A stretch of DNA of 64,000 nucleotides from a virus, in IMG/VR virus record IMGVR_UViG_3300010354_014876, positions 1 through 64,000 of that record, one strand, 5' to 3'. The translations under genes and the position numbers were made by a program. The notes beneath the pieces were generated by a model. The model had not been told where the DNA came from. It did not search any database and worked only from the letters and a program-made list of their open reading frames with translations. Below are positions 1-64,000 of this stretch, piece after piece (the first letter of the stretch is position 1; the number at the start of each line of letters is the position of its first letter).

Positions 1-1
1 C

Positions 2-232
2 ATGGGTCTCTGGACATCTTCTATCGGGATTATCGGTCTTGCTCTCAATCTTCGTGCTTACGACTTTGTTAGTCAGGAGATTCGGGCTGCTGAAGACCCG
101 GAATTTGAGACATTTTATACAAAGAACGTGCTTCTTAACGAAGGCTTGAGAGCATGGATGGCACCAGTAGATCAACCTCATGAGAATTTTGTATTTCCAG
201 AAGAGGTCTTGCCTAGGGGCAACGCTCTGTGA
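2..232 (+). CDS. psbD: Photosystem II D2 protein, C-terminal part (gene cut by left edge)
   Basis: The 76 visible residues match the conserved C-terminus of the D2 reaction-centre protein, including the stretch ending [13 protein letters not shown]2 pairs with D1 in the photosystem II core of the thylakoid membrane; cyanophages carry psbD to replace host D2 lost to photodamage during infection. The upstream part, including most membrane helices and cofactor ligands, lies outside the window, so the true start is unseen. A strong terminator follows directly. Identification is secure; full length and intactness cannot be judged. Confidence 0.96.
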
Positions 233-239
233 TAAACTT

Positions 240-261
240 GGAGGGGCAACCCTCCTTTTTT
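240..261 (+). terminator. Rho-independent terminator after psbD
   Basis: A 6-bp GC-rich stem (GGAGGG/CCCTCC) with loop GCAA is followed by six T. It sits 8 nt after the psbD stop and separates psbD from the epimerase gene. Confidence 0.85.
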
Positions 262-352
262 AATGATTAGCTCAGAGACACCATATAAACTTGCTGAGAT
301 TATTAGGGATACTTGGCCAAAAATTTATAGATCACCTCAAAAAAATAAAAAA

Positions 353-1264
353 ATGAAATCTTTAGTGACTGGTGGAGCAGGATTTATTGGATCTCATATT
401 GTAGAAAAACTTCTCCTTATGGGACATGAAGTAATTGTAATTGATAATGAATACTCAGACAACGAACAATTTCACTGGAACGAAAAAGCACAAAATTACA
501 AGTACAATATCTGTGATTATATTCATACTCGTTCTTTGTATGACGGAGTTGATTATGTCTTTCATTGCGCCGCAGAAGCACGAATAGGTCCTGCGATTGA
601 AAATCCTATCAACGCAATGAATATTAATGCACTTGGAACTTGTACAGTTCTTCAATGTGCTCGTGAAGCAGGAGTTAAAAAAGTGATGTATTCATCAACT
701 TCTGCAGCCTATGGTTTGAACGATTATCCAAATGTTGAAACTCAACAAGACGATTGCTTAAATCCATATTCAGTATCTAAAGTTGCTGGTGAAAAGTTAT
801 GTAAAATGTACACAGATCTTTATGGTCTTCCGACAGTTATCTTTAGATACTTTAATGTTTATGGGGAAAGAGCTCCGAAGAAAGGACAATATGCTCCAGT
901 TATTAGTATCTTCTTAAGGCAACTTGCTGCTGAAGAACCTTTAACAATTGTTGGTGATGGTGAACAGAGTAGGGACTTTGTTTATGTTGGAGATGTTGCT
1001 AGAGCAAATATTATGGCAGCAATCTCAAATCTTGAACCAGAAAAATATGGTCAAGTTTATAATGTTGGAACTGGAAAAAAGTATTCTGTGAATGAAATTG
1101 CAGCAATGATTTCCGATACTACTATTAATATAGCTCAGAGATCTGGTGAAGTAAGAACAAGTCTTGCAGATATCTCTAAAATTCAAAAAACTTTTGGATG
1201 GAAACCAGAAACAAATTTGCAAGACTGGATAAAACATCTAATAAATACTGAAAAATTAATCTAA
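353..1264 (+). CDS. NAD-dependent sugar-nucleotide epimerase/dehydratase (extended SDR)
   Basis: The product (303 aa) is an extended short-chain dehydrogenase. The N-terminal Rossmann motif TGGAGFIGS binds NAD. The active-site YxxxK appears as YSVSK, after the serine-rich STSAAYG segment. FRYFNVYGERAP and the C-terminal NVGTGKKYSVNEI segment are typical of UDP-glucose 4-epimerase and GDP/dTDP-sugar dehydratase relatives. The substrate is not deducible; a role in nucleotide-sugar supply for surface glycan change is inferred. The frame is open back to an ATG at 263, but that start lies 2 nt after the psbD terminator. The ATG at 353 puts the Rossmann motif at the usual distance from the N-terminus, so I chose it; neither has a good ribosome site. 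Confidence 0.9.
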   Translation: MKSLVTGGAGFIGSHIVEKLLLMGHEVIVIDNEYSDNEQFHWNEKAQNYKYNICDYIHTRSLYDGVDYVFHCAAEARIGPAIENPINAMNINALGTCTVLQCAREAGVKKVMYSSTSAAYGLNDYPNVETQQDDCLNPYSVSKVAGEKLCKMYTDLYGLPTVIFRYFNVYGERAPKKGQYAPVISIFLRQLAAEEPLTIVGDGEQSRDFVYVGDVARANIMAAISNLEPEKYGQVYNVGTGKKYSVNEIAAMISDTTINIAQRSGEVRTSLADISKIQKTFGWKPETNLQDWIKHLINTEKLI

Positions 1265-1269
1265 GAAAT

Positions 1270-1509
1270 ATGAAGTTTACAGTTTATTCAAAAGACGGTT
1301 GCCCATATTGCACTAAAATTGAACAGGTGCTACAATTGGCAAATCTGGAACATGTTGTTTATAAACTCGATAAAGATTTTGATAGACAGCAATTTTATTC
1401 TGAATTTGGTGAAGGAACTACTTTCCCTCAAGTTATTCTTGATGACGAACAACAAATTGGTGGATGTACAGATACTGTAAAATACCTTACAGAAAACAAT
1501 CTTGTATGA
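1270..1509 (+). CDS. nrdC: Glutaredoxin
   Basis: This 79-aa thioredoxin-fold protein has the redox motif CPYC at residues 11-14, the cis-proline segment TFPQV and the glutathione-site GG motif (IGGCTD). Size and motifs match classical glutaredoxin. In T4-like phages such proteins reduce ribonucleotide reductase; that partner is inferred. It starts 6 nt after the epimerase stop and overlaps the next small ORF by 4 nt (ATGA), which suggests co-transcription. Confidence 0.93.
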   Translation: MKFTVYSKDGCPYCTKIEQVLQLANLEHVVYKLDKDFDRQQFYSEFGEGTTFPQVILDDEQQIGGCTDTVKYLTENNLV

Positions 1510-1670
1510 CAATAAATAGAGGTGTTGAGTTATTATTGAGAAGGAGGAAACCTGAAAAACCAAAAACGTTTAAAGTAAGTTTTGGTAAGATGGTTTCTCT
1601 CTTCAGAAGAGAGTTTCACATCTACTTTGAGTTCAACTTTAATGTGGTAAAAAACAACTCTCGGGGGTAA
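1506..1670 (+). CDS. Small conserved basic hypothetical protein
   Basis: A 54-aa basic protein beginning MTINRGVELLLRRRKPEKP. The ATG overlaps the glutaredoxin stop by 4 nt, a translational-coupling arrangement that supports this start. The N-terminal half is rich in Arg/Lys and the C-terminal half in aromatic residues (FRREFHIYFEFNF). I do not recognise a domain, and function is unknown. Confidence 0.65.
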   Translation: MTINRGVELLLRRRKPEKPKTFKVSFGKMVSLFRREFHIYFEFNFNVVKNNSRG

Positions 1671-1675
1671 TAAAA

Positions 1676-1915
1676 ATGGAAGCAGCAACACCTTATATTT
1701 TATTTTTTTCTGGTATTGGAATAATTGGATCTTTTCTAATTGGTGGAATTATAGGATGGTTTTTAAATGAACTAACATATGCTTTCCTCAATAAAAGTAA
1801 AAATGCAAACATACATCCCGAAATGTTTGATCAGAATGGAAATGTAATTCCAGACGAAATTTTAGCAGTGAGATTTGAAAATGACTACGACGAAATCGAA
1901 GACGACGAAGAGTGA
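1676..1915 (+). CDS. Small single-pass membrane protein, unknown function
   Basis: 79 aa with one clear N-terminal membrane segment (about residues 7-30, rich in Ile/Gly/Phe) followed by a polar acidic tail ending EIEDDEE. A ribosome site-like GGGGG lies 8 nt upstream. Inner-membrane insertion with a cytoplasmic acidic tail is inferred. It overlaps the next gene by 35 nt in another frame. Confidence 0.65.
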   Translation: MEAATPYILFFSGIGIIGSFLIGGIIGWFLNELTYAFLNKSKNANIHPEMFDQNGNVIPDEILAVRFENDYDEIEDDEE

Positions 1916-2444
1916 AGAAACTACTCTTCCATTAAACCCATTTGTATTTGAAGTTTTAGAACTTGTATCAAAACAAAGAACTAACTCTAAAAAAATTGAA
2001 ATTCTTAAAGAATATGAACACGATTCATTAAAAGCAATTCTTATTTGGAATTTTGATGAAAGTGTAATTAGTCTTCTTCCAGAAGGTGAAGTTCCTTATG
2101 CTGATGTAAAAGATCAGAACGTTTATTCAGGAAATCTTTCAGATAATCTAAAAAGAGAAGCTTCTGGTGGAGAATCTGCATTTAAACAAGATTTAACACC
2201 TGTCGGTAGAACTTCACTTCGCAAAGAGTATAGAAATCTTTACCACTATGTTAAGGGTGGGAACGATGGTCTTTCTACAATGCGTAGAGAAACTATGTTT
2301 ATTAATTTACTTCAAGTCCTTCATCCTAAAGAAGCAGAAGTCTTGTGTTTGGTAAAGGATAAGAAGTTGCAAAGTAAATATAAAATTACTCATGAAATTG
2401 TAAAAGATGCCTACCCAGATATTACTTGGGGAGGTCGTTCGTAA
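1881..2444 (+). CDS. Conserved cyanophage protein (DUF6433-like)
   Basis: 187 aa, soluble. After a Thr/Ser/Lys-rich N-terminus it contains NPFVFEVLELVSKQRTN, a segment DESVISLLPEGEVPYADV, and a C-terminal half with TMRRETMFINLLQ and HPKEAEVLCLVKDK. I recognise this as a protein widespread in T4-like cyanophages and recall it as DUF6433; no biochemical function is known to me. The ATG at 1881 is preferred over a TTG 6 nt upstream. Its stop overlaps the start of the next gene (TAATG). Confidence 0.75.
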   Translation: MTTTKSKTTKSEETTLPLNPFVFEVLELVSKQRTNSKKIEILKEYEHDSLKAILIWNFDESVISLLPEGEVPYADVKDQNVYSGNLSDNLKREASGGESAFKQDLTPVGRTSLRKEYRNLYHYVKGGNDGLSTMRRETMFINLLQVLHPKEAEVLCLVKDKKLQSKYKITHEIVKDAYPDITWGGRS

Positions 2445-2695
2445 TGTGTAGGATATTGCATGAAAATTGCAATAAGTCAGTAGCAAAAGATAAAGGTTTA
2501 CCTAATAATTCTTTTCTGGTTACTTATTTAATTGATGATGCTGCAGTTTATGACATTGTTATATGTAACAAACGAGTAGATGTTTTTGATATCTATTGGG
2601 ATAAGTATAGAGAGAACTTAAAGAATATTGAGTGGACTGAAGGAAGAGTAAATCCAAAATTGTGGGATTACAATCCAAGTGGTAAGAAAAAATGA
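2444..2695 (+). CDS. Small hypothetical protein
   Basis: 83 aa beginning MCRILHENC, with an ATG that shares its A with the upstream stop (TAATG), a coupled start. It is a mixed hydrophobic/acidic protein with WTEGRVNPKLWDYNPS near the end. No domain recognised. The stop overlaps the next start (ATGA). Confidence 0.55.
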   Translation: MCRILHENCNKSVAKDKGLPNNSFLVTYLIDDAAVYDIVICNKRVDVFDIYWDKYRENLKNIEWTEGRVNPKLWDYNPSGKKK

Positions 2696-2871
2696 CGGAT
2701 AATAATAAAGAAGATCTAAAAGTTTCTGTTTATCAAGATGAGGTAAAGAAACTTTTAAAGAAATACAAAAAAATCAAAAAGTATCAGAAGTCACCTTTAT
2801 ACGCAATAAAGGTGATGGATGGTACTGAAAAAATCATCAGCTCTTTATTGAAAGAAATAGAAAAAGAATAA
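2692..2871 (+). CDS. Small lysine-rich hypothetical protein
   Basis: 59 aa, starting MTDNNKEDLK and ending KEIEKE. The middle (KKLLKKYKKIKKYQK) is strongly basic and probably helical, so nucleic-acid or protein contact is possible but unproven. It overlaps the upstream gene by 4 nt and ends 8 nt before speD. Confidence 0.55.
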   Translation: MTDNNKEDLKVSVYQDEVKKLLKKYKKIKKYQKSPLYAIKVMDGTEKIISSLLKEIEKE

Positions 2872-2879
2872 TTTTTAGC

Positions 2880-3206
2880 ATGGGAAAACATTATCTACTT
2901 AATTTGTATGGATGCTCATTTTTCCTTTTGGATGATGAGCGTTGTCTTATAGATCTATTGGAAAACGCAGCAGTTGCAAGTGGAGCTACTGTGGTTCAGA
3001 CTATCTCTAAAAAGTTTGAACCACAGGGAGTTACTGTAATTTGTTTGTTGTCAGAAAGTCACATCAGCATTCATACATGGCCTGAAGAAGGTAAGGCAGC
3101 GGTAGACGTTTATACCTGTGGAGACTGCAATCCTAAAATTGGATGTGATGTCATCATTCAACAACTATACGCACAAAACCATACCCTCAGTTATATTGAG
3201 AGGTAA
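2880..3206 (+). CDS. speD: S-adenosylmethionine decarboxylase proenzyme
   Basis: This 108-aa protein is the bacterial class 1B SpeD type. The self-cleavage site is Glu59-Ser60 in SESHISIHTWPE; Ser60 would become the pyruvoyl group. His64 and the C-terminal DVYTCGDC segment with its catalytic Cys are present. The enzyme makes decarboxylated SAM, the aminopropyl donor for spermidine. SpeD is a common cyanophage auxiliary gene. Length and motifs are intact, so it should be functional. Confidence 0.93.
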   Translation: MGKHYLLNLYGCSFFLLDDERCLIDLLENAAVASGATVVQTISKKFEPQGVTVICLLSESHISIHTWPEEGKAAVDVYTCGDCNPKIGCDVIIQQLYAQNHTLSYIER

Positions 3207-3233
3207 CTAAATACACTATATCTGGAGAAGTAT

Positions 3234-3551
3234 ATGCTTTCTACACAGTATCGTCTGCGTCTTGAAGCAATTTGTGAAAAAATTGTAGCAAGTGAAGAGG
3301 TCAGTTTAGAGGATATGATATGGGCTGAAAAACTATCAAAAGCAAATAGATCAGCAGCTACTATCCTAAGACAAGCAAGAAGACGTGCTGCTAATCCAGA
3401 TATGCAAGAAGGAAGTCTAGATGATTTTATGAATGCTCTTGACCTGGGAGATCCAGATCCATCAAATCATAGAACAGGATTCAATGGTGCTGATGATATT
3501 GTTGATTTTTTCACTGGTGATAAACCAGATGATTGGAGACAAAGAGATTAA
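3234..3551 (+). CDS. Conserved cyanophage protein, unknown function
   Basis: 105 aa, with a probably helical N-terminal half (RLRLEAICEKIVASEEVSLED, RSAATILRQARRRA) and an acidic C-terminal half (DDIVDFFTGDKPDDW). A helix-rich, basic-then-acidic layout without cysteines. It follows speD by 27 nt with a GGAG ribosome site. I do not recognise a functional domain. Confidence 0.65.
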   Translation: MLSTQYRLRLEAICEKIVASEEVSLEDMIWAEKLSKANRSAATILRQARRRAANPDMQEGSLDDFMNALDLGDPDPSNHRTGFNGADDIVDFFTGDKPDDWRQRD

Positions 3552-3552
3552 A

Positions 3553-3570
3553 CTGTAACATTTGTTACAG
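3553..3570. promoter_or_regulatory. NtcA-type palindrome (GTA-N8-TAC)
   Basis: A perfect 8-bp inverted repeat CTGTAACA-TT-TGTTACAG contains GTA, eight bases, then TAC, which is the core of the cyanobacterial NtcA (nitrogen regulator) site. It lies just after a stop codon and upstream of a promoter and a glutamine-riboswitch-like leader. The distance from TAC to the best -10 (32 nt) is longer than the classical 22-23 nt, so simple class II activation is uncertain. Confidence 0.6.
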
Positions 3571-3576
3571 ATGAAC

Positions 3577-3606
3577 TTGCATATATAAAAGCAATAGGTC
3601 TATAAT
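3577..3606 (+). promoter_or_regulatory. Sigma-70-like promoter for the riboswitch/short-peptide operon
   Basis: TTGCAT at 3577-3582, an 18-nt spacer and a perfect TATAAT at 3601-3606. It lies 8 nt before the first aptamer, so transcripts would begin at or just inside the aptamer leader. Confidence 0.6.
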
Positions 3607-3613
3607 GACCTTA

Positions 3614-3659
3614 CGTTCATCTGGAAACAGACGGAAGTAGGCCGACTCGGAACGGAACG
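3614..3659 (+). ncRNA. Glutamine riboswitch-like aptamer, first copy
   Basis: The segment has the layout of the glnA/Downstream-peptide (L-glutamine) aptamers. P1 is CGTTC (3614-3618) with GAACG (3655-3659). P2 is TCTG with CAGA closed by GAAA. Then come the conserved internal-loop run GACGGAAGTAGG and a small CCG/CGG hairpin. The last junction reads AACGGAACG rather than the usual GAAGGAACG. Family assignment is from recalled consensus, not a covariance search. Confidence 0.7.
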
Positions 3660-3700
3660 TTCATCCTCTCAGAGGACGCAAAAGCCGACTGAAGGAACGC
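3658..3700 (+). ncRNA. Glutamine riboswitch-like aptamer, second copy (Downstream-peptide type)
   Basis: P1 is CGTTC (3658-3662) with GAACG (3695-3699). P2 is TCCTC with GAGGA around TCA. The conserved GACGCAA run and the 3' GAAGGAACGC follow. Its P1 5' arm shares bases 3658-3659 with the P1 3' arm of the first copy, so the two P1 helices compete. A ribosome site (AAGGAGAA) lies about 20 nt further, before the short-peptide ATG at 3731, which suggests translational or attenuation control. Confidence 0.72.
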
Positions 3701-3730
3701 TCTTTAGCCTAAAAATTAAGGAGAACCCTA

Positions 3731-3889
3731 ATGTCTAAAGTTGTTTATAGAGGGTGTCAATACGACACCGAAGATGCAAAGAAAGAGTATGTGTCTTGGT
3801 ACAATCAAACTCATGCTCCTGCTCATCCACAAAACACCTATCGTGGAGTAGCATATCGTCCATGTAAAAACATGGAGGTGCAGAAGTGA
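3731..3889 (+). CDS. Riboswitch-controlled short peptide (DUF4278-like, YRG...YRG repeats)
   Basis: 52 aa. It starts MSKVVYRGCQYD and has a second related segment TYRGVAYRPCK. The repeated YRG-x-x-Y pattern is that of DUF4278-type cyanobacterial short proteins, the class that usually follows the Downstream-peptide RNA. An AAGGAGAA ribosome site is about 8 nt upstream. A role in nitrogen signalling, by analogy with glutamine-riboswitch-controlled small proteins of cyanobacteria, is inferred; the target is unknown. It overlaps the next ORF by 4 nt. Confidence 0.72.
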   Translation: MSKVVYRGCQYDTEDAKKEYVSWYNQTHAPAHPQNTYRGVAYRPCKNMEVQK

Positions 3890-3984
3890 AAAAACTTAAC
3901 TTTCTACAGATCATTAAAGAGCAAAAACAAAAAGAAGAAAGGCGCCATCAGGCACAACTTGTTAACGTAGGTGCAGGAAAATGA
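3886..3984 (+). CDS. Very small basic peptide, GTG start
   Basis: A 32-aa ORF reading MKKLNFLQIIKEQKQKEE followed by a basic end. GTG overlaps the preceding stop (GTGA) and its own stop overlaps the next ATG (ATGA), so it is translationally coupled on both sides. Coding status rests only on this packing. Function unknown. Confidence 0.45.
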   Translation: MKKLNFLQIIKEQKQKEERRHQAQLVNVGAGK

Positions 3985-4067
3985 TTGCTCCAGTTGCTGC
4001 TATTACTGGTGCATCAACAGCATTCATTTTTCTAATTTACCTAGAAGTTTTACTATTAAATAAGTGA
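3981..4067 (+). CDS. Very small single-span membrane peptide
   Basis: A 28-aa ORF, MIAPVAAITG then a hydrophobic stretch (STAFIFLIYLEVLLL) ending NK. It would be a single membrane span, similar in size to small photosystem or cytochrome subunits, but I cannot match it to a named one. The start overlaps the preceding stop. A terminator begins 8 nt after its stop, closing the riboswitch operon. Confidence 0.45.
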   Translation: MIAPVAAITGASTAFIFLIYLEVLLLNK

Positions 4068-4074
4068 ATCATTC

Positions 4075-4105
4075 AAAGAGGGGTCTTGACACCCCTCTTT
4101 TTTTT
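4075..4105 (+). terminator. Terminator of the riboswitch operon, with a promoter -35 in its loop
   Basis: A 10-bp stem (AAAGAGGGGT/ACCCCTCTTT) with hexaloop CTTGAC, continuing into a T run to 4105. The loop and 3' arm contain TTGACA, the -35 of the next promoter. Confidence 0.8.
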
Positions 4106-4114
4106 GACTATAAT
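4086..4114 (+). promoter_or_regulatory. Consensus sigma-70 promoter for the thyX region
   Basis: Perfect TTGACA (4086-4091), a 17-nt spacer and perfect TATAAT (4109-4114). The spacer contains the T run of the terminator. It would be read by host sigma-70 polymerase early in infection. Confidence 0.85.
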
Positions 4115-4136
4115 ATGTTTGTCAGGGTTGATAAAA

Positions 4137-4313
4137 ATGGATAGAGAAAAGCTTAAGCTTATTGTCAGAAACCTTGAATCTCTGGTAGAATGTCTAAAGT
4201 CAGAGATTTATTCTGATATTGATTCATATAAAATGAATTATGAGGAAATAGCTCCTCACCTTGCTGACTACGATGAAATCTTTGAGGATAGTGATTTAGA
4301 TGACTATGATTGA
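4137..4313 (+). CDS. Small acidic hypothetical protein upstream of thyX
   Basis: 58 aa, beginning MDREKLKLIVRNLESLVECL, a likely amphipathic helix, and ending in an acidic run EDSDLDDYD. The frame is open back into the terminator at 4086, but the ATG at 4137 lies 23 nt after the -10 box and is the plausible start. It overlaps thyX by 14 nt. No domain recognised. Confidence 0.6.
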   Translation: MDREKLKLIVRNLESLVECLKSEIYSDIDSYKMNYEEIAPHLADYDEIFEDSDLDDYD

Positions 4314-5022
4314 AAATACGGACTTTGAGTTTATGAAACCAGAAGTAAAACTCATTAGTGTTACTCCAGATGCAGAGAAGCATATGGCTTACTGTGCTAG
4401 GGTAAGTAATCCTGCTAACCAAGAGAATGAAAAGTTCTCTGGTCTTCTCAAGTATTGTATTCAACATCAGCATTGGAGCATCTTTGAGCAGGCAATAATG
4501 ACTGTAGAGATTAATACTACAAGAGGTATCGCAGCTCAAATTCTCCGGCATAGGTCCTTCACATATCAAGAATTTTCACAACGATATGCTGATGCAAATC
4601 TTCTGAACAATACTATTCCCCTTCCTGAACTACGCCGTCAAGATACTAAGAATCGTCAGAACTCTATTGATGATATACCAGACTATCTCAAACTGACTTT
4701 GCTTGAGGATGTCCGTGTTCATTTTGAGCAGTCTCTGCGGCTCTACAATCGTCTTCTAGACAAAGGAGTAGCAAAGGAGTGTGCAAGGTTTGTATTGCCT
4801 CTAGCAACTCCCACAAGACTCTATATGACCGGTTCTGTGCGTTCTTGGATTCATTACATTGATCTTCGGTCTGCTCATGGTACTCAGAAGGAACATATGG
4901 AGATTGCAGAACTAGTACGTTGTATCTTTACTTGTCAGTTTCCTGCAGTATCTGAAGCACTTGGTTGGAGTCGTGAGGGATGTGCTGATTGCGTAGATGC
5001 ACCTTCTATTACTATTGAATAA
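4300..5022 (+). CDS. thyX: Flavin-dependent thymidylate synthase
   Basis: A 240-aa ThyX, using methylenetetrahydrofolate and FAD to methylate dUMP to dTMP. The ThyX motif RHR-x7-S is at residues 83-93 (RHRSFTYQEFS), followed by QRY. The C-terminal half contains FVLPLATPTRLYMTGSVRSW, typical of the FAD/dUMP site. Thymidylate supply for phage DNA is the role. The start is either the ATG at 4300 (GAGG about 15 nt upstream) or an internal ATG at 4333 where similarity begins; I keep 4300. Confidence 0.94.
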   Translation: MTMIENTDFEFMKPEVKLISVTPDAEKHMAYCARVSNPANQENEKFSGLLKYCIQHQHWSIFEQAIMTVEINTTRGIAAQILRHRSFTYQEFSQRYADANLLNNTIPLPELRRQDTKNRQNSIDDIPDYLKLTLLEDVRVHFEQSLRLYNRLLDKGVAKECARFVLPLATPTRLYMTGSVRSWIHYIDLRSAHGTQKEHMEIAELVRCIFTCQFPAVSEALGWSREGCADCVDAPSITIE

Positions 5023-5047
5023 ATATTCCTATATTTTTATGTAACAT

Positions 5048-5296
5048 ATGGCAGTATATCCCGTTATTAATAGACAAACTGGTGAACAAAAAGAGATTAC
5101 AATGAGTGTTCATGATTGGGACCAGTGGAGAAAGGACAATCCAGATTGGGAAAGAGATTATTCAGATCCATCTACCTTCCCCAATTTCGGGGAAGTGGGT
5201 GAGGTCTACGATAAACTTAAGAAGACACACCCAGGATGGAATGATGTTTTGAGAAAAGCATCAAAGGCTCCAGGATCCAACGTAAAACCTATCTGA
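5048..5296 (+). CDS. Small conserved cyanophage protein
   Basis: 82 aa, beginning MAVYPVINRQTGEQKEITMS. The middle is rich in Trp/Asp (DWDQWRKDNPDWERDYSDP) and the end reads GWNDVLRKASKAPGSNV. The layout resembles FmdB-like phage proteins (short beta strands then a helix before an APGS-type end), but it has no zinc-binding cysteines, so that link is weak. It lies between thyX and phoH, 4 nt from the latter. Confidence 0.6.
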   Translation: MAVYPVINRQTGEQKEITMSVHDWDQWRKDNPDWERDYSDPSTFPNFGEVGEVYDKLKKTHPGWNDVLRKASKAPGSNVKPI

Positions 5297-5300
5297 ACAC

Positions 5301-6056
5301 ATGGCAAGAAAGAGAAGAACTACTGACCAACCAATCGGAGTTGGTATGACCACAAAACAAATGAAGAGAAAGAAGCCTATCAACTCACAGCTTCTTATTG
5401 ACATTGATCCTTTAACAGAAAATCAGAAAAGACTTTTCAATTCTTATGAAGGAGGAAAAAATCTAGTTGCTTATGGTGCTGCGGGAACTGGTAAAACATT
5501 CATCACCCTTTACAATGCTCTCTGTGATGTTCTAGATGAAAACAGTCCTTATGAAAAAATCTATCTAATTAGGTCTCTTGTTGCAACTCGTGAGATTGGA
5601 TTTCTTCCAGGTGACCATGAAGATAAGTCTTCTCTCTATCAGATTCCTTATAAGAACATGGTTAAATACATGTTCCAAATGCCAGATGAATCTTCGTTTG
5701 AAATGCTCTATGGCAATCTTAAGACTCAAGGAACGATTAGCTTTTGGTCTACTTCTTTCATTCGTGGAACAACATTAGATAAGTCAATCATCATTGTAGA
5801 TGAATTTCAAAATCTAAACTTCCATGAACTCGATTCAATCATCACTCGTGTTGGTGAAGATTCTAAAATTATGTTCTGTGGAGATGCTACTCAGTCAGAC
5901 CTTATCAAAACAAATGAAAGGAATGGTATCGTTGATTTCATGAAGATCTTGAATATTATGCCATCATTTGATATAATTGAGTTTGGTGCTCAAGACATTG
6001 TTAGATCTGGATTGTGCAAAGAGTATATACTTGCAAAAATGGAACTTAATTTATGA
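5301..6056 (+). CDS. phoH: PhoH-like P-loop ATPase
   Basis: A 251-aa protein with Walker A GAAGTGKT at residues 59-66 and Walker B IIIVDEFQN, followed by the SF1-helicase-like GDATQSD segment (motif III-like, contacting the gamma phosphate). The N-terminus is basic. PhoH is a near-universal marker of marine T4-like phages; its role is unproven, though RNA/DNA helicase-nuclease functions are proposed for relatives. Its stop overlaps the exonuclease start (TTATGA). Confidence 0.93.
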   Translation: MARKRRTTDQPIGVGMTTKQMKRKKPINSQLLIDIDPLTENQKRLFNSYEGGKNLVAYGAAGTGKTFITLYNALCDVLDENSPYEKIYLIRSLVATREIGFLPGDHEDKSSLYQIPYKNMVKYMFQMPDESSFEMLYGNLKTQGTISFWSTSFIRGTTLDKSIIIVDEFQNLNFHELDSIITRVGEDSKIMFCGDATQSDLIKTNERNGIVDFMKILNIMPSFDIIEFGAQDIVRSGLCKEYILAKMELNL

Positions 6057-6745
6057 CATTCATTCATCATAATTACTTAGGTGAACTTGAATTAGAAAAG
6101 AAAGAAACAAACGGCATCCGTCTCTATAATCTTCCGAGTGGAGACTGGGTGCCTTCTATTACATCAGTCACTTCTTTTTACAATCGTCAGATCTTTGTGA
6201 AGTGGCGGGAACGTGTTGGTCTTGAAGAAGCAAATCGTATTACGAAAAAAGCAACTGCAAGAGGAACAGATTTTCACCAAGTCTGTCAAGACTATCTGGA
6301 AAACAAAGAACTTAATTGGGATGATTATCAACCCTTGACAAAGTTTATGTTTCATCATGCGAAACCTTATCTTGATAAGATAAATAATATTCATGCAATT
6401 GAAAGGACACTCTACTCAGAATACTTTGGACTGGCAGGTAGAGTTGATTGTATTGCTGAATATGATGGTGAGTTAGCAGTTATTGACTTTAAAACATCAG
6501 AAAAAATAAAACCAGAAAAGTGGATTGAAAATTATTTTGTTCAAGAGATGTTTTATGCTGCTGCATATTATGAACTTACAGACATCGTTCCAGTCAAGTT
6601 AATTACTATTATGGTAACTCCTGGTGGAGAAGTTGAAATATTTGACAAAAGAAACAAAGGGGATTATATTAAGTTATTAGTAAAATACATTAAAGAATTT
6701 GTTCAATTTAATTCCTATGAAAGATCAGATAACAAAAGTTCTTGA
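6053..6745 (+). CDS. PD-(D/E)XK family exonuclease
   Basis: 230 aa. The catalytic core is seen in GRVDCIAEYDGELAVIDFKTS, which supplies the Asp and the D-x-K of the PD-(D/E)XK fold, followed by the QxxxY-like QEMFYAAAYY segment of the RecB/Cas4-type branch. The N-terminus has SITSVTSFY and RGTDFHQVCQDYL, which match this branch. It sits between phoH and the recombination/late-transcription genes in the usual cyanomyovirus order. A role in host DNA breakdown or recombination is inferred. Confidence 0.85.
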   Translation: MTFIHHNYLGELELEKKETNGIRLYNLPSGDWVPSITSVTSFYNRQIFVKWRERVGLEEANRITKKATARGTDFHQVCQDYLENKELNWDDYQPLTKFMFHHAKPYLDKINNIHAIERTLYSEYFGLAGRVDCIAEYDGELAVIDFKTSEKIKPEKWIENYFVQEMFYAAAYYELTDIVPVKLITIMVTPGGEVEIFDKRNKGDYIKLLVKYIKEFVQFNSYERSDNKSS

Positions 6746-6971
6746 GGAGAAGTTTTTATGTTCTGATAAGTTTGCTCAAAAAATTGAAACTCTTGTTAGA
6801 GAAAGTAACTTGACTTATATTGATGCTATACTTCAGTTTTGTGAAGACAATTCTGTAGAAATTGAGACGATTCCCAAGTTAATTTCAAAACCTCTAAAAG
6901 AAAAACTTAAGTATGAGGCAACACAATTAAACTTTTTAAAGAAGACTAGTAAAGCAGTTTTGAAATTTTGA
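6717..6971 (+). CDS. gp33: gp33-like late transcription coactivator
   Basis: 84 aa, all-helical and charged. It has the order MKDQITKVLEEKFL, LTYIDAILQFCEDN and KLISKPLKEKLKYEATQLN, which I recognise as the cyanophage gp33 (Trans_coact) family, ending in a hydrophobic tail (AVLKF) like the sliding-clamp-binding end of T4 gp33. T4 gp33 links gp55/RNA polymerase to the gp45 clamp to activate late promoters. Position directly before gene 59 agrees with T4. The ATG at 6717 overlaps the exonuclease gene by 29 nt. Confidence 0.8.
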   Translation: MKDQITKVLEEKFLCSDKFAQKIETLVRESNLTYIDAILQFCEDNSVEIETIPKLISKPLKEKLKYEATQLNFLKKTSKAVLKF

Positions 6972-7565
6972 ATGACACCATTTGAATGTTATAAAACATA
7001 TTTGGCATTTAAGAGTCATTTTACTAAAAAAAGTTTTGATTATCAAAAGTATTGTGGTAAATCAAGAGCAAGCTTAAATTCTTTTTATAAACGTAAAGAT
7101 CGTTACTTTTTTGAAAAGACCTCAAGACAAAAGACTGATAAAGAAATTGAACAATTCTTTGTAGCAAATTTTTCTGCTGCTGATAATGTAGATGGTTTGT
7201 GGATTGGTGAAATTATTCGTGAAGGAGAAGCAAAATATAATCAGTGGCAGAAGAAAATACAATCTCTTTCATATTCATTTAAAGAGGAAACTCAAAATCT
7301 ACTTGAAAATAAAAAAGTGGATGAAGTCTTTGACTGTTCCAAAGGTCATCCACCCGTTCTAAAAAAGTTTCTGAATGGTAATATTAGCCTTGAAACTCTG
7401 GTAATCTACGATAAGATATTGCTGTTTGGGAAAGACTTTGATAAAAAACTGAAAGACCCCGTGTGGGAAACCGTCAGTTTAAAAATAAAAAAGTATAGTC
7501 CCTTTCTAAATATTGATATCTTCCAATATAAAAAAATATTACGGCAGATTGTAATAGGAGATTAA
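6972..7565 (+). CDS. gp59: gp59-like loader of the gp41 helicase
   Basis: 197 aa. It begins MTPFECYKTYLAFKSHF, as T4 gp59-type loaders do, and has FFVANFSAADNVDGLWIGEI and a lysine-rich C-terminal half (LKIKKYSPFLNIDIFQYKKI). gp59 binds fork DNA and gp32 and places the gp41 helicase. Order gp33-gp59-x-gp32 supports the call. It abuts the gp33 stop with no gap. Confidence 0.85.
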   Translation: MTPFECYKTYLAFKSHFTKKSFDYQKYCGKSRASLNSFYKRKDRYFFEKTSRQKTDKEIEQFFVANFSAADNVDGLWIGEIIREGEAKYNQWQKKIQSLSYSFKEETQNLLENKKVDEVFDCSKGHPPVLKKFLNGNISLETLVIYDKILLFGKDFDKKLKDPVWETVSLKIKKYSPFLNIDIFQYKKILRQIVIGD

Positions 7566-7898
7566 ATGAGTTTCTTTAAATCAGAAATAGTTCAAGAAGA
7601 AGTTAGAAAAATATCTGAACTGCAACAAAAAGTTTATGTGAATGTCTTCAATTTTCCTATGATGAATAAGGAAGATAAATTGAAGCATATTCATTTACTT
7701 GAAGAATTAATTGAGAAACAGAAATTATTGTATACACGGATAAGTTTATCCGATGATCCAGAGGCACAAGAACTGAAAGAAAAAATGCATGATCATGCAG
7801 TCTCTATGGGTATGCCTAGAAATGTGAGCATGAACGTTCTTCTTGATAATATGGAAAAACTTCTGGAAGAAACAAAAAAACAACTAGAAAATAAATAA
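7566..7898 (+). CDS. DUF1825-type protein shared by cyanobacteria and cyanophages
   Basis: 110 aa with the N-terminal signature FFKSEIVQEE. This matches cyanobacterial DUF1825 proteins (FFDSEIVQEEA). A helical middle follows (KHIHLLEELIEKQKLLYTRI), then a SLSDDPEAQELKE segment and a coiled C-terminus. Function is unknown in host and phage. It sits between gene 59 and gene 32, so a link to DNA replication is a reasonable guess only. No gap to gp59. Confidence 0.78.
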   Translation: MSFFKSEIVQEEVRKISELQQKVYVNVFNFPMMNKEDKLKHIHLLEELIEKQKLLYTRISLSDDPEAQELKEKMHDHAVSMGMPRNVSMNVLLDNMEKLLEETKKQLENK

Positions 7899-7908
7899 CC
7901 ACTCGGGC

Positions 7909-7937
7909 TTGACATCCCTGTCTGGGTCACCTAGACT
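7909..7937 (+). promoter_or_regulatory. Sigma-70-like promoter upstream of gp32
   Basis: Perfect TTGACA at 7909-7914, a 17-nt spacer and TAGACT at 7932-7937 (4 of 6 matches to TATAAT). It precedes gp32 by 44 nt, consistent with early/middle transcription. Confidence 0.6.
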
Positions 7938-7981
7938 AAAGAAGTCCCAAAGGCCAAATACGACTAATACGAGGTAATCTA

Positions 7982-8923
7982 ATGTCTTTTGCAGATCTTA
8001 AAAAGCAATCTAAACTTGGTTCTCTTACTCAAAAACTTGTGAAAGAAGTTGAGAAGATGAGCACAAGTGATTCAAGTGTAGATGATCGTCTCTGGAAACC
8101 AGAGGTGGATAAAGTAGGAAACGGTTTTGCTACGATTCGTTTTCTGCCAGCACCTGAAGGGGAAGAAATTCCTTGGGTAAAACTTTATAGTCATGCCTTC
8201 CAAGGACCTGGTGGATGGTATATTGAAAACTCTTTGACAACTCTGGGACAAAAAGATCCTGTTTCTGAATACAACAGGACTTTGTGGAATAGTGGAAACG
8301 AAAGGGATAAGGAAACAGTTCGTAAGCAAAAACGCAAACTTTCTTACTACGCAAACATCTATGTTGTGAAGGATCCTGCCAATCCTCAGAATGAGGGTAA
8401 GGTATTTCTTTACAAGTTCGGTAAGAAAATCTTTGACAAAATCATGGGTGCAATGCAACCAGAATTTGAAGATGAAGAAGCAATCAATCCTTTTGACTTC
8501 TGGCAAGGTGCAAACTTCAAACTGAAGATTGTCAAGAAAGATGGTTACTGGAACTATGACAAGTCTGAGTTTGATCGTCCTGGTCCTTTGCTAGAGGATG
8601 ATGATGCTCTAGAAGCACTCTGGAAAAAGCAATATTCTCTAAGTGCTGTAACTGCTCCAGATCAATTCAAGTCTTATGAAGAACTTGAGAAGCGTCTGAA
8701 GTATGTTCTTGGTGAAAAGCAGCAGTCTCGTAGGATTGATCCTGAAGTTGAAGACGAGGATAATGATCGTGGTTCTTACACTCCTGATTTCAGTTCACGA
8801 AATCAAAAGTCTGAACTTCCTACTAATCTTCGTGAAGAGTTGAATTCTCTTTCCAATTCATCTCAAGATGAAGATGAAGACGATGCACTGAGTTATTTCT
8901 CTAAACTTGCAAATATGGATTGA
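7982..8923 (+). CDS. gp32: gp32 single-stranded DNA-binding protein
   Basis: 313 aa with the three-part gp32 layout. A basic N-terminus (MSFADLKKQSKLGSLTQKL) serves cooperative binding. The OB core includes FATIRFLPAPEGEEIPWVKLY, SYYANIYVVKDPANPQNEGK and FDFWQGANFKLKI. A strongly acidic C-terminus (EDEDDALSYF) would recruit gp59 and other partners. It coats ssDNA during replication and repair. T4 gp32 binds zinc through cysteines; this protein has no cysteine at all. A GAGG ribosome site precedes the ATG. Confidence 0.95.
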   Translation: MSFADLKKQSKLGSLTQKLVKEVEKMSTSDSSVDDRLWKPEVDKVGNGFATIRFLPAPEGEEIPWVKLYSHAFQGPGGWYIENSLTTLGQKDPVSEYNRTLWNSGNERDKETVRKQKRKLSYYANIYVVKDPANPQNEGKVFLYKFGKKIFDKIMGAMQPEFEDEEAINPFDFWQGANFKLKIVKKDGYWNYDKSEFDRPGPLLEDDDALEALWKKQYSLSAVTAPDQFKSYEELEKRLKYVLGEKQQSRRIDPEVEDEDNDRGSYTPDFSSRNQKSELPTNLREELNSLSNSSQDEDEDDALSYFSKLANMD

Positions 8924-8926
8924 ACT

Positions 8927-8950
8927 AAAGGGAGCTTTGCTCCCTTTTTT
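8927..8950 (+). terminator. Terminator after gp32
   Basis: A 9-bp perfect stem AAAGGGAGC/GCTCCCTTT with a TTT loop, running into seven or more T on the plus strand. It fills the gap between convergent gp32 (plus) and gp53 (minus). The minus-strand T tract is only three bases, so it mainly acts for gp32. Confidence 0.88.
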
Positions 8951-9648
8951 TATACCTGAGATACGTTAATATTGTCTGTTGACTTGAGACCATCATTAAT
9001 ATATTCAGAAGACTTCTTATATGTTGAAATATCTTCAAGATCTAGTAATACATCTTGGAGATATTTTTGTTTTAGAATAGAGATGTTTCTCTTACTATCA
9101 TTGATTTCTTCTTCATATTCTATGTTAGTAACAGGAACTGAAACATCACTACCAGAGTATGACACCATGTATCCTAAAATGTCATCATAGAATTCTAAAG
9201 CAGGATTATTTTCAAGTTTGTTTTTATTAAAGAATGCTTCGTCAACTATTAGACCTGCTTTTTGAACAATACTTCCTTCAGTATTTTTAACTTCTAATGT
9301 CTTATAGTGTTTAACTGCATATAGATCTTCATCAGTCTTGTATTTTTGATAGACATAATCAGTGAATGCCTGTTGAGATAATGGCCATTCATTGTATACA
9401 TCTACGATATTATTAGTGATAAGTATTACCCAATCGTATAGTGCTGTGTCATAAAACTTTTCCGAAACTTGTTCTGGTCTTTCGTCACCAATGATCGTAT
9501 ACTTTGTAAAGAAGACACTGTTTTTAAACAAGTCATCTCTAAGTTTTGCTCTACGAAAGAAATTTTTAGCAATCGTTACATCCTGACTTGAATTTTTATC
9601 AGGAAGATTTGCGTAATATTGTATGTTTGGTAAAGTTTTGAAATACAT
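8950..9648 (-). CDS. gp53: gp53 baseplate wedge protein
   Basis: 232 aa, starting MYFKTLPNIQYYANLPDKN. The early segment SEKFYDTALYDWVILITNNI and the EWPLSQQAFTDYVYQKY segment are the hallmark of gp53, whose LysM-like fold stitches neighbouring wedges of the baseplate together. Late virion protein. It ends at the gp32 terminator and starts 2 nt after the gp48 stop on the minus strand. Confidence 0.88.
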   Translation of the reverse strand: MYFKTLPNIQYYANLPDKNSSQDVTIAKNFFRRAKLRDDLFKNSVFFTKYTIIGDERPEQVSEKFYDTALYDWVILITNNIVDVYNEWPLSQQAFTDYVYQKYKTDEDLYAVKHYKTLEVKNTEGSIVQKAGLIVDEAFFNKNKLENNPALEFYDDILGYMVSYSGSDVSVPVTNIEYEEEINDSKRNISILKQKYLQDVLLDLEDISTYKKSSEYINDGLKSTDNINVSQV

Positions 9649-9649
9649 G

Positions 9650-11182
9650 TTAGAAACCTATAGTTGAGTCTTGACCATTTGCTCCATCCAACTTATCATA
9701 ATCTTCATCAAAGATTGGTTCTATCTCTTGGAATGAAAGTGTCATTTCATATGCAACCATTGATCCATTACCATACGTCATGTATGAACCATCTGGCATA
9801 TAGTTGACTGATATATTTTGCAATGCAGCAGGTTTTACTCTTGGTAGATATGGGTGTATGACCGTCTTTCCTGTATTTTTTCCATCATGTTCAATATGTT
9901 GAAATTCTATTTCAAAAACATTTGGTGATGCTAAAAAGATTCCATTGCCAGCTCTCTTAACAGATGCACCTTGTTTTATCCATCTTATAATTCTCTTAAT
10001 TTCTTGTGATTCTTTTTCATTCCTTGGTGTCATTTTAAATGAGAAGTTCCAAGTTCTCAGTTGTGGTCCCCGGAATAACAATTCCGTATTTGGATTTAGA
10101 ATCGCACCAGTTGATCTTTGAAGAAGATCGTTTCCAGACATTCCTAGAACTGCCCCTACAATGGATGCATTTAAAACTGTTCTAGCAGCTGCACTATTTG
10201 CCTGAACGGTTTTTGCTGCCCTTCCAACTTCATTTCCAAGAGCAGTGGCAAAATTTCCACTGTTTAATATGTTAGCAGCAGCTGTTACCCCATATGCTTT
10301 TAATGGTCCAAGATCTCCATTTTCCCAACTTACAGGATTCGCATCAACTAGATTTGATGGTATGGGTAGATTGATCGTTGCTAAAATTTCTTTATTTCTT
10401 TCGGAAAATCTTGTGAGTGATAAGTTCGTCACTGCTTCAGTATCTCCTTCTCCAGTAGTTCCTACTTCTGGATTTCCACCTAAAGATATATTTGGATCTG
10501 GTACATATCTGATCATTCTTATGATAGTAAAGTCATTCCCATCATAAGCTTCTGGATACTTTAGAGATCCTTGATACGTTGTTCTTGCTTTAACAGAAGT
10601 GCTTATGAGTTTTTTAGTTGTCTCTGAATCTTCTGGCGTAATATTGACATTTCCCCCTGCACCACCCCCTCCATTAGCAGCAGAAGGACCATCTGCCCCT
10701 CCTGGAGGAGTTTCTGATTCTGCTGTTGCTTGTGGTGGTTTTCCTACTAGAGTATTTGCCTCTTGAGTAGATATTGCATCTTCTGCATTTCCACCAATAG
10801 TTTCCGTTGTTATCTTAGAGTCTTTTGCTATTTTTGCTTTTATGTTTTTGTCTAAGTCTTGTGAAAGTTTAGATCCACTGTTTGATAATCCTTTTGCAGC
10901 TGCTGCTCCAAGAGTTATCCCTTCTTCAATTTTCCATTTTTCACCAGATGTTTTTTCCGCAACTTTTTGTCCACCTCCAAGTGCAAATGGAGAAGCACTG
11001 TAATATAATTCAGAAACAGCACTGTTTGCTACCGGTTTTTTATTTTCAAGTGCATATGTTGTTATTACTTTAAAATATAATTTTGTTACTTTCTTTCCAT
11101 TTAATATTTCCTTTCCGGCAGTATCTTCCACATAATATGGAGACCATCCAGTATCTGATGTGACGTATATTTTGTCTGCCAT
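9650..11182 (-). CDS. gp48: gp48 baseplate tail-tube cap
   Basis: 510 aa. The C-terminal half contains LRTWNFSFKMTPRNEKES, IIRWIKQG and GIFLASPNVFEIEFQH, the tail-tube-like fold of gp48/gp54 which caps the hub and seeds tube polymerisation. The N-terminal portion is longer than in T4 and includes a Gly/Ala-rich linker (GGADGPSAANGGGG) and WxPYYV-type start. An Ala-rich segment (TALGNEVGRAAKTVQANSAA) lies between. A late-promoter motif lies 18 nt upstream on the minus strand. Confidence 0.85.
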   Translation of the reverse strand: MADKIYVTSDTGWSPYYVEDTAGKEILNGKKVTKLYFKVITTYALENKKPVANSAVSELYYSASPFALGGGQKVAEKTSGEKWKIEEGITLGAAAAKGLSNSGSKLSQDLDKNIKAKIAKDSKITTETIGGNAEDAISTQEANTLVGKPPQATAESETPPGGADGPSAANGGGGAGGNVNITPEDSETTKKLISTSVKARTTYQGSLKYPEAYDGNDFTIIRMIRYVPDPNISLGGNPEVGTTGEGDTEAVTNLSLTRFSERNKEILATINLPIPSNLVDANPVSWENGDLGPLKAYGVTAAANILNSGNFATALGNEVGRAAKTVQANSAAARTVLNASIVGAVLGMSGNDLLQRSTGAILNPNTELLFRGPQLRTWNFSFKMTPRNEKESQEIKRIIRWIKQGASVKRAGNGIFLASPNVFEIEFQHIEHDGKNTGKTVIHPYLPRVKPAALQNISVNYMPDGSYMTYGNGSMVAYEMTLSFQEIEPIFDEDYDKLDGANGQDSTIGF

Positions 11183-11194
11183 TACTTAGTTTTT

Positions 11195-11545
11195 TTAAGT
11201 ATTTATCCTAAACTTTTGATAGTTGAGGGATAGTAATGTATTTAGTTCCTCTTTTTGAACAATATGCAAGTTTCCAACTACTTCTAACCAGGTATAATTA
11301 TGTGGAGATTTCCAATGAAAGTTGTATCCTCTAAATCCCCATCTAAAGATGTCTGAAACAACAACTAATGGATATTGATCATATTCAATTTCTGGTGTCT
11401 TTGGTGAGTAAACAAAGGTATATAATTTTCCTACATCTGGTATTACTTCAGTCTCTCTAAGAACATCAAGTATTTCTAACATCTTGTCATCAGAATTTCT
11501 TTGAGATTTTATTTCATCAATTTTATCCTGAGGAAATCTGTTCAT
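11195..11545 (-). CDS. Hypothetical protein between gp48 and gp4
   Basis: 116 aa. The core reads GKLYTFVYSPKTPEIEYDQYPLVVV followed by IFRWGFRGYNFHWKSPHNYTWLEV, a beta-rich, aromatic pattern. Its position between a tail-tube cap gene and head-completion gene 4 suggests a late assembly or virion role. I do not recognise a named family. It overlaps gp4 by 4 nt (ATGA on the minus strand). Confidence 0.7.
   Translation of the reverse strand: MNRFPQDKIDEIKSQRNSDDKMLEILDVLRETEVIPDVGKLYTFVYSPKTPEIEYDQYPLVVVSDIFRWGFRGYNFHWKSPHNYTWLEVVGNLHIVQKEELNTLLSLNYQKFRINT
11200..11207 (-). promoter_or_regulatory. Late promoter motif upstream of gp48
   Basis: GATAAATA on the minus strand, 18 nt before the gp48 start, inside the end of the upstream ORF. 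It fits the NATAAATA late consensus of T4-like cyanophages. Confidence 0.5.
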
Positions 11546-11994
11546 AACCCTAATTCTTTTTCTGTGATGATTTTAAATTCCATCATTCTGTCTTCACAAA
11601 ATTCCTTAGCAGCTTTCCACTTTGCTTGGTTTTTTGCGTAAGTCATTGTTTCTCTAATTAGAGTTTGTTTTCTTTTATTTTTTGATGCTGATGGTTCTAT
11701 TGTTTCTCTTAGTGGTTTTATTTCTACAACAGCTTTCTTAATTTCTCCAGTTGATGAGATATACTTTATTAAGAAATCTGGAAAATATCTTTTTACTTTA
11801 TTTGTAGTTGGGTCAAAATATGGAATAAAAAATTCTTCTGAACTGTATTCCAAAATATTTTTATTATCATCGCACCATCTCATGAATTTTAATTCCCAAC
11901 TACTTCTATAAATTATGTTTCTAACATCACCTTTATATTTTTCTGGATTTCTTGGATGAAATCTACCTTGATAATATTTTCCGTCACGAGGCAT
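11542..11994 (-). CDS. gp4: gp4 head completion protein
   Basis: 150 aa, matching T4 gp4 (50) along its length: YYQGRFHPRNPEKYKGD, IIYRSSWELKFMRW, EEFFIPYFDP, KRYFPDFLIKY, VVEIKPLRET and NQAKWKAAKEFCEDR. The PDF...VEIKP pattern is that of a TnsA/PD-(D/E)XK-like nuclease fold. gp4 acts in the last steps of head completion before tail joining. It is divergent from gp54 across a 52-nt gap. Confidence 0.93.
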   Translation of the reverse strand: MPRDGKYYQGRFHPRNPEKYKGDVRNIIYRSSWELKFMRWCDDNKNILEYSSEEFFIPYFDPTTNKVKRYFPDFLIKYISSTGEIKKAVVEIKPLRETIEPSASKNKRKQTLIRETMTYAKNQAKWKAAKEFCEDRMMEFKIITEKELGL

Positions 11995-12046
11995 TTTTCT
12001 AAAACTTATCTACATAGTATATAATCAGTAGAAATATTTAGTTCTA

Positions 12047-12865
12047 ATGGCAGGGAACATTCCAGTCAGACATTATAAAACATCTGAGATCATAAGTAGG
12101 TTTTCTAGACTTGCTCAGACATCTCAATATTATGTTTGGATACAGCCAAATTCAATCGTTGATGCAAAAATAAAAGATAAGAAAAGTAGTGCTAATCCTT
12201 TTCAGTTAAGTCCTACTTTTACAACAGAAGAACTTGGTATGTATTGTAATGAAGCATCACTTCCTGGAAATTCTTTTGCTACAACTGAAATGACCACTGA
12301 TCTTCCAGGGGTATCTCAGAAGTTTCCATATAGAAAAATATATAATGATCTTGAATTATCATTTTACGTTGATCAGAACTATGAAGTTATTAAATTTTTT
12401 GAAAGGTGGATGAGTTATATTGCAAGTCCATATGGATCAGGTTTTGCAATTAATGAACAAAGTGGTCAAAATGGTTCTTTTAGATTTAATTGGCCAGATA
12501 ATTATAAATGTAATATCTACGTTGCAAAGTTCAATAAAGACAACTCTTTAAATGGTGCCATAGCATATAGATTTATAAATTCTTTTCCAATAGATATCAC
12601 ATCAATGCCCGTTTCTTATGAGTCTTCTGATGTTTTAAGGTGTTCAGTTTCCTTTGCTTATGATAGATATGTGTTTGATCCAACAGGAGAATCTGTTCAA
12701 ACAATTGTCAATAATACGAATACTCAAGTAACAAATCAACAACAAATCTTTGAAAGCAATCTTCTAAATTCAACTGGTGGTGGATTAGGATTATCTGGTG
12801 CTGGTACTCAATCTGAATTAAATCAGGTACAAAGTTTTTCTGGTGGAGGCAGTGCTATTGCCTGA
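12047..12865 (+). CDS. gp54: gp54 baseplate tail-tube initiator
   Basis: 272 aa with a tail-tube-like fold. It has FTTEELGMYCNEASLPGNSF, FPYRKIYNDLELSFYVDQNYEVIKFFERWMSYI and FINSFPIDITSMPVSYESSDVLRCSVSFAYDRY, all typical of gp19/gp54 tube proteins. gp54 sits on the central hub and starts tail-tube growth. The C-terminal 60 residues are Gln/Ser/Gly-rich and disordered-looking. It opens the plus-strand hub operon. Confidence 0.82.
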   Translation: MAGNIPVRHYKTSEIISRFSRLAQTSQYYVWIQPNSIVDAKIKDKKSSANPFQLSPTFTTEELGMYCNEASLPGNSFATTEMTTDLPGVSQKFPYRKIYNDLELSFYVDQNYEVIKFFERWMSYIASPYGSGFAINEQSGQNGSFRFNWPDNYKCNIYVAKFNKDNSLNGAIAYRFINSFPIDITSMPVSYESSDVLRCSVSFAYDRYVFDPTGESVQTIVNNTNTQVTNQQQIFESNLLNSTGGGLGLSGAGTQSELNQVQSFSGGGSAIA

Positions 12866-12871
12866 TAAATA
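12864..12871 (+). promoter_or_regulatory. Late promoter motif before gp26
   Basis: GATAAATA overlapping the gp54 stop, 26 nt before the gp26 ATG. It matches the NATAAATA late consensus. Confidence 0.55.
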
Positions 12872-12897
12872 ATCACACCTGATTTGTATAGATCATT

Positions 12898-13620
12898 ATG
12901 CCATTACCTAAAATTGCATTACCAGAATATTATCTGCAATTACCTTCAACGAAACAAGAAATAAAATATAGACCATTTTTAGTTAAAGAGGAAAAGGTAT
13001 TAGTTCTTGCTTTAGAGAGTCAAGATAATAAACAAATTTCGTCTGCTATTAAAACTGTTCTCAACAATTGTATTATCACTAAGGGAATAAAAGTTGAGAC
13101 TCTTCCAACCTTTGATATTGAATATTTGTTTTTAAATATTCGTGGCAAATCTGTTGGAGAAGAAGTAGAAGTAACTGTTGTCTGTCCAGATGATGGAGAA
13201 ACTACTGTTCCAATTAGAATTTCTCTAGATGAAATTGAAGTTCAAGAATCTGAAACTCACGAAAAAGATATTAAGTTAGATTCTGAGTTGTCCATGAGAT
13301 TAAAGTATCCATCATTGGATCAGTTTATTAAGAATAATTTTGATTTCACTGGTAACAATGCAAATCTTGAACAATCTTTTGACTTAATTGCTTCTTGTAT
13401 TGATGTCATTTATAACAAAGAAGAAAGTTGGGCATCTGAAGATGTTTCTAAAAAAGAACTTATGGAATTTTTAGAGCAACTAAATTCCAAACAGTTTAAA
13501 CAAATTGAAAAGTTCTTTGAGACTATGCCAAAATTGAGTCATAAAGTTGACATTGTAAACCCCAAAACAAAAGTTAAGAGTACTGTCGTTTTGGAGGGAT
13601 TAGCATCTTTTTTCGGGTGA
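12898..13620 (+). CDS. gp26: gp26 baseplate hub assembly protein
   Basis: 240 aa. It starts MPLPKIALPEYYLQLPSTKQEIKYRPFLVKEEK, the signature of the T4_baseplate family (gp26), followed by DIEYLFLNIRGKSVGEEVE and VVCPDDGE. In T4 gp26 is needed to build the central hub and is regarded as an assembly chaperone. The next small ORF follows almost without a gap, as expected for the tail-chaperone pair. Confidence 0.85.
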   Translation: MPLPKIALPEYYLQLPSTKQEIKYRPFLVKEEKVLVLALESQDNKQISSAIKTVLNNCIITKGIKVETLPTFDIEYLFLNIRGKSVGEEVEVTVVCPDDGETTVPIRISLDEIEVQESETHEKDIKLDSELSMRLKYPSLDQFIKNNFDFTGNNANLEQSFDLIASCIDVIYNKEESWASEDVSKKELMEFLEQLNSKQFKQIEKFFETMPKLSHKVDIVNPKTKVKSTVVLEGLASFFG

Positions 13621-13622
13621 GT

Positions 13623-13799
13623 ATGAGTCATATTGATTTGGAATCTTATTATAGGATTAATTTTGCCTTGATGCAGTATCATAAATATTCTTTGACTGAA
13701 GTTGAAAATTGGATGCCTTGGGAAAGGGAAGTTTATGTTGGTTTGTTAAAACAGCATTTAGAAGAAGAAAAACTCAAGCAACAACAAAATGGCGGTTGA
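13623..13799 (+). CDS. gp51: gp51-like hub assembly protein (small)
   Basis: 58 aa. It has YYRINFALMQYHKYSLTEVE and the motif ENWMPWEREVYVGLLKQHLEEE. This MPWER...Y...L pattern is shared with the end of tail-assembly chaperone-like proteins such as T4 gp51, but T4 gp51 is far longer, so the call is tentative. A GTG at 13617 is an alternative start. It overlaps the next gene by 11 nt. Confidence 0.6.
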   Translation: MSHIDLESYYRINFALMQYHKYSLTEVENWMPWEREVYVGLLKQHLEEEKLKQQQNGG

Positions 13800-15810
13800 A
13801 CAAGTAAGTGTAGAGATACTTAGAATACTGGGACTTGAAGAGGCCGATGAAGTTGACATGGAATCCTACAAGGGATTTCTTCGTGAAAAATTAGTTCTCA
13901 TAAGTATGGGAAAGGCAAATCTTTCCCGTGACCAAGAAATAATAATACAAGACGAGTTCAAAAGAATAAAGTCAAAACCAAATACGGTTAAAGTTAAAAA
14001 AACTTTTGTTGATCCAAAAGCAGTTTTTAATAGAAGATCTGATAATGGAGTTAAATATCTCCCACCAGCTCCAGGAACTCTTGCAAGAAGAGTTATCCCA
14101 CAAGCAAAAGTTTCTGGAGAGAATTTTGGAATACTTGAAAATATAAATTCTTTGCTGAATAATATTTGGAAAAATTTATCTGATGATGAGAAAAGAAAGA
14201 AAAGATTAGAGAAAGATAGAAAGGCAAAATTAGATAAAGAAGAAAAGGCAGCAGAGGAATCTTCTTTAGAAAAAGTTTCAAAGGGTATTGTCAAGGCATT
14301 AGAAAAAACTTTTAAACCTGTAATTGATATATTTGATAGAATTGTAAAAGCAATACAAATTTTATTTTTAGGGTGGGTTGCAAATAGGTTACTTGATTGG
14401 ATACAGGATCCAAACAATAAGAAAACATTTGATGCCATAGTAGATTTCTTATCTAGAAATGCTGGCAAACTATTGCTATTGTTTGTGATGCTTAACAATC
14501 CTCTTGTGAAGATTGTTAGGTGGTTAGGTAAAAATATGATTAAATTCCTTGTGAGAATGATTGCGGATCTCACTAAGGGTAAAAATCTACTTAAGGGTAT
14601 TCGTGGTGGAAGAGGTGCAGCAGCTGCTTTAACTTTGGGCGCAACAGCTGCTACTATTGGTGTTTCTAGACAATTGATGAATAATGATGAAGGTGGAGGT
14701 GATGACAACAAGGTGGAGATATCAACATTTGACCCAGAAACTCCAAACTATAATGGTGGGGGTATTGTAAACACAATCAATTTAAATGGTGGTGGATTCC
14801 CAGATCTATCAAAAATAAAAACTAAAGCATCTGGAACTGAATCTTTAAGTCCAGGTCTTATTGATAAAGGACAATCTGGCATTGATAAAGTTAATGCAAA
14901 TGTAACTAAAGGTGAATTTATTTCTTCTGTTCCCGCAGTCAATACTTGGGGAGTTGATTTTTATGAAGCACTCAATAAACTTGGTGGTGGAACAAACCGA
15001 CCAACTTATTCTGGTGGAAGGATGTATGCTAAAGGTGGTGGACTAGCAATTGATAGTAGTGGAGGTGGAAGGACTAGATTATCATCACAAACATCTTTCT
15101 CTCAGTTGAGACCTCACCACGGAACTGGTGATTCTAAAAGAACTTATGGAACAACTAAGGACTATGTTCTTTACTCTAAGGATAATCCAAATAATTATGA
15201 TGTAGATGTTCCAACTCCTGTAGATGCGGTTGTAAAGTTTGCCGGTGATAAAGGAGATGGATATGGAAAATCTGTTGAGTTAGTTGATGAAAATGGTAAG
15301 ATGTTGGGATTATTTGGACATTTCAATAAATTAAAAGTTTCAACAGGTCAAAAAATAAGAGCAGGAAAATCGTTGGGTATTCAAGGATATACCGGACGTG
15401 TTTATCCACCAGGTCCAGATGGTCAGCACTTGCATATGGATGCTAATCCGTCATTTCACGAAAAATTTATTAATTATATAACTTCAGGTAAGGCTGTTTC
15501 AACATCCGATGATTCTAGTCAATTAGCTCAGAGTCCTGAAGACAAAACTACAGACACTGACTCTTTTAAGGGTATTACTTTTGCTTCAGAGGCAGATAGA
15601 AAATTAGCAACTGCGTATCTAAAATACATCACTCAACCAATGGGACGTGGTTTAGATATCAGACCAACCATTGATATGGTATCTGGAACTGGTAGTGGCA
15701 CTCCTCCAGTAGCTGCGGGTGCTGATGTTCGGTCTGGATCTGCTTCAAGAGGTGGTGTAGAACCAACTGTTGCTGCAGCACATAGACAAATAGCTTCTCC
15801 CACAAGATAA
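13789..15810 (+). CDS. Tape-measure/hub-like protein with M23 peptidase domain
   Basis: 673 aa. Residues 1-100 are helical and charged; a Lys/Glu-rich coiled region precedes a hydrophobic segment IQILFLGWVANRLLDWIQD (about 185-203) and a second (LLLLFVMLNNPLVKIVRWLG). A Gly-rich linker leads to a LysostaphinM23-type domain near 440-565: RPHHGTGD supplies His and Asp ligands and GQHLHMD the H-x-H. It would cut peptide cross-links of the host wall during DNA entry. Position is that of the gp29 tape measure. The length and M23 domain differ from T4 gp29, so gp29 equivalence is inferred. Confidence 0.75.
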   Translation: MAVEQVSVEILRILGLEEADEVDMESYKGFLREKLVLISMGKANLSRDQEIIIQDEFKRIKSKPNTVKVKKTFVDPKAVFNRRSDNGVKYLPPAPGTLARRVIPQAKVSGENFGILENINSLLNNIWKNLSDDEKRKKRLEKDRKAKLDKEEKAAEESSLEKVSKGIVKALEKTFKPVIDIFDRIVKAIQILFLGWVANRLLDWIQDPNNKKTFDAIVDFLSRNAGKLLLLFVMLNNPLVKIVRWLGKNMIKFLVRMIADLTKGKNLLKGIRGGRGAAAALTLGATAATIGVSRQLMNNDEGGGDDNKVEISTFDPETPNYNGGGIVNTINLNGGGFPDLSKIKTKASGTESLSPGLIDKGQSGIDKVNANVTKGEFISSVPAVNTWGVDFYEALNKLGGGTNRPTYSGGRMYAKGGGLAIDSSGGGRTRLSSQTSFSQLRPHHGTGDSKRTYGTTKDYVLYSKDNPNNYDVDVPTPVDAVVKFAGDKGDGYGKSVELVDENGKMLGLFGHFNKLKVSTGQKIRAGKSLGIQGYTGRVYPPGPDGQHLHMDANPSFHEKFINYITSGKAVSTSDDSSQLAQSPEDKTTDTDSFKGITFASEADRKLATAYLKYITQPMGRGLDIRPTIDMVSGTGSGTPPVAAGADVRSGSASRGGVEPTVAAAHRQIASPTR

Positions 15811-15813
15811 AAG

Positions 15814-18396
15814 ATGGCAATATCAGCACAAAAACTATTACCACAGTCTGGTTCATCTGGAATAAAGTTATCATCTTCTATTGTAAGATCATCAAATCTT
15901 TCTATAGCAAGAAGAAGATCACCTACAGTAGAGCAAGGAGAAGTTCAAGATCCAGCTGGAAAATTAGTTCCGATTTATGAATCTTTGGTAAAAATAAATG
16001 ATCTACTTTCTAAACGATCAATAGGGAACAAAAAAACAACAACTCAGAAAGTAAACCTAGAAGATAAGAAAAAGAAAAAATCTCAAGAAGAAAAATTAGA
16101 AATAAAACAACCAAAGGGAATAGTAAATCTACCAAAAATACAAAATCCATTTGCAAGTTTCTTTGATCGTCTTAGAAATGCATTAGTTCTTTTATTTTTT
16201 GGTTGGTTGGTCAATCGTTTTTGGGGATATATTCCAAAGATATTGGAGGGTGTTTCTAATTTTATAAAAACATTTGAACAAATTCGTGCTGTATTGAAAC
16301 CTATAACTGATGCCCTAGGATCTGCTCTTTATCAGGTAACTCTTGCAGGAACCAAAATGTTGGGTGCCATTACTGGTGCTCAGATTGATGAAAATGAAAA
16401 AAATCTTGCAGTAGCAATTAACGAACTTGATAAAAAATTTAGTATTATAGATGCATTGATGGCAGGTATTATCATCGGTGACATTTTTTCTGCTGTTGCT
16501 GATGGATTGGGTCTATTTCGAGGTGGACCTGGCGGTGCTGCTGCAGGATCTGTTGCAGGATCTAGATATGGATATAAACCAGAACCACTTCCTGCGGGGG
16601 TAAAACCTAGAACGACAGAGGGAAGATCAATTACCAGAGATCAAAGAAGGGCATCAAGATCTGCTGAGAGAGCAAGTAGAAAAGTTAATGCAGCAAAAAT
16701 TAGAAGCAGTGGTGGTAATGGTAACGTCAAAATTCCAAAAGGGATTAAAGGAATAAGATTTAGAGGTGGTCTTCTTGGGTTATTATTTTTAATACCTGAT
16801 TTAATTGATTCTGGATTTTTAATGTCACAAGGTAGAGGAAAGGATGGTTTACGATTATTCTTAAACGCACTTTCCTCTACAGCAGCTGGTATTGGAGCAG
16901 CTATTGGTGTTGGTGCTGCGGCAACTGCATTAGGAATAACGGGAGTTGGTCTGCCAGCTGCAATTGCACTTGCTGCTTCTTCAATCGGTGCCGGAACTGT
17001 TGCTGGTATGGGTGCATATGCATTATCTGATTTAGCCCTGACAAAAATGGGATTAGTTGATATAGATCCTGAAACTGGAAAACCATATGGATATTTTCTT
17101 GGTGGATTAGTTGGTGGGGTTAGAAATTTCTTTACAGGAAAACCTGCGAAAGTTTCTAGTTCATCCGGAACTGGCAAAGTACAAAAAACAGTTCAACAAT
17201 TCTCATCATACTCTGGCATAGTAAAACCAATTGCTGTTGATAAAAATGTTGCCGATAGAATAGGATCTAAAGTTGTTGGTGGATTTGTTGATGTAAGTTC
17301 TGTTCTTCATGGAGTTGGTTATGTTGGCCCATTTGCTGCTCTTGGTATTAATATTGCTTTAGGCAGAGACAGATTTTCAAAAGGAACTGCACTATCTGTA
17401 GCAGCAGGAATTGGAAATCTTCTTGGCAATCCTTTGACATTTGCAATTTATGATTTCTTAAACAAGGCAATGCCAGGACTTGGAAATCTTGTTCAGAAAG
17501 TTACTGGAAAAAGTTTTGGCGTCTTTGTTTCAAAGTTTATAACTGAATATCTTGGCAATTACTTGTTTAAAGCTTTATATCCTGTTGCTGATTTTATTAA
17601 AAATATAATGAAATCAACCATGGCAGAAGCTAAGAGTATAGAAAGAGGTGGTGGAGGTGATGAGGGTGATAGAACACCTGTGAATGTTCCTGAGGGTAAA
17701 GACGAAAAGATAAAAGCAGCACTTAAGTTTTATAAGTCAAAAGGATTTTCTGACTCTGGTGCTGCCTATATGGTGGGAAATCTTTTACAAGAATCTGGAT
17801 TAAGACCTGATGCTGTTGGTGATGATGGAAAGGCATTTGGATTAGCTCAGTGGAGAATTGACGCATCATCAGGTGCTAGATGGTTGGGATATCAAGAGTG
17901 GGCAAAACAAAATAACAAAAAGATTAATGATTTTTATGCTCAATTAGAATATACAATTGTTGAGGGTCAAAAATATAATGCTGGACTCACAATGATGAAA
18001 GGGAACAATATAAGTGACCACAAAAAATTTATTAAAGGATATGAGGGATATAGTGTAGAGGGTTCTAGATTTGGATATGCTGAAGATATTTTGAAAAATT
18101 TGGGGAAATATGGATTTGGTAAACAGCAAGGTGGAAAAACTGTAACTAATCCAGATCTAAAACCAAATTATGCGTCCTTATCTCCATCAAAACCATCCTC
18201 TCTTTCGGCAATGGCATATCCTGGAGTTTCTCAATTTGCTTCATATGATAAACCAAATGTAATTTATCAACCAATTCGTCAAATTGTTTATGTACCAACA
18301 TCTTCACCACAACCAATGAATACTCCTGTTCTTGTTGGTGGTGGTAGTGTAAATAATATAGATTATGAAATAGCACTCACTAAAGCAGCACTGTAA
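15814..18396 (+). CDS. Tape-measure/hub-like protein with tail lysozyme domain
   Basis: 860 aa. It has the same plan as its neighbour: charged N-terminus, NPFASFFDRLRNALVLLFFGWLVNRFWGYI, then Ala/Gly-rich hydrophobic segments (IGAAIGVGAAATALGITGVG). Near residues 630-770 it carries a phage tail lysozyme domain: AAYMVGNLLQESGLRP with the putative catalytic Glu and AFGLAQWR. This would be a muramidase acting at cell entry. The start is 3 nt after the previous stop. The stop overlaps gp27 (TAATG). Which of the two neighbours is the true tape measure is not settled by sequence alone. Confidence 0.75.
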   Translation: MAISAQKLLPQSGSSGIKLSSSIVRSSNLSIARRRSPTVEQGEVQDPAGKLVPIYESLVKINDLLSKRSIGNKKTTTQKVNLEDKKKKKSQEEKLEIKQPKGIVNLPKIQNPFASFFDRLRNALVLLFFGWLVNRFWGYIPKILEGVSNFIKTFEQIRAVLKPITDALGSALYQVTLAGTKMLGAITGAQIDENEKNLAVAINELDKKFSIIDALMAGIIIGDIFSAVADGLGLFRGGPGGAAAGSVAGSRYGYKPEPLPAGVKPRTTEGRSITRDQRRASRSAERASRKVNAAKIRSSGGNGNVKIPKGIKGIRFRGGLLGLLFLIPDLIDSGFLMSQGRGKDGLRLFLNALSSTAAGIGAAIGVGAAATALGITGVGLPAAIALAASSIGAGTVAGMGAYALSDLALTKMGLVDIDPETGKPYGYFLGGLVGGVRNFFTGKPAKVSSSSGTGKVQKTVQQFSSYSGIVKPIAVDKNVADRIGSKVVGGFVDVSSVLHGVGYVGPFAALGINIALGRDRFSKGTALSVAAGIGNLLGNPLTFAIYDFLNKAMPGLGNLVQKVTGKSFGVFVSKFITEYLGNYLFKALYPVADFIKNIMKSTMAEAKSIERGGGGDEGDRTPVNVPEGKDEKIKAALKFYKSKGFSDSGAAYMVGNLLQESGLRPDAVGDDGKAFGLAQWRIDASSGARWLGYQEWAKQNNKKINDFYAQLEYTIVEGQKYNAGLTMMKGNNISDHKKFIKGYEGYSVEGSRFGYAEDILKNLGKYGFGKQQGGKTVTNPDLKPNYASLSPSKPSSLSAMAYPGVSQFASYDKPNVIYQPIRQIVYVPTSSPQPMNTPVLVGGGSVNNIDYEIALTKAAL

Positions 18397-19772
18397 TGGC
18401 AACTCCAGATTTAATCTCAGCAAAAGAAGTTAAGTTTCTTCTATTTGAAGTTAATGGAATTAACATAGGATCTAAAGGGGTTGCTGAAGTAAACTACTAT
18501 GAAAGTATTTTATCTTCTACCTCTAGTATGACAGTGCAAGTCATTGATTCTGGTGGATTCTATTCTGGAAAACAAACTAATATTTTGTCTGGTCTTCCTT
18601 TAAGGGGTGGTGAAAAAGTTGACATAATCTTAGAAGACTCTTATCAACAAAAATTAAAAAGAGTTTTATATATCAACACAGTTGCTGCTGGGGATGTTGG
18701 AACCCAAAAGGTTTCTTTTAATCTTGATTTATATCCTAGAGAGCATTTTTCAAATGAACAGACAAGGGTAATCAAAAGATATGATGGAAAAATTTCAGAA
18801 TCAATCAAAAGTATACTTAAAGATTCAAACGTATTCAAACTTGAAGAATCTCAATTTGATATAGAGGACACCGAAAATGTTTATAATTTTATAGGTAATG
18901 ATAGAAAACCTTTATATGTCATTGATTGGTTATCTTCCAAATCCATTCCATTAGGAAAAACTGGTTCTTGTGCTGGATTCTTTTTCTTTCATGCTAATGG
19001 AAAATATAATTTTAAGTCTGTTGATGGATTGTTAGGAAAGCCTGCTAAAGCAAAATATAGATACACTAATACTCCAGCTACAAAGTCGGATGATAATGGA
19101 AGTGAATATTTTGGTAGAATACTGAGTTATAATATTGACGAAAATATTAATGTTCAAACTAAAATGCAAGTTGGAACATATAACACTAGAGTATTATATT
19201 TTGACCCATATACATTTAAAGTTGATGCGGTAATTAATTCTGCAGTTGAAAAACAAAAAATATCTCCAGAGAGATCTAAAGATACCGATCCCCAACAAGT
19301 TGCAGTTTCTTCCCCACAAAAAGATAAAGCAACGACAGCTGGTAAAACTTTAGATTTTGTTACGCAAGAATTTTTGGATCCAGATAAACCTTGTAGATTG
19401 ATGTGTGTTGTAAAAGATAATGGCAATCTTCCATCAGGGACAAGTGCTGAAAAACAGTTAGAGAGTTGGAAAAAGAATCCCACAGAAATGAATGATAGAA
19501 AAGACTTAACTTTACATCAATCAATTGCTAGATATAACCAATTATTTTCTAATAAAATTTCTATTACTGTTCCTGGTAACTTTTCACTTCATGCTGGTGA
19601 TGTTATCTATTGTGAATTTCCAAACCCATCTGTAGATAATCCTCAGGAAACTTACTTAAATAAAGAGTTGAGTGGAAACTATTTAATTGCAGATGTAAAT
19701 CAGTCTGTAACAAGAAAAGATCACTTTACTTATCTAAACTTAGTAAGAGATTCAGTTGGTTGGAAAAAGTGA
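18396..19772 (+). CDS. gp27: gp27-like baseplate hub protein
   Basis: 458 aa. The N-terminal part (EVKFLLFEVNGINIGSKGVAEVNYYESILSSTSSMTVQVIDSG) and the later FNLDLYPREHFSNEQTRVIKRYDGKISESIKSIL are typical of the gp27/gpD hub fold. The C-terminal part has a Swiss-roll-like VPGNFSLHAGDVIYCEFP and HFTYLNLVRDSVGW. gp27 trimers form the central cylinder that carries gp5. Called on fold motifs plus operon position. Confidence 0.78.
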   Translation: MATPDLISAKEVKFLLFEVNGINIGSKGVAEVNYYESILSSTSSMTVQVIDSGGFYSGKQTNILSGLPLRGGEKVDIILEDSYQQKLKRVLYINTVAAGDVGTQKVSFNLDLYPREHFSNEQTRVIKRYDGKISESIKSILKDSNVFKLEESQFDIEDTENVYNFIGNDRKPLYVIDWLSSKSIPLGKTGSCAGFFFFHANGKYNFKSVDGLLGKPAKAKYRYTNTPATKSDDNGSEYFGRILSYNIDENINVQTKMQVGTYNTRVLYFDPYTFKVDAVINSAVEKQKISPERSKDTDPQQVAVSSPQKDKATTAGKTLDFVTQEFLDPDKPCRLMCVVKDNGNLPSGTSAEKQLESWKKNPTEMNDRKDLTLHQSIARYNQLFSNKISITVPGNFSLHAGDVIYCEFPNPSVDNPQETYLNKELSGNYLIADVNQSVTRKDHFTYLNLVRDSVGWKK

Positions 19773-19803
19773 TTAAATAGTAATAACTAATTAATAAAAA
19801 TCT

Positions 19804-20016
19804 ATGGAAAACATAGAAGTTCATATCCAGAGGGATAAAGAGATTTTAAATGATCCAACAATATCTCCTCAACAACGTCGTCACCTTGAAGAGGAACTTC
19901 ATGATCTAGAAGTTTATCATGATAGACACCCAGAAGACAATCATGATCCAACACCACTAGAGTTGTATTGTGATAGTCACCCAGATGCATCAGAATGTAG
20001 AGTATACGAAGACTAA
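19804..20016 (+). CDS. cp12: CP12-like small protein
   Basis: 70 aa. The C-terminus PLELYCDSHPDASECRVYED is almost the canonical end of CP12, with two Cys separated by eight residues and the ECRVYED motif. That half binds GAPDH in the redox-controlled GAPDH/CP12/PRK complex of the Calvin cycle. The N-terminal part is helical and acidic (SPQQRRHLEEELHDLE) and lacks the N-terminal Cys pair of many CP12s. It sits between gp27 and gp5, sharing its stop with the gp5 ATG, so it would be expressed with the baseplate operon. Domain call strong; function in this setting inferred. Confidence 0.75.
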   Translation: MENIEVHIQRDKEILNDPTISPQQRRHLEEELHDLEVYHDRHPEDNHDPTPLELYCDSHPDASECRVYED

Positions 20017-23000
20017 TGCTTGATTCAGGTTTATTATCTAAAAATTTTATTGGAAGAGATGGATTTATTTGGTGGATAGGTCAAGTTCCTGACGCTAAAT
20101 TTTGGAAAGGAAATCTTCCAGAACTCCCACAAAATAGTCCATCTGATTTACCTGGATTTAAATATAGGGTAAAGGTAAGAATCCTTGGATATCATACTTC
20201 AGACTTAACTTTACTTCCAGATAGTGATCTTCCGTGGGCATTAGTAATGTTGCCCACTACATCTGGATCAGGATCTGGTGCTAATACTGTAACCCCAAGA
20301 TTTTCTGGTGGAGAATTTGTATTTGGATTTTTCTTGGACGGTGATAATGGTCAACAACCAGTAATCATTGGAACACTTGGAAACTCTTCACAGACTTTAT
20401 TATCAAGTTCTTTACCATCAGTAGGTTTTAAACCTTTTTCTGGATTTACATCTTCTCAGAAACAAATACCTGCATATTCAATTAGATCTCCAGAAGAAAC
20501 AAAAAAAGAAGCTGTAAAGGGTGAAGGAACTGTAGAAACTGGAAGTTCTGGTAATCAACCTAATGTAAAAACATCTGCTGCTACACTTCCAAATCCACCA
20601 AATATAGAAGGTTCTGGTTCAACAAGTGACTTAAAAGATGCTAACTCAAATGCTCAACAGCAGGATAATCCATCCTATCCTCTAGCGAATGCGTGTAAAA
20701 AAGGTAAGAATAAAGAGGGAATCAAAACTGGACTGGAGAGACTAGTAAGATCTTTAGAAGGAATTCAAAAGGTCAATGATGTATATATTTCTCCAACTCT
20801 GAATGCAGTATATGATGTTACTAGTGAAATACAACTATGTGCAGGTATAATTTCTGGTTATTTGAAAAATATACTGAACAACATAAGAGCAGATATTCTT
20901 TTAGAAATTGAAAATAGAATTAAACTTTTAACATCAAAACTAAGCACTAAAAAACAAATTGCTGCTGGAGAAGCACAACAAAAAGCAGTTGATGCTATTG
21001 GGTGTGCTTTTAATAAAATTATAGATGCTTTGTTTGACTTAGTTAAAAACTTTTTAGAAAATTTAATTGATAAAATTTTAAACGTTGCAACATGTGTTAT
21101 TGATAACATGATTGCAGCTCTTCTCAATAGCATCATTGGACCCCTTGAAGATGCAATATCTTCTGCTCTTGGACCTCTACAAGACTTAATATCGGGTGTA
21201 ATGGGTGGAGTCGGCCAGGCATTAAATTTTGTTTCTGCAATTAAGAACTTCTTATCTTGTGAAGTTGAGGATGCTTGTCCAGAGGTTAGCACTTGGTCTT
21301 GGTTAGATGGACCAAAACCAGGAACGGAGGATGACTATTCAAGTTCTCTCTCCAAAATTACTAAATCTGCATCTTCTGGTCTAAATGAATTTTTAGGAAA
21401 CACTTCATCAATAGGTATTTCTGGTGATGGAAATATCGCAAATTGTTTTACTGGTCTCTCAAATTGTGGACCTCCAACCATAGAATTTTTTGGTGGAACT
21501 GGTGGTGGATTAGGAGAAACTATAAGTGCAACAGCAAATGCTATTATTGGGGCAAACGGTGAAATACTTGCTGTTGATTTATTAAGTCCTGGTTTAAATT
21601 ATTACAGCAATCCATTTGTTTATTTTGATGATCCATGTGGATCTGGATCTGGTGCCAAAGCAACGGCAGTAGTGGAGTGTGGTAAAGTAAAATCTGTTAA
21701 AGTTGTTGATGGTGGATCCAAGTATAAACCTGAAAAAGATGGATCTAAGGGTAATAAAAATAAAACTAAGGTTGGTATTGGATCAACAGATTCTAATGGT
21801 GTAATTCATCCTAAAGGAAAACCTGGGAATGTTGATGATAAGTCATTTGGTTTTGGTGATGTTACTAAAGCAACTGGTATTACTACCTCTGTAGATTGTA
21901 AATTTATTCTACAAACTGAAAATCCTGTTGGTTTAAATACCTTGACTGGAGGATATAACGGACCAGGAATTTATCTTGATCTTTTAAATGTTACTGGAAC
22001 GACAAATAAAAATATTAAGACTGTAGAGTTTACTACTACTAAAGAGTCTTCATATGAGAATACAGTCAAAATTCCTGGATCTAAAGGGAACAAGACTATA
22101 GAAATTTCTACCCCTCAAAAAGATAAGATTGTTTCAGAAGCTTTTAAAGCTGGAAAAATATATGGTCCTATTAAAATAGATGGTCCAGGAACATTATATG
22201 TTGGAAATCAAGTCATTCAAGGTATCAGTAATAGTGGATCATTGACAAATTCTTCCATTGTTATTGCCCATGATACTGATGATTGGAATGATTTTGTTGT
22301 TTCTACGAATAGTGGTGTTTTTGCTTACTATAATTCTGCACCAGCATCTATAGTTGATGCCACACAGTTAAATCAAAATTCAGTTGTAAATGCTTATCTT
22401 GAGATAGGAAAGATTCCAGAACCTGTAAATAAATTTACAACTCAAGTTGATGTTAACTTTAGTCTTGACTTGGATGTTGGTGATAAATCTGTTAAGTCAG
22501 CTACGATACCAATAGCTGGTAAGAAAATCAGTGCCAAGTTTTTCTCACAATTTGGTACTGAATATGAGTATAGTTTCTATGAAAATAAAAAGTATGGTCC
22601 AATAACATTTGAGGGTGGTGAAGGTGTTAGTTTAAAAGTATTAGATAATGGAAAAACATTAGCAATATTGGATGGAACTGATGATGAAAAAGATTTCAAC
22701 ATCAAAATAACCAATGCAACAAGTCAATATTCTGTTGATAATACTTTAGCATCTAGTGGTGTTGCTACTACTTCACAAACAAAACCATCTCCACCATGCC
22801 CAACTGTTAAGAAGTCTAACATAAGCTTGCCTAAAGAAGTATTGCCTGGCCAAGATGTAGAAGTTCCTCCAAATAGTTCTGTAGAGTTTTCAAAAACTTC
22901 AGAAAATGTAGTTCTAGAAGATCCGTTTGTAAAAGAAGGAAATATGTATACTTTCCCAGAAGGTGCTAGTTTTACTGTTCCCCAACCTAGTGTTGATCCT

Positions 23001-23381
23001 ACAATTCCACAAATAACATCAGATTCGTCTGTGATAGATAAATACAATGTCGTTCTTGAGTTAGATGAAATTATCATTGAAAATACTGGAATTAATTATT
23101 CTCAGAGTGATAAAATTTGTATAGAACCTGATAATGGAGCAGTGCTAAAACCAGTATTTGATGATTTTGGTAGACTGGTTGATGTTAAGATTTTAAGTAA
23201 AGGTGGATTTGTCACTTCTAGACCGTCTATTACAGTATGCAGTAGTTCTACAGGAATAAATGCTCAAATGTTTGCAGTATTGGGTGTGAAAAAAGTTACT
23301 AAAGATGATATTGAAAAGTATAATTTGAATGAAGATCAAATTATAAGTGTTGTAGATTGTGTAGGAAAAGTAAATGGCTAA
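20016..23381 (+). CDS. gp5: gp5-like baseplate hub protein lacking lysozyme
   Basis: 1121 aa. The N-terminus (FIGRDGFIWWIGQVPDAKF, FKYRVKVRILGYHTSDLTLLP, LPWALVMLPTTSG, GEFVFGFFLDGDNGQQPVIIGTLG) is the gp5 OB fold that binds gp27. No T4-lysozyme domain follows. Instead there is a long hydrophobic helical region (about residues 230-420, LLNSIIGPLEDAISSALGPLQ). A beta region follows with repeated modules of the type AxAxVexGKvksVkVvdGGSkY (about 540-580 and 1010-1110). It overlaps the spike gene by 8 nt. It is twice the length of T4 gp5. Confidence 0.75.
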   Translation: MLDSGLLSKNFIGRDGFIWWIGQVPDAKFWKGNLPELPQNSPSDLPGFKYRVKVRILGYHTSDLTLLPDSDLPWALVMLPTTSGSGSGANTVTPRFSGGEFVFGFFLDGDNGQQPVIIGTLGNSSQTLLSSSLPSVGFKPFSGFTSSQKQIPAYSIRSPEETKKEAVKGEGTVETGSSGNQPNVKTSAATLPNPPNIEGSGSTSDLKDANSNAQQQDNPSYPLANACKKGKNKEGIKTGLERLVRSLEGIQKVNDVYISPTLNAVYDVTSEIQLCAGIISGYLKNILNNIRADILLEIENRIKLLTSKLSTKKQIAAGEAQQKAVDAIGCAFNKIIDALFDLVKNFLENLIDKILNVATCVIDNMIAALLNSIIGPLEDAISSALGPLQDLISGVMGGVGQALNFVSAIKNFLSCEVEDACPEVSTWSWLDGPKPGTEDDYSSSLSKITKSASSGLNEFLGNTSSIGISGDGNIANCFTGLSNCGPPTIEFFGGTGGGLGETISATANAIIGANGEILAVDLLSPGLNYYSNPFVYFDDPCGSGSGAKATAVVECGKVKSVKVVDGGSKYKPEKDGSKGNKNKTKVGIGSTDSNGVIHPKGKPGNVDDKSFGFGDVTKATGITTSVDCKFILQTENPVGLNTLTGGYNGPGIYLDLLNVTGTTNKNIKTVEFTTTKESSYENTVKIPGSKGNKTIEISTPQKDKIVSEAFKAGKIYGPIKIDGPGTLYVGNQVIQGISNSGSLTNSSIVIAHDTDDWNDFVVSTNSGVFAYYNSAPASIVDATQLNQNSVVNAYLEIGKIPEPVNKFTTQVDVNFSLDLDVGDKSVKSATIPIAGKKISAKFFSQFGTEYEYSFYENKKYGPITFEGGEGVSLKVLDNGKTLAILDGTDDEKDFNIKITNATSQYSVDNTLASSGVATTSQTKPSPPCPTVKKSNISLPKEVLPGQDVEVPPNSSVEFSKTSENVVLEDPFVKEGNMYTFPEGASFTVPQPSVDPTIPQITSDSSVIDKYNVVLELDEIIIENTGINYSQSDKICIEPDNGAVLKPVFDDFGRLVDVKILSKGGFVTSRPSITVCSSSTGINAQMFAVLGVKKVTKDDIEKYNLNEDQIISVVDCVGKVNG

Positions 23382-23967
23382 AAAATACAAACCAGAATTT
23401 TCAATTACTGATGAAACCGCAGATAGGATTATAGAGAGTGGTAGATATTGGGCAGATGAAGAAGTTTTTAGTTCATTTAAACTAACTTCTGCATATGATC
23501 CTTCGCATTATTTTACCTTTGATGTAAATCGTGGAAGTGAAAATGCTGGATGGACAATGTTTAGTACACCTTCTACTTTTCAAGTAAAGGCTGGATCAAA
23601 AACACCAAGTTCTTCTGGAGCAATTAATTTATTTGCTGATAATGGAGATGTAAATATTACTTGTATGAATGGTGATATTCGTTTAAAAGCAAGAAATATT
23701 CATATAGAAGCAGGTTTGAACGTAACCGATAATAGAAATGGTAGTGTTCATATAACAGGCAGTGAAAAAGTTAGTATTCATGCTCCAACTGTAGATCTTG
23801 AAGCAAAGAGAATGCTCAGATTAGTTTCTGCAGGTAATGGAGTTTTAAACGTTCCGAATATTTTTGAGATGGGAGTGGGAATGTGTAAAGCATTTTCAAA
23901 TTCTTCTTCTGGTGGAAGTCTTTTGGGAATTGCTTCCCTTGATGCTATTCCATCTTTTGTAAAATAG
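23374..23967 (+). CDS. Separate beta-helix spike protein (gp5 C-terminal-like)
   Basis: 197 aa. The middle is a run of short beta strands (GAINLFADNGDVNITCMNGDIRLKARNIHIEAG, SVHITGSEKVSIHAPTVDLEAKRMLRLVSAG) like the intertwined triple beta-helix of the gp5 membrane-piercing needle. In T4 this is the gp5 C-terminus; here it appears as its own gene directly downstream of the OB-fold protein. A spike role is inferred from structure and position. The start overlaps the upstream gene by 8 nt. Confidence 0.65.
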   Translation: MAKKYKPEFSITDETADRIIESGRYWADEEVFSSFKLTSAYDPSHYFTFDVNRGSENAGWTMFSTPSTFQVKAGSKTPSSSGAINLFADNGDVNITCMNGDIRLKARNIHIEAGLNVTDNRNGSVHITGSEKVSIHAPTVDLEAKRMLRLVSAGNGVLNVPNIFEMGVGMCKAFSNSSSGGSLLGIASLDAIPSFVK

Positions 23968-23977
23968 GAGATAAACG

Positions 23978-24661
23978 ATGCCATTCTGTTTTGATAGCAC
24001 AAGAACTGGTTTTATAGATGTAAATACTGCAACTGGACTTGATAGTACTTTAGTTGACATTGATGGAAAAGGACAAACACCTGGATCTGCTTATGTTGCT
24101 GGACCTATTCATGCAGGAAATCCAACTGGTTATACTCCGAGTTCTCCAACTGAATTTGGAACTGTTAGTGTAGATCAAACAACAAATACATTTCAAATTC
24201 CATTACCATTTTATGCGTTGTTTGTAAAAACTTTTGCTAGAATTAAAAGTTTTTTAAAGGTAGATAAACTTTTAACAGTTGAGTTAGTTAAGTCAAAAAT
24301 AATTTATACTGATGTTTTGATGGCAAAGACAAAAAACTTTGTTATTGATCATCCAAATAAAGAGGATAAGAAATTAGTTCATGCTTGTTTAGAAGGACCA
24401 GAAAATGGTGTATACATAAGAGGAAGAATTAAAGATAATGATAGAATTTTACTTCCTGATTATTGGACAAATTTAATAGATTATGATACAATTACTGTTT
24501 CATTAACTCCAATTGGATCTCATCAAGATTTGATTGTGAAAGAAATTGCAGAAGATCATATTTTAGTTCAATCTAATTACAGTATGCCAATTGATTGTTT
24601 TTATCATATTTTTGCTGAAAGAAAAGACGTTGCTAAACTAGAAACGGAGATCAATAAGTAA
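23978..24661 (+). CDS. Fibre-like virion protein, first of a pair
   Basis: 227 aa. The C-terminal domain begins KNFVIDHPNKEDKKLVHACLEGPENGVYIRGRI, continues with LPDYWTNLIDYDTITVSLTPIG and ends in a beta-rich tail. I know this ending from virion proteins of marine phages, where it caps trimeric fibres or spikes. The N-terminal part is short and Gly/Thr/Pro-rich. The following protein has the same C-terminal domain. A GGAG ribosome site is 6 nt upstream. A role at the spike tip or in short fibres is inferred. Confidence 0.6.
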   Translation: MPFCFDSTRTGFIDVNTATGLDSTLVDIDGKGQTPGSAYVAGPIHAGNPTGYTPSSPTEFGTVSVDQTTNTFQIPLPFYALFVKTFARIKSFLKVDKLLTVELVKSKIIYTDVLMAKTKNFVIDHPNKEDKKLVHACLEGPENGVYIRGRIKDNDRILLPDYWTNLIDYDTITVSLTPIGSHQDLIVKEIAEDHILVQSNYSMPIDCFYHIFAERKDVAKLETEINK

Positions 24662-25443
24662 TGCCAGGACCATTTATTTTTAAAGACTATGGGACCTTTA
24701 CGGGTCCAAATAGTTTTACTGGGAATTATGATTACGATGCTTCAGCTATAGAAGGTGTTTGGCCAACAGATTTGCCAACGGACACTTCTTTTACTCTTAC
24801 TGATGTTGCATCTATTTTATATCAAAATCAAGCAAGTTATCTTGGGCACTATTTATTTTACAACGTAACAACCGTTCTAAATCTTGGACACAGCACTGGA
24901 TCAATTCCTGTTTACATTAGAAATCTTGGAACTGAAATTCAAAATGGAATTGGAATTCAAAATGGTGCATATACAATCAATGGAACCACGATTATTAATG
25001 GAACAACTACAGTTAATGGATCGTTTAACGTAAATGGATTTGCTAGTTGGTCTTCTTCTATTGTAGGAACAACTAAAGATTTTGATATCCCACATCCAAA
25101 TAAAGAAAATCATAGACTAAGACACTCTTGCATTGAGGGTCCAGAATATGCAGTTTATGTGAGAGGTAAATTGGAAGGAGGAAATATTATAGAACTTCCT
25201 GATTATTGGAATGGATTAGTAGATCTTGAGTCAATTACTGTTCAACTTACTCCACACAAAACTTATCAAGAGTTATTTGTGGAGGGTATTCGTTGGGGAA
25301 AACAAGTTATTATTAAAAATAATGCTGGTGGACCTATTAATTGCAGTTACACAATTTCTGCAAAGAGAATTGATGTTAGAGATATTATTGTTGAATATGA
25401 AGGAAAAGAAGTTCAACACTTTGATCTAGAGAGGAAAGAATAA
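24661..25443 (+). CDS. Fibre-like virion protein, second of a pair
   Basis: 260 aa. The C-terminal half (KDFDIPHPNKENHRLRHSCIEGPEYAVYVRGKL, ELPDYWNGLVDLESITVQLTPHKT) aligns with that of the upstream protein, so the two are paralogues. The N-terminal part is different, including a short Asn/Gly repeat (INGTTIINGTTTVNGSFNVNG), a beta-strand repeat typical of trimeric fibres. Start and stop each overlap the neighbours by 1 nt (TAATG). Confidence 0.6.
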   Translation: MPGPFIFKDYGTFTGPNSFTGNYDYDASAIEGVWPTDLPTDTSFTLTDVASILYQNQASYLGHYLFYNVTTVLNLGHSTGSIPVYIRNLGTEIQNGIGIQNGAYTINGTTIINGTTTVNGSFNVNGFASWSSSIVGTTKDFDIPHPNKENHRLRHSCIEGPEYAVYVRGKLEGGNIIELPDYWNGLVDLESITVQLTPHKTYQELFVEGIRWGKQVIIKNNAGGPINCSYTISAKRIDVRDIIVEYEGKEVQHFDLERKE

Positions 25444-26282
25444 TGTCATTCGGAACTACCTATACAACTGCAGTAGAACTCTTGACTGCCAAAAAAGTAG
25501 GGATTGAAAGTGCATCTTTAACGATGCCAGAAGCAATAGCAAAAGTAGAGTCTCAAAAGAATTTATTTACTGGAGCTATTGAACTTTTAGATAATCTTGC
25601 ACTAGATAAAGTAGATCTTGTAAATTTTTACAAAGGAGAAATCGTTGCTGCTGGTGTTGCTGCTACAATTTCCTGTTTGCAAAGTAGATGGCCTCCCAAT
25701 CCAGGTGATGATGGATACACTGGAACACCATCTGATGCAACTTTAAAGTCATCTGTTGATACTTTATTCGGTGATATTATTGTTGGGTCCGCAAAGACAG
25801 CACAAGGCAATGTTGTTGGGCTTACAACTACAGCAATGGTTGGATTTGGATCTGTAAGAGAAGATCTTCTTCGTGCTTATTACTATCCAAAAATTGAAAA
25901 TGAACAATATGATACAGATAATCCCTTTGAGAATCAGGATTGGATTACAATAACCAGTGGTAATACTGGAATAGGTGCAAGTGTAAATGTATGGGTCAAT
26001 CCGCAGTCTGGGTCATTAATAGGAACCGTTTATTCGTTAATTAGTACTGGAAGTACATGTAGTCCCACAGCAACCTCTATTGGAAGTTCCATAAACACCC
26101 TGAAAACAATTAGAGAAGAAGCATTGGGACTAACAACTTCAAATACGATTTTGAAACAGCAACAAAATACATATGATCTACAAATCTGGTCTTATAATAG
26201 AGTAATTGAAACCAACAACACAACTGTGGTTGGTCTGACATCAGCCATTACAATCTTACAGCAGTATGAAGGTCAGTATTGA
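25443..26282 (+). CDS. Late-operon protein, probable virion component
   Basis: 279 aa. Helical N-terminal (MPEAIAKVESQKNLFTGAIELLDNL), a middle with WPPNPGDDGYTGTPSD and VREDLLRAYYYPKIENEQYD, and a C-terminal coiled stretch (TIREEALGLTTSNTILKQQQNTYDLQI). It ends the hub operon; a strong early-type promoter follows 4 nt later. No family recognised; a structural role is inferred from position only. Confidence 0.55.
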   Translation: MSFGTTYTTAVELLTAKKVGIESASLTMPEAIAKVESQKNLFTGAIELLDNLALDKVDLVNFYKGEIVAAGVAATISCLQSRWPPNPGDDGYTGTPSDATLKSSVDTLFGDIIVGSAKTAQGNVVGLTTTAMVGFGSVREDLLRAYYYPKIENEQYDTDNPFENQDWITITSGNTGIGASVNVWVNPQSGSLIGTVYSLISTGSTCSPTATSIGSSINTLKTIREEALGLTTSNTILKQQQNTYDLQIWSYNRVIETNNTTVVGLTSAITILQQYEGQY

Positions 26283-26285
26283 CCC

Positions 26286-26314
26286 TTGACAGACCCCTTG
26301 CACCGTGTTATGAT
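26286..26314 (+). promoter_or_regulatory. Consensus sigma-70 promoter for the accessory island
   Basis: TTGACA (26286-26291), a 17-nt spacer and TATGAT (26309-26314). It starts 4 nt after the last late gene and 26 nt before the next ATG. It marks a switch from late to early-type transcription. Confidence 0.8.
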
Positions 26315-26339
26315 ACCTGGGTAATCAACGGACGACCGA

Positions 26340-26522
26340 ATGCAAGACGAGTACCTCTCACGTTGCGTGGTAGACCCAATTAAACGTACAGTGTATCTGT
26401 ATTCTAATGAAGGGACAGAAAAGCAAGTGACCTGTGATACGGTAGATGAATTTATGAACGTGCTAGAGTTCGTTCGTGCTACAGTGGATGAAGAGACACT
26501 CTCATACGCAAATCCACTTTAA
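26340..26522 (+). CDS. Small acidic hypothetical protein
   Basis: 60 aa, beginning MQDEYLSRCVVDPIKRTVYLYS with KQVTCDTVDEFMNVLEFVRATVDEE after it. The beta-then-helix pattern suggests a compact fold. First gene after the strong promoter. No domain recognised. Confidence 0.6.
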   Translation: MQDEYLSRCVVDPIKRTVYLYSNEGTEKQVTCDTVDEFMNVLEFVRATVDEETLSYANPL

Positions 26523-26582
26523 GTTCCATTTTTGGGGGAAAAAATTCCCGGCAAATTTTTACGCACGATAGTTTTTTAAAAA

Positions 26583-26789
26583 ATGAATCCTTATCGCATT
26601 AACTACAAAGCACTGAAAGATGAACCAGTGAAAACAACTCCAGAGAATGTAAAGGAAGCAAATGAGCATTTGTTTCGTGCCAAATGGAACCTCCCTCAGG
26701 CAGCAAAGCACTGTGGAATGTCACAAAAAGAAATGAAGTTGACATTTTGGGAGTATCTCAAGTATAATCCTATCACTTACAAATCGTAA
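26583..26789 (+). CDS. Small helix-turn-helix-like hypothetical protein
   Basis: 68 aa. The segment HLFRAKWNLPQAAKHCGMSQKEMKLTFWEYL reads like a helix-turn-helix (LPQAAKHCGMSQKEM), so a DNA-binding role is possible. Preceded by an AT-rich 60-nt gap with no clear signal other than a TTTTTTAAAAA run. It ends 8 nt before the tRNA-Leu gene. Confidence 0.55.
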   Translation: MNPYRINYKALKDEPVKTTPENVKEANEHLFRAKWNLPQAAKHCGMSQKEMKLTFWEYLKYNPITYKS

Positions 26790-26797
26790 GTTTTTTT

Positions 26798-26881
26798 GGG
26801 CGAGTGTCGTAATAGGTAGCCGAATCGCACTTAAAATGCGCTGGGAGTAATCCCGTGGGGGTTCGAGTCCCCCCTTGCCCA
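26798..26881 (+). tRNA. tRNA-Leu (anticodon TAA)
   Basis: The acceptor stem GGGCGAG/CTTGCCC pairs over 7 bp. The anticodon loop CTTAAAA gives TAA, reading UUA leucine codons common in AT-rich phage genes. The long variable arm (GGGA...TCCC) is typical of tRNA-Leu, and the T arm is GGGGG-TTCGAGT-CCCCC. CCA is not encoded; the discriminator is A. Confidence 0.93.
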
Positions 26882-26883
26882 TT

Positions 26884-26927
26884 AGAAAAGGTAAACTTTA
26901 TAAATAAATATATCGTCTACCTTTTCT
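26884..26927 (+). promoter_or_regulatory. Hairpin enclosing a late promoter motif, ahead of HNH gene
   Basis: Arms AGAAAAGGTA (26884-26893) and TACCTTTTCT (26918-26927) form a 10-bp perfect inverted repeat ending directly at the HNH ATG. The loop holds TATAAATA (26899-26906), a perfect late promoter motif. Read-through RNA would carry the hairpin; late RNA started inside it would not. Confidence 0.55.
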
Positions 26928-27380
26928 ATGAAATACACTGAAGAACAATTTATTGATGCTGTAAAGTCCTCAACAAGTGTAAGACAAGTTTTAAATAAGC
27001 TTGGACTTAAAGAAGCAGGTGGTAATTATTCCATCACTAAAACAAGAATTAAAAATCTTGGATTAGATACTTCACACTTTAAAGGACAAGCGTGGAATAA
27101 AGGACAAACATTTGGTCCACGAAAACCTATAGAAGAACTTTTGGTGAATGATAGGAAATATCCTTATCAATCTCATAAATTAAAAAATCGTCTTTTGCAG
27201 GAAGGTATTAAAATTCATCAGTGTGAAATGTGTGGTATATCTGAATGGAGAGGTAGTCCAACTCCTCTAGAATTGGATCATATAAATGGTGTCAATTATG
27301 ATAATCGTTTAGAAAATCTCCGTTTATTATGCCCCAACTGCCACGCTCAAACACCAACTTATCGTGGTAGAAATAAATAA
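26928..27380 (+). CDS. HNH homing endonuclease (free-standing)
   Basis: 150 aa. The N-terminal half looks DNA-binding (MKYTEEQFIDAVKSSTSVRQVLNKLGL). The C-terminal half has a zinc-stabilised HNH: CEMC, then LELDHINGVNYDNRLENL with the D-H pair and Asn, and CPNCHAQ. The two CxxC pairs form the zinc knuckle. It sits between two tRNA genes, a common homing site. It would nick or cut DNA to spread itself or neighbours; the target site is not identifiable here. Confidence 0.9.
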   Translation: MKYTEEQFIDAVKSSTSVRQVLNKLGLKEAGGNYSITKTRIKNLGLDTSHFKGQAWNKGQTFGPRKPIEELLVNDRKYPYQSHKLKNRLLQEGIKIHQCEMCGISEWRGSPTPLELDHINGVNYDNRLENLRLLCPNCHAQTPTYRGRNK

Positions 27381-27399
27381 ACAAAAGTACGGAACCTTT

Positions 27400-27669
27400 A
27401 TGAAATACCGTATTGATACCAGATATGTTTGGTACAACAGAGGAAAACAAATCGTCCTTATGTATTTCATAAATCAAATACCATTCACTTTTGATGAACT
27501 CCCTGACGAATCTTTATTTGACTTGGAGTTAATTGAATTAGCAGACAATGAAAGAAGGTTTGAGCCAGAAGATTTGTATCAGTCTTCTTACTATCTTATG
27601 ATAGAAGAATGTCACCCTTTGTTATACGAACTTGATCTGGAAAACCCTGAAATGTTGCCTGTTGATTAA
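27400..27669 (+). CDS. Small acidic hypothetical protein
   Basis: 89 aa from the ATG at 27400 (MKYRIDTRYVWYN); the frame is also open to 27364 but that overlaps the HNH gene. The C-terminal half is strongly acidic with aromatic residues (EDLYQSSYYLMIEECHPLLYELDLENPE). No domain recognised. It ends 3 nt before tRNA-Thr. Confidence 0.55.
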   Translation: MKYRIDTRYVWYNRGKQIVLMYFINQIPFTFDELPDESLFDLELIELADNERRFEPEDLYQSSYYLMIEECHPLLYELDLENPEMLPVD

Positions 27670-27672
27670 TCT

Positions 27673-27744
27673 GCCCTTGTAGCTCAGTGGTAGAGCAATG
27701 GTTTTGTAAACCATTTGTCGCAAGTTCGACTCTTGTCGGGGGCT
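27673..27744 (+). tRNA. tRNA-Thr (anticodon TGT)
   Basis: The acceptor stem GCCCTTG/CGGGGGC pairs over 7 bp with G-T pairs. The D arm is AGCTC...GAGC. The anticodon stem-loop ATGGT-TTTGTAA-ACCAT gives TGT, which reads ACA. The T arm has CAAG-TTCGACT-CTTG. No CCA is encoded. The ACA-rich fibre genes in this window would use it. Confidence 0.93.
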
Positions 27745-27762
27745 CTGAGTTCTATAACTCCA

Positions 27763-27921
27763 ATGTCACTTATTTCACAAACTGACCGTCAGATGGTCAT
27801 TGAAGCACTTGAATATTATGTTCAAAAACTTAAGGACGATAATTGCACGAATGCTTCAATCACAGCATTTCAAACACTCCTTAACTGGATCGAACTGGAG
27901 CATTTCAAACATGAGAATTAA
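27763..27921 (+). CDS. Small helical hypothetical protein
   Basis: 52 aa beginning MSLISQTDRQMVIEALEYY, all-helical by composition. The frame is open further upstream, but only through the tRNA-Thr gene, so the ATG at 27763 is chosen. It overlaps the next ORF by 11 nt. Function unknown. Confidence 0.5.
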   Translation: MSLISQTDRQMVIEALEYYVQKLKDDNCTNASITAFQTLLNWIELEHFKHEN

Positions 27922-28084
27922 TCTCTGGTACTGTGCTGAAATGAATCAGTGGCGTTGGACACTAACTGATAATAGTCGTCCTGTATGTAAGCAAGAATCT
28001 GGTCAAAGACCTTTTCTTCGTGATGCTATGAATGATGTAGCAAATACTGTAGAATATATGTTAGAATGCAAACAAAGTGAGTAA
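27911..28084 (+). CDS. Small hypothetical protein
   Basis: 57 aa beginning MRINLWYCAEMNQWRWTLTD, with a Trp/Tyr-rich N-terminal beta region and a helical end (FLRDAMNDVANTVEYMLECK). It overlaps the preceding ORF by 11 nt. No domain recognised. Confidence 0.5.
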   Translation: MRINLWYCAEMNQWRWTLTDNSRPVCKQESGQRPFLRDAMNDVANTVEYMLECKQSE

Positions 28085-28093
28085 AAATACTTA

Positions 28094-28702
28094 ATGAAAT
28101 CAGATTTTTATATAGATAAAGTGAGTAAAGAAGAAATCAAAGAACTTCTTTATACCTATCACTATCTTAAAGACGAATCAAAAGATTTTAAATCTGGTTT
28201 CAATTATGGGCTTTTCAGATCCTCAGTTTCTGATATTTTGCGGGTTGGCGGGTGCTTGGGTACTTGTATCTTTACTGGTCTCCCCGTCCCAGAAATAGCA
28301 GTTGGAGCATTTGGACTAGAAAGAAATCAGCAAGAAGGAATATATGAGTTGTCAAGACTCTGTATTCATCCAGATATTCAAAAAGAAGAGTATAACATTA
28401 CATCCTGGTTCGTTAGTCGTTGTATCAAGAGGTTTAGAAAAGATGCCACAGTTCGTGCTATTCTTAGTTACGCTGACAATAATTACCACTCTGGAATTAT
28501 ATACAGAGCTTGCAATTTCAAATACTATGGGTTAACTGCACCAAAAAAAGATTTCTACTATTCAGACGGAACTAAACATTCTCGTGGAAAAATAAAAGGT
28601 TCTGAAGGTGAATGGAGAGAAAGAAGCAGAAAACATCGTTATCTTATTGTATTTGATAGAAATTTGAAAGATAAATTGACATGGGAAGAAGTAAAGTGGT
28701 AA
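28094..28702 (+). CDS. Mom-like adenine-modification protein (GNAT-type)
   Basis: 202 aa. The core AVGAFGLER...YELSRLCIHPDIQKEE...WFVSRCIKRF...AILSYADNNYHSGIIYRACNFKYYG matches the phage Mom family, whose fold is acetyltransferase-like and which changes adenines in phage DNA to escape restriction. The C-terminal basic segment (KHRYLIVFDRNLKDK) also fits. Substrate chemistry is inferred from family only. A strong terminator follows. Confidence 0.78.
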   Translation: MKSDFYIDKVSKEEIKELLYTYHYLKDESKDFKSGFNYGLFRSSVSDILRVGGCLGTCIFTGLPVPEIAVGAFGLERNQQEGIYELSRLCIHPDIQKEEYNITSWFVSRCIKRFRKDATVRAILSYADNNYHSGIIYRACNFKYYGLTAPKKDFYYSDGTKHSRGKIKGSEGEWRERSRKHRYLIVFDRNLKDKLTWEEVKW

Positions 28703-28746
28703 AATATTAGAGTCCGTGTGAAGGAAGACGCATTTATGTGCTGATC

Positions 28747-28773
28747 AGCACCCAGAATTCTGGGTGCTTTTTT
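28747..28773 (+). terminator. Terminator closing the accessory island
   Basis: A 22-nt perfect palindrome (28747-28768, AGCACCCAGAA mirrored around AATT) followed by a run of six T. It separates the Mom-like gene from the late structural gene. Confidence 0.9.
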
Positions 28774-28776
28774 ATT

Positions 28777-28784
28777 GATAAATA
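28777..28784 (+). promoter_or_regulatory. Late promoter motif before the 1952-aa structural gene
   Basis: GATAAATA, 32 nt upstream of the ATG at 28817 and right after a terminator, so transcription must restart here. Fits the NATAAATA late consensus. Confidence 0.65.
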
Positions 28785-28816
28785 ATCCATAACGGAAACT
28801 ATAAGAACCTAATAAA

Positions 28817-31800
28817 ATGCCTTTAAGTCGTTTAGAGAATTTCCTAAAGAATACCAAAGGTAACATTCTCTATGTAAGTCCAAATGATATTGACTCAACA
28901 GATTCCTATGAAAATAGGGGAAATTCTTTAACAAGACCCTTTAAGACAATTCAAAGAGCATTATTAGAGTCGGCAAGATTTTCATATCAGTCTGGAATCA
29001 ATAACGATCTCTTCAGCAAAACTACAATCCTTCTTTACCCAGGTGAACATATTGTAGATAACAGACCTGGATGGATTCCTTATGACAATGGATCTGGAGA
29101 AGTCAGATATTATGATAGATCTGGTCAATCCGGACTAACTTTAGCACCTCTTTCTAGCACTTCAGATTTAAATCTTGAAGACGCTTCAAATGATCTCTAT
29201 AAATTAAATAGTGTTCATGGTGGTGTGATACTTCCAAGAGGAACTTCTCTTGTTGGTTTAGATTTGAGAAAAACAAAAATTCGTCCAAAATATGTTCCTG
29301 ATCCAGAAAACGATAACATTGAAAGAAGTGCCATCTTTAGAGTAACTGGAACATCTTATTTGTGGCAATTCACTGTTCTTGATGCAGATCCAAATGGAAA
29401 CTGCTACAAAAACTACATTAACAGTCTTTTTGTTCCTAATTTCTCACACCATAAACTCACTTGCTTTGAGTATGCTGATGGTGTAAACCAAGTTGATATT
29501 AATGATGCTTTCTTATCAATTGATAGTAACTATACTGACCTTGATATGTATTACCAAAAGGTTGGTGATTTCTTTGATTCTCCATCTGGTAGGGCAGTTG
29601 AACCAGATTTCCCTGCAGGTGGATTTGACTTTGAACCAAAGATTGATGAATATCGTATCGTTGGACCTACTGCTGGTTCTGTTGGAGTATCCAGTGTAAG
29701 AGCAGGAAATGGATCTCTTGCTGGAGCAAATACGACAATTACAGTAACTCTTGAAGAACCACTATCTGGTCTTGATGTTGATACTGCATTTTCTATCAGC
29801 AACATTAATTCGGAATATGATGGGCAATATGTTGTCAGTGGAATTACAAGTTATATTGCGGGAACCAAGGAATTTACTTATCAAGTCCAAAATATTCCAG
29901 CAAATCCACTACCAACACTAACAAATTCCTTAGTAGAACTCACAAGTGACACTGTAAGTTCTGCATCACCTTATATCTTTAATATTTCATTGAGATCTGC
30001 ATATGGTATGTGTGGACTTCATGCAGATGGAAGCAAAGCTACTGGATTTAAGTCCATGGTTGTTGCTCAGTTCACTGGAATTGGTCTTCAAAAAGATGAA
30101 AATGCATTCACTGTCTATGAAGATGGAACTTATCTAACCACTCTAGATGGTGAGAAGAACCTATTCAAAAATTCCAGGGCAATTTATAAACCAGATTATA
30201 GAAACTATCATATTAAGGCATCAAATAACGCATTTATTCAGATCGTCTCTGTTTTTGCTATTGGTTTTGCTGATCATTTTCTTGCGGAATCTGGTGGTGA
30301 CCTATCAATCACCAACTCAAACTCAAACTTTGGTGCTAGAGCTTTAAGATCTTCTGGATTTAGAGATGAAGCATTCTCTCAAGATAATGTTGGTTACATT
30401 ACTCACATTATTCCTTCTCAGGAAATAGATAAAGCAACCACAACTACAGAATTTGCATCAATTGATGTAGAAAAAACTATTAACGTTGGAGTTTCATCGC
30501 ACTTATATCTTTTTGGTGAAACAAATCCAGATGTTTTACCATCTTCCGTAATAGATGGATATCGTGTTGGTGCAAATGCAAACGATAAGTTGTTTATGTA
30601 TGTTTCTGATGGAACTAATACCTCAGAGTATTCTTCCAGAATTGTAATGCCTTCTGGAGAAAAGGGTGATCTTACTCAAGTAACTTCAGAAAAAGTATCT
30701 AAAGTAGGGAGATCCTTATCTGGAATCAATAGTATTACGTCAAGCAACTCCGTCATTACATTTAATTCTCCCCATAACTTTATAAATGGGGAAAGTGTAA
30801 GAATTACAAGTCAAAATGGATTTTTGCCAGATGGCATAACAGAGAATAGAGTTTATTATGCTATTGTAGATCAAACTCCAGGTGTAGGAAATACTTCAAT
30901 ACAACTTTCTGAAACGTTAAATGGTGCATTGAATGGTGATGCTATTGATATTAATAACAATGGTGGAGAACTTAAAGTCATCAGTAGAGTTTCTGATAAA
31001 GTAAGTGGAAGTGTCGGACATCCAGTTCAATTTGATACTTCAACTAAAAACTGGTATTTGAATGTTTCTTCGGCATCTACTGAGAATAATCTTTATAATG
31101 CAATTGTCAGCCTTGGAACAACTGTTCTTGGTCAAAGGTCACCAAGAGGATATATTAAGAGAACACCTGATACTAGAAATACTCCTGACAAACTTTATAG
31201 AATTAGATATGTAATTCCAAAAGAATCCACCGTAGTTAGACAACCAGTAGATGGATTTATTCTCCAAGAATCTTCAACAACAATTGAAAGTGGTCAACTT
31301 TCAATTACAAACAATACACTTTCAAATCAGAACGTAAGAAAAAATCTAAGAATTATTTCTGGGGCATCTTACTCTGCAGGAGTAGCTACTATCTTCACTG
31401 AACTTCCTCATGATCTTGTTGTTGGATCTTCAGTTAAAATTAGAAATATTAAGAGTAGTCAAAATACTGCAGGTGTAGCACTTTCAGCATATAATAAAAT
31501 ATTTGAAGTTGTAGGAGTATCAAGTTCAAAGGCATTTACTATTAATTTAGCAACTAATCCTGGTTCTTTCTTAAACAATGTTGATACTCGTACTGAAACA
31601 GAACTTCCACGTTTTGAAAGGAATGAGTACTCAAACACTTATTATGTCTATAGGTCTGAAGAAATTAAGAAGCATATTCCAAATCAACAGGATGGTGTAT
31701 ATCATTTAATTTGTTTAAATTCATCAAATGCTCCTATTGCTCCAGATTTTGCAACTGAGAAGTTTTCGCAAAATGTACAAAACTTATATCCACAATATGA

Positions 31801-34675
31801 TCGGGATAATCCACAGTCTGATCCAGAGGCTGCAAAGAGTTATGCAAAATCAGACTTAATCGGAAAAGTTATCAGTAATGATTTGAAAAAATCGGTTACT
31901 AAGGAAACCGTTAACAAATTTATAACTGACGTTAGTGTAGGTGTTGGATTAACAAATATCGTATCCACATCAAGCACAACTCACACTGTTTATACTGCAA
32001 TTGAACATAGATTAAATGGTGTAAGAACAGTTGGAATTACATCAGCTGGTCAAGGATATGGTAGAGGAACTGGTGGAACAGAGTATCTTTACAACGCAAC
32101 TCTTGTAGGATCTTCTGGATCAGTTACTGGAAAAAATGCTACCGCAGTTCTCACAGTAAACTCTGTTGGATCAATTACTGCTATCAGAATAGTTGATCCT
32201 GGTTCTGCATATGGTATTGGAAATACACTTACTGTTGTGGGTGTTGCTACAACAACTTCAGTGGCTAATTTCTACCCAGCTTATGTAACAGTGACGGGAA
32301 CTTTTGATAATGTAAATGATACGATAAAAGTTGATGGTATTGAAAATGAAACTTATTCTGGATTCAATAATCTTTATCGTATTGTCGGAATTCATACTGG
32401 AGAAACCACTAGAATTGACGTACAAAGTGGAGTATCAATTGCAAATACTTCTTCATCTGGAATAGGGTTAACTGCCCTTTCAAATTCTATTCTTTATAAT
32501 ACGGGAAAGTCACTAAAAGTTAGTAGTTTTGTATATGATAATTCTCTTGGTATTGCTACAGTAAAAACAATTGGTGTAGGAAATACAATACATGGATTGG
32601 TAGTAGGAAATAAAGTAAGAATTGTTGGTGCAGGTCAGACAATCTATAATGGTGGTTTTAGTGTTAAAGAAGTTCTTGGTATCTCTACAGTTGTTTTAAA
32701 TATTGGAGTTGGAACTGAAGCACCAACTGCAACTGGTGATCTATATCTGTTGAAAGAAGGATTCTCTTCTAATTCTGGAAATACAACCAGAGAAGATGAA
32801 AATATTGGTGGAAGATTGAATTCAATTTATGCTGGTATTTCTACCGTTCTGAGTTCTGCAATCAGTTCTAAGACTTCTACATCAATTTCAATTCAAAACT
32901 TCTCAAGTTCTGGATTGAAACTTGGTGATTATGTCGTGGTTGATTCTGAAATCATGAGAATTTCATCAGAATCTCCACTAACAGTTTTCCGTGGATGCCT
33001 AGGATCTAATGCAAACACTCATGAAGTTAGATCAGAAGTTAAGAAGATTAGAGTAATTCCAACAGAGTTTAGAAGACATTCTATTATTCGTGCATCAGGA
33101 CATACATTTGAATATGTTGGATTTGGTCCTGGTAACTACTCAACTGCTTTCCCAGACAAGCAAGATAGAGTTCTATCTGATGACGAAAAATTATTATCAC
33201 AAGCAGTCAAGCAAAATGGTGGATTGGTTGTTTATACTGGAATGAATGATGAGGGTGATTTTTATGTCGGAAACAAAAAGGTAAATTCAGCAACTGGTCA
33301 AGAAGAAGTATTTGATTCTCCAGTTCCAACTGTAACTGGAGAAGAGCTTGGATCTGAGTTTGGTGTTAATATTGCCTTTGACGTTATTACTCCACTTGAA
33401 GTAAATATTAGTCGTGCTGTAAAGGTTGAAGGTGGTCCAAATAAAGATATTATTAGTCAGTTTGATGGTCCTGTCGTTTTCAATGAAAAGATTACTTCCA
33501 ACTCACTTAAAGGAATAGAAGCTTATTCATTATATCTACAAGGAGATGCTGAAGTATCCAGAAACTTCACAGTTGGAATATCTACTCCAACTACAAGTGG
33601 AAACATTGGTGATGTTGTCAATTTCTCCTCACCATTCCAAGGTGGGTATTCTGGATGGGTTTATACTAGAGAAAATTCTTGGAAGAGATTTGGACTAATA
33701 TCACTTTCATTGAATTCAAATGACATTAAAGTTGACAAATTTGGTGTTGGAGTTGGATCTACCACGATCCTTAATAATCCATTCCAATATGGATATGAAA
33801 ATCCAACTGGAGGAATTAGCACTTCTATTGTAATAACCAGTTCTGGATTACTGGGTATTGGAACCACTGCTCCAAAACAAACTCTCTCCGTTTATGGAAA
33901 CGCAAACATAACTGGCGTTGTTACTGCAACATCCTTCTATGGAGATGCATCCAATCTTACAAATATTCCGGTCACAACTTCTTGGGTTGTAAATTCTGTC
34001 GGTATTCATACCTTTGCTAATGTTGGATTTGGAACAACTAACACTCAGTTTTCTAAGGTAACAATAGTCAATAATACAAACTCTGGTGTTGCAACTGCTC
34101 TTGACGTTGTTGGTGCATCTAGATTTATTGGCACAATGTCAATTGATGGAAATACAACTCTTAGGGGTGGTAATTTCATATCTACATCATTTACTTTAGT
34201 TGGTGTTGGACAATCTAATATTCTTGCTGGTATTACCACAACGGTGACGCTTGACGTTAAGAATTCAATAAAGTTAAATACAGATACTTTAAGAGAAAAT
34301 TCAATCCTTGATGTTGAAGGAAGAACAAGACTCAAATCATATACTGAAGCAATAGCAACACCCACTATTTCTTCAAATGAAGTGACTCTAGACCTTTCTT
34401 CTGCACAAACTTTCAATGTTTCTCTAACATCAAATATCAATACTTTTAACATCACGAATGTTCCAACTACAACTTCTACAACATTCTTAGTTTCACTGAC
34501 ACAAGATGCTACTGGTGGCAGAACTGTATCATTTACCTTTAGTGGTAAAACGGTTAAGTGGGCAGGATCTGTCGTTCCTACAATGACTTCCACTGCAAAT
34601 AAAACTGATTTGTATACATTTACGACTTTGGATGGAAGCACTTTCTACGGTATCACCTCAGGACAAAACTTCTGA
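28817..34675 (+). CDS. Giant virion structural protein, baseplate/fibre-associated
   Basis: 1952 aa. The N-terminus (GNILYVSPNDIDSTDSYENRG, LTRPFKTIQRALLESARFSY, TTILLYPGEHIVDNRPGWIPYD) is a conserved feature of T4-like cyanophage structural proteins and resembles a pectate-lyase-like right-handed beta-helix. The middle contains many Ser/Thr/Gly beta modules, for example GQGYGRGTGG with KNATAVLTVNSVGSITAIRI. Near residue 1700 it has GVVTATSFYGDASNLTNI, the module that recurs in the short fibre ORFs downstream. The end is a beta-rich collar (TFNITNVPTTTSTTFLVSLTQDATGGRTVSF). Long-fibre or baseplate-rim location is inferred. Confidence 0.75.
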   Translation: MPLSRLENFLKNTKGNILYVSPNDIDSTDSYENRGNSLTRPFKTIQRALLESARFSYQSGINNDLFSKTTILLYPGEHIVDNRPGWIPYDNGSGEVRYYDRSGQSGLTLAPLSSTSDLNLEDASNDLYKLNSVHGGVILPRGTSLVGLDLRKTKIRPKYVPDPENDNIERSAIFRVTGTSYLWQFTVLDADPNGNCYKNYINSLFVPNFSHHKLTCFEYADGVNQVDINDAFLSIDSNYTDLDMYYQKVGDFFDSPSGRAVEPDFPAGGFDFEPKIDEYRIVGPTAGSVGVSSVRAGNGSLAGANTTITVTLEEPLSGLDVDTAFSISNINSEYDGQYVVSGITSYIAGTKEFTYQVQNIPANPLPTLTNSLVELTSDTVSSASPYIFNISLRSAYGMCGLHADGSKATGFKSMVVAQFTGIGLQKDENAFTVYEDGTYLTTLDGEKNLFKNSRAIYKPDYRNYHIKASNNAFIQIVSVFAIGFADHFLAESGGDLSITNSNSNFGARALRSSGFRDEAFSQDNVGYITHIIPSQEIDKATTTTEFASIDVEKTINVGVSSHLYLFGETNPDVLPSSVIDGYRVGANANDKLFMYVSDGTNTSEYSSRIVMPSGEKGDLTQVTSEKVSKVGRSLSGINSITSSNSVITFNSPHNFINGESVRITSQNGFLPDGITENRVYYAIVDQTPGVGNTSIQLSETLNGALNGDAIDINNNGGELKVISRVSDKVSGSVGHPVQFDTSTKNWYLNVSSASTENNLYNAIVSLGTTVLGQRSPRGYIKRTPDTRNTPDKLYRIRYVIPKESTVVRQPVDGFILQESSTTIESGQLSITNNTLSNQNVRKNLRIISGASYSAGVATIFTELPHDLVVGSSVKIRNIKSSQNTAGVALSAYNKIFEVVGVSSSKAFTINLATNPGSFLNNVDTRTETELPRFERNEYSNTYYVYRSEEIKKHIPNQQDGVYHLICLNSSNAPIAPDFATEKFSQNVQNLYPQYDRDNPQSDPEAAKSYAKSDLIGKVISNDLKKSVTKETVNKFITDVSVGVGLTNIVSTSSTTHTVYTAIEHRLNGVRTVGITSAGQGYGRGTGGTEYLYNATLVGSSGSVTGKNATAVLTVNSVGSITAIRIVDPGSAYGIGNTLTVVGVATTTSVANFYPAYVTVTGTFDNVNDTIKVDGIENETYSGFNNLYRIVGIHTGETTRIDVQSGVSIANTSSSGIGLTALSNSILYNTGKSLKVSSFVYDNSLGIATVKTIGVGNTIHGLVVGNKVRIVGAGQTIYNGGFSVKEVLGISTVVLNIGVGTEAPTATGDLYLLKEGFSSNSGNTTREDENIGGRLNSIYAGISTVLSSAISSKTSTSISIQNFSSSGLKLGDYVVVDSEIMRISSESPLTVFRGCLGSNANTHEVRSEVKKIRVIPTEFRRHSIIRASGHTFEYVGFGPGNYSTAFPDKQDRVLSDDEKLLSQAVKQNGGLVVYTGMNDEGDFYVGNKKVNSATGQEEVFDSPVPTVTGEELGSEFGVNIAFDVITPLEVNISRAVKVEGGPNKDIISQFDGPVVFNEKITSNSLKGIEAYSLYLQGDAEVSRNFTVGISTPTTSGNIGDVVNFSSPFQGGYSGWVYTRENSWKRFGLISLSLNSNDIKVDKFGVGVGSTTILNNPFQYGYENPTGGISTSIVITSSGLLGIGTTAPKQTLSVYGNANITGVVTATSFYGDASNLTNIPVTTSWVVNSVGIHTFANVGFGTTNTQFSKVTIVNNTNSGVATALDVVGASRFIGTMSIDGNTTLRGGNFISTSFTLVGVGQSNILAGITTTVTLDVKNSIKLNTDTLRENSILDVEGRTRLKSYTEAIATPTISSNEVTLDLSSAQTFNVSLTSNINTFNITNVPTTTSTTFLVSLTQDATGGRTVSFTFSGKTVKWAGSVVPTMTSTANKTDLYTFTTLDGSTFYGITSGQNF

Positions 34676-34684
34676 TAATCAATT

Positions 34685-36922
34685 ATGGCACTACTCCTCA
34701 ATAAAAGAACTCAAACTGAGTTTGATGTATCAGCACCAGTTCTCACTTTTTCAGATACTGGTGCTGGAGCACAGCAACCATCTGATGTAATTGTAGATTA
34801 CAATGGATTTGTCACTTTAACTGCTGTTGCAAAAGCCATAAATCCATCAACCGATACCGAAGCATCTGGAACTATTTCATATCAGTGGTATAAAGATGGA
34901 ACATTAATGGTTGGTGAAACTTCATCAAATTTATATTTGAGTAATCAAGTTCTTGGTGCAGATTATTATTGTATTGCATCATTTACTCCTGCAGCAGGAA
35001 CTGCACCTGCCATTAATAGTCCTCTTACATCAGAGACTGCAACAACAACGATTAAAATTTATATTGAAATTCTTCAGCAACCTTCATATGTAAAAGTAAC
35101 TGAAGGAAAACCTGCATCTTTCTCTATTGCTGCAGTTGCGAGTAATGGGGATAATGCTTCTCTTAGATATGAGTGGTTCTTTAATAACAGTTTGATATCA
35201 ACAACCATTGGTGGTACATTATCAACAGTTAATGTAACTGCTCCTAGTCCTCCGGGGTTATATCCAATATATTGTAGAGTTAGTCAGGGTGGTGTTCCAA
35301 ATGCTACGGCAGCTCCAGCAGTAAATTCAGTAACTGTAAATTTGGAATCATCACCAAAACCTGCAGTTCAATGTTTACAATGGGATGATCAAATCAAACC
35401 TTGTGCAAAAGATGAAACTATTAGAACTGCTTCTGGACTTAAATCAGGTCCTGTAAGTGTTTGGTATGGTCCATGGGAATGGGGAACGGATAATGACACA
35501 TGCTATGTTTATTTTAAGATAAGAATTAATAGAATACACCCCAGAGCTGGTTTTGGAGATGGACAACAACCATTCACCATGTTTTTCCAGTGTAGACTTC
35601 GTGGGCAAGGTGGAGATATCTATAATGCATATAAAGTCTTAGAATGGAATGGAACAACTGGAAACACAAACGACTATAAAGATTTAGAATTTGGACCAGG
35701 TGATTTTAATGGTCAAGTAGTTAGATCATTTAAATCTGATGGATCTGTAAACTTTGAAAGAACTAACACACAAGGACAATATCTTCCTGGATGGGAAGGA
35801 ACAAGACTTAGATGGCCAAGTGGTTCTGGAAAACCAAAGTTAGATATTCTTTTACTCAGTGTTAATAGAAAGAGTGATGGAAACTCTTTACCATCTGGGG
35901 CTTTCCCTGAAGTGACGGAATCTGTAAACAACAATATACTTGAATGTGGAAGAACTTATGATCCAAATACGGAAAATCCACTGAATCAAACTGCAGCATT
36001 TAATACAAATACTCCAATCATTCAATTAACGCATCAAAAGGGAAAGAAAGTATCATATAACAGATCTGAAGTATACAATATAACACTAAAACGATATGCT
36101 GATACCACAAATAGCAATGGAGTTTATGGTGATGGGGGACCTCCATCAGGAAATGATGCTGTAAATATTGGTGTTGGGCAATGGGAATTCTTCGCACCAA
36201 GAGATATGTGGGTTGCTGTTGAAATGGCAGGAGCTGGTGGTCAAGGTGCTAGAAATTTTAGAAGCAATCAGTTATATCCAGGTGGTAAAGGTGGCGGATC
36301 AATCATAAACTTTAAAATGAAAAAAAATGTAGTGTATACATTGTGTGTAGGAAGAAGAGGATTTACTTATACAACTGGAAATCTATCTACTTTTGAAAAT
36401 GAAATTTCACCTGGAGGTGGAAGACCTGGATCGGAACAAAATGATAATGAAGGTGCAGGTGGAGGAGGAACTTTCCTATATGAAGGTGGACGACTAATTG
36501 CTGCCTGTGGAGGTGGTGGTGGAGCTGGAAGAGGTGCAAAGTATGATGATGGAAGTTATGGTGATGATGGTGTCGGTAGAATAGGTGGAAATGGTGGTGG
36601 ATGTAATCTTGGGGGAACTGCTGGTGAGGGATCATTTGGTGGAACTGGAGCAACCACTGGTGGACCAGGAAATTGTAAGGACACTAATTTGTATAGCCGT
36701 CAAACCAGAAGTCTAAATAGAGATAATTGGATGAGTGATGGTGAGTGTGGAAGTTGGATATCGGGAGAGGATCCTGGGGCATGTCCATGCATGTATTCAA
36801 ATGCCACGAATAGAAATTATAGTGATGAATCAAATCCGAAACGAATTTTAAGTGATGACAGCATTACTACATCTGTAGCAAAATCTTGTGATAGTCCAGC
36901 AACATCTAAAGTTTCTTTCTAA
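34685..36922 (+). CDS. Ig-like and glycine-rich adhesion protein
   Basis: 745 aa. Two Ig-like domains come first: ISYQWYKDGTLMVG...ADYYCIASF (about residues 60-105) and SLRYEWFFNNSLIS...YPIYCRVSQ (about 158-200). A unique beta domain follows (about 230-430). Then comes a glycine-rich domain (about 510-680; MAGAGGQGARNF, PGGKGGGSIINFKMKKNVVYTLCVG, LIAACGGGGGAGRG), like the Gly-rich lectin-type domains of tail fibres. The end is Cys/Asn/Ser-rich and does not close like such domains usually do. Likely host-surface binding on the virion. Confidence 0.7.
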   Translation: MALLLNKRTQTEFDVSAPVLTFSDTGAGAQQPSDVIVDYNGFVTLTAVAKAINPSTDTEASGTISYQWYKDGTLMVGETSSNLYLSNQVLGADYYCIASFTPAAGTAPAINSPLTSETATTTIKIYIEILQQPSYVKVTEGKPASFSIAAVASNGDNASLRYEWFFNNSLISTTIGGTLSTVNVTAPSPPGLYPIYCRVSQGGVPNATAAPAVNSVTVNLESSPKPAVQCLQWDDQIKPCAKDETIRTASGLKSGPVSVWYGPWEWGTDNDTCYVYFKIRINRIHPRAGFGDGQQPFTMFFQCRLRGQGGDIYNAYKVLEWNGTTGNTNDYKDLEFGPGDFNGQVVRSFKSDGSVNFERTNTQGQYLPGWEGTRLRWPSGSGKPKLDILLLSVNRKSDGNSLPSGAFPEVTESVNNNILECGRTYDPNTENPLNQTAAFNTNTPIIQLTHQKGKKVSYNRSEVYNITLKRYADTTNSNGVYGDGGPPSGNDAVNIGVGQWEFFAPRDMWVAVEMAGAGGQGARNFRSNQLYPGGKGGGSIINFKMKKNVVYTLCVGRRGFTYTTGNLSTFENEISPGGGRPGSEQNDNEGAGGGGTFLYEGGRLIAACGGGGGAGRGAKYDDGSYGDDGVGRIGGNGGGCNLGGTAGEGSFGGTGATTGGPGNCKDTNLYSRQTRSLNRDNWMSDGECGSWISGEDPGACPCMYSNATNRNYSDESNPKRILSDDSITTSVAKSCDSPATSKVSF

Positions 36923-36924
36923 CT

Positions 36925-39900
36925 ATGTCTGAAAAAAAGTATTACGAAATATCTGTTTTAAATGGAAATTGGGAAAATATTCATAGAGAATTATGTGAAG
37001 AAACTTGTGACTGTGATCACATTCCAAATAGATGTGTAGAATGTTATGACCTAGTTAGTCATAGTGAGAATAGAGGAAGATATCTTTTAACCGAAGAAGA
37101 AGCAGAGAACTTAAAGAGTCATCCAGATATTAAATATGTGGTATTGGATGTTGGAAAATATCCAGAGTTAAAAAAAGTAACTCCTAAACCATGTGAAGTT
37201 GCTATCAAAAGGCAATATGATACCACTGCAAAGTCTTTCCCAAATATTTGGCAGGGTAATTTTATATACGCTGGACTGGAAATAGATCCTGATTTTCCAG
37301 AGGAACCAATCAATACTGCTGGTGAACCAATTAATGCACCGTCTGGAAGTTCATCGGACAATAAAAGAACTTCATGGGGATTAAAGAGAATTGAAGAAGG
37401 TAATGATAGTTTAGTTGATTTTATAGGAGTTCAATCACCAGATTATCATTATTATGATTTTTATTATGATATAACAAATAGAGCAAATAAAATAATAAGA
37501 TTTCAATATGATGGTGAAAAGAATAAAATTGATTTTCTGGATTCTATAGGCGCTTCAAGTCAATATGATGATTTTTATTCTGGTCCTTCTGGAACTTTAA
37601 CTTATTATAAACCGAAAAAAATTCCATATAAAGACACTGATGAAAATTTAACTCAAACAAGTCCAATTTATGGAAAAGCATCTAAATATTATTCTATAAA
37701 TTTAAAATCAATTCAATATGAAAAGACCGGGCAAAATGTAGATTTGATTGTGGTTGATAATGGTGTTGCACAGTATCATCCAGAATTTTTAGATAGATTT
37801 CCAAAAATTTCTGGAGCAACCGGTGAAGAATTATTTCAAGGAAGAAGTAGAGTTAGAGACTTAATACTTGATGGACCATATTTCTTAGATCCTCAATATT
37901 TTGACAATAAACCACAACTTAAAACTACAAAGTGGGATGGCAGACCAACTTGCACTAGAGCAGGTGCTATAGGATGGTGGGCAAATAGTTCAAATAGAAG
38001 TAGTAAGTTTAGTGGAATTGGTCAAATTACTAATTTAGCATCTAAATTTACAACTCAACCAAATAGTGATCCAAGTAGTGGTTCAAAGGATGCTTATTAT
38101 GAAGAACAAGTTATTGGTGGACCCCCTGCTGCTGGACATGAAGTTCCAGATAGTTCTAAAGTAAATATGACTTCAATTATTGGGTTTGGTAGTCCTTTTT
38201 ATCACGGAACACCATGTGCCAGTGTTGCTGCCGGAGTTAATTATGGATCTGCTATTGATGCAAGAATATGGAATCTATCTATAAGATTAAGTGGAAGTAA
38301 AGGTGGAGCAATTTCTGCCGATGGATTAGAATCAGATTTGATTAAAATATTTCATAGAGCAAAAAAAGCTTGTTCTCCATCAGATAAAAGATATTCTGCA
38401 GGAAGTACAGATAATCTACTTTTATATTCTCCAACTATTAGAAGTGATAGTTGGGGAGCTATTAATGATGATTTCTATAATTATATTTCGAGTCAGGTTT
38501 CCTTATCCCATGCCCAGTGGACTGATAAAAATGTTAATGGGCCTGATGATGGATTTACATATCCTGCAGATTTTTTTCAACAAAAAGTAAATGGTGTTGT
38601 AAGTTCATTTGAAGTATCGATAAGACAAGAATCCTCAACAAAAGCAACTCAATTTTACATTTCAGGATTACATCCGTCTCTTATTGATTCAATTACTAGA
38701 TGTAAAGATTGGTATGAATATTTTAATGAAAATTTTGCAATGTGTAAATTCCCGTCTTCAGAACAAGAACTTGATGCAGCAAACGAAATGTTTTCTTATG
38801 GTGTCATAGGAGTTACTGGTGCCGGAAATGATTGGCATCAAATTTATAGTGGAGATAATGACAGATATGATAATTATATAAATTTTGGAGGAAATATTAA
38901 TTATCGAAATAGTAGAGGACAACCATCAGATTATGGTGGATTTGATGAAGGTGTTGCTAGACATAAAATGGTTATGGTTGGTGCTATTGATGCTTTGAAA
39001 ATTGTTGATCAAACTGGGAAAAATAAAGAAACTATAGCAGATTTTTCCAACAGAGGAAGTGGTATTGATGTTTTTGCTCCCGGAAATGATGTTCTTGCTG
39101 CTCAGTATGATCTCTATGATTATGATAGACCAGATTCTCCGAACGGAGTGCCATCATATTGGTCATCAAATCTAGCATCCATATATGGATCATTTGGAGA
39201 TAAATTTTTTGATGGAACAAGTTGTGCTTGTCCAATGGCAGCAGGAATAATTTGTTTATATCTGGAAGAAAATCCAAATGCAAATTGGTTAGATGTACAA
39301 AATTGGATAAGAAGTAGTGCATCCACACCAGCTAATTTTTATACTCCTTATTCCAATCCAGATGATAAAAGATATTGGGAAACATCTAAAGGATTTGCTG
39401 ATTCCCCAAACAGAGTTCTTTATAACTCATATTCTACTAAAAAATACACGTATTCCATGCAAGGAAATCAAGTTTTAGACTTTGCTCAAGCAGCACCAGA
39501 AAGTCTTTATAGTACCTATGGAATTACTAAAAAAGATGGTATCAATGCATTAACAAAGACCCCTGAAGATGAAAATGTATCTTTAACAACATTCTTAAAA
39601 GCAGTTGATGTTATTGATGCTTTCTCTCAAAGTCCAGAAGCATTTGAAAATGCTAAAGTTGTAAATGATGGATTTGGTGGAAGAGATAATGGTGGAAATG
39701 CTAGGTATGGTAGACAATTCAATCCATACAAAAATTTAAATGGACTTGCTGGTGCTGGTGGAGGTGGTGGTGGTAAATATGGTGGTGGAGGTGCTACCAT
39801 TGGTGCTGCTGGTGGAGGTGGTGCTGGATATGCCAGCGGGGTTGATGTAAAGAGAACAGAACAAGGAACAAACTCTCAAGAGGGTTATGCCAGAATATGG

Positions 39901-39963
39901 GTTACAGAGGATGATAATTTGAATAATACTGGATGGGGTAAAGTTGGAATTATAAAGAGATAA
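36925..39963 (+). CDS. Subtilisin-like serine protease with glycine-rich tail
   Basis: 1012 aa. The N-terminus (YYEISVLNGNWENI...RYLLTEEEAENLKSHPDIKYVVLD) is an I9-like inhibitor propeptide. The S8 triad is intact: Asp278 in VVDNGV, His427 in YHGTPCASVAAG and Ser766 in DGTSCACPMAAGI; GVTGAGNDW carries the oxyanion Asn. Large insertions separate the motifs. The C-terminal 100 residues switch to a glycine-rich lectin-like end (GAGGGGGGKYGGGG, NSQEGYARIWV). It follows the upstream protein by 2 nt. It may process fibres or attack host surface protein; no direct evidence. Confidence 0.8.
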   Translation: MSEKKYYEISVLNGNWENIHRELCEETCDCDHIPNRCVECYDLVSHSENRGRYLLTEEEAENLKSHPDIKYVVLDVGKYPELKKVTPKPCEVAIKRQYDTTAKSFPNIWQGNFIYAGLEIDPDFPEEPINTAGEPINAPSGSSSDNKRTSWGLKRIEEGNDSLVDFIGVQSPDYHYYDFYYDITNRANKIIRFQYDGEKNKIDFLDSIGASSQYDDFYSGPSGTLTYYKPKKIPYKDTDENLTQTSPIYGKASKYYSINLKSIQYEKTGQNVDLIVVDNGVAQYHPEFLDRFPKISGATGEELFQGRSRVRDLILDGPYFLDPQYFDNKPQLKTTKWDGRPTCTRAGAIGWWANSSNRSSKFSGIGQITNLASKFTTQPNSDPSSGSKDAYYEEQVIGGPPAAGHEVPDSSKVNMTSIIGFGSPFYHGTPCASVAAGVNYGSAIDARIWNLSIRLSGSKGGAISADGLESDLIKIFHRAKKACSPSDKRYSAGSTDNLLLYSPTIRSDSWGAINDDFYNYISSQVSLSHAQWTDKNVNGPDDGFTYPADFFQQKVNGVVSSFEVSIRQESSTKATQFYISGLHPSLIDSITRCKDWYEYFNENFAMCKFPSSEQELDAANEMFSYGVIGVTGAGNDWHQIYSGDNDRYDNYINFGGNINYRNSRGQPSDYGGFDEGVARHKMVMVGAIDALKIVDQTGKNKETIADFSNRGSGIDVFAPGNDVLAAQYDLYDYDRPDSPNGVPSYWSSNLASIYGSFGDKFFDGTSCACPMAAGIICLYLEENPNANWLDVQNWIRSSASTPANFYTPYSNPDDKRYWETSKGFADSPNRVLYNSYSTKKYTYSMQGNQVLDFAQAAPESLYSTYGITKKDGINALTKTPEDENVSLTTFLKAVDVIDAFSQSPEAFENAKVVNDGFGGRDNGGNARYGRQFNPYKNLNGLAGAGGGGGGKYGGGGATIGAAGGGGAGYASGVDVKRTEQGTNSQEGYARIWVTEDDNLNNTGWGKVGIIKR

Positions 39964-39966
39964 ATA
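39959..39966 (+). promoter_or_regulatory. Late promoter motif before the TTG-start fibre
   Basis: GATAAATA overlapping the protease stop codon, 35 nt before the fibre start. Fits NATAAATA. Confidence 0.55.
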
Positions 39967-40001
39967 ATAACAAGAAGAATACTACAAGGGGAGAGTGAAC
40001 C

Positions 40002-42215
40002 TTGGCTGCAGTTAATAAGAATTTTGTAATTAAGCATGGTGTTGAGGTAGGTGATAATTTAATTTTTGGTAATAAAGATCAACTCAAAGTTGGTATTGGC
40101 ACTACAAATCCAGCATTTACTCTTGATGTTCGTGGTGGTATTGGTGCAACTTCTGTTTCTGTAGGACAGACAATTACAGCAAACAGTGGAGTAGTAACTA
40201 ATTTTACAGCAAAGAATCTTACAATAAATGGTGGAACTCTTACTGCTGGTGGATCTGCTGGAACAAGTGGACAATATTTAAAATCGACAGCAACTGGTGT
40301 TGAGTGGGCAACATTTCCAGCTGCTAGAGCATCAACTTTTCACACAGCAACTGTATCTCAAACTACATTTACTTCAACCTATTACGTTGGTTTACTTGAT
40401 GTTTATGTAAATGGTGTTAAGTTAGCAAATACTGAATTTACAGCAACTGATGGGACAAATGTAATATTATCTAATTCGTGTTTTGGTGGAGAAATTGTAG
40501 AAATAGTTGCATATGGAATAGTTGCTACTGGTGTCGGTGGCACTGGAATTCAAGGTTTGACAGTTAAAAATGGAGGCACAATTGTAGGCAACACTGCTGG
40601 TGTAACTTCAATTGACTTTGTTGGTGCCGCATTCTCTGTTTTTGGTCCTGGTGCTGGTCTAACAATTACTCTTAACCAAGAGGCAAATTGGACAACAACT
40701 TTTAATGGACTTTATAATGTTGGAAATGTTGGTGTCGGAACAACTTCAACAGAATATCCATTAACAGTAGGAACACCTGGAGTTGGTGGAACATCACTAT
40801 TTGTAAATGGTGATGCAAGAATTACTGGAATTTTAACAATTGGAACTGCTTCGGTCACAATTGATGGTTCATCCAATACGATTACTGTTGGATCTGGAGT
40901 AACTATCAATGGATCTACTGGAGAGATTGTTGCTTCCAGTCTCACTCTACCCACAGGTGCTCTTGGAGATTATGCAAATGTTGCTGGAATTTCAACAACT
41001 GCTCAAGGACTCACTGGAACTCCAAACATTACTGTTGGAGTTGTAACGGCTTCATCAGTAACTGTTGGTTCTGCAGTTACAATTAATTCTTCTGGAATTA
41101 ATGTCTCAGGTACAACAACTGCAACTTCATTTGTAAAAAGAGGTGGAACTTCTTCACAATTCTTAAAAGCTGATGGATCTGTAGATTCAAGCACTTATCT
41201 AACTTCATATACAGAAACAGACACTATAGACTCTGTTCTTGGTAGAGGAAGTTCTACAACTAAAGGAATGAGTGTTGGAGTTCTGACTGCTACTTCTTTA
41301 AGTTTTAGTGGTACTCTAAATTCTTCCGGTGCTAATATTTCTGGAATCACAACTCTTTCTAGATTAAATGTTGGAACTGGTGGAACAATTGTTACAACAA
41401 CTTCTGATGGTCTGATCGGAATTGGAACAACAAATCCATCAGCAACTTTAATGATTGTTGGTAGTACCGGTGCAACTAAAGATGCAAGAATTGTTTTAAG
41501 AGATACATCTTCGGATGCACCAGAAGGTACAGTAACTTCTGTAGACTTCCAAGATAGCACTGGAACTCTTAAAGGTTATGTTGGTGATAGATACTCTGCT
41601 AAAGATACGATTCAATTAAGTTCTGCAGGTAATTTGTCATTAGAATCCAACAATTTAGAAAGAGTTACAATTCTAACCACTGGTGAGGTTGGAATTGGTA
41701 CAACAATTCCAAAATCGGGATCAAGTTTGCAAGTTGGAACTGGTGTGACAATTTATGGAAACTTGGGTATCGTAAGTGCTACTGCATATTATGGTGATGG
41801 GAGTAATCTTTCGGGAGTTAGTGGACTCTCTGGAAGAACTACAGCAACTGTAACAACTGCATCTATTGGTGCTGGAGCAACTGCTGATGTTACAATCACT
41901 GGATATAAAACATATTCACTCTTAAAAATTGGTGTTACACATGCTGCTTGGGTTGTTCTTTATACTGATACTGATAGTAGAGTGAGTGATGCTGCAGGTG
42001 CTTCTGGTGGTAGAGATCAATACACTGATCCAGTACCAGGATCTGGAGTTATTGCAGAAGTGATTACTGGTGCAGGCGGAACAGTTCTTATGACACCAGC
42101 AGTTATCGGTTGGAATAATGATGGAACTACAAACGTTTATGGTAGAGTAGTAAATCTAACAGGATCTTCGGTTGCAATCGGAGTTACTCTCACCATGGTT
42201 AAGATGGAAAGTTAA
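40002..42215 (+). CDS. Tail fibre protein (long), TTG start
   Basis: 737 aa beginning (TTG) MAAVNKNFVIKHGVEVGDNL. No upstream in-frame ATG is available; a strong GGGGAG ribosome site lies 8 nt before TTG. The protein is made of Gly/Thr/Ser/Ile beta modules: VGIGTTNPAFTLDVRGGIGATS, LDVYVNGVKLANTEFTAT, several VTATSV/ATSF units, VSATAYYGDGSNLSGVSG near residue 600. It ends in a beta-rich domain (TYSLLKIGVTHAAWVVLYTD...GSSVAIGVTLTMVKMES). Typical of trimeric fibres that recognise the host. It is followed by protease 2 with one base between. Confidence 0.75.
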   Translation: MAAVNKNFVIKHGVEVGDNLIFGNKDQLKVGIGTTNPAFTLDVRGGIGATSVSVGQTITANSGVVTNFTAKNLTINGGTLTAGGSAGTSGQYLKSTATGVEWATFPAARASTFHTATVSQTTFTSTYYVGLLDVYVNGVKLANTEFTATDGTNVILSNSCFGGEIVEIVAYGIVATGVGGTGIQGLTVKNGGTIVGNTAGVTSIDFVGAAFSVFGPGAGLTITLNQEANWTTTFNGLYNVGNVGVGTTSTEYPLTVGTPGVGGTSLFVNGDARITGILTIGTASVTIDGSSNTITVGSGVTINGSTGEIVASSLTLPTGALGDYANVAGISTTAQGLTGTPNITVGVVTASSVTVGSAVTINSSGINVSGTTTATSFVKRGGTSSQFLKADGSVDSSTYLTSYTETDTIDSVLGRGSSTTKGMSVGVLTATSLSFSGTLNSSGANISGITTLSRLNVGTGGTIVTTTSDGLIGIGTTNPSATLMIVGSTGATKDARIVLRDTSSDAPEGTVTSVDFQDSTGTLKGYVGDRYSAKDTIQLSSAGNLSLESNNLERVTILTTGEVGIGTTIPKSGSSLQVGTGVTIYGNLGIVSATAYYGDGSNLSGVSGLSGRTTATVTTASIGAGATADVTITGYKTYSLLKIGVTHAAWVVLYTDTDSRVSDAAGASGGRDQYTDPVPGSGVIAEVITGAGGTVLMTPAVIGWNNDGTTNVYGRVVNLTGSSVAIGVTLTMVKMES

Positions 42216-42216
42216 G

Positions 42217-43959
42217 ATGAGAAACTACGTAGTTACTCTCAAAAATAAAGAAGATCTTGATGGTTTCTATAAAGACATGGAAACCATCAATAGAAAAGGT
42301 CCTGATAAAGTAATTCCAGGAAGAAAAATTGAATGTGCAGTAAGAAGACCGATCAGTAGAAATACTGTTTATCTTTTAACAGATGAAGAAGCAGAAGAAA
42401 TTAGAAAGGACCAAAGAGTTTTAGCAGTAGAACTTACATTTAAAGAGCAGGGGATTAAAATAATTCCTCACTGGCAACAAACTGCAGATTTTGATAAGGA
42501 TCCAACTGGACCTAATGATAAGAACTGGGCACTTTTAAGATGTTGGAATGGTGGACCTATTTCTGGTTGGGGACTAGGTGGATCTTTTCTTGATTATAAT
42601 ACAACAATTGACACTACAAGCAGTGGGAAAAATGTTGATGTTGTAATTACTGATGTTCACATTCAATTTGATCACCCAGAATTTGCACTAAATCCAGACG
42701 GAACTGGTGGAAGTAGAGCAGTTCAGTTAGATTGGCTTCAGTACAGTACAGAAGCTGGATATGTTAGTAATGGTTCTTATGATTATGGAAGTTTTGAAGC
42801 AAATCATGGAACTCATGTTGCGGGAAGTGTAGCTGGAAATACTCAAGGATGGGCAAGATCAGCAAATATCTATAGTATGCATTATGCATATCCAAATACA
42901 ATTCCTTCTGGATCTCCTGCTCCTGGTGAGGTTGTAGTTGGTGCTTTGGGTTGGACTGAAGTTCTATTTGATTATATTATTGCGTGGCACAATAACAAGG
43001 AAATAAATCCAAATACTGGAAGAAGAAATCCTACAATTGTAAATGCAAGTTGGGGAGCAGCTGAAGTTGATTCTGATGGAGGACTGATTGCTACATCACA
43101 ATTAACACAATGGGTTTACAGGGGAACAACTACGAATGTTTCTAATCCATCATCATCCTCAGTTAATGCAGTAGGATTAATTACTGTTGATATAAATGAA
43201 AATGCAGATCCTAATGGAACATACTTACCTTACCTTCCAATTCGTTCTGCTGCTCTTGATGCTGATGTTCAAGATGCAATTGATGCTGGAATTGTGATCG
43301 TAAGTGCTGCTGGAAATACTTATTGGTATCATGATGTTCCAACAGGAAATAACTACAATAACACATTTACTTATACCAGAGCTAATGGATCCTCAAGAAC
43401 GGTTTACTATCATAGAGGTGCTTCTCCAGCAGCAGCAACTGGAGTAATTAGTGTTGGTGCTGTAGACATATATGTAGATGAACGAAAAGTAGACTTTAGT
43501 GATTTTGGACCAAGAATAGATGTTTTTGCACCTGGTAGATATATTATGTCTTCTGTTTGGGCAGCTGAATCTGGATATACTTTAATCAATGATCCTCGTG
43601 ATAGTAATTATAAACTTGCGAGATCATCTGGAACAAGTTTTGCTTCACCTCAAGTTGCAGGAGTTCTTGCTTGCCTAGCAGAACAGGAACCAAGAATGAA
43701 TCAACAAGATGCTAGAGATTACATAAATTATGTCGCAACCCAAGATCAAATAGGAAATACTGGAGATGGAAACCCTCCAGCAGTAAATTTTGATTGGACC
43801 GATCATTTGGATCTATTAGATTCTCCAAACTTATATCTTTATTATAATTATGAAAGGCCTATTGGTGGAATGGCATCACCAAAAATGAATTATAAGAGAA
43901 GACCATCAAGTGGTGCTGTTTATCCTCGTTACAACCGAACTAAAACTTATCTCAACTAA
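42217..43959 (+). CDS. Subtilisin-like serine protease, second copy
   Basis: 580 aa. The N-terminus (MRNYVVTLKNKEDLDGFYKDM...VYLLTDEEAEEIRKDQRVLAVEL) is an I9-like propeptide. The S8 triad is complete: Asp146 in VVITDVHI, His197 in NHGTHVAG, Ser474 in SGTSFASPQVAG; VSAAGNTY gives the oxyanion Asn. It is closer to standard subtilases than the larger protease at 36925. The start is the ATG at 42217, one base after the fibre stop; the frame is open a little further upstream. A fibre-processing or host-surface role is inferred. Confidence 0.85.
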   Translation: MRNYVVTLKNKEDLDGFYKDMETINRKGPDKVIPGRKIECAVRRPISRNTVYLLTDEEAEEIRKDQRVLAVELTFKEQGIKIIPHWQQTADFDKDPTGPNDKNWALLRCWNGGPISGWGLGGSFLDYNTTIDTTSSGKNVDVVITDVHIQFDHPEFALNPDGTGGSRAVQLDWLQYSTEAGYVSNGSYDYGSFEANHGTHVAGSVAGNTQGWARSANIYSMHYAYPNTIPSGSPAPGEVVVGALGWTEVLFDYIIAWHNNKEINPNTGRRNPTIVNASWGAAEVDSDGGLIATSQLTQWVYRGTTTNVSNPSSSSVNAVGLITVDINENADPNGTYLPYLPIRSAALDADVQDAIDAGIVIVSAAGNTYWYHDVPTGNNYNNTFTYTRANGSSRTVYYHRGASPAAATGVISVGAVDIYVDERKVDFSDFGPRIDVFAPGRYIMSSVWAAESGYTLINDPRDSNYKLARSSGTSFASPQVAGVLACLAEQEPRMNQQDARDYINYVATQDQIGNTGDGNPPAVNFDWTDHLDLLDSPNLYLYYNYERPIGGMASPKMNYKRRPSSGAVYPRYNRTKTYLN

Positions 43960-43965
43960 TAAATA
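43958..43965 (+). promoter_or_regulatory. Late promoter motif before duplicated fibre block
   Basis: AATAAATA overlapping the stop of protease 2, 21 nt before the ATG at 43987. Fits NATAAATA. Confidence 0.5.
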
Positions 43966-43986
43966 AAACATAGGGGTTCTACAGAG

Positions 43987-45354
43987 ATGGCAATTAACAG
44001 AGAGTTATCACAATTTGCGAGTTTTGTAGAAGTTGATAATACTTCTAAGAACATTGGAATTGCAGTCACAGCAACTCCTTATGTTGGTATTGGAACAACT
44101 AATCCAATTGCAAAGCTTGATGTAGTTGGGAAAGTAGAACTTGATGATGTTAATATCTCTGGAGTTACCACAGCAGCAAGAATTGGAGTAACTGGACTTA
44201 CTACTTCTTTAAATCTAAGTATTTCTGGTATTGCATCAGTTGGAACTGCCATTACAATGTATGGTGCTACTGGTATAATCAGTGCCTATAAGTTTTATGG
44301 TGATGGTTCTGGACTCACTGGAACTATTAGTGGAATTGGTATTCGCAGTGAAGGTGCTGATATTGGTTATGGCGCTACAATTATTGATTTTAAAGGTCCC
44401 GGTGTTTCTACAATTACCAATATCTCTGCTGGTATTGTAACGGTATTCTTTGAAGGTGGTGGTGGTGGATCAACGATTGATAAAGAGACCTTCAATGTTG
44501 GTGTTGGTGGAACTAGTTTAGTTACTTTAACAAGTCCTTATACTGCAGGTAATATTGATGTTTTCCTGAATGGTCTTAAATTAGTACCCACTACAGATTA
44601 TACGGAAACAAGTGCTAATGTAATTACATTAACAATTCCAGCAGTTAATGGTGATGTAATTGAGACAGTCTCTTTTGCAACAGTTGGTGCATTAAATGAT
44701 ATTGGTCTTGCAGTTCAACAAGATAATGTTGCAATAGCATCCAGTATTTCCACATTTAATTTTGTTGGTGGTGCAAATACTTATTATAACCGTGGAAATA
44801 ATATTCTTGACATTTATCCAAAAGTAACGCAAATCTATAAACAATCATTTACTGTTGGTGTTGCAGGAACTAATTTACTCACACTTACGGTTCCATATAC
44901 TGCTGGTAATATTGATGTTTACCGAAATGGTATTAGATTAGCATCTGGTGATTTCACTGAGTTATCATCAACTACTGTTGGATTAGCAACAACAGCAGTT
45001 TCTGGAGATATTGTTGAAATTCAATCATATGAAACACTGGTAAATTCATCATTAGGAGTTGGAATTCAATCTTCTTCACTATCAATAGGATCATCAATAA
45101 CAACTCTAAACTTCATTGGTGCTGGAAATACATTTTTAAATAGAGGAAATGGAGTTGTTGATATTAGTATTCAAGGTGGTGGAGGTGGAATATCTACAAC
45201 TGGAATTGCAACAGCTGCAATATTCTCAAACTTCCAATTCATATATGAAAATCAAGACTTAACCGCACCAAATCATAATTATGGTGTATTTGGACCAATT
45301 GGTATAGTGTCAACAATAACGGTTGGTGTTGGCAATACCTTCGTTGTTGTATAG
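43987..45354 (+). CDS. Tail fibre protein (455 aa)
   Basis: Begins MAINRELSQFASFVEVDNTS. It has the fibre module ISAYKFYGDGSGLTG near residue 105, then two tandem copies of a beta domain: TFNVGVGGTSLVTLTSPYTAGNIDVFLNGLKL and SFTVGVAGTNLLTLTVPYTAGNIDVYRNGIRL. The C-terminus (ATAAIFSNFQFIYENQDL...YGVFGPIGIVSTITVGVGNTFVVV) resembles that of the 117-aa protein at 48305. It opens the first copy of the duplicated block. Confidence 0.72.
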   Translation: MAINRELSQFASFVEVDNTSKNIGIAVTATPYVGIGTTNPIAKLDVVGKVELDDVNISGVTTAARIGVTGLTTSLNLSISGIASVGTAITMYGATGIISAYKFYGDGSGLTGTISGIGIRSEGADIGYGATIIDFKGPGVSTITNISAGIVTVFFEGGGGGSTIDKETFNVGVGGTSLVTLTSPYTAGNIDVFLNGLKLVPTTDYTETSANVITLTIPAVNGDVIETVSFATVGALNDIGLAVQQDNVAIASSISTFNFVGGANTYYNRGNNILDIYPKVTQIYKQSFTVGVAGTNLLTLTVPYTAGNIDVYRNGIRLASGDFTELSSTTVGLATTAVSGDIVEIQSYETLVNSSLGVGIQSSSLSIGSSITTLNFIGAGNTFLNRGNGVVDISIQGGGGGISTTGIATAAIFSNFQFIYENQDLTAPNHNYGVFGPIGIVSTITVGVGNTFVVV

Positions 45355-45365
45355 GGAGGTAAATT

Positions 45366-45590
45366 ATGTCTAACTTAAGAGTCAACACAATCACAAATCT
45401 TAATGATAATGGTCCCGTAGAATTTTCAAAAGGTGTTGTAATTGGTAGTGGTAAAACTATAAATGGAAGTGTTAATGTAACAGGTGTTGTAACTGCCACT
45501 TCTTTTGTTGGAAATGCTGCTGGAATTACTTCATTTATTCCAAATGAAGTAACTAAGTCAAGATCTATTGCTTACACTTTCATAACATAA
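45366..45590 (+). CDS. Mini-fibre module protein 1
   Basis: 74 aa: MSNLRVNTITNLNDNGPVEFSKGV, a short beta stretch, then VTGVVTATSFVGNAAGITSF and the end TKSRSIAYTFIT. It is one of seven short ORFs with the same head (LRVNTI..NDNG), centre (TATSFVG) and tail (SIAY..I). They look like single-unit trimeric fibre tips or adaptors. Ribosome site GGGAGG lies 4-9 nt upstream. Confidence 0.6.
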   Translation: MSNLRVNTITNLNDNGPVEFSKGVVIGSGKTINGSVNVTGVVTATSFVGNAAGITSFIPNEVTKSRSIAYTFIT

Positions 45591-45594
45591 AATC

Positions 45595-45816
45595 ATGCCA
45601 GACTCAAAAGTTAAAGTAAATTCAATAGAGGGTTATGATCCTGTAGGACCTGTTGTTCTTGGTTATGGAGCTTCAGTTCCTATTATTACTGGTAGTGGTG
45701 GTATCAATGTTACAGGTATCATAACAGCAACATCTTTTGTTGGTTCTGGAGCAAATTTAACTGGTTTGTCCATTGCAACTAAATCAAGATCAATTGCTTA
45801 TAATTTTATAACTTAA
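45595..45816 (+). CDS. Mini-fibre module protein 2
   Basis: 73 aa: MPDSKVKVNSIEGYDPVGPVVLGYGAS, then VTGIITATSFVGSGANLTGL and the end TKSRSIAYNFIT, nearly identical to the end of module 1. It begins 4 nt after module 1. Interpretation as for the series at 45366. Confidence 0.6.
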   Translation: MPDSKVKVNSIEGYDPVGPVVLGYGASVPIITGSGGINVTGIITATSFVGSGANLTGLSIATKSRSIAYNFIT

Positions 45817-45820
45817 ACTC

Positions 45821-46066
45821 ATGTCAAAAATTAAAGTCAACACCATTGTAAATAAAAACGATAATGGTGCTCCAGAATTATCAAAAGGCGCAACAATTCC
45901 AAGTGGACAAGTTTTATCTTCTTCCTCAGGAATGAACGTTACTGGAATTGTAACTGCTTCAAGTTTTGTTGGTAATGGCAGCAATTTAACTGGACTATCA
46001 ATTTCAACAAAAGGTCAAGCAATTGCATATAAGTTGATATTGAAATTTGACGAATTTGCTTCTTGA
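45821..46066 (+). CDS. Mini-fibre module protein 3
   Basis: 81 aa: MSKIKVNTIVNKNDNGAPELSKGAT, then VTGIVTASSFVGNGSNLTGL and a longer end KGQAIAYKLILKFDEFAS. The extended tail breaks the short-tail pattern of modules 1 and 2. Starts 4 nt after module 2. Confidence 0.58.
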   Translation: MSKIKVNTIVNKNDNGAPELSKGATIPSGQVLSSSSGMNVTGIVTASSFVGNGSNLTGLSISTKGQAIAYKLILKFDEFAS

Positions 46067-46080
46067 TACAATCAACAGAT

Positions 46081-46088
46081 CATAAATA
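46081..46088 (+). promoter_or_regulatory. Late promoter motif, copy A of a duplicated leader
   Basis: CATAAATA, 20 nt before the ATG at 46108. The run ATAAATAACTAAAAAG is also found before 48305, marking duplicated leaders. Confidence 0.55.
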
Positions 46089-46107
46089 ACTAAAAAGTAG
46101 TAATAAA

Positions 46108-46464
46108 ATGACAAGAGCTTCAGATGTTGCTAGTTTCTTATCTGGTGTAGGTCCTTCAGGTCAACCGACTACTCTTGGTGTAGGATTTACTGTAACAAAT
46201 AGTGGTGATGTTAAAGTTGGTGGGGCATTAACTGTCAGTGGCATAGTTACTGCTGCGTCTTATTATGGTGATGGTAGTAACCTTAGAGGTATTGTTTCTG
46301 GTGTAGGGATTTCAACACTTGGTGGAGTAGTTGGAACTGCAATTACTTCATTGGTGTTCAGAGGGTCTGGTATTTCTACTGTAAGAGCATCAGCAGGTAT
46401 TGCAACCATCAATGTTGAAGGTGGTGCGGTTGGATTTAATAAAATCAATTATATTTTCAATTAA
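46108..46464 (+). CDS. Fibre module protein (118 aa)
   Basis: Begins MTRASDVASFLSGVGPSG, with a VSGIVTAASYYGDGSNLRGI fibre module and a beta C-terminus (VGTAITSLVFRGSGISTVRASAGIATINVEGG). The first residues and the promoter leader match those of the protein at 48305 (MTKARDIS), so this is the matching member in the first duplicated block. Fibre role inferred. Confidence 0.58.
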   Translation: MTRASDVASFLSGVGPSGQPTTLGVGFTVTNSGDVKVGGALTVSGIVTAASYYGDGSNLRGIVSGVGISTLGGVVGTAITSLVFRGSGISTVRASAGIATINVEGGAVGFNKINYIFN

Positions 46465-46491
46465 TTCTAAATACTATTAAAAAGAAAAACT

Positions 46492-46865
46492 ATGGCTGCT
46501 CCTAATATTGCAAATTTAACCACTATTCTTGGGTTACGACTTCTATAACTCTTACTACTTCTTCACAAACTGTAGTAAATAATCCCAGTTCAAGTAATAA
46601 GGTTTTAAAAATTAACACTATTTCGGCATCAAACGTTAGTGCTTCGACTGCAAAAGTAACTATTCGTTATGCTCAAGGAGCTGCTGGTGCAGGAACAACT
46701 GTTTCACTTGCAAATGGAATTGATGTTACTGCAGGTTCAACTTTAATCGTTCTTGACAAATCATCCACAATTTATCTTGAAGAAAATCGTTCTATTACTG
46801 CTTTAGCTAGTGCGAATACAGCAATAGATTTGGTAATATCTTATGAAGATATCACCAATGTTTGA
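46492..46865 (+). pseudogene. Frameshifted copy of the 124-aa protein at 49883
   Basis: Starting at ATG 46492 the frame reads MAAPNIANLTTILG, then hits a stop after TTCTA at 46552. Restoring one missing base near 46531-46535 (GGG to GGGG) lets the rest read through VTTSITLTTSSQTVVNN... LDKSSTIYLEENRSITALAS... to DLVISYEDITNV and TGA at 46865, parallel to the intact paralogue. A single-base loss in a G run (natural or sequencing error) is the simplest explanation. Confidence 0.75.
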
Positions 46866-46887
46866 TATTAACTGAGGAAAACGTAAA

Positions 46888-47463
46888 ATGGCAGATCCAA
46901 ACGCACTGTATTCTTATAAAGGATCAGAACCTCAACCACTTCCTCATGAAATTTTTTGGAAGGAAGATTGGGGACAAATTACATATAGAACTGATGCAAA
47001 CACTTTTACCGAAGAAGAACTTGTAAAAGCAGGTTATACAGGTCCTTATGAAGTTCCTAGCATTGATATTGAATTGCAAACAAGAAGATGGGATTCTGAA
47101 AATTTAACTTATGTTGTTGAAGACATTTCAGAAGAAATTCTTTGGGATAAAGTTCGTCAACAGAGAAATAATCTTCTATTAGCATCTGATTGGACAATGG
47201 CAGCAGATGCTCCAGAGAGATTAAATTTTCGTGAATGGGAAATGTATCGTCAAAGACTAAGAGATATTACAGAAAATTTTGAATCACCAAAAGATGTAAT
47301 TTGGCCAGAAAGTCCAGAAGGTCGTCCGGATGAAGATTTTGATCAACCAAGAGTTTATGAAGATCGTATCCTTTGGAGAATTCGTGATTTGGAAGCAGTT
47401 GTCAAAAGACTTACTACAGAGGTATTTTCACAATCCGTAGGTATTTCATCAACAGGGGTGTAA
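46888..47463 (+). CDS. Tail-fibre assembly chaperone-like protein (copy A)
   Basis: 191 aa. It starts MADPNALYSYKGSEPQPLP and contains LWDKVRQQRNNLLLASDWTMAADAPERL...WEMYRQRLRDIT...VIWPESP, the pattern of the phage tail assembly chaperone family (RxxRNxLL..SDWT...YRQ.LRDI...WP). The C-terminal 40 residues add a coiled segment (RILWRIRDLEAVVKRL) absent from copy B at 50281. It probably helps fold or attach the neighbouring fibre/adhesin. Confidence 0.72.
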   Translation: MADPNALYSYKGSEPQPLPHEIFWKEDWGQITYRTDANTFTEEELVKAGYTGPYEVPSIDIELQTRRWDSENLTYVVEDISEEILWDKVRQQRNNLLLASDWTMAADAPERLNFREWEMYRQRLRDITENFESPKDVIWPESPEGRPDEDFDQPRVYEDRILWRIRDLEAVVKRLTTEVFSQSVGISSTGV

Positions 47464-47466
47464 TTC

Positions 47467-48171
47467 ATGGCACCATATCGTCCTACACATATTAATAAAA
47501 GAGCATATCCAGGAAATGCGAATGTTGTTGGTCCAACAACAAGAGCAACAGTAGGAGTTACAACAACTCAATGTTGTGTATGTAATTGCACTCTTTGCGG
47601 AGCAGCTCAATTAACTTATACCCTTGGTTGTAGGTTTTTGCCAACAGCATATCCTTGCTGCCACTGTTGCTGTTGTTGTTCATGTACGATATATGATCGT
47701 ACAGTTCCAGGTGGAATGTGGAAATCGAGTGAGCAGTGGGAAGCAAAATCAGTAAGAGATGCTTGGGGAGATGATAATTGCGTAACTGGACCTCAAATAG
47801 GATTTTGTGCTAATTCCGGTACAATAACTGGTTGTACAACTGATTGTAAAGGATTTCTTATTAGTGGTACCAACTGGTTTGTTGCTCCTTCCTGTACACA
47901 AGTGGCTACAAATTGGTATTCTCGTAATGATGCAGTAACTGTAGCAAACTCTCTTATGGGTAGTTTGGGATGGTTTGTACCATCCATGGGCCCACTACAA
48001 AATCCAGGATATACTTGTAGAATTTATTGGGATTCGTACTCCGCCACTAGCTACTGGAGTAGTGAAGAGTTCGATGCTAGTAACGGTTGCTTCGTGCGCT
48101 TTACTAATGGTGTTGCGGACCGCTTCAGTAAGTCGAACACGATCTATGTTCGTGCCTTCAGAAATGGGTGA
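47467..48171 (+). CDS. Cys-rich C-type-lectin-like adhesin 1
   Basis: 234 aa. It starts MAPYRPTHINKR, the shared head of three paralogues. Residues 64-73 are an extreme cysteine cluster (PCCHCCCCCSC nearby). The C-terminal half holds CKGFLISGTNWFVAPS, DAVTVANSLMGSLGWFVP, LQNPGYTC and then YWSSEEF...VRFTNGVADRF...VRAFR, a DUF1566/C-type-lectin ending like that of diversity-generating retroelement targets. It likely forms the receptor-binding tip served by the upstream chaperone-like protein. Confidence 0.65.
   Translation: MAPYRPTHINKRAYPGNANVVGPTTRATVGVTTTQCCVCNCTLCGAAQLTYTLGCRFLPTAYPCCHCCCCCSCTIYDRTVPGGMWKSSEQWEAKSVRDAWGDDNCVTGPQIGFCANSGTITGCTTDCKGFLISGTNWFVAPSCTQVATNWYSRNDAVTVANSLMGSLGWFVPSMGPLQNPGYTCRIYWDSYSATSYWSSEEFDASNGCFVRFTNGVADRFSKSNTIYVRAFRNG
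48027..48165 (+). other. Candidate variable region of adhesin 1
   Basis: From the end of the conserved NPGYTC segment to the gene end. Of 44 codons (48031-48162) only 2 end in A, compared with 16 of the 50 codons just upstream (47881-48030); many end in C. This contrasts with the AT-rich style of the gene and resembles NNC/NNT-type diversified codons. No template repeat or reverse transcriptase is in the window. Confidence 0.35.
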
Positions 48172-48279
48172 TTTATTGAATTTTGTAATTTTACAGTAGT
48201 GCAATAAAAAATTCTAGGTAAATTTTGTCCTCATTTTTAGGAACGTAGTTTAGAGGAATAAACTAATAACTCTTTTTGT

Positions 48280-48287
48280 TATAAATA
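48280..48287 (+). promoter_or_regulatory. Late promoter motif, copy B of a duplicated leader
   Basis: TATAAATA, the exact T4 late consensus, 17 nt before the ATG at 48305. The 16-nt run ATAAATAACTAAAAAG is shared with 46082-46097. The 133-nt gap since adhesin 1 holds nothing else clear. Confidence 0.7.
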
Positions 48288-48304
48288 ACTAAAAAGACTA
48301 TAAG

Positions 48305-48658
48305 ATGACAAAGGCACGGGACATATCTCGTTATGGTTTAGGTGTTGGTATTCAATCTGGTAGCAATACGATTAGTGGAGTTGGAATCACTCAACTTAAC
48401 TTTATCGGTGCTGGTAATACCTTTAGGGTTGCTGGTGGAACTGTTGATATTAGTATTCAAGGTGGTGGTGGAGGAGTTTCTACCACTGGAATTCTGTCTT
48501 GTAGAGCTGTTGCAAACTCTTCACTGATTTTTGAAAGTCTTGATCTTGGTGACAGTTTTAATCAAGGCACAAATTATGCAATGATTGGACCAATTACAGT
48601 AATTGGTTCTGGCACCACCGTAACTGTAGGTGCTGGTGTATCCTACGTCATCATCTAA
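48305..48658 (+). CDS. Short fibre protein, opens duplicated block B
   Basis: 117 aa. It starts MTKARDISRYGLGVGIQSGSN and has TQLNFIGAGNTFRVAGGTVDISIQGGGGGVSTTG. This parallels TTLNFIGAGNTFLNRGNGVVDISIQGGGGGISTTG of the long fibre at 43987, and the C-termini also match (SYAMIGPITVIG...TVTVGAGVSYVII type). It is a shortened relative of that fibre. Promoter directly upstream. Confidence 0.65.
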   Translation: MTKARDISRYGLGVGIQSGSNTISGVGITQLNFIGAGNTFRVAGGTVDISIQGGGGGVSTTGILSCRAVANSSLIFESLDLGDSFNQGTNYAMIGPITVIGSGTTVTVGAGVSYVII

Positions 48659-48669
48659 GGAGAGGAATT

Positions 48670-48948
48670 ATGTCAGTACTTAGAGTTCAAAAAATAACAA
48701 ATGAAGCAGGAACAGGACCTGTAGAATTTACTAAAGGTGTTAATTTTCCAGCATCTCAGAATTTCACTGAGAGTGACATGGTGATTAATGCTCCAACTGG
48801 AATTGCCACAGTGACTTTTTTAAGAGCATCCAATGTAAATGTTTCTGGAGTTTTAACAGCAACTTCATTTGTTGGTAATGGTTCAAGACTAACAAATACT
48901 CCAGGAACTCGTTCTGGAAAAGTTATTGCTCTCCACTTAATTAGTTGA
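48670..48948 (+). CDS. Mini-fibre module protein 4
   Basis: 92 aa: MSVLRVQKITNEAGTGPVEFTKGV, then VSGVLTATSFVGNGSRLTNT and the end RSGKVIALHLIS. Longer middle than modules 1-3. Ribosome site GGAGAGG upstream. One of the series described at 45366. Confidence 0.6.
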   Translation: MSVLRVQKITNEAGTGPVEFTKGVNFPASQNFTESDMVINAPTGIATVTFLRASNVNVSGVLTATSFVGNGSRLTNTPGTRSGKVIALHLIS

Positions 48949-48957
48949 GGAATAAAA

Positions 48958-49236
48958 ATGCCATCACAAATTAGAGTAGATAGTATTTCAAATTTAAATG
49001 GATCTGGAGCAGTAGAACTAACTTATGGTGCAAGTATTCCTTCTACTGGGAAAGTAAAAGTTGAAGGGAACATTAATATTGCAGGAGTTTCAACCGTTGG
49101 ATTTTTAACAGTTACAAATGCAAATATTTCTGGAGTTATCACTGCAACATCTTTTGTTGGTGATGGAAGTGGATTAACTGGAATCCCTGTGGCAACTGAA
49201 GCAAAAACAATAGCCTTTGCAATTATAGGTTCTTAA
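48958..49236 (+). CDS. Mini-fibre module protein 5
   Basis: 92 aa: MPSQIRVDSISNLNGSGAVELTYGAS, then ISGVITATSFVGDGSGLTGI and the end ATEAKTIAFAIIGS. Strong DNA-level similarity to the next ORF around the GGAGTTATCACTGCAACATC run, pointing to recent duplication. Confidence 0.6.
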   Translation: MPSQIRVDSISNLNGSGAVELTYGASIPSTGKVKVEGNINIAGVSTVGFLTVTNANISGVITATSFVGDGSGLTGIPVATEAKTIAFAIIGS

Positions 49237-49238
49237 AA

Positions 49239-49535
49239 ATGGCAAGACTTAGAGTTAACACTATTGTAGATAGAAATGATAGTGGTCAACCATCATTACC
49301 TTATGGTGCAACTATTCCATCTGGACAACGTATAAATGTCAATGGAAATATAAATTTAACCGGAATTTCTACAGTAGGATTTGTAACTGCTTCTTTCGGT
49401 TCAAATATTTCTGGAGTTATCACTGCAACATCTTTTATTGGTGATGGAAGTGCTCTTACCGCAATCCCAACTACGACGATATCAAAAGCAATAGCTTTAA
49501 AACTTTTAATGGATCCTCTGCCATTTAGATCATGA
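49239..49535 (+). CDS. Mini-fibre module protein 6
   Basis: 98 aa: MARLRVNTIVDRNDSGQPSLPYGATI, then ISGVITATSFIGDGSALTAI and the end SKAIALKLLMDPLPFRS. The tail is longer than in modules 1-5 and resembles that of the next protein. It begins 2 nt after module 5 and overlaps module 7 by 4 nt. Confidence 0.6.
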   Translation: MARLRVNTIVDRNDSGQPSLPYGATIPSGQRINVNGNINLTGISTVGFVTASFGSNISGVITATSFIGDGSALTAIPTTTISKAIALKLLMDPLPFRS

Positions 49536-49837
49536 AAGTTCAAACCGATGAAATTATAAGTAGAACGGGTCAAGATGCAGTATCATTTCTTGATGGTGCG
49601 ACTGGAGGAACTGCGGGAGGAAATGGTAGGTTTATCGTAACTTGCACATCAACATCTTTTATTGGAATATCTACTTTTGGAACTTTAAATACTGTTAATG
49701 ATGTCCATACCTCTGGAATTGTGACAGCATTATTTTTTCAAGGTGGTGGGCAGGAACTGACAAATATTACTAGCATTTCAATTGCAAAAAGTTATGCATT
49801 AAAACTCATTATTTCAGATCCACCTTTAAGATCATAA
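49532..49837 (+). CDS. Mini-fibre module protein 7 (divergent)
   Basis: 101 aa: MKVQTDEIISRTGQDAVSFLDGAT, then a diverged core (TSGIVTALFFQGGGQELTNI) and the end AKSYALKLIISDPPLRS. It overlaps module 6 (ATGA). The most diverged member of the series. Confidence 0.58.
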   Translation: MKVQTDEIISRTGQDAVSFLDGATGGTAGGNGRFIVTCTSTSFIGISTFGTLNTVNDVHTSGIVTALFFQGGGQELTNITSISIAKSYALKLIISDPPLRS

Positions 49838-49842
49838 ACTGT

Positions 49843-49850
49843 TATAAATA
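49843..49850 (+). promoter_or_regulatory. Late promoter motif before the 124-aa protein
   Basis: TATAAATA, exact T4 late consensus, 32 nt before the ATG at 49883. Confidence 0.65.
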
Positions 49851-49882
49851 ATCAAAGTAAATTAAACAATTTATAAAAAAAC

Positions 49883-50257
49883 ATGGCTGCTCCAAATATT
49901 GTAGGTGTAACAACTATTCTTGGTGTAACAACCAGTGCTCAATTGTCAACATCTCCTGTCACTATTGTCAGCAACCCAGCAAATAGTGGCAAAGTTTATA
50001 AGATTAATACTATTATTGCTGCAAACGAAACTGCTGCTACAGCAACAGTAACAGTTCGTTATAATGATAATGCTGCAGGTGCTGGAACTACAGTTACACT
50101 TGCAAATGGAATTGATATCGCAACAAAATCAACTCTCGTTGTTCTTGACAAGGCATCTTCAATTTATCTAGAAGAGAATAGATCAATCACTGCTTTAAGT
50201 GGAACCGCAAGTGCAATTGATCTTGTCGTATCTTATGAAGATATCACCAATCTTTGA
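49883..50257 (+). CDS. Conserved beta-rich virion-associated protein (intact copy B)
   Basis: 124 aa: MAAPNIVGVTTILGVTTSAQLSTS, a beta core (VYKINTIIAANETAATATVTVRYNDNAAGAGTTVTLANG) and LVVLDKASSIYLEENRSITALSG to DLVVSYEDITNL. It is the intact paralogue of the frameshifted copy at 46492. A small virion or fibre-attachment protein is likely; no named family recognised. Confidence 0.65.
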   Translation: MAAPNIVGVTTILGVTTSAQLSTSPVTIVSNPANSGKVYKINTIIAANETAATATVTVRYNDNAAGAGTTVTLANGIDIATKSTLVVLDKASSIYLEENRSITALSGTASAIDLVVSYEDITNL

Positions 50258-50280
50258 TATTTAAATAAAGGAGAATCACA

Positions 50281-50718
50281 ATGGCAGATCCAAACGCACT
50301 TTATTCCTATCAAGGAGGAGAGCCACAACCTCTTCCTAACGAAATTCACTATGTTGAAGATTGGGGTGGAACCAACTTTAGACAAGGTGTAGAAACTTTT
50401 ACTGATGAAGAACTTACAAGAGCAGGTTATACTGGACCTTTTACAAGACCAGAGTTTGACCAAGAACTAGAAACTCAAGCATGGGATTCTGATCTTCAAG
50501 AATGGGTTACTACACCAATTCCTGATGAATTTTTCTGGGAAAGATTGAGAGCAGAAAGAGACTATAAACTTGCAATTTCTGATAGAACTCAACTTGCAGA
50601 CGCACCTTTAACAAGTGCTAAAAAAACTGCATGGGCTACTTATCGTCAGGAATTAAGAGATCTTCCTGCAAATACCGAAAATCCAAGAGAAGTTACTTGG
50701 CCAGTTCAACCGGAGTAA
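50281..50718 (+). CDS. Tail-fibre assembly chaperone-like protein (copy B)
   Basis: 145 aa. It starts MADPNALYSYQGGEPQPLP and carries WERLRAERDYKLAISDRTQLADAPL...WATYRQELRDLP...VTWPVQPE, the same chaperone family pattern as copy A at 46888 but without the C-terminal coiled extension. An AAGGAGAA ribosome site is close. It precedes adhesin 2 by 3 nt, as copy A precedes adhesin 1. Confidence 0.74.
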   Translation: MADPNALYSYQGGEPQPLPNEIHYVEDWGGTNFRQGVETFTDEELTRAGYTGPFTRPEFDQELETQAWDSDLQEWVTTPIPDEFFWERLRAERDYKLAISDRTQLADAPLTSAKKTAWATYRQELRDLPANTENPREVTWPVQPE

Positions 50719-50721
50719 AGT

Positions 50722-51270
50722 ATGGCTCCTTTTAGACCACAAAACTTAAATAAAAGACTTGTAAGTGAAACTGGTGGAAATGGTGGAGTTATTGGACCCA
50801 CAGTTGTTCCATATTTGTGTGGAGCTCTTTCTCTAGGATCTAGATGTTCTGGTGGGTGTTGTACCGGAAGATTTACTTTAAGTGAATCTTATTGTGGAGT
50901 AAAGTGTTTATGCAATAATGCACTGGTAGATTGTAAAGGTTTCTTTATTTGTTGTGGCCCTTCAACTACTAAATGGTTTGCAGCACCCTCTTCTACTGAA
51001 GTGTCTAGAAATTGGTTTAATAGAGGAGATGCAGTAACTGTAGCAAACTCATGTATGGGATCCTGTGGATGGTTTGTTCCTGAATGTAACCAACTCCAGA
51101 ATCCAGGATATACTTGCTCCGTTCACTGGGACGATACTGGAGGCTGGTATTGGTCCAATAGCGAAGGAGGTGGACTTGGTATTATGGTACTCCTGTCTAA
51201 TGGGTTCACTTTAGCCAACGGTAAAAATCACACAAATTCTGTTCGTGCCTTTAGATGCACATCAACTTGA
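50722..51270 (+). CDS. Cys-rich C-type-lectin-like adhesin 2
   Basis: 182 aa: head MAPFRPQNLNKR, a Cys-rich middle (CSGGCCTGRFTLSESYCGVKCLC), CKGFFICCGPSTTKWFAAPS, DAVTVANSCMGSCGWFVPECNQLQNPGYTC, then a divergent end (DDTGGWYWSNSEGGG...VLLSNGFTL...SVRAFRC). It lacks the N-terminal poly-Cys cluster of adhesin 1. Paralogue of 47467 and 52414; the last 45 residues are the least conserved part. Confidence 0.65.
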   Translation: MAPFRPQNLNKRLVSETGGNGGVIGPTVVPYLCGALSLGSRCSGGCCTGRFTLSESYCGVKCLCNNALVDCKGFFICCGPSTTKWFAAPSSTEVSRNWFNRGDAVTVANSCMGSCGWFVPECNQLQNPGYTCSVHWDDTGGWYWSNSEGGGLGIMVLLSNGFTLANGKNHTNSVRAFRCTST

Positions 51271-51306
51271 ATTAATATAAACTTTATTATTTTTTAATTA
51301 TATAAA

Positions 51307-51657
51307 ATGAGTATAATAATTGGACTGTATGGATCATTTGAATGGGAAGCAAATCAAATTTTTGATAAAGAAAGTTCTCATAGATCAATGATTCATGATA
51401 GTGGGGTTACTTTATTTAAGAATGGAAATCATGTATGCAGCATTTCTGAGGAAAGATTAAGTAAAATAAAAAATGATGGGAATTTTCCTATCAATTCTAT
51501 AAATTATTGTTTAAATTATGCAAATATTTTATGTGAAGAGGTGGATTACGTATATATTCCATCAATGTGCGTGGATATTTTTTATAAGAAGTGGTATGAT
51601 AATGTTATTCATGAAAAAATAAAAAATATTTTTCCAAATTCTGAAATAAAAAATTGA
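51307..51657 (+). pseudogene. Truncated carbamoyltransferase (N-terminal remnant)
   Basis: 116 aa. The stretch MIHDSGVTLFKNGNHVCSISEERLSKIKNDGNFPINSINYCL is the start of a NodU/CmcH-type carbamoyltransferase (HD-S..., a short strand, EER-S-KH-like). The family normally has about 500-600 residues, and the C-terminal half is absent. A complete family member lies at 56196. Probably a relic, though a short functional protein cannot be excluded. A roughly 108-nt AT-rich gap follows with no recognised feature. Confidence 0.6.
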
Positions 51658-51764
51658 TTGATTATGTTTGATAGTAAAATTATATGCTTCTAAAAATTTT
51701 ACTATTACTTGATTTTTAATTTCATATAAATTATAATAACATATAAATTTACCTGAAACAAAAC

Positions 51765-52385
51765 ATGAACTTAATACCAATTTATTCTGTCCCTCTGTGG
51801 CAATCAGAATACCCCGAGTTTGAAAAGGAAAAACAAATTATTTTAGATGCTTGTAAAAGATATAGACAAGAAAATCCGTCTTCAGAGACAAAATCAAATG
51901 TTGGTGGATATCAATCACCTAATTTTCTTCATGCAAAAGAAGAATTAGCACCTCTTTTTGAATATATTTGTCAGATGGCATTTAAAGCATGTGCAGACCT
52001 TGATTTTATTGATTGCGACGTTGCTCTCACTGAATCTTGGGTGAACATCAATGATAGTCGTCAATGTATGAATGGAGAGCATGTACACGGAGAAGTTTTC
52101 TCTGGGGTATTTTATCTTCAAGCACCGGAAGAAAGTGGAAAACTTAATATTATCAATCCAGCAATCAATCGTATGTGGAAAGGTTGCTCACTAACTTCAC
52201 AGAAAAATCAGTTTACTGCAGAAAGTATAAAAATTGAACCAGTTGAGGGTGATATCATCTTATTTCCCTCATATCTTCCACACTCAGTAGAAACCAATAA
52301 TCATGATGGGGAGAGAATTTCAATTTCCTTTAATGTCATTGCTCTTCCAAAAGGTTCTATAAATCAGCAAGTTTCTAACGAATAA
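51765..52385 (+). CDS. 2OG-Fe(II) oxygenase (TIGR02466-like)
   Basis: 206 aa. It starts NLIPIYSVPLWQSEYP, with GGYQSPNFL. The iron-site motif is GEHVHGEVFSGVFYL with two His, and the distal half is ILFPSYLPHSVETNN...RISISFNVIA with His and Arg. This is the layout of the putative 2-oxoglutarate/iron oxygenases common in marine phages. Substrate unknown; it sits between two adhesin genes, so modification of a fibre protein is an open possibility. Confidence 0.8.
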   Translation: MNLIPIYSVPLWQSEYPEFEKEKQIILDACKRYRQENPSSETKSNVGGYQSPNFLHAKEELAPLFEYICQMAFKACADLDFIDCDVALTESWVNINDSRQCMNGEHVHGEVFSGVFYLQAPEESGKLNIINPAINRMWKGCSLTSQKNQFTAESIKIEPVEGDIILFPSYLPHSVETNNHDGERISISFNVIALPKGSINQQVSNE

Positions 52386-52388
52386 ATA
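52381..52388 (+). promoter_or_regulatory. Late promoter motif before adhesin 3
   Basis: AATAAATA overlapping the oxygenase stop, 26 nt before the adhesin ATG. Confidence 0.5.
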
Positions 52389-52413
52389 AAGTTAACTAAT
52401 AAAAAATTCTAAA

Positions 52414-52959
52414 ATGGCTCCTTTGAGACCTGCAAATTTAAATAAAAGAAGAATAAGTGCAACTGGCGGAAATGGTGGAGTTATTGGACCCACTAAGACT
52501 CCATACGTATCCCTTGAGTTAGGATGTCGTTGTTGTGGAGGACTTAGTTCCGGAAGATTCACTTTAAGTGAATCTTATTGTGGAGCAAAATTTGCAGAGA
52601 TTGTAGATTTTAAGGGTTTCTTTATTTGTTGTGGTCCTTCAACCACTAAATGGTTTGTAGCACCTTCTTGCACTGAAGTATCAAGAAACTGGTATACTAG
52701 AGGAGATGCAGTAACTGTAGCAAATTCATGCATGGGATCTTGTGGATGGTTTGTTCCTGAATGTGGTCAACTCCAGAATCCCGGATACTCTTGCAGAAAT
52801 TTTTGGGACTCATATGTATCTGCTTCATACTGGAGCAATACAGATTTTAATGGTATTACACGATCATGGTCTGTAAGTTTAGTTGATGGCACGGCATCCA
52901 ACTATAGTCTTCAAAACAGTGTATGCTGCATTCGTGCTTTCAGATGCACCACTACTTGA
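52414..52959 (+). CDS. Cys-rich C-type-lectin-like adhesin 3
   Basis: 181 aa: head MAPLRPANLNKRR, middle CRCCGGLSSGRFTLSESYCGAKF, FKGFFICCGPSTTKWFVAPSC, DAVTVANSCMGSCGWFVPECGQLQNPGYSC, then a divergent end (SASYWSNTDFNG...WSVSLVDGTASNYS...IRAFRC). Closest to adhesin 2 in its first 120 residues. Unlike adhesins 1 and 2 it has no chaperone-like partner directly upstream. Confidence 0.65.
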   Translation: MAPLRPANLNKRRISATGGNGGVIGPTKTPYVSLELGCRCCGGLSSGRFTLSESYCGAKFAEIVDFKGFFICCGPSTTKWFVAPSCTEVSRNWYTRGDAVTVANSCMGSCGWFVPECGQLQNPGYSCRNFWDSYVSASYWSNTDFNGITRSWSVSLVDGTASNYSLQNSVCCIRAFRCTTT

Positions 52960-52989
52960 TCTTTAAAAAATTATATAAATTATAAATGA

Positions 52990-53511
52990 ATGAATGAAAG
53001 TATAATATCAAAAAAAGAATTAAATTATATTCTTGAGTTTGTTAATGTAAATGAAGATTTATTTGTAAAAAATACAATTTCTTCTAATAGAAAATATTTA
53101 ACTTTATATAGAAACTTAAATCCTCCCAGTTTATTTTTTGAGATTAAAAAAAGAATTTTAGATAGAGAAAAAATTATAGACAATTACATTGATGATGTAT
53201 TTTCCTATGGTGATTTGTATGGAGATTATATAGGGTTCATTTCTGATGGTGGAAAAATACATTACCACAAAGATCAAACATTACAAAAATATAAACTTAT
53301 CAGATTTAATTTATTCTTATCTGTTCCAGAAAAAGGAGGACTTCCAATATATAATGGAGTAACTATACCAGTAAATGTTGGAGATTATATCAGATGCAAT
53401 TCAAGTGAAGAACATCATGAGTGTGAAATGGTTGAAGGTGATATTCCAAGAATCATAATATCATATGGAATTTATTTGAAACAAAAAAATAAACTTATCA
53501 ATTACTCATGA
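52990..53511 (+). CDS. Putative 2OG-Fe(II) oxygenase
   Basis: 173 aa. GGKIHYHKDQT supplies an H-x-D pair, LIRFNLFLSVPEKGGLPIYNG the following strand, and the distal part IRCNSSEEHHECEMVEGDIPRIIISYGI supplies His and Arg, together the jelly-roll dioxygenase pattern. AT-rich. It overlaps the sulfotransferase gene by 4 nt (ATGA), tying it to the downstream cluster. Substrate unknown. Confidence 0.68.
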   Translation: MNESIISKKELNYILEFVNVNEDLFVKNTISSNRKYLTLYRNLNPPSLFFEIKKRILDREKIIDNYIDDVFSYGDLYGDYIGFISDGGKIHYHKDQTLQKYKLIRFNLFLSVPEKGGLPIYNGVTIPVNVGDYIRCNSSEEHHECEMVEGDIPRIIISYGIYLKQKNKLINYS

Positions 53512-54341
53512 AAAAATATTATTTTATCTCCGGACTTCCAAGGTCTGGTTCCACATTACTTTCTTCTATTCTTAAACAAAATCCTGATTTTTATGCTGAT
53601 ATTGCATCACCTGTAGAATCTCTCACAAGAACTGCAGTTGATGTAATTACAAGTTCTGAGAATAATTTTACAATGACAGAAGACCAAAGAAAGAACTTAA
53701 TGTATGGAATTTTTGATGGTTACTATAAACACATAGATAAACCAGTCATCTTTGATAGTTCAAGGGCTTGGACAAAGAAAACAAACTTTCTAAAGGCACT
53801 CTTTCCTTACACTAAAATGTTATGTCCAGTCAGAAATATTGTTTCTATTTTGAACTCTTTTGAAGTTATTTCCTCTAAAAATCCATTTCACACTAAGACA
53901 CTCACAGAACATAGGGACAATGTGTTTGTAAGATGTGATGAAATGATGGATAAGAATGTTGGAATTGTTGCTGGGCCGTGGATTTTACTTCAAGAAGGTT
54001 ATGCTCTCAACCCAGAAATGATACACTTTATTGAATATGAGAACCTATGTAAGGAACCAGAAAAAACAATGAGAAAAGTATATGAGTTTCTTGAGAGACC
54101 TTATTATGCCCACGATTTTGAAAATGTAGAATACTCAAATGAAAACTTTGATAAGTCGTGTAATCTCAAAGACCTACATACAGTCAAAAGAAAAGTGGAA
54201 TATAACCCACCAAGATGTGTGCTTCCTCCAGAAATTGTGAAAAAATATCAAGAAATGAATATGGAGTTTTGGAGAGCAGGACATAAAACTGACCCAGATA
54301 TTATTGGAAAATTAGATAAAAAATTTATTGAGTATAAATGA
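53508..54341 (+). CDS. Sulfotransferase
   Basis: 277 aa. The N-terminal PAPS 5'-phosphosulfate loop is FISGLPRSGSTLLSSIL, near perfect. The 3'-phosphate site likely lies in CPVRNIVSIL. The C-terminal part has MIHFIEYENLCKEPEKTMRKVYEFL, typical of the sulfotransferase fold. It moves sulfate from PAPS to a hydroxyl or amine of a glycan or other acceptor; acceptor unknown. Part of the glycan cluster. The stop is one base before the next ATG. Confidence 0.88.
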   Translation: MKKYYFISGLPRSGSTLLSSILKQNPDFYADIASPVESLTRTAVDVITSSENNFTMTEDQRKNLMYGIFDGYYKHIDKPVIFDSSRAWTKKTNFLKALFPYTKMLCPVRNIVSILNSFEVISSKNPFHTKTLTEHRDNVFVRCDEMMDKNVGIVAGPWILLQEGYALNPEMIHFIEYENLCKEPEKTMRKVYEFLERPYYAHDFENVEYSNENFDKSCNLKDLHTVKRKVEYNPPRCVLPPEIVKKYQEMNMEFWRAGHKTDPDIIGKLDKKFIEYK

Positions 54342-54342
54342 T

Positions 54343-55278
54343 ATGAAAATTATTAACATTGACGGTGGAATTGGAAGAATAATTGCATCCCTTCCATCAC
54401 TTCTGAAATATCATCAAAATCACCCAGATGAAGAGTGGTATGTTTCTATTCCTGGATGGGATTATGTTCCTCTTGGTATTCCAGAACTTCAAGAAAGAAC
54501 TATAAATCCAGATACTAAAGGTGTCTGGGAAAATTATTTTATGAAGGCGGATGAAGTAGTTTCTCCAGAACCTTATCGTCTTCCTAATTTTTATAAAGGA
54601 AAAATATCACTTGCAGAAGCATTTGACGAAATTATTAATGAAACAGAAGATCATAGTGATTTAAATTATGAAACATTAAATCTTTCTCATGCAGAAATTC
54701 GTAGAGGACAAGAAATTATTTACGAAGCTTATGAAAAACAAGGAAAAGATCAGACTATAGTTTTTAATCCTTATGGTTCTTCCGCAATGGTAACTCCATT
54801 AAATGGGGTGTGTGATGATAGTTTGAGATCCATTCCAGAAGATATGTTCAATGAACTTTATAAGTTACTGGCAAAGGATTATAACGTTATCTACATGGGA
54901 TACAGACACCTTCTCAATCCCGATGATCAATTTGTATATACACCTCAACAAGATCTTCATATTCGTGAGTGGATGGGAGTAATCTCTCAAATTGATTATT
55001 TGATTGGTTGTGACAGTGTTGGGCAACATATTGCAAGGGCAACAGGAACTCAAGGATGCGTAATTATGGGTGGAACTGATGCAGTCAATATGTCATATCC
55101 TGATCATTTTAGAATTATTCAAAGAAAAAAACCAGTTTATTCACCAATGAGAATTTCTGGACTCCAATCAAATCTTGCAGAGAGACTAAACAAAGAATGT
55201 ATTGAATATACTGATGATGAAATTCTAGATACATATGAAAAAATAAAGAATGATTTAAAAAATATAATCAATGATTAA
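54343..55278 (+). CDS. Glycosyltransferase family 9-like protein
   Basis: 311 aa. It starts MKIINIDGGIGRIIASLPSLLKY, as in the ADP-heptose:LPS heptosyltransferase family. The late segment ISQIDYLIGCDSVGQHIARATG (D-S-x-x-x-H) and QGCVIMGGTDAVNM match the donor site. A TTG at 54328 in frame overlaps the sulfotransferase and is less likely. It could add a sugar to a surface glycan; donor and acceptor unknown. It overlaps the radical-SAM gene by 8 nt. Confidence 0.72.
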   Translation: MKIINIDGGIGRIIASLPSLLKYHQNHPDEEWYVSIPGWDYVPLGIPELQERTINPDTKGVWENYFMKADEVVSPEPYRLPNFYKGKISLAEAFDEIINETEDHSDLNYETLNLSHAEIRRGQEIIYEAYEKQGKDQTIVFNPYGSSAMVTPLNGVCDDSLRSIPEDMFNELYKLLAKDYNVIYMGYRHLLNPDDQFVYTPQQDLHIREWMGVISQIDYLIGCDSVGQHIARATGTQGCVIMGGTDAVNMSYPDHFRIIQRKKPVYSPMRISGLQSNLAERLNKECIEYTDDEILDTYEKIKNDLKNIIND

Positions 55279-56185
55279 AGTTCCGCATTTAGAATGGCAC
55301 GTAGCACATTCATGCAACCTTTCATGCGAAAGTTGTATTCACTTTACCAATCACAACCACAGTGAGATTATTTCTATTGAAAAATTGAAAGAATGGTATT
55401 CTTTATGGAATAAAAAAATATCACCCAAAACAATGATATTGTTGGGTGGAGAACCACTTTTAAATAGAGACATAGTAGATATTGTTTACTTGACTAGAGA
55501 AATGTGGACTCAACCAAAGAATGGAAACTATTGGATTACTACAAATGGATTATTACTAGAAAATCATCCGAAGTTGCCAATTGCTCTTAGAGATACAAAG
55601 TGTATGCTTCAAATCTCAATTCATGGAAATGAAAGGGCACAACAATATTATGAGAGAATTAAAAAAGTCTTCTCTCTAATCGAAGATTGGGGAACAAAGT
55701 ATAACATAAAGTTGGTTAAATGTAATAGTGATGAAGAGTTTAAACAGTTACAACCGAATGAGAATGAAACTTATGTAGTGTACAGGGATATGGTAGAAGA
55801 TTGGACGAGAGCATACAAGGGATTTGGTATAAATTTAGAACCATTTGAAGATAATGATATAAAACAAAGTTGGAATAATTGTGTGGCAGGAAAAGAATGT
55901 TTTCAACTATATGAAGGTAAAATATATAAGTGTTGTATGACCGCATATTTACAACTTCAAAAAAATAAGTATGGAAATAAATTATCGAGGAAATGGAATA
56001 CATATTTACATTATGAACCACTGAATGCAGATTGCTCCGATGAAGACATCATTGAATTTTTTAATAGAAAAGAAGAATATGTTTGTGGAATGTGTCCAAA
56101 AAACCCACAGGTTTTCTTAAAAAAAGATCCTACAATACCTGTGAGTTTTTATGAAAAGAACAACAATTTAAAATACTCTTATTGA
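55271..56185 (+). CDS. Radical SAM protein
   Basis: 304 aa. The cluster-binding motif C-x3-C-x2-C is at CNLSCESC, followed by TMILLGGEPLLN (the GGE motif) and WITTNGLLL. The C-terminal half has further cysteines (CVAGKECF, KCCMTA, CGMCPKNP) that fit a SPASM/twitch-type auxiliary cluster. A sugar, peptide or cofactor modification is possible; the cluster context favours a glycan/small-molecule role, which is inference. Confidence 0.85.
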   Translation: MIKVPHLEWHVAHSCNLSCESCIHFTNHNHSEIISIEKLKEWYSLWNKKISPKTMILLGGEPLLNRDIVDIVYLTREMWTQPKNGNYWITTNGLLLENHPKLPIALRDTKCMLQISIHGNERAQQYYERIKKVFSLIEDWGTKYNIKLVKCNSDEEFKQLQPNENETYVVYRDMVEDWTRAYKGFGINLEPFEDNDIKQSWNNCVAGKECFQLYEGKIYKCCMTAYLQLQKNKYGNKLSRKWNTYLHYEPLNADCSDEDIIEFFNRKEEYVCGMCPKNPQVFLKKDPTIPVSFYEKNNNLKYSY

Positions 56186-56195
56186 TAATTGCTAT

Positions 56196-57731
56196 ATGAA
56201 AATACTATCAATACCAATTTTAGCCCACGATACTTCATGTTGTATAATTGAAAATGGTAAAATTTCTTCCTATATTATGGAGGAAAGATTTTCAAGAGTA
56301 AAGCATGATTTAAGGTTGGATTGTATCTTAAAAAAGTTGGTGGAACAAAATGAGACTGAATTTGATGATTTAATTATTTCGAAATCATTTTTAGATGAAT
56401 ATACTTATTCATTAAATAAATTAACAAAAAAATTAGAAAAATTTAAATACAATAATTTCATAATAGATGATAAAAATCATCATCTTTATCATGCATATTC
56501 TGGATTTTTTAATTCTAATTTTGAAGAAGCAATTTGTTTTTCTGTAGACGCTACTGGGGCAGTTGTTGAAGGTGAGTTTGTGGAAGTAGAAACGGTATAT
56601 ATTTTTAAAAGGGGACAAAAAGAAAAAATAATTTATAAAAAAAGAAGAGAAAGTTTATATGATCAATCAGAAGAAAAAATAAGTGTTGGTGAAAAATATC
56701 TATCTAAATGTAAAAAATTTGGATATAATCCAATTGATGGAGCTGGAAAACTAATGGGGTTGGGCCAATACAAAAATAATAAAAATGAATTGCAATATCC
56801 ACATAATACAAAAGAGTGGAAAGAAAGAGTTGATGAAGCATATAATCTTCAACAAGAAACACAAACTTATATCTTAAATCTTATTCAAAAATATACAGAA
56901 GAAACTGGAATTAAAAATGTAGTCATCTCAGGTGGTTATGGTTTAAATTGTGTTGCAAACTACCATTATCTTAGGAATCTAAAAGACATTAGTTTTTATA
57001 TTGATCCAATTTGTTTTGATGCTGGCATTAGTATTGGTGCTGCATACTATCATTACATTCAATCTACTCAATCTACTCAAAATAATCAATTAATTCAACC
57101 ACTCCAGAATGCATATATTGGATATCAAGAGGAATCTTATAACTTAAGTGGTCTTGAAACTCAAAGAGTTTCTTACAATGACATAGTTGACTTACTTCTT
57201 CAAAAAAATATTGTTGCATTATTTCAAGGTAAGTCTGAGGCAGGCCAGAGAGCACTTGGAAATCGTTCATTACTTTTTGATCCAAGAATTTCCAATGGTA
57301 AAGATATTGTGAATCAAATTAAAAAAAGAGAAAACTTTAGACCTTTTGCCGGAACCATCCTATTAGAAGAAGCATCAAAATGGTTTAACATGTTTTCATT
57401 AGAAGAAAGTCCTTATATGCAATATGCAATGGATGCTTATGAAAATGCTATAGAGCAAGTTCCTGCAATTATTCACGCAGATAATACTTGCAGAATACAA
57501 ACTGTAACTCAAGAACAAAATAAACACTTCTACAATCTCATTTCTTGTTTTTTTGAACAAACTGGGGTTCCTATTCTGTTAAACACAAGTTTCAATCTTG
57601 GTGGAGAACCTTTAGTTGAAACTTTTGAACATGCACTACATACTCTTAGAAATAGTATGATAGAATACTTGTACTTACCGGAAATAGAGACTTTAATCAC
57701 AATTAAAAATAGAAAATTACAATATCAATGA
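56196..57731 (+). CDS. Carbamoyltransferase (NodU/CmcH family)
   Basis: 511 aa with both halves. The N-terminal ATPase-like half has ILAHDTSCCIIENGK, YIMEERFSRVKHD, IDDKNHHLYHAYSGF, CFSVDATGAV and GAGKLMGLGQY. The C-terminal half has FQGKSEAGQRALGNRSLLFDPR, FRPFAGTILLEE and VPILLNTSFNLGGEPLV. It transfers carbamoyl from carbamoyl phosphate to a hydroxyl, as on Nod factors and sugars. Acceptor unknown. It overlaps the methyltransferase by 4 nt. Confidence 0.88.
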   Translation: MKILSIPILAHDTSCCIIENGKISSYIMEERFSRVKHDLRLDCILKKLVEQNETEFDDLIISKSFLDEYTYSLNKLTKKLEKFKYNNFIIDDKNHHLYHAYSGFFNSNFEEAICFSVDATGAVVEGEFVEVETVYIFKRGQKEKIIYKKRRESLYDQSEEKISVGEKYLSKCKKFGYNPIDGAGKLMGLGQYKNNKNELQYPHNTKEWKERVDEAYNLQQETQTYILNLIQKYTEETGIKNVVISGGYGLNCVANYHYLRNLKDISFYIDPICFDAGISIGAAYYHYIQSTQSTQNNQLIQPLQNAYIGYQEESYNLSGLETQRVSYNDIVDLLLQKNIVALFQGKSEAGQRALGNRSLLFDPRISNGKDIVNQIKKRENFRPFAGTILLEEASKWFNMFSLEESPYMQYAMDAYENAIEQVPAIIHADNTCRIQTVTQEQNKHFYNLISCFFEQTGVPILLNTSFNLGGEPLVETFEHALHTLRNSMIEYLYLPEIETLITIKNRKLQYQ

Positions 57732-58375
57732 ATATTCTTACAAAAGATGAAAATAACAAAGACATAATATTAGATCCCACTCTAAAACATCAAATTATGA
57801 TGGAGTGGGAAAAACCATATATGGAAGCATGTATTCAAAAACTTCAACCATTTGGTGATGTTTTGGAAATTGGATTTGGATTGGGATATTCAGCAACAGA
57901 AATACAAAAATTTCCAATCAAATCTTATACCGTTATTGAGTGTGATGTTGGTGCATATCAAAGGGCTTTAAGATGGAAAGAAAAGTATAAGCATCAAATT
58001 AATATTATTCACGATAGATGGGAAAATGTTTATAAATTTTTACCAAAATTTGATTGTTTGTTTTTTGATGATTATGACATTAAAACTTTAGAATTATGTA
58101 AAATAGATAACTCAATACTTTGTAGAAATATTGATTTTATTGATAAAATAAAGAATAATTTAAAACCTACTACAAAGTTTTCTTTCTATTGCGCAACAAA
58201 TAAAAACGAAATAGAGAAATATAAAAAGCAATGGATAAGATTTTTAGGGAAAAAATGTTCTCATATTGATTTTGAGGAATATGATATAGACGTTCCAAAT
58301 AATTGCAAATATATAGTAGATCAAATTTTATACTGTCCTCTGATAGAAATAAAAGAGATTTTTAATTATTATTAA
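57728..58375 (+). CDS. SAM-dependent methyltransferase (class I)
   Basis: 215 aa. The SAM-binding motif I is VLEIGFGLGYSATEI, followed by an acidic motif II (YTVIECD) and FDCLFFDDYDI as motif IV-like. The overall layout resembles guanidinoacetate/arginine N-methyltransferase-type proteins, but the substrate is uncertain. The start overlaps the carbamoyltransferase stop (ATGA). Confidence 0.78.
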   Translation: MNILTKDENNKDIILDPTLKHQIMMEWEKPYMEACIQKLQPFGDVLEIGFGLGYSATEIQKFPIKSYTVIECDVGAYQRALRWKEKYKHQINIIHDRWENVYKFLPKFDCLFFDDYDIKTLELCKIDNSILCRNIDFIDKIKNNLKPTTKFSFYCATNKNEIEKYKKQWIRFLGKKCSHIDFEEYDIDVPNNCKYIVDQILYCPLIEIKEIFNYY

Positions 58376-58376
58376 T

Positions 58377-59138
58377 ATGACTAAACCAATACAAGTATTT
58401 TTAAGGCAATGCTACTATTCAAAACTTCAAGAACTTCCAGATCGCACGAGACCGTCTTGGTTCAATAAAACTAAAGCATTTCACAATTTTAAAAACACTA
58501 TAGACTTAAAACTTGCAGATTATCATATTGTTTATGACGAATTTTATGGTGATATCAAAAAAACTTTTCTTGCCGATGAAAAGGATGTAAAAATTATTAA
58601 TTATGGAAGTGAGTGTGATAGTTTTATTGAAACTTTAAATTATGTGGTATCAAAAAATTATTCACCAGATACTATCATTTATTTTTTGGAGGATGATTAT
58701 ATACATCGACCAAATTGGTGCAAAATATTACTTGAAGGATTTACTTTAGGATCCTCTTATGTAACTCTTTATGATTTTGATTATTTTTTAAATGATGAAA
58801 TTATGTGTAGACTTTTCACAACGAAAAGTACTCATTGGAGAGTTGTTCCAGCAACAACAAACACTTTTGCTTGTAAATTTTCTACCTTGTTAGAAGATTA
58901 TGAAATTCATAAGGAATCGTCTTTAAATGGAATTAAGGAAGAAGATGGGTTTCATTTTTCTAAAGATTATGATAAATTTTGGAAGTTGTCTCAAGATTAT
59001 AATAAATATGTGATATCTTGCTTACCTGGATATTCTACTCATTGTGATGCAAATCATATTTCTCCATTTATTGATTGGAAAGAAGTAATAAATCAAAATT
59101 TTATCATTGAGAACAAAAAATTTAAATTGAATTATTAA
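58377..59138 (+). CDS. Putative glycosyltransferase (GT-A-like)
   Basis: 253 aa. It begins KPIQVFLRQCYYSKLQELPDRTRPSWF. TIIYFLEDDYIHRPNWCKILLEG has a D-D motif like the metal/sugar-nucleotide site of GT-A enzymes. Later, EEDGFHFSKDYDKF and CLPGYSTHCDANHISPFIDW resemble the ends of small phage glycosyltransferases. The fold is a reasonable guess; substrate unknown. One base after the previous stop. Confidence 0.6.
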   Translation: MTKPIQVFLRQCYYSKLQELPDRTRPSWFNKTKAFHNFKNTIDLKLADYHIVYDEFYGDIKKTFLADEKDVKIINYGSECDSFIETLNYVVSKNYSPDTIIYFLEDDYIHRPNWCKILLEGFTLGSSYVTLYDFDYFLNDEIMCRLFTTKSTHWRVVPATTNTFACKFSTLLEDYEIHKESSLNGIKEEDGFHFSKDYDKFWKLSQDYNKYVISCLPGYSTHCDANHISPFIDWKEVINQNFIIENKKFKLNY

Positions 59139-59936
59139 ATGAAAATTCATCAAATACTTATAAATTCTCAAAATACCCTACCAAAACTTCCAAAGTATAT
59201 TCAGTTTTGCCAATCGCAAATTAAAAAATTATATCCAAATTCTGAATATCATTTATATTCTGGTCAAGAAATTGAGTGTATCTTAAAAAAAAATTTTTCA
59301 AATGATATAATCACATCTTACTATTCATTTAAACCATATGCATATAAAGCAGATTTAGCACGTTACTGCATTCTATACTTATATGGTGGTCTTTATATTG
59401 ATCTAAGTCTATTATGTCTTTCTTCTCTGATATTAGATGATACTAATTTTTTTGCATTTCGTGATTTGCCTGAATATTCTGATCCTTGGTGGGCTATTAC
59501 AAATGCAATTATCTACACAAAACCAAGATCAAATGTTATGAAAACTGCGATTGATGTAATGGTCCATCATTGCAAAACTCAATTTTATGGGACTTCTGCT
59601 ATTGATGTCGGGGGACCTACAGTTCTTGGGAAAGCAGTGATGAGATCTCAAGAAAATTTTAATAAAGTTTTCACAAATGGCCAAGTAAATTACATTGATT
59701 ATAGTGATTTGGATATTGAAAAGGAAATTTTAACATCTTTTGAATATGATTTAAATAAACTGACGGGTTTTGTTTTAGACAAAGATAAAAAAATTATTGC
59801 CTTAAGAAAACCAAGTAAGGGTGGAGATATTCAATCACTTGGTTTAGAGGGAACTAATAATTATGTGAATATGTGGTTGAATAGAGATGTTTATGATGAT
59901 TCAATAAAGTTTAATACATTGTTTAAATATGCATAA
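59139..59936 (+). CDS. Glycosyltransferase with DXD sugar-binding region (GT32-like)
   Basis: 265 aa. It begins MKIHQILINSQNTLPKLPKY. AYKADLARYCILYLYGGLYIDLSLLCLSSL is the Gly_transf_sug (DXD) hallmark, where YGGLYxDxD sits; here it reads YIDLSL, so the second D of DxD is a Ser. This may weaken metal binding or reflect a variant. FYGTSAIDVGGPTVLGKAV follows. Start directly after the previous stop; last gene of the glycan cluster. Confidence 0.78.
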   Translation: MKIHQILINSQNTLPKLPKYIQFCQSQIKKLYPNSEYHLYSGQEIECILKKNFSNDIITSYYSFKPYAYKADLARYCILYLYGGLYIDLSLLCLSSLILDDTNFFAFRDLPEYSDPWWAITNAIIYTKPRSNVMKTAIDVMVHHCKTQFYGTSAIDVGGPTVLGKAVMRSQENFNKVFTNGQVNYIDYSDLDIEKEILTSFEYDLNKLTGFVLDKDKKIIALRKPSKGGDIQSLGLEGTNNYVNMWLNRDVYDDSIKFNTLFKYA

Positions 59937-59977
59937 AGTAACAGAAACCTAAATAATGCATTAAATAATGCAGACAA

Positions 59978-60145
59978 ATGATTGACATCAATTATGATGA
60001 GGTGTCTAAAGAGTTTTATGTATCTTTTCAAGGAAAAAGATATAGTATAGCAAATCATGAGATTGATAATCTCAAAAAAAGACTAGACTCTTTAGATACT
60101 CAATCTCTACTAAACCAAAACAATGCAAATCAAAACTTGCTCTAA
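59978..60145 (+). CDS. Small hypothetical protein
   Basis: 55 aa: MIDINYDEVSKEFYVSFQGKRYS, then a helical end (HEIDNLKKRLDSLDTQSLL). It overlaps the next ORF by 23 nt. Coding status rests on composition and packing; no domain recognised. Confidence 0.45.
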   Translation: MIDINYDEVSKEFYVSFQGKRYSIANHEIDNLKKRLDSLDTQSLLNQNNANQNLL

Positions 60146-60362
60146 GTGTGGAGCACGGTGGATATCAAACCAGCTTTATTGGTCTTCTGGAAAACCTGGA
60201 AAAGAAGAAGATTTAGCAGGTCTTGTTTGTAATCAAATTAATGATCCCAACTGCATCAACCCTAAGATTGGAGATGAAAGTGGTCAAAGTTGGGAGAAAA
60301 GACTTAAAATGATGGATGATTTTCATGAAAAGATGCTTAATGATCCGGAATTTGATCTATAA
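60123..60362 (+). CDS. Small zinc-ribbon-like protein
   Basis: 79 aa. CSKCGARWISNQLYW near the start and two later Cys (VCNQ, NCINP) form a CxxC...C...C set that could bind zinc. The C-terminal half is a charged helix (WEKRLKMMDDFHEKMLND). DNA, RNA or protein contact is possible. Function unknown. Confidence 0.6.
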   Translation: MQIKTCSKCGARWISNQLYWSSGKPGKEEDLAGLVCNQINDPNCINPKIGDESGQSWEKRLKMMDDFHEKMLNDPEFDL

Positions 60363-60421
60363 TTTATCTTTAAACGTAACAAAGCAATTCTAAAGATATT
60401 TTGGGTTTTTGTCAATATGGG

Positions 60422-60450
60422 TTGACATCGGACACAAATTCACTTATGAT
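60422..60450 (+). promoter_or_regulatory. Consensus sigma-70 promoter
   Basis: TTGACA (60422-60427), a 17-nt spacer and TATGAT (60445-60450), the same architecture and -10 as the promoter at 26286. It lies 21 nt before the next ATG. Confidence 0.78.
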
Positions 60451-60471
60451 ATCTGAAGTTGAATAGTGGTG

Positions 60472-60705
60472 ATGTCTTTTACAAATAGTTCTCTCTTAGA
60501 GTCAGAACCACAAAGGTTTTATGTGACAAATGATGAAATGTGGGCAGCAATTCCATATGGTGATAACTTTATGGTGATTAACAATGGACAACAAATCAAA
60601 CAGTTTGTGACCTTGGAAGAATGTATCGATTTTATCTCAGTCAAGCATCAAAAGAAGAGAACTTCTAAAAGAAAAAGTGATGTAACAATTGATCAATTTT
60701 GCTAA
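60472..60705 (+). CDS. Small hypothetical protein
   Basis: 77 aa from the ATG at 60472 (MSFTNSSLLESEPQRFYV); GTG codons at 60466 and 60469 are alternative starts. A beta-rich core (DEMWAAIPYGDNFMVINNGQ) precedes a basic end (KHQKKRTSKRKSD). First gene after a strong promoter, so early expression is likely. No domain recognised. Confidence 0.58.
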   Translation: MSFTNSSLLESEPQRFYVTNDEMWAAIPYGDNFMVINNGQQIKQFVTLEECIDFISVKHQKKRTSKRKSDVTIDQFC

Positions 60706-61272
60706 GTGAAAAACGAGAAGTATCAAATCATAGACAATTTTTTAAGTCAGAGTGATTTTTTAGAAATAAAAAATACTTTTTTTCCAAATGAAGAAAATCG
60801 AAAAATTCTTCCATGGAATTATAATGAAGGAATAGTTAGAGATCCATCTTTAGGTCCAACTGGTTATGAGGAAAATGATTGGATGTATTCACATTCTTTT
60901 ATATCATCAGATACAAAAAAGGAAAGTGAATTCATAGATCTAGTAAAACCAATTTTTAAAAAACTTCATGCTAGTGAAATAATAGACGCTAGATCTAATT
61001 TATTAATCCCAACTCAAAATCATATTCATCATGAAGATCATGTTGACAGAAAAACTCCACATAAAGTTGCTCTGTTTTATGTTACTTCTAATAATGGATT
61101 TACTGTTTTGAAAGATGTTGCTGAGGTAAATTGTACTGAAAATAGAATGTTAATATTTGATGGATCAATTCACCATCACTCTGTAACTTCAACTGACAAT
61201 GTTAGATGTGTCATCAATATAAACTTTATTCCTTATTTAAAGATAGGGAAAATAAACTTTAATTATAGTTAA
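60706..61272 (+). CDS. 2OG-Fe(II) oxygenase (prolyl-hydroxylase-like), GTG start
   Basis: 188 aa. NHIHHEDHVDRKTPHKVALFYV gives the proximal His-x-Asp iron site and MLIFDGSIHHHSVTST...RCVININF gives the distal His and the Arg for 2-oxoglutarate. The protein begins (GTG)MKNEKYQIIDNFLSQSDF, a common start in phage oxygenases. GTG directly follows the upstream stop. Such enzymes are frequent in T4-like cyanophages; substrate unknown. Confidence 0.82.
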   Translation: MKNEKYQIIDNFLSQSDFLEIKNTFFPNEENRKILPWNYNEGIVRDPSLGPTGYEENDWMYSHSFISSDTKKESEFIDLVKPIFKKLHASEIIDARSNLLIPTQNHIHHEDHVDRKTPHKVALFYVTSNNGFTVLKDVAEVNCTENRMLIFDGSIHHHSVTSTDNVRCVININFIPYLKIGKINFNYS

Positions 61273-61287
61273 TTGCCTTTAAAAATT

Positions 61288-61494
61288 ATGATTCGTTTTA
61301 TCGTAGCTTCTACACTTGCACTGTTTCCTTTGAGTGCTTCTGCTCTTCCTTATGATGACACTGTAACATTTAGTGCATCCTCTGCCTGTTCTGAACTGAC
61401 TGGTGTTCGTTATCCATCAGAAAGCACAGGTGAGCAATGGAATAACTATCTGAAGTGTATTCAAGTTCTTAACTATCTTGATGTAAAATATTAA
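61288..61494 (+). CDS. Small secreted/periplasmic protein
   Basis: 68 aa from the ATG at 61288. It begins MIRFIVASTLALFPLSASALP, a clear signal peptide with a likely cut after ASA. The mature part of about 50 residues contains two Cys (ACSEL, LKCIQ) that may form a disulfide. A TTG at 61273 would extend the N-terminus but spoil the signal peptide. Export to the host periplasm is inferred; function unknown. Confidence 0.68.
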   Translation: MIRFIVASTLALFPLSASALPYDDTVTFSASSACSELTGVRYPSESTGEQWNNYLKCIQVLNYLDVKY

Positions 61495-61538
61495 ATTTTT
61501 ATAAACTACATTAAATAGTTACAGAATAGGAGAAAACT

Positions 61539-61703
61539 ATGGTTGTACTGCTTGCTGCAACCATCATTAGCTGTAGTGATGCGATGAGTTTACTTTATCG
61601 CATCACTAGAGTTGTAGGATTAACTGAACTTCAAAGAACTGAAATCATTCAAGAAATCCGCAAAGTTGTTCCTTCCTGTCCCGTTAAGGTAGTAAAAAAA
61701 TGA
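61539..61703 (+). CDS. Small hypothetical protein
   Basis: 54 aa: MVVLLAATIISCSDAMSLLYR, then a charged helical region (LTELQRTEIIQEIRKVV) and a basic end. A strong ribosome site (AGGAG) lies 8 nt upstream. The hydrophobic N-terminus may be a signal or anchor. It overlaps the next ORF by 4 nt. Confidence 0.58.
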   Translation: MVVLLAATIISCSDAMSLLYRITRVVGLTELQRTEIIQEIRKVVPSCPVKVVKK

Positions 61704-61873
61704 ACGAAGAAACTCAAGTTGATAAATGGAACCGTGGATTAACTCTCTTTGAAGAAAGTGTATTGAAACCTGACCCAGAACTTCGTAACTGTGCTCACAA
61801 TCAAAAGTGTTATAACGAACTGATGGCAGTTCGTGAGAATGTGTTAGAGTATCTTAAAACTCTAAGACAATGA
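61700..61873 (+). CDS. Small hypothetical protein
   Basis: 57 aa: MNEETQVDKWNRGLTLFEESV, then LRNCAHNQKCYNELMAVREN and a helical end. Both ends overlap neighbours by 4 nt (ATGA), typical of a coupled early cluster. Function unknown. Confidence 0.58.
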   Translation: MNEETQVDKWNRGLTLFEESVLKPDPELRNCAHNQKCYNELMAVRENVLEYLKTLRQ

Positions 61874-62106
61874 GTATAACTTATATTTACTTTATTATTT
61901 TCTTTTGTATGGCATATCTGATTATCACAGACCAATCAGTCGCAAGAGGGTTCTATATGCTCACTCAACTTGCAAGAGTTCAATATGAAAAAACAAAGTG
62001 GTGGATATTGCATAATCCAGAAAATCCAATTGTTAAGTATTTGATATGGAGAAAGTCCGTGAAGATGGCAGAAGAATTGATGAAAGAGTTTCAAGACAAA
62101 AACTGA
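61870..62106 (+). CDS. Small membrane-anchored protein
   Basis: 78 aa. The N-terminal segment YIYFIIFFCMAYLII is a membrane span; the rest is a charged helix (YEKTKWWILHNPENPIVKYLIWRKSVK). Likely an inner-membrane protein with a cytoplasmic tail. The start overlaps the preceding stop. A hairpin/promoter region follows. Confidence 0.6.
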   Translation: MSITYIYFIIFFCMAYLIITDQSVARGFYMLTQLARVQYEKTKWWILHNPENPIVKYLIWRKSVKMAEELMKEFQDKN

Positions 62107-62114
62107 ACTGGCAC

Positions 62115-62151
62115 AAGACCCCTTGATTTTTCAGTCAAGGGGTCTTATAGT
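62115..62151 (+). promoter_or_regulatory. 12-bp hairpin overlapping a sigma-70-like promoter
   Basis: Perfect inverted repeat AAGACCCCTTGA/TCAAGGGGTCTT (62115-62126 and 62135-62146) with an 8-nt loop TTTTTCAG. TTGATT (62123-62128), a 17-nt spacer and TATAGT (62146-62151) form a promoter laid over it. No T run follows the hairpin, so terminator function is uncertain. Confidence 0.6.
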
Positions 62152-62173
62152 ATGAATATACAACTTCAAAGCA

Positions 62174-62602
62174 ATGACCTACAAAGCAACCCTGAAAGTT
62201 TCTTTTGACAGTGAATGGACTTCCACTAGTTACAGTAGTGGTTTTGATGATACATGTCTTCCAGAAGAGCATTATACTTTTCAGGTTCCTGCTGAAGACC
62301 TGAATGTATATCAACTGTTTCGGTTCTTTGCAACTGTTGCCCGTGCGATGGGTCACGATGAAATTAACATTATGAAAGGTGGTTGTGGTCTTGCGTTTGG
62401 TGAAGAGAGAAGTGTAGAAAATATGCGTAAGGTTGCTGAAGAGTTTGAACTGACTCTTGCTGAAGATTTGCAAGGCAAGTTTAAGGATTGGAAAGAAGCA
62501 GAGGAAGAATGGGCACGATTGAAGAAAGGTCCAATGGGAACTGTTCTGGGTGATGAAGAACTCACCGAAGAGCAACAAACTAATCTTGAGGAAGGTGTAT
62601 GA
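62174..62602 (+). CDS. Conserved acidic hypothetical protein
   Basis: 142 aa. A beta N-terminal part (YKATLKVSFDSEWTSTSY), a middle with EDLNVYQLFRFFATVARAMGHDEINIMKGGCGLAFG, and a long charged helix at the end (FKDWKEAEEEWARLKK, EELTEEQQTNLEEG). It starts 23 nt after the promoter -10. No functional domain recognised. Confidence 0.65.
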   Translation: MTYKATLKVSFDSEWTSTSYSSGFDDTCLPEEHYTFQVPAEDLNVYQLFRFFATVARAMGHDEINIMKGGCGLAFGEERSVENMRKVAEEFELTLAEDLQGKFKDWKEAEEEWARLKKGPMGTVLGDEELTEEQQTNLEEGV

Positions 62603-62835
62603 ACCTGATTAACTTTAAGCACCGTGAAGATTTTGGTGTTGAATTCTATGTTCAGGTTCTCAATGTAAAAGGTTGGAGTTTACTTCAAGCATCTGTGAGT
62701 TGGAACGATTGGCCTTCTTGGCCTTACTTGCAGGTCACATTTGGTTCTAATGGTTTCTTTGCTATTTTATTTTGGTGTTACAAATTTGGTTTTGATGTTG
62801 GTATCATTGAACGCACTTGGAGATGGAATGACTAA
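62599..62835 (+). CDS. Small Trp-rich hypothetical protein
   Basis: 78 aa: MNLINFKHREDFGVEFYVQVL, then KGWSLLQASVSWNDWPSWPYLQV and a hydrophobic FFAILFWCYKFGFDVGII segment. Probably a compact beta protein or weak membrane association. Overlaps neighbours at both ends (ATGA at the start, 8 nt at the end). Function unknown. Confidence 0.6.
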   Translation: MNLINFKHREDFGVEFYVQVLNVKGWSLLQASVSWNDWPSWPYLQVTFGSNGFFAILFWCYKFGFDVGIIERTWRWND

Positions 62836-63049
62836 CTTCCGCATCAAAAAAGTAACAGACGGACACTCAACCAGATACTACCCACAACACAAAAGATTTG
62901 GATTGTTTTGGAAGAATATATTTGTAGACGAATATAGAGATGGTGATTATGATACATTTGAAGAAGCACAGTGGCACCTTTGTAACTATTTGAGAAAACC
63001 TGTGGTGGAATATTTGTCCTTTGATTGTGATTGTGGAGAACCCCAGTGA
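62828..63049 (+). CDS. Small hypothetical protein
   Basis: 73 aa from the ATG at 62828 (MTNFRIKKVTDGHSTRYYP). The protein is aromatic and basic (HKRFGLFWKNIFVDEYRDGDYD) and ends DCDCGEPQ. The DGHSTRYYPQ..F..FWKNI pattern looks like a compact beta sheet and recurs in small phage proteins. The frame is open upstream but only inside the preceding gene. Confidence 0.55.
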   Translation: MTNFRIKKVTDGHSTRYYPQHKRFGLFWKNIFVDEYRDGDYDTFEEAQWHLCNYLRKPVVEYLSFDCDCGEPQ

Positions 63050-63261
63050 CTGCCATCAAACTCTGTAAGGATTGTAAGCACTACAAGAAAGATTGGTTTG
63101 AGCATCTTACTGGTGGTGGAGACCGATTTGATATGTGCCTCAATCCAGTAGTGAGTGAAAATCTGGTGACTGGAAAAGTTAAAGATCGTTTTTGTGATAT
63201 GATGAGAATGGAATGGGGTAAATGTGGTCCATATGGTAAGTATTGGGAGGCACGGAAATAA
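63046..63261 (+). CDS. Small Cys-rich protein, GTG start
   Basis: 71 aa from a GTG that overlaps the preceding stop (GTGA). LCKDCKHYKKDWFEHL and later DMCLNP, RFCDMM and KCGPYG give a spread of cysteines suited to zinc binding. Phage proteins of this kind are common and uncharacterised. The stop overlaps the next ATG (TAATG). Confidence 0.58.
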   Translation: MTAIKLCKDCKHYKKDWFEHLTGGGDRFDMCLNPVVSENLVTGKVKDRFCDMMRMEWGKCGPYGKYWEARK

Positions 63262-63461
63262 TGAGAGTTTATGATTACCGAATTGTAGAAGACCTCAATT
63301 TAAAAACTTTGAAACCTTATTTTTTTATTCAAAGATATAGTATTAAGGACCAAAAGTATTTCCTTTATTCAGATGCTACATTCCAAACACTTGAAGAAGC
63401 ACAAGATGCAATACGACTACTGAGAAAATACAACGAACCTTTATATCATTATGTGGAGTGA
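63261..63461 (+). CDS. Small hypothetical protein
   Basis: 66 aa from the ATG at 63261 (MRVYDYRIVEDLNLKTLKPYF). A beta-hairpin-like start and a helical LEEAQDAIRLLRKYN. ATG shares a base with the previous stop. No domain recognised. Confidence 0.55.
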   Translation: MRVYDYRIVEDLNLKTLKPYFFIQRYSIKDQKYFLYSDATFQTLEEAQDAIRLLRKYNEPLYHYVE

Positions 63462-63468
63462 TTAAAAA

Positions 63469-63636
63469 ATGATTGAAGTCCAGAAGAAGTATAAACTCAC
63501 ACTTACAGAGCAACAAACAAAAGAACTCTATCTAATTCTAAAAAATCAAAAGGATATTGGACATTTGAATACTGACTACGAAATTGTATTGGTGTATAAT
63601 GAATTGAAGAAACTCTTTGATACTGGAATACGATGA
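63469..63636 (+). CDS. Small charged hypothetical protein
   Basis: 55 aa: MIEVQKKYKLTLTEQQTKELYL, then ILKNQKDIGHLNTDYEIVLVYNELKKLF. Probably helical. It ends overlapping the next ATG by 4 nt. No domain recognised. Confidence 0.5.
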   Translation: MIEVQKKYKLTLTEQQTKELYLILKNQKDIGHLNTDYEIVLVYNELKKLFDTGIR

Positions 63637-64000
63637 CTGAATGGAAACCTGAAAAGAATATCTCATCTCCTTGGGATGTTGATGTCTGGGAAAACAACAT
63701 AGGACAACCAGTAAAGCCCTCTGGTGCTAATCTACCTTATCCTTATACAAGTTCTTACATTTACAACGGAGAATGGTATAATGTAAATACAACTAAAATA
63801 ACTTCTATCAAAGATGTAGAATTATTGTTTTCTGCTTTGGGTATGAAAGTAGGAACACAGAATGAAAACTTTGATAAAGTCAAACATCTCCTTATTATCC
63901 CAGAGAAACCCAAAACTCTGGATGAAATCACACAAGAGTTTGATGAGAAGATTGATAAACTGATTGAGACAACAAAGTGGAATTTTGCCGTATCCAAAGA
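63633..64000 (+). CDS. Hypothetical protein, cut by right edge
   Basis: At least 122 aa, open to the window edge. It begins MTEWKPEKNISSPWDVDVWEN, with GANLPYPYTSSYIYNGEWYNVN in the middle and a helical charged end (LDEITQEFDEKIDKLIETTKW). The start overlaps the preceding stop (ATGA). No domain recognised; total length unknown. Confidence 0.55.
   Translation, partial: MTEWKPEKNISSPWDVDVWENNIGQPVKPSGANLPYPYTSSYIYNGEWYNVNTTKITSIKDVELLFSALGMKVGTQNENFDKVKHLLIIPEKPKTLDEITQEFDEKIDKLIETTKWNFAVSK

Follow-up and report, generated by a model that had tools for sequence, protein, structure and literature searches.

The type-1 (glnA) glutamine riboswitch (RF01739), as in the gifB leader, has a CGUUCA-P2-ACGGAAGUA ... 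GAAGGAACG core and lies ahead of the SD, upstream of DUF4278 genes (PMC6316151); in gifB, glutamine activates translation (PMC11288750, PMC6316151). The type-2 (Downstream-peptide, RF01704) riboswitch accompanies DUF4278-type peptide genes in marine picocyanobacteria (PMC6316151), DUF4278 being the N-terminal domain only of IF17, a glutamine synthetase inactivating factor (PMC6316151), and the PMM1846-type cassette of Prochlorococcus MED4 combines an NtcA motif, a glutamine riboswitch and a small DUF4278 protein (PMC6316151). Tandem glutamine riboswitches (157 doublets and 4 triplets) have been described as independent, pseudo-cooperative units (PMC9481103). Among viruses, a glnA RNA is annotated in S-CREM1 (PMC9964418) and AG-345-P14 (PMC9004378) and NtcA sites in cyanophages were reported earlier (PMC3037559); that cyanophages carry glutamine riboswitches and NtcA boxes is already known. 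Here, we report a phage leader with the type-1 core, the type-1 position ahead of the SD and a DUF4278-like gene, and the element order of the host cassette. As the best explanation overall, positions 3612 to 3730 very probably form a single composite, strand-swapped glutamine riboswitch in the nitrogen-control cassette of a T4-like cyanomyovirus.

The window (the whole stretch analysed, 64,000 nucleotides) was taken from a 64.5-kb virus fragment of a T4-like cyanomyovirus (IMG/VR record IMGVR_UViG_3300010354_014876). The cassette and its neighbours are as follows.

2880-3206: SpeD (ORF list, domain search)
3554-3569, no strand assigned: NtcA-type palindrome TGTAACATTTGTTACA, GTA-N8-TAC core at 3555-3568 (sole exact copy in the window, recurrence in relatives)
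3577-3606, + strand: sigma-70-like promoter, TTGCAT at 3577-3582, 18-nt spacer, TATAAT at 3601-3606 (sequence, relatives)
3612-3700, + strand: predicted composite (interlocked) glnA-type glutamine riboswitch (covariance model R1, 94.8 bits, E = 2.6e-21, the window being among the 40 training sequences of R1)
3700-3723, + strand: SD-sequestering hairpin, CUCUUUA (3700-3706) with UAAGGAG (3717-3723), proposed expression platform (pairing probability)
3731-3889, + strand: 52-aa YRG-repeat protein, weak DUF4278 relative (PF14105 and phrog_5049 matches)
3886-3984, + strand: 32-aa ORF, GTG start, GTGA overlap, MKKLNFLQIIKEQ... (phrog_545, E = 5e-4)
3981-4067, + strand: 28-aa hydrophobic ORF, ATGA overlap (ORF list)
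4075-4108, + strand: intrinsic terminator, stem-loop 4075-4100 and T-run (terminator scan)
4300-5022: ThyX (ORF list, domain search)
5301-6056: PhoH (ORF list, domain search)
7982-8923: gp32 (ORF list, domain search)

Relatives were collected by a YRG protein search of IMG/VR (80 loci) and by DNA patterns (several hundred more). A parser with fixed P1 letters yielded 166 distinct elements and a relaxed parser 372 distinct viral elements; counts from pattern scans are lower bounds. Because the first collection fixed the P1 letters, P1 is invariant in the 166-element set and in alignments A1 and A2, and relaxed patterns were used for the P1 test. The composite model scored 84 to 111 bits in the cultured phages S-PM2, S-CREM1, P-TIM68, Bellamy and S-H34 (103.3 bits in S-CREM1), and 91.7 bits in the single-cell virus AG-345-P14. 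By this model S-CREM1 and AG-345-P14 carry the same RNA as the window, which the accessible parts of the two reports give only as a glnA RNA or riboswitch, without composite structure (PMC9964418, PMC9004378). In S-H34, Rfam aligns the whole 91-nt element as one RF01739 aptamer.

A sequence-only reading of the window had proposed two consecutive aptamers of glnA or Downstream-peptide type. The glnA assignment was borne out by the RF01739 alignment: in covariance searches, positions 3656-3703 scored 37.7 bits (cut-off, 35), and positions 3612-3658 fell just below at 32.6 bits (E = 7e-6 in a 123-nt search). The leader shares a CGUUCA-P2-CGCA start with RF01704, but with 11.9 bits against a cut-off of 33 the Downstream-peptide class was not recovered. 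Two glnA-like halves are thus present as proposed, yet neither is a complete aptamer. Read locally, half 1 has CGUUCA-P2-ACGGAAGUA and no GAAG before its 3' arm, and half 2 has GAAGGAACG but reads CGCAAA where a canonical aptamer has CGGAAGUA. When connected through the centre, the halves give one full canonical glnA aptamer, so that only the composite outer aptamer combines both core strands (CGGAAGUA and GAAGGAACG) with a paired P3 and P1. The parts of this RNA, all on the + strand, map as follows.

3614-3618: outer P1 5' strand CGUUC, paired with 3695-3699 (RNAalifold consensus on A1, P1 covariation)
3620-3631: P2 hairpin UCUG-GAAA-CAGA (compensatory changes in relatives)
3632-3639: junction CGGAAGUA, 5' core strand of the canonical glnA aptamer (RF01739 alignment; near-invariant CG[G/C]AAGUA in A1)
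3640-3647: long-range P3 5' strand GGCCGACU, paired with 3683-3690 (cross-pair covariation)
3650-3662: inner P1 hairpin GAACG-GAA-CGUUC, 3650-3654, triloop 3655-3657, 3658-3662 (RNAalifold, compensatory change)
3664-3676: P2' hairpin UCCUC-UCA-GAGGA (compensatory changes in relatives)
3677-3682: inner junction CGCAAA, shortened counterpart of CGGAAGUA (invariant in A1)
3683-3690: long-range P3 3' strand AGCCGACU (cross-pair covariation)
3691-3699: GAAG (3' core strand) and GAACG (outer P1 3' strand) (RF01739 alignment, RNAalifold, P1 covariation)

The element would thus be a canonical glnA aptamer (outer P1, P2, CGGAAGUA/GAAG core, P3) whose P3 loop has been exchanged for a second aptamer-like unit, itself circularly permuted, with an inner P1 closed by a triloop, P2' and CGCAAA, and with P3 common to both units. 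Unlike RF01739, its P3 is composed of distant strands, a second permuted unit lies inside, and the length is 89 nt against about 53. Relative to a single aptamer, the P3 loop GAAA is replaced by GGAACG-NNN-CGUUCA-P2'-ACGCAAA. Like the tandems of PMC9481103 it places two aptamer-like motifs in one leader; its halves are instead interlocked, and a pair of complete aptamers with separate P1 and P3 helices, as in contigs L254 and L271, was not found.

The earlier reading had made much of P1 arms overlapping at 3658-3659. This overlap falls within the inner P1 hairpin, where a second GAACG appears because the triloop happens to be GAA, and so hangs on A3657 (T in most relatives). The triloop is GAA in 7 of 40 aligned rows and something else in 33, most relatives having GAT, GGA, GAG or GTA with the same fold. 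The string GAACGTTC does exist at 3655-3662, but in the alignment with relatives the 3' arm falls on the first GAACG, at 3650-3654. The expectation that the two motifs do not fold independently was right; its stated reason, competition for two P1 bases, was not.

Within the composite, the inner unit has neither the GUA nor the GAAG part of the core and therefore may not bind ligand. There is an appreciable chance, if a little short of even, that glutamine is sensed by the outer aptamer alone, with the inner unit serving just to cap or stabilise P3, since some phages control a homologous gene through one aptamer whose P3 loop is GAAA (L033, with a homologous YRG gene, is such a case). Against this, the inner CGUUCA, ACGCAAA and GGAACG are conserved more strongly than a cap needs. 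In the preferred form of the composite riboswitch, glutamine would bind the outer pocket and perhaps the inner one too, with folding and binding made cooperative through the common P3. Folding would alter what becomes of the neighbouring SD hairpin (CUCUUUA:UAAGGAG), and plentiful glutamine would enhance YRG protein translation, in the manner of the host gifB riboswitch, so that the operon would be expressed mainly when infected cells are nitrogen-replete. Across 51 leaders of the CUCUUUA type, the SD pairing probability was 0.99 and fell to 0.66 when the upstream part was shuffled. A universal role for SD sequestration as the expression platform was rejected: only CUCUUUA-type leaders exceeded shuffles, and GG- and GA-type leaders failed. 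The SD hairpin shares no bases with outer P1; because the two do not overlap, the step that couples P1 to the hairpin is only proposed.

Upstream, the palindrome named by the earlier reading is a perfect 16-bp match (TGTAACATTTGTTACA) and occurs as a single exact copy in 64 kb, where 0.58 matches are expected at two or fewer mismatches. Its NtcA-type character held up in relatives: of 156 distinct leaders, 138 have a GTA-N8-TAC box in the 120 nt upstream, where chance would give 7.3. A generic promoter scan gave the TTGCAT/TATAAT pair at 3577-3606 no score; both hexamers are where they were claimed to be, and their support comes from conservation, TTGACT or TTGCAT plus a -10 hexamer recurring in the leaders of relatives. 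Among distinct leaders the box centre lies mostly 31-32 or 50-55 nt before P1. For 78 of the 99 relatives in the distal class, the distance from this centre to the downstream -10 is 38-39 nt, a conserved spacing as at NtcA-regulated promoters, which puts the box at about -51. This position would be compatible with putative NtcA activation or repression.

Of the two, NtcA at the upstream box would most likely repress under nitrogen limitation, by analogy with the host gif and pirA genes, which are NtcA-repressed (PMC8092223); by analogy with these genes and with the gifB riboswitch we favour NtcA repression together with glutamine activation. The converse arrangement, in which NtcA recruits polymerase in nitrogen-stressed infected cells and glutamine gates translation, is quite possible, if somewhat less than evenly so. 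It fits a box at fixed distance upstream of a good -35/-10 pair and the activation proposed for cyanophage NtcA sites in general (PMC3037559). It sits less well with a box centre at about -51 rather than -41.5, with the proximal class (31-32 nt from P1), in which the box would overlap the promoter, and with the repressed host gif and pirA genes. Because box and aptamer are both conserved, control of the phage operon by both glutamine and NtcA, as the earlier reading proposed, is plausible. The PMM1846-type host cassette has the same order of elements; on our reading it uses a type-2 RNA, unlike the window.

The 52-aa YRG-repeat ORF, the two tiny ORFs coupled to it through GTGA and ATGA overlaps, and the terminator (hairpin at 4075-4100 plus T-run) were all found as first described. 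The YRG protein matched phrog_5049 (E = 9e-12) and, below the cut-off of 25.3 bits, PF14105 (21.5 bits, E = 3e-4), which points to a DUF4278 relative rather than a proven member. Thirteen of 16 aligned phage YRG proteins, the window's included, matched PF14105 at E <= 0.01, and a homologue on a phage contig in genome G001 reached 26.4 bits. A downstream ORF was found for 158 of 166 composites, almost all of the YRG family, and many RF01739 matches in hosts lie just upstream of DUF4278 genes. The 32-aa product matched the C-terminal part of a fused protein in L262 (BLASTP E = 2e-10); there and in L112, L286, L272 and L002, YRG is fused to a homologous LNxLQxIKxQIxKE-like peptide, which suggests that both products work together. 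The 28-aa ORF had no family match in domain and PHROG searches. A 12-of-12 sigma-70 consensus promoter (TTGACA-17-TATAAT) lies at 4086-4114, its -35 inside the terminator hairpin of the operon.

Covariation supports reading the doublet, from sequence, as one interlocked RNA in which outer P1 is swapped, the inner arms form a hairpin and P3 joins the halves. With no structure supplied (41 sequences), RNAalifold returned the swapped P1s, P2 and P2'; P3, where the alignment is gapped, was not returned. For cross-P3, whose strands follow AGUA in copy 1 and precede GAAG in copy 2, 79.6% of cells were paired in 41 aligned sequences, and covariation was 0.178, against 0.080 shuffled (0/500) and at most 0.055 slid; one pair occurred as GC (10), UA (10) and AU (6) with no broken case. 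The local P3 alternative showed zero double changes and a covariation of 0.003, and is broken in many P3 classes. Cross-P3 complementarity is seen class by class (AGUCG:CGACU, GGACGG:CCGCCC, AGCCGACG:CGCCGACU, AGCCGACA:UGCCGACU and AGACAACG:CGUUGCCU), with one or two A.C mismatches in some classes. In the window's class two positions are C.A or A.C mismatches, and its 8-mer AGCCGACU could close two local pairs too.

Under the relaxed patterns, 9 of 133 P1 arm combinations deviated. Eight of them have inner CAACG:CGUUG and outer CGUUC:GAACG or CGUUU:AAACG, giving 10 of 10 pairs when swapped and 8 of 10 when local; the ninth is a tie. The covariation counts take no account of phylogeny; nevertheless, the compensatory change of inner P1 (GAACG:CGUUC to CAACG:CGUUG, eight distinct elements) was seen in two P3 classes and so probably arose or moved at least twice. 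On the alignment, swapped P1s paired in 100% of cells with seven double changes, against 90% and none for local P1s, and by calculation the swapped arrangement was the more stable one for 85 of 86 elements, by a median of 2.5 kcal/mol. The MFE fold of the window leader alone did not give the composite, and forcing all cross-P3 pairs gave a worse nearest-neighbour energy than leaving them unforced.

Because most elements have identical P1 arms, both pairings are available, and the calculated gap between the two P1 sets is small; a strand-exchange switch, pairing locally when ligand-free and swapped when glutamine-bound, or the reverse, would exploit this. We consider it unlikely: the CAACG:CGUUG variants keep only the swapped pairing perfect, and the local state is therefore not generally conserved. 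Two complete glnA riboswitches in tandem, folding separately and pseudo-cooperative as in PMC9481103, would account for two Rfam matches (48 and 47 nt) and have real counterparts in viral contigs L271 and L254, but are highly improbable here, with copy 1 lacking GAAG, copy 2 lacking CGGAAGUA, the local P3 broken and not covarying, and two of ten P1 pairs lost in the variants. Two complete aptamers side by side are contradicted by P1 and P3 covariation. The in-line tandems of complete aptamers lie at L254:3413-3524 (61.1 and 48.4 bits), with a freshwater-2 RNA nearby, and at L271:3190-3304 (63.2 and 58.0 bits).

The comparison of viruses with hosts supports the interlocked form as near-exclusive to viruses, judged from sequence matches. 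RF01739 was found in 72 of 386 cyanobacterial genomes, and the composite model at full length in one, on a phage contig (68.9 bits) equal in length to a viral record of IMG/VR (189,106 bases); its other matches in the 386 were single aptamers of about 52-63 nt (32-41 bits). Except on that phage contig, RF01739 was absent from 101 sampled genomes of the genus Prochlorococcus. The exact composite pattern gave at least 120 matches in viral contigs and 25 in 257 Gb of prokaryote genomes; these 25 are mostly in unrelated taxa, about the chance number, except L332 (Prochlorococcus AG-418-C09) and L314. The latter (PAQA01000006.1), from a Rhodospirillaceae-labelled MAG, is a true composite by the parser, with a nested ORF; a 61-bit RF01739 match on another contig of that assembly suggests that the bin mixes phage and cyanobacterial contigs.

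In the window, P2 and P2' are plain hairpins. Elsewhere, 217 of 372 distinct elements carry a complete ORF inside P2 (85) and/or P2' (178), starting with ATG at positions 4-8 of the 5' arm of the helix in 84 of 85 and 176 of 178 cases. The P2' ORFs stop with TGA (124) or TAA (44) precisely at the boundary between P3 and GAAG or AAAG (the J3/1 core); 176 of the 178 P2' elements with an ORF have the stop triplet, compared with 123 of the 194 in which P2' is a hairpin. Third-codon-position changes dominate (5493 vs 2500 and 1856; 7632 vs 4417 and 1948), the pattern that genuine coding genes should show. The nested genes belong to PHROGs 504, 6471 and 13397, and carriers include P-SSM2, P-SSM4 (L388:400-813), P-SSM7 (L387:669-848) and S-SSM4, with further examples in L005-L084, L379-L391 and other loci.

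We tentatively propose a phage-specific riboswitch in which a permuted aptamer sits in the P3 of another, two ligands bind cooperatively via the common helix, and the P2 helices in many phages house small genes, such that the ribosomes reading them and glutamine binding would control each other. Genes inside riboswitch helices, with a stop codon in the core, would be a new combination of coding and sensing, and the composite would provide a natural example, amenable to testing, of an aptamer pair with circular permutation and swapped strands. No description of the interlocked architecture or of ORF-bearing P2 helices was found in the open-access literature, and priority is not certain. Doublets have so far been treated as two independent switches in series; because covariation shows a large cyanophage set to be one interlocked RNA, published counts and dose-response models may have to be reconsidered. 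With a layout resembling that of host nitrogen genes, the cassette would tie cyanophage infection to host nitrogen state, and it is present in the long-studied phages S-PM2, P-SSM2 and P-SSM4.

Two further observations were made around these elements. One hairpin, TTCGCTATTCGCAAATAGCGAA, is found repeatedly, whether as P2, as P2' or within single aptamers (e.g., L026, L052 and L112), in the manner of a mobile stem-loop. A manA RNA adjoins the composite riboswitch in P-SSM4 and AG-345-E15 (L388:115-300 and L391:780-981).

Follow-up and report, generated by a model that had tools for sequence, protein, structure and literature searches.

The window that was analysed here comprises 64,000 bases out of a 64,543-base IMG/VR virus record and contains T4-like tail genes together with cyanophage fibre families. 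Between the genes for a 1952-aa tail fibre and a 455-aa fibre lie two fibre/subtilase pairs, whose features are listed in Table 1 and whose enzymes are referred to as W1 and W2. An earlier note on this DNA had recognised here two subtilisin-type proteases with complete Asp/His/Ser triads, each lying 1-2 nt behind a fibre or adhesin gene, and all of this is borne out. Both proteins match Pfam Peptidase_S8 above its cut-off (E 1.6e-15 for W1 and 1.6e-24 for W2) as well as phrog_9158 (E 3.3e-43 and 4.2e-102, respectively); W1 starts 2 nt, and W2 1 nt, past the stop codon of the fibre gene upstream; and the catalytic residues, including Ser766 and Ser474, are those that the note had named, which with the oxyanion Asn form the tetrads D278/H427/N635/S766 in W1 and D146/H197/N367/S474 in W2. 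The start proposed for W2 by the ORF tool (TTG at 42172) falls within the upstream fibre gene.

Table 1. Positions in the window of the two fibre/subtilase pairs and their component parts
Feature	Position	Strand	Basis or remarks
Gene for a 745-aa fibre/adhesin, preceding W1	34685..36922	+	Ig-like N-terminal part and glycine-rich start; weak Ig_3 match, phrog_24848
Glycine-rich domain, first part (residues about 499-660 of W1's fibre)	36179..36664	+	About PF12810 profile positions 12-151 (concatenation tests)
W1, type-B-clade subtilase, 1012 aa	36925..39963	+	Pfam Peptidase_S8, phrog_9158, D278/H427/N635/S766
W1 N-terminal propeptide-like segment (about residues 5-85)	36937..37179	+	Profile-profile alignment with W2 N-terminus
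W1 catalytic residues, from the codon of Asp278 to that of Ser766	37756..39222	+	
W1 glycine-rich C-terminal tail, candidate second part of split domain	39733..39960	+	PF12810 when joined
Gene for a 737-aa fibre, preceding W2, TTG start	40002..42215	+	Matches cyanophage fibre families
Type-A C-terminal domain, last 124 aa of W2's fibre, candidate docking domain	41841..42212	+	Conservation, AF2 model, pairing
W2, type-A subtilase, 580 aa, ATG start	42217..43959	+	Pfam Peptidase_S8, proteinase K-like model
W2 propeptide, residues 1-85	42217..42471	+	Predicted fold; alignment of mature enzymes begins at residue 86
W2 catalytic residues, from the codon of Asp146 to that of Ser474	42652..43638	+	Invariant in 129/129 type-A sequences
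W2 C-terminal tail, clade motif G..YPR (RRPSSGAVYPR...)	43897..43956	+	Motif counts

The relatives of these enzymes form two clades, viz. type A, which includes W2, and type B, to which W1 belongs by its sequence. In alignment columns, the D/H/N/S tetrad is complete in 129/129 type-A sequences, all of them distinct, and likewise in each of the 106 type-B sequences that include the Ser column (four sequences cut at contig ends were left out), and chance is therefore excluded as the cause of its retention. It could be supposed that the protease role has been lost and that the enzyme now serves as an adhesin scaffold, and in a divergent relative in S-CAM1 the Asp does seem to be replaced by Glu; however, since neither clade has a complete sequence in which any of the four catalytic residues is changed, we regard this as very improbable.

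The structure predicted for W2 (mean pLDDT 83) takes the subtilisin/proteinase K fold, and it aligns with members of the proteinase K family at Z 35-37 and rmsd 2.0-2.2 over about 275 residues (5wsl: Z 37.0, rmsd 2.1, 276 aligned; 2prk: Z 35.1). In these alignments, mature proteinase K begins at W2 residue 86, and the propeptide is therefore placed at residues 1-85, where residues 1 to about 73 show the order beta-alpha-beta-beta-alpha-beta in the predicted fold; the N-terminus of W1 aligns to that of W2 in a profile-profile comparison. With regard to the I9-like N-termini described earlier, both enzymes thus have a propeptide-like segment, with the predicted fold order and the mature start at residue 86 seen in W2; the Pfam I9 model gave no match with W1 or W2 at E <= 1, and the propeptide alone gave none among PDB sequences. 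The latency role proposed for this segment would agree with general subtilase biology and with the predicted fold. W2 thus shares with the proteinase K family (S8A) the tetrad, the fold and a propeptide ahead of a mature start near residue 86, whereas the phage subtilases differ from that family in being encoded in a fibre operon and in their clade-specific C-terminal tails.

Cyanophage subtilases are already known by annotation. They include T4-GC 292 of P-SSM2 and S-SSM7, the 'subtilisin-like serine protease' of S-H38 and S-WAM2 and the 'peptidase' of S-CREM1, to which W2 is 47.5% identical, and an S8 peptidase was listed without a role by Sullivan 2010 (PMC3037559). These S8 peptidases (phrog_9158) resemble W1 and W2 in family and in their place directly behind a fibre gene, whereas W1 differs from them in lacking a fibre end domain upstream and in having a glycine-rich tail. 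In the openly licensed papers that were searched, no paper was found on fibre partners of phage subtilases, nor were the pairing rule, the partner exchange or the common tail described below. Translated searches with W1 retrieved 20 phage records and those with W2 retrieved 38. These are without exception from cyanophages or marine viruses, as are all of the subtilases found in about 50 of 50,697 phage records. W1 as a single query found no relatives in IMG/VR, where hundreds of cyanomyovirus subtilase loci are present. Hence, the view that proteases of this class are unusual in phage tails is correct for phages overall, but within the cyanomyoviruses they are common. Each of the phage records matched in the W1 and W2 searches has one subtilase place and none of them carries two subtilases, whereas the 64.5-kb record of the window has two.

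In the isolates, the subtilase starts a few bases from the stop of a fibre gene and, with the exception of that in S-TIM54, the fibres ahead of subtilases carry at their end either of two domains that are unrelated to each other, viz. a type-A domain of about 118 aa before enzymes of W2's clade or a type-B domain of about 106 aa before those of W1's clade. Profile comparison provided no indication of homology between these two domains. The same arrangement is seen in IMG/VR loci, which were fetched by subtilase sequence and of which the best-scoring 80 per scan, near-duplicates included, were considered. In these loci, the type-A domain is directly upstream in 75/75 assessable type-A subtilases and the type-B domain in 69 of the 78 assessable type-B subtilases, with the remaining type-B enzymes having another upstream gene (6) or no adjacent ORF (3); two loci of each type that are cut, those of type A at the contig start, were left out. 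Crossed pairs, in which an A domain precedes a B enzyme or the reverse, were not found among these best-scoring 80 loci per scan. However, as these are best-scoring loci with near-duplicates among them, the counts should be read as describing a rule and not independent events. In the same loci, the most frequent gap from fibre stop to subtilase start is +1 nt and the end domain lies 0-4 aa from the C-terminus of the fibre, while the fibre ahead of the domain varies from about 100 to about 1,370 aa with the domain and the enzyme both staying in place. The W2 pair conforms to this rule, the fibre ahead of W2 ending in a type-A domain. Type-B fibres without a close partner also exist, the next gene being 64-65 nt away in 6/8 'other' cases.

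The type-A domain is kept in 100 relatives and is predicted by AF2 to form a beta-sandwich (pLDDT 93.8). It matched nothing in the PDB by sequence, its model retrieved nothing in Foldseek at E <= 0.001, and the best VIA-align result (Z 6.7) is one among many ties; due to this lack of a clear structural relative, only a generic beta-sandwich/jelly-roll is stated here. Mirror-tree comparison of fibre domain and subtilase gave r 0.39 (A) and 0.41 (B), values which are not clearly above those for other linked parts and are therefore uninformative regarding contact.

The fibre ends are not restricted to proteases. In S-BM3, Sf-CH1b, S-H9-1, S-SCSM1, AG-345-F15 and AG-345-P14, the type-A domain is followed, 0-4 nt on, by a member of an unrelated family ending in 'CARTT' or similar, and the domain also occurs in siphovirus structural genes without an adjoining subtilase. 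Type-B fibres, likewise, are in two IMG/VR loci followed by a LamG-like protein (L337) or a propeller-like protein (L301), these names being read off the sequences with no profile match behind them. The presence of non-protease partners behind the same fibre ends favours a socket over a protease substrate.

The C-terminal tails of the partners bear upon the same question. The C-terminal end of type-B subtilases is a short peptide resembling SISGVNISGISFKQS. A position matrix built from 50 type-B subtilase tails, hence trained only on subtilases, placed the LamG-like partner at the top of 832 other C-termini, with 16.9 bits as compared with 8.9 for the runner-up. A looser pattern, picked after inspecting the tails, is found in 67/74 type-B and 0/101 type-A subtilases and in 34/812 other ORFs, which include both the LamG-like and the propeller-like partner; it is missed by the other 7 of the 74 type-B enzymes and is also lacking in that of S-SCSM1. 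In type A, the motif G..[YFW]PR is present after residue 480 in 80/101 enzymes and in 0/74 of type B, compared with 4/812 control ORFs in their last 120 aa; the divergent S-CAM1 enzyme also has the type-A ending, and the YPR motif was not found in the 'CARTT' family. Three relatives (L240, L249 and L252), which have neither the type-B domain nor the tail, end in an S74-like sequence.

One homologue appears to be part of the virion. In the S-SCSM1 record, some genes are marked '(virion protein)' and others are not, and the marked ones include the subtilase SSCSM1_228 and its fibre SSCSM1_227, as well as the type-A fibre 231 and its CARTT partner 232. For two other genes so marked, ORF213 and ORF214, the published proteome (PMC9602691) reports detection of the proteins by MS. 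The presence of a homologue in the virion is thus supported by deposited tags tied to that proteome, the virion status of this subtilase being that given by the tags of the record. Further, relatives of the subtilases add LamG lectin, cupredoxin-like, Ig or full glycine-rich domains on the same chain, and accessory binding domains of this kind are what one would expect if the enzyme acts at a surface.

In view of these observations, we consider it on balance probable, although by no means assured, that the subtilase is an exchangeable protease docked on the fibre tip, where it probably cuts a host surface protein. The subtilase would provide the enzymatic activity for the tail fibre whose gene directly precedes its own, and both proteins would be produced jointly from these adjacent and almost contiguous genes. 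The N-terminal propeptide would act as folding chaperone and inhibitor until self-cleavage, near residue 85/86 in W2, frees the enzyme, which may then be retained on the distal fibre end by the conserved C-terminal domain of the fibre, in the manner of gp38 on gp37 in T-even phages. During adsorption, the enzyme would cut cyanobacterial surface proteins, much as polysaccharides are cut by tailspike depolymerases. In this model, the end of the fibre is a socket, occupied by a subtilase in some phages and by a lectin or other protein in others.

The earlier note had offered two roles for these enzymes, viz. cleavage of fibre precursors or digestion of host surface proteins. If the subtilase were a maturation protease, it would cut the upstream fibre at assembly, e.g. 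beside or inside its C-terminal domain, and would have no part in the working particle. Strict pairing with one fibre domain and a propeptide for delayed activation would fit such an enzyme-substrate pair, and the S74-like, chaperone-type ending of some relatives means that fibre processing probably occurs in this group. However, the fibre C-terminal domains are kept with non-protease partners and the S-SCSM1 enzyme, tagged as a virion protein along with its fibre, apparently stays in the particle, which makes this role less likely; lectin and Ig modules on the partners, and the serving of one enzyme family by two unrelated fibre domains, also speak against it. We therefore judge maturation to be unlikely, and of the two roles a virion enzyme acting on a host surface protein is favoured by the tags, the surface-type modules and the non-protease partners. 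It could also be argued that the enzyme is a soluble secreted or lysis-stage protease, which shares only an operon with the fibres and acts on host debris or in release. Proteinase K and its kin are secreted extracellular enzymes, and the tags themselves could reflect carried-over proteins, of which the S-SCSM1 authors warn in cyanophage virion preparations (PMC9602691). However, a free enzyme is improbable in view of the pairing by clade, the near-touching genes, the type-B tail that is found also on a non-protease partner, and the fusion in S-TIM54 of the subtilase to a 2140-aa 'virion structural protein'.

The proposed docked protease can be compared with two known systems. As in T-even gp37/gp38 (e.g. 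PP01 gp38, PMC12892980), a fibre gene is followed by the gene for a proposed tip protein, and W1 resembles gp38 in having a glycine-rich module; however, the proposed tip protein is here a protease, and the gp38 family was not found among the Pfam or PHROG matches of W1 and W2. Virion enzymes that clear the way for a phage mostly attack sugars or peptidoglycan. With tailspike polysaccharide depolymerases (e.g. LKA1gp49, PMC5701251) the subtilases would share a virion enzyme's role in clearing or cleaving the surface of the host, but their target is likely to be protein rather than sugar and they are separate polypeptides, not part of a spike. If the fibre-tip protease is correct, adsorption of marine cyanophages would involve the cutting of proteins on the host surface, and this would bear on the host range and receptor identity of these abundant viruses. 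The pairing rule, in turn, assigns a function to fibre ends and to genes so far called 'hypothetical', hundreds in all, and it defines a domain-tail pair that is open to in vitro testing.

The W1 pair departs from the rule. Although W1 branches with type B, its upstream fibre has neither a type-A nor a type-B end domain and its own C-terminus has no type-B tail; this socket and tail may have been lost or never acquired, and W1 may instead join its fibre via a glycine-rich domain made of two chains. Neither the fibre part nor the W1 tail matches PF12810 alone. However, when joined in order they give a single continuous match over profile positions 12-214, with a score of 33.3 bits where the cut-off is 24.5, in comparison to 27.5 bits in two stretches for the same pieces in reversed order and 0-10.6 bits for shuffled-piece controls; BLAST of the glycine-rich pieces found nothing. 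On this sequence evidence, an ALK/LTK-type glycine-rich domain split over the W1 and fibre chains is a candidate, for which mosaic recombination in glycine-rich DNA is the plain alternative explanation. We put forward only tentatively, as possible rather than probable, a general scheme for marine cyanophage fibres in which their ends bear sockets of two unrelated kinds, each kind taking a particular class of exchangeable partners (proteases, lectins and others), type B acting via the common C-terminal tail and the W1 pair via one two-chain glycine-rich domain. The joint absence from the W1 pair of the type-B end domain and of the tail is what a docking role for these two elements would predict.

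The divergent subtilase of phage S-CAM1 (locus L027), which lies behind a type-A fibre, i.e. one with the end domain paired with the W2 subtilase clade, carries a cupredoxin-like stretch N-terminal to the catalytic His, and judging from its sequence a Glu appears to occupy the catalytic Asp position (VDIVTLESG). Its existing annotation is only hypothetical/tail fibre. The second type-A fibres of L025, L026, L032, L011, L015 and L021 have as their partner a family of 600-930 aa proteins ending in '..PCPYYLPDDF..GIAFCARTT' (the CARTT family), and some of its members contain a cupredoxin-like domain that the subtilases also have. In S-TIM54 (L006), a 2140-aa 'virion structural protein' contains a subtilase propeptide, Ig domains and an alpha/beta-hydrolase-like stretch preceding the S8 catalytic domain, and it is possibly two enzymes in a single chain.

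In the type-B clade, that of W1, the subtilases of L240, L249 and L252 have C-termini resembling the S74 intramolecular chaperone ('VKYDKLIPLLIESIKDLK'), as do the fibres upstream of them. Six other type-B fibres (L326, L327, L328, L330, L333 and L318) are without a nearby partner gene; all but L318 are followed after 65 nt by a long gene encoding 797-970 aa, which in L326 has a fibre-like start, and in L318 the next gene, 64 nt away, is cut off.

TTG is the start codon of the W2 fibre gene, whose first 100 nt hold no further in-frame ATG, GTG or TTG.

Coordinates of the genes described
Feature	Location	Family
W2 fibre gene	window 40002-42215	
Structural-region gene that includes a metallo-endopeptidase-like part	window 13789-15810	phrog_7767
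Nol-like carbamoyltransferase gene	window 56196-57731	
Nucleotide-sugar epimerase gene	window 263-1264	
S-TIM54 2140-aa protein	L006:11998-18420	
S-CAM1 subtilase	L027:6362-8617

Follow-up and report, generated by a model that had tools for sequence, protein, structure and literature searches.

The window analysed here is the 64,000-nt stretch at positions 1–64,000 of IMGVR_UViG_3300010354_014876, a linear fragment with a full length of 64,543 bases. The record encodes a baseplate hub of the T4-like cyanophage type (phrog_1922 match, E 3.6e-108), and 433 of the 440 phage records matched were Synechococcus, cyanophage or Prochlorococcus phages. A gp23-type capsid protein (PF07068) was found in 0 of 14 records, all of them fragments, in a search where the control also had no match anywhere. 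Two adjacent blocks of fibre, chaperone and adhesin genes, an oxygenase gene and a further adhesin gene make up the locus (Table 1).

Table 1. Features of the adhesin locus in window coordinates, with the evidence for each.
Feature	Position	Strand	Evidence
455-aa fibre protein, block A	43987..45354	+	ORF; PHROG tail fibre match phrog_18345, E 4.7e-11
Three mini-fibre proteins, block A	45366..46066	+	ORFs; homologous to one another and to the four of block B
Leader ATAAATAACTAAAAAG upstream of 118-aa ORF	46082..46097	+	Sequence match
118-aa ORF, head resembling block-B fibre	46108..46464	+	ORF; alignment
MAAPNI 124-aa gene, block-A copy, frameshifted near 46530	46492..46865	+	Three-frame translation; alignment with block B
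Tail-fibre assembly chaperone A, 191 aa	46888..47463	+	Phage_tail_APC E 2e-14
Adhesin A, 234 aa, 21 Cys, lectin domain at residues 122-234	47467..48171	+	ORF; fold match
Adhesin A variable region with retroelement signature	48037..48162	+	Comparison with a relative's template; base composition
Block B leader, inside TATAAATAACTAAAAAG	48281..48296	+	Sequence match
117-aa fibre protein, block B	48305..48658	+	ORF; alignment
Four mini-fibre proteins, block B	48670..49837	+	ORFs; alignment
124-aa MAAPNI protein, block B, predicted beta-sandwich	49883..50257	+	AF2 pLDDT 88.8
Tail-fibre assembly chaperone B, 145 aa	50281..50718	+	Phage_tail_APC E 3.5e-21
Adhesin B, 182 aa; variable end about 51118-51267	50722..51270	+	Alignment with A and C
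Site of avd, template and RT in relatives; here only a 116-aa ORF (51307-51657)	51271..51764	+	Synteny
2OG-Fe(II) oxygenase; adjoins the DGR in relatives	51765..52385	+	PF13759 E 8.6e-23; TIGR02466
Adhesin C, 181 aa, third copy, closest to B	52414..52959	+	Self-BLAST, alignment, tree

The first-pass annotation described the two blocks as a tandem duplication of a whole adhesin cassette. The ORFs of both blocks were found in the order it gave, and the homology of the blocks was borne out by self-BLAST, with 74% identity over 449 nt spanning the 124-aa gene and the chaperone start, 75% over 152 nt at the ends of adhesins A and B, and shorter matches among the fibre and mini-fibre genes. The heads of the proteins are likewise homologous between blocks. 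The 117-aa fibre of block B corresponds to residues 356–455 at the C-terminal end of the 455-aa fibre (53% match) and resembles the 118-aa ORF only in the head, plus a weak patch. The leader ATAAATAACTAAAAAG, which resembles the T4 late promoter TATAAATA, does occur twice as annotated, but its upstream copy precedes the 118-aa ORF rather than the 455-aa fibre gene, and the blocks are thus a mosaic. The break in the reading frame of the block-A 124-aa gene reflects either a true mutation or an error in sequencing; because block A has no intact copy of this gene, the description of two complete sets is doubtful. The fold of the 124-aa protein itself weakly resembled that of endospore appendage subunits. 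Adhesin C was absent from the earlier annotation.

The adhesin ends matched the C-type-lectin/Lcl_C domain in fold. For the C-terminal half of adhesin A, the best fold match was PDB 8q4e (E 1.8e-6), the C-terminal domain of Legionella Lcl, with a profile match at E 3e-9. Adhesin A scored 14.9 bits (E 0.033) against the Lcl_C family (PF07603), below its gathering score of 34.9, and adhesins B and C gave no match to it. Since the fold match to 8q4e is strong despite the sub-threshold Pfam score, we consider that adhesin A works like an Lcl_C domain rather than being a formal member of the family. Legionella Lcl is a bacterial collagen-like adhesin, unlike adhesin A, and it is not known to be a retroelement target. 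Sequence and fold both give good support for the view that a single virus carries several receptor-binding lectins. We infer that the three Cys-rich lectins bind host receptors, and the fibre/mini-fibre apparatus probably carries them, aided by the adjoining Phage_tail_APC chaperone.

If one cassette had recently been duplicated in tandem and its copies had then diverged in the ordinary way, this would explain why the blocks are adjacent and alike in gene order, with homologous heads and leaders. The adhesin tree, however, placed A and B in separate clades (support 100/99), each with orthologues in other viruses, and the chaperone tree also parted A from B, though less firmly (88/96, a value that the tool did not star). 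In the record 3300020190_000385, about 14 kb separates an adhesin of type A from one of type B. Synonymous dating of the blocks, as the first-pass annotation had proposed, gave NG86 dS values between A and B of 0.94 for the chaperones and 1.5 for the adhesins, compared with 0.59 to 0.64 between chaperones A/B and their orthologues in other viruses. This indicates that the split between A and B predates their split from those viruses. The retention of base 3 in the end of adhesin A, described below, also argues against ordinary divergence. We rejected a recent duplication on the trees and dS, and consider it very improbable; by sequence comparison, cassettes A and B are separate old lineages. 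Only the B/C pair looks like a younger duplication, with 81% nucleotide identity over about 396 nt and a dS of 0.47 measured upstream of the variable region. An IMG/VR search with adhesin A by itself found no relative, nor did searches of cultured phages with adhesins A and B. A scan with the fibre gene returned mostly weak partial matches, which were set aside, and one with chaperone A returned two records, both already in our census.

In relatives, the gene order at this locus is adhesin-avd-template-RT-oxygenase, whereas in the window it is adhesin-oxygenase. An RT, identified by RVT_1, was found in 10 of the 49 contigs, with the IGNLTSQ and YxDD motifs in 8/8 RTs, and avd was identified by NCBIfam NF033474 (E 4e-17). 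Complete DGRs, with RT, avd, template and an adenine-specific variable region, were found in L009–L014 and L016. The mismatches between template and variable region fell at template adenines in 26/26 cases in both L012 and L016, 28/29 in L013 and L014, 22/24 in L009 and L010, and 18/19 in L011. Adhesin A shares homology and synteny with these proven targets, and its chaperone has a C-terminal extension common to L005 and L008. The adhesins of the window, judged by sequence, belong to the family of DGR variable proteins.

The divergence of the adhesin ends reported earlier is present, but it is not simple drift; the ends are rather a DGR-type variable region, and that of adhesin A fits a retroelement template. 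Measured against a relative's template and not its own, the end of adhesin A was changed at 19 of 44 adenines and at 10 of 86 other bases. Base 3 was retained in 18/18 changed codons, although a longer MAFFT alignment gave 19/21 rather than all. Elsewhere, base 3 was retained in 146/338 before the variable region, 11/32 in adhesin B and 12/31 in adhesin C. The GC3 of the variable region was 0.575, against a maximum of 0.425 in 1892 windows of 14 other genes. Adhesin C differed from the template at 17/45 adenines and 31/84 other bases and showed no adenine bias. No DGR signature was found on adhesin B, whose template alignment was too short for an adenine count. The flank downstream of adhesin A is weakly like DGR flanks (p 0.006 to 0.86 with eight references), which is suggestive only, and we set it aside as a DGR trace.

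A virus with a DGR could instead have donated the end of adhesin A through ordinary recombination, in which case the present lineage may never have had a DGR of its own. Nucleotide identity to the lectins of L011 and L010 was 0.75 and 0.70 in the variable end and 0.65 and 0.65 just before it; because this end should diverge fastest, its higher identity favours recombination, as does the jump in base composition at its border. On the other hand, DGR rewriting off an L011-like template gives the same pattern, and the A-type relative L004 holds a DGR at the same place. We regard this alternative as improbable.

The window record contains no complete DGR, as RT, template and avd are all missing from what was recovered. 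RVT_1 had 0 matches in the record and tblastn with the relatives' RT gave none at E below 0.9; neither avd nor another accessory gene was found. Neither the stretch between adhesins A and B nor that from B to the oxygenase gene yielded an avd or RT remnant at E up to 1. An ungapped scan of both strands returned no outstanding template repeat, and a hidden template in the window was rejected on this result; a pattern search matched only adhesin A itself; a comparable, not identical, ungapped search recovered the templates of L008–L016.

Because the record is a linear fragment, an RT could lie elsewhere in the genome. A live DGR in the unseen part might then write adhesin A in trans, with B and C as older targets that are no longer rewritten. 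The signature on adhesin A is fresh enough for this, with 6 mismatches to the template of L011 that have A on neither side, where the live template of L009 has 5. There is also a precedent in L106, where one DGR has three targets with adenine-only changes (15/15, 18/18 and 20/20) and the RT lies several kb away from one of these targets. Yet the RT lies at this same locus in 10/10 RT-bearing contigs and the locus in the window has none, and, compared with L010, the end of adhesin A has an apparent 2-nt change following CTTCAG that perhaps spoils the site. We consider writing in trans unlikely, if still worth bearing in mind, and the DGR may have been lost rather than being out of view.

We propose that the multi-adhesin set descended from a DGR target whose retroelement has been lost or is out of view, and we put the probability of this at about 0.6. 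In the relatives, the RT copies the template repeat into the final ~43 codons of the lectin and makes errors at adenines. The end of adhesin A would have been written by such a DGR, whether in this lineage itself or in a donor that supplied the end by recombination. The DGR core (avd, template and RT) is now absent from the locus, and the three diverged lectins would persist as a fixed set composed of A from an old lineage and the younger pair of B and C. Such a set may widen or buffer host range, and its presence suggests that a phage can retain a fixed lectin set once its mutator has gone.

Deletion scars were found at the DGR site in L088, L056, L086 and L082/L083. The record 3300021958 has a DGR and one lectin, whereas 3300044512 has no RT but four lectins in tandem; starting at the tail of the RT, the two agree at 99.67% over 1220 nt, and this near-identical pair shows the swap between DGR and array. 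Viruses of the T4-like cyanophage group might alternate between a single lectin rewritten by a DGR and a fixed array in which two to four lectins have diverged, the latter following a deletion of the DGR core between avd and the last RT codons that leaves the oxygenase gene and its upstream signals intact. This idea is tentative, and we would not yet call it probable; if it is true, the window would be a case where the variant written last can still be read. The idea that lectin arrays generally take the place of DGRs was rejected, as lectin copy number and RT absence showed no association over 34 clusters (p 0.66), with at least two lectins in 15/28 RT-less and 2/6 RT-bearing clusters. This test started from 50 records (49 contigs and the window), of which 6 were dropped for want of a scorable oxygenase; lectin ORFs of <100 aa were left out and one mixed RT-bearing/RT-less cluster was scored as RT-bearing.

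The DGR of Bordetella phage BPP-1 consists of Mtd, avd, TR and brt. The relatives share with it the order target-avd-template-RT and adenine-specific changes at the host-binding lectin end, and the RT of L004 matches BPP-1 brt at 31.5%. Unlike BPP-1, the window record has targets without avd, template or RT, and its group has T4-like cyanophage genes. DGR target remnants in Treponema denticola are likewise retained in genomes that lack RT and template, and show adenine-type differences from the templates of relatives (PMC4891356). Those remnants are bacterial surface proteins, whereas the window has tail-associated phage lectins, and its relatives show deletion junctions. In the Hankyphage of Bacteroides, a phage-encoded DGR diversifies a C-type-lectin host-binding protein, and the survey in that paper found DGRs to be confined to phages whose lifestyle is temperate (PMC6199706). 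Hankyphage is temperate, while T4-like cyanophage genes are present in the relatives here that bear a DGR, and no integrase turned up; the literature searched yielded no report of a DGR in the T4-like cyanophage group. Our findings bear on that survey statement (PMC6199706). What had appeared to be a duplicated adhesin becomes a trace left by targeted hypermutation in viruses that carry T4-like cyanophage genes. The locus and its relatives form a natural series, from an intact element through deletion of the core with scars to the loss of all of it, and this series asks when a mutator pays and when a fixed repertoire does.

The adhesins of the window appear, from sequence comparison, to be a set of lectins of the family targeted by diversity-generating retroelements (DGRs), one of which still carries the mark of such an element. 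A search of IMG/VR with adhesin B returned five relatives, and a reverse transcriptase (RT) was present in the record of one of them, L004. This record has, between adhesin and RT, a duplicate of the end of the adhesin and a gene resembling avd (E 4e-17 to NF033474, with a score below that model's curated cut-off). The L004 RT as query retrieved 46 loci, nine of them close (63–100% identity, nine contigs). The gene order in L008–L014 and L016 is adhesin, avd, template, RT and 2OG-Fe(II) oxygenase, the last of which is also found in the window. In four viruses, mismatches between template and variable region fell on template adenines in 26/26, 28/29, 22/24 and 18/19 cases. L008, the contig that holds L004, had just 9 of 21 mismatches on adenines and seems to be a decayed case, with the DGR decaying at its template. 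That template is adenine-poor and the RT beside it looks intact. The motifs IGNLTSQ and YxDD, which we take to be marks of DGR RTs, were present in 8/8 of the relatives' RTs. Another contig, L106 (3300032294_003113), has a single DGR with three lectin targets, one of them several kb past the RT; in all three, every difference from the template falls on an adenine (18/18, 15/15 and 20/20).

Coordinates of features in the window and in related loci
Record	Feature	Position
Window	First large subtilisin-like protein	36925-39963
Window	Second large subtilisin-like protein	42172-43959
Window	Block A	43987-48171
Window	Block-A copy of 124-aa gene	46492-46865
Window	Adhesin A	47467-48171
Window	Variable region of adhesin A	48037-48162
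Window	Block B	48305-51270
Window	Adhesin B	50722-51270
Window	116-aa ORF	51307-51657
Window	Oxygenase	51765-52385
Window	Adhesin C	52414-52959
Window	Gene run beside adhesins	52990-59936
L008	Variable region	9166-9298
L008	Template	9860-9992
L012	RT gene	10001-11041
L106	Three lectins	29631-30116, 35960-36427, 36526-36993
L091	Array of three lectins	38-3502
L055	Array of two lectins	5528-9949

Adhesin A is predicted to have a lectin-like fold at about residues 122–234, the N-terminal half of the model being of low confidence. The best PDB match of this fold was the C-terminal domain of Legionella Lcl, followed by C-type lectins. In the final 40–45 codons of adhesin A GC3 rises to 0.575, against a maximum of 0.425 in 1892 windows of 40 codons from 14 other window genes. 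Compared with the L011 template, the best of seven, it is changed at 19/44 adenines and 10/86 other bases (binomial p 4.9e-4), and the changed adenines lie at codon positions 1 (9) and 2 (10) only. Over 42 ungapped codons there are 18 amino acid differences, and the third base is kept in 18/18; the count was 17/20 with the L009 template and, in a longer MAFFT alignment, 19/21 (L011) and 18/22 (L010). The controls gave 146/338 upstream of the variable region, and for B and C, in which this comparison did not find the template signature, 11/32 and 12/31. The nucleotide identity of B and C is 0.89 before the end and 0.47 within it, and this sharp difference, confined to the end, means that they too have a hypervariable end.

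There is no retroelement at the site in the window where relatives keep the DGR. RVT_1 had no match in the 64,543-base record, tblastn found neither avd nor RT in the window and the final 644 bases, and an ungapped scan of the window found no template repeat. Since the record is a fragment, an RT may lie elsewhere in the genome. A pattern for the adhesin A core matched three contigs in IMG/VR, representing two viruses, both with an RT; as it was designed with those viruses' templates in view, this is a compatibility result and not an independent test. The site itself is occupied by a 116-aa ORF, perhaps a gene fragment, which weakly resembles the N-terminus of a carbamoyltransferase-like protein at 56196 (E 1.6e-4).

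Oxygenase-profile and adhesin-profile scans, with the earlier loci, gave a census of 49 contigs. An RT was found in 10 of these and in 0/39 of the remaining records, searched whole. Among the RT-less contigs, L088 retains avd residues 1–97 followed by RT residues 326–346, L056 avd 1–42 and the RT tail, and L086 avd 1–17. In blastn comparisons with L012, similarity on the right restarts at L012 positions 10974 (L088), 10992 (L086) and 10982 (L082 and L083), all inside the final 68 bases of its RT gene. The end of the RT gene and the start of the oxygenase gene overlap, so that retention of the RT tail may preserve the upstream signals of the oxygenase. L083 (3300044512) has four tandem lectins where the DGR-bearing L012 has one lectin and the DGR, and the two are 99.67% identical across 1220 nt rightward. 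The adenine signature is still strong in the lectins of two RT-less records: against a relative's template, L086 is changed at 32/47 adenines and 3/80 other bases, and L088 at 30/47 and 3/76. Lectin arrays as a general trade-off with the DGR were rejected, as at least two lectins occurred in 15/28 RT-less and 2/6 RT-bearing clusters (34 clusters, p 0.66). Two records without RT, L091 and L055, have tandem arrays of much longer lectins (about 370 and 730 aa).

The first-pass annotation described two matching adhesin cassettes arising by tandem duplication. Its ORF order was borne out by the ORF listing and the homology of the blocks by self-comparison, but the blocks form a mosaic. The block-A leader precedes a 118-aa ORF at 46108 instead of the 455-aa fibre, whose C-terminus is the part matching the short block-B fibre. 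In block A the 124-aa gene has a frameshift near 46530, either a real mutation or a sequencing error, and a third adhesin, C, lies past the oxygenase. Both chaperones matched Phage_tail_APC and tail-fibre assembly PHROGs. The 124-aa protein, a predicted beta-sandwich (pLDDT 88.8) weakly similar to Bacillus endospore appendage subunits, is at a guess a structural or joining part. Two large proteins amid the tail and fibre genes are presumably subtilisin-like, judged by eye from GTHVAG and GTSFASP-type motifs. Genes that by eye resemble those of sulfotransferases, glycosyltransferases, radical-SAM proteins and carbamoyltransferases follow one another beside the adhesins and are partially conserved in relatives.

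The duplication itself gave way to an older split. By NG86, dS between A and B was 0.94 in the chaperone pair and 1.5 in the adhesin pair, above the orthologue values of 0.61 (chaperone A vs L005), 0.64 and 0.59 (chaperone B vs L003 and L006). In a tree of 16 adhesins with the variable ends cut away, A was separated from B and C at 100/99 support, with L004, L005, 20190, 21092 and two records of 17967 on the A side and L002, L003 and others on the other. The chaperone tree (18 rows) gave the same division at lower support (88/96), and record 3300020190 contains both adhesin types about 14 kb apart. The two cassettes are therefore paralogues of long standing that were either brought together or have stayed adjacent. 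B and C, with a dS of 0.47 upstream of the variable region, are probably a younger pair.

Of the 440 phage records matched by the window's baseplate hub, 433 are from Synechococcus, cyanophage or Prochlorococcus phages, with identities of 28–32% among the 12 matches listed. Of 14 records tested, 8 had phrog_1922, five of them RT-bearing (L012, L010, L106, L015 and L016), and none had an integrase. L012 shares a short stretch, about 1% of the query, with 34 Synechococcus phage records (80–85% among the matches listed). A literature search found no report of a DGR in a T4-like cyanophage; the supplementary tables of PMC8144416 may contain such contigs. Among the papers compared (PMC8144416, PMC4891356, PMC9238414, PMC7824862 and PMC6199706), PMC8144416 locates DGR targets on C-type lectins and on phage tail proteins at large, and PMC4891356 describes remnant target genes without an RT in Treponema, a feature shared with the RT-less loci described here. 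The kind is therefore already known, and what is new is the setting and the deletion series.
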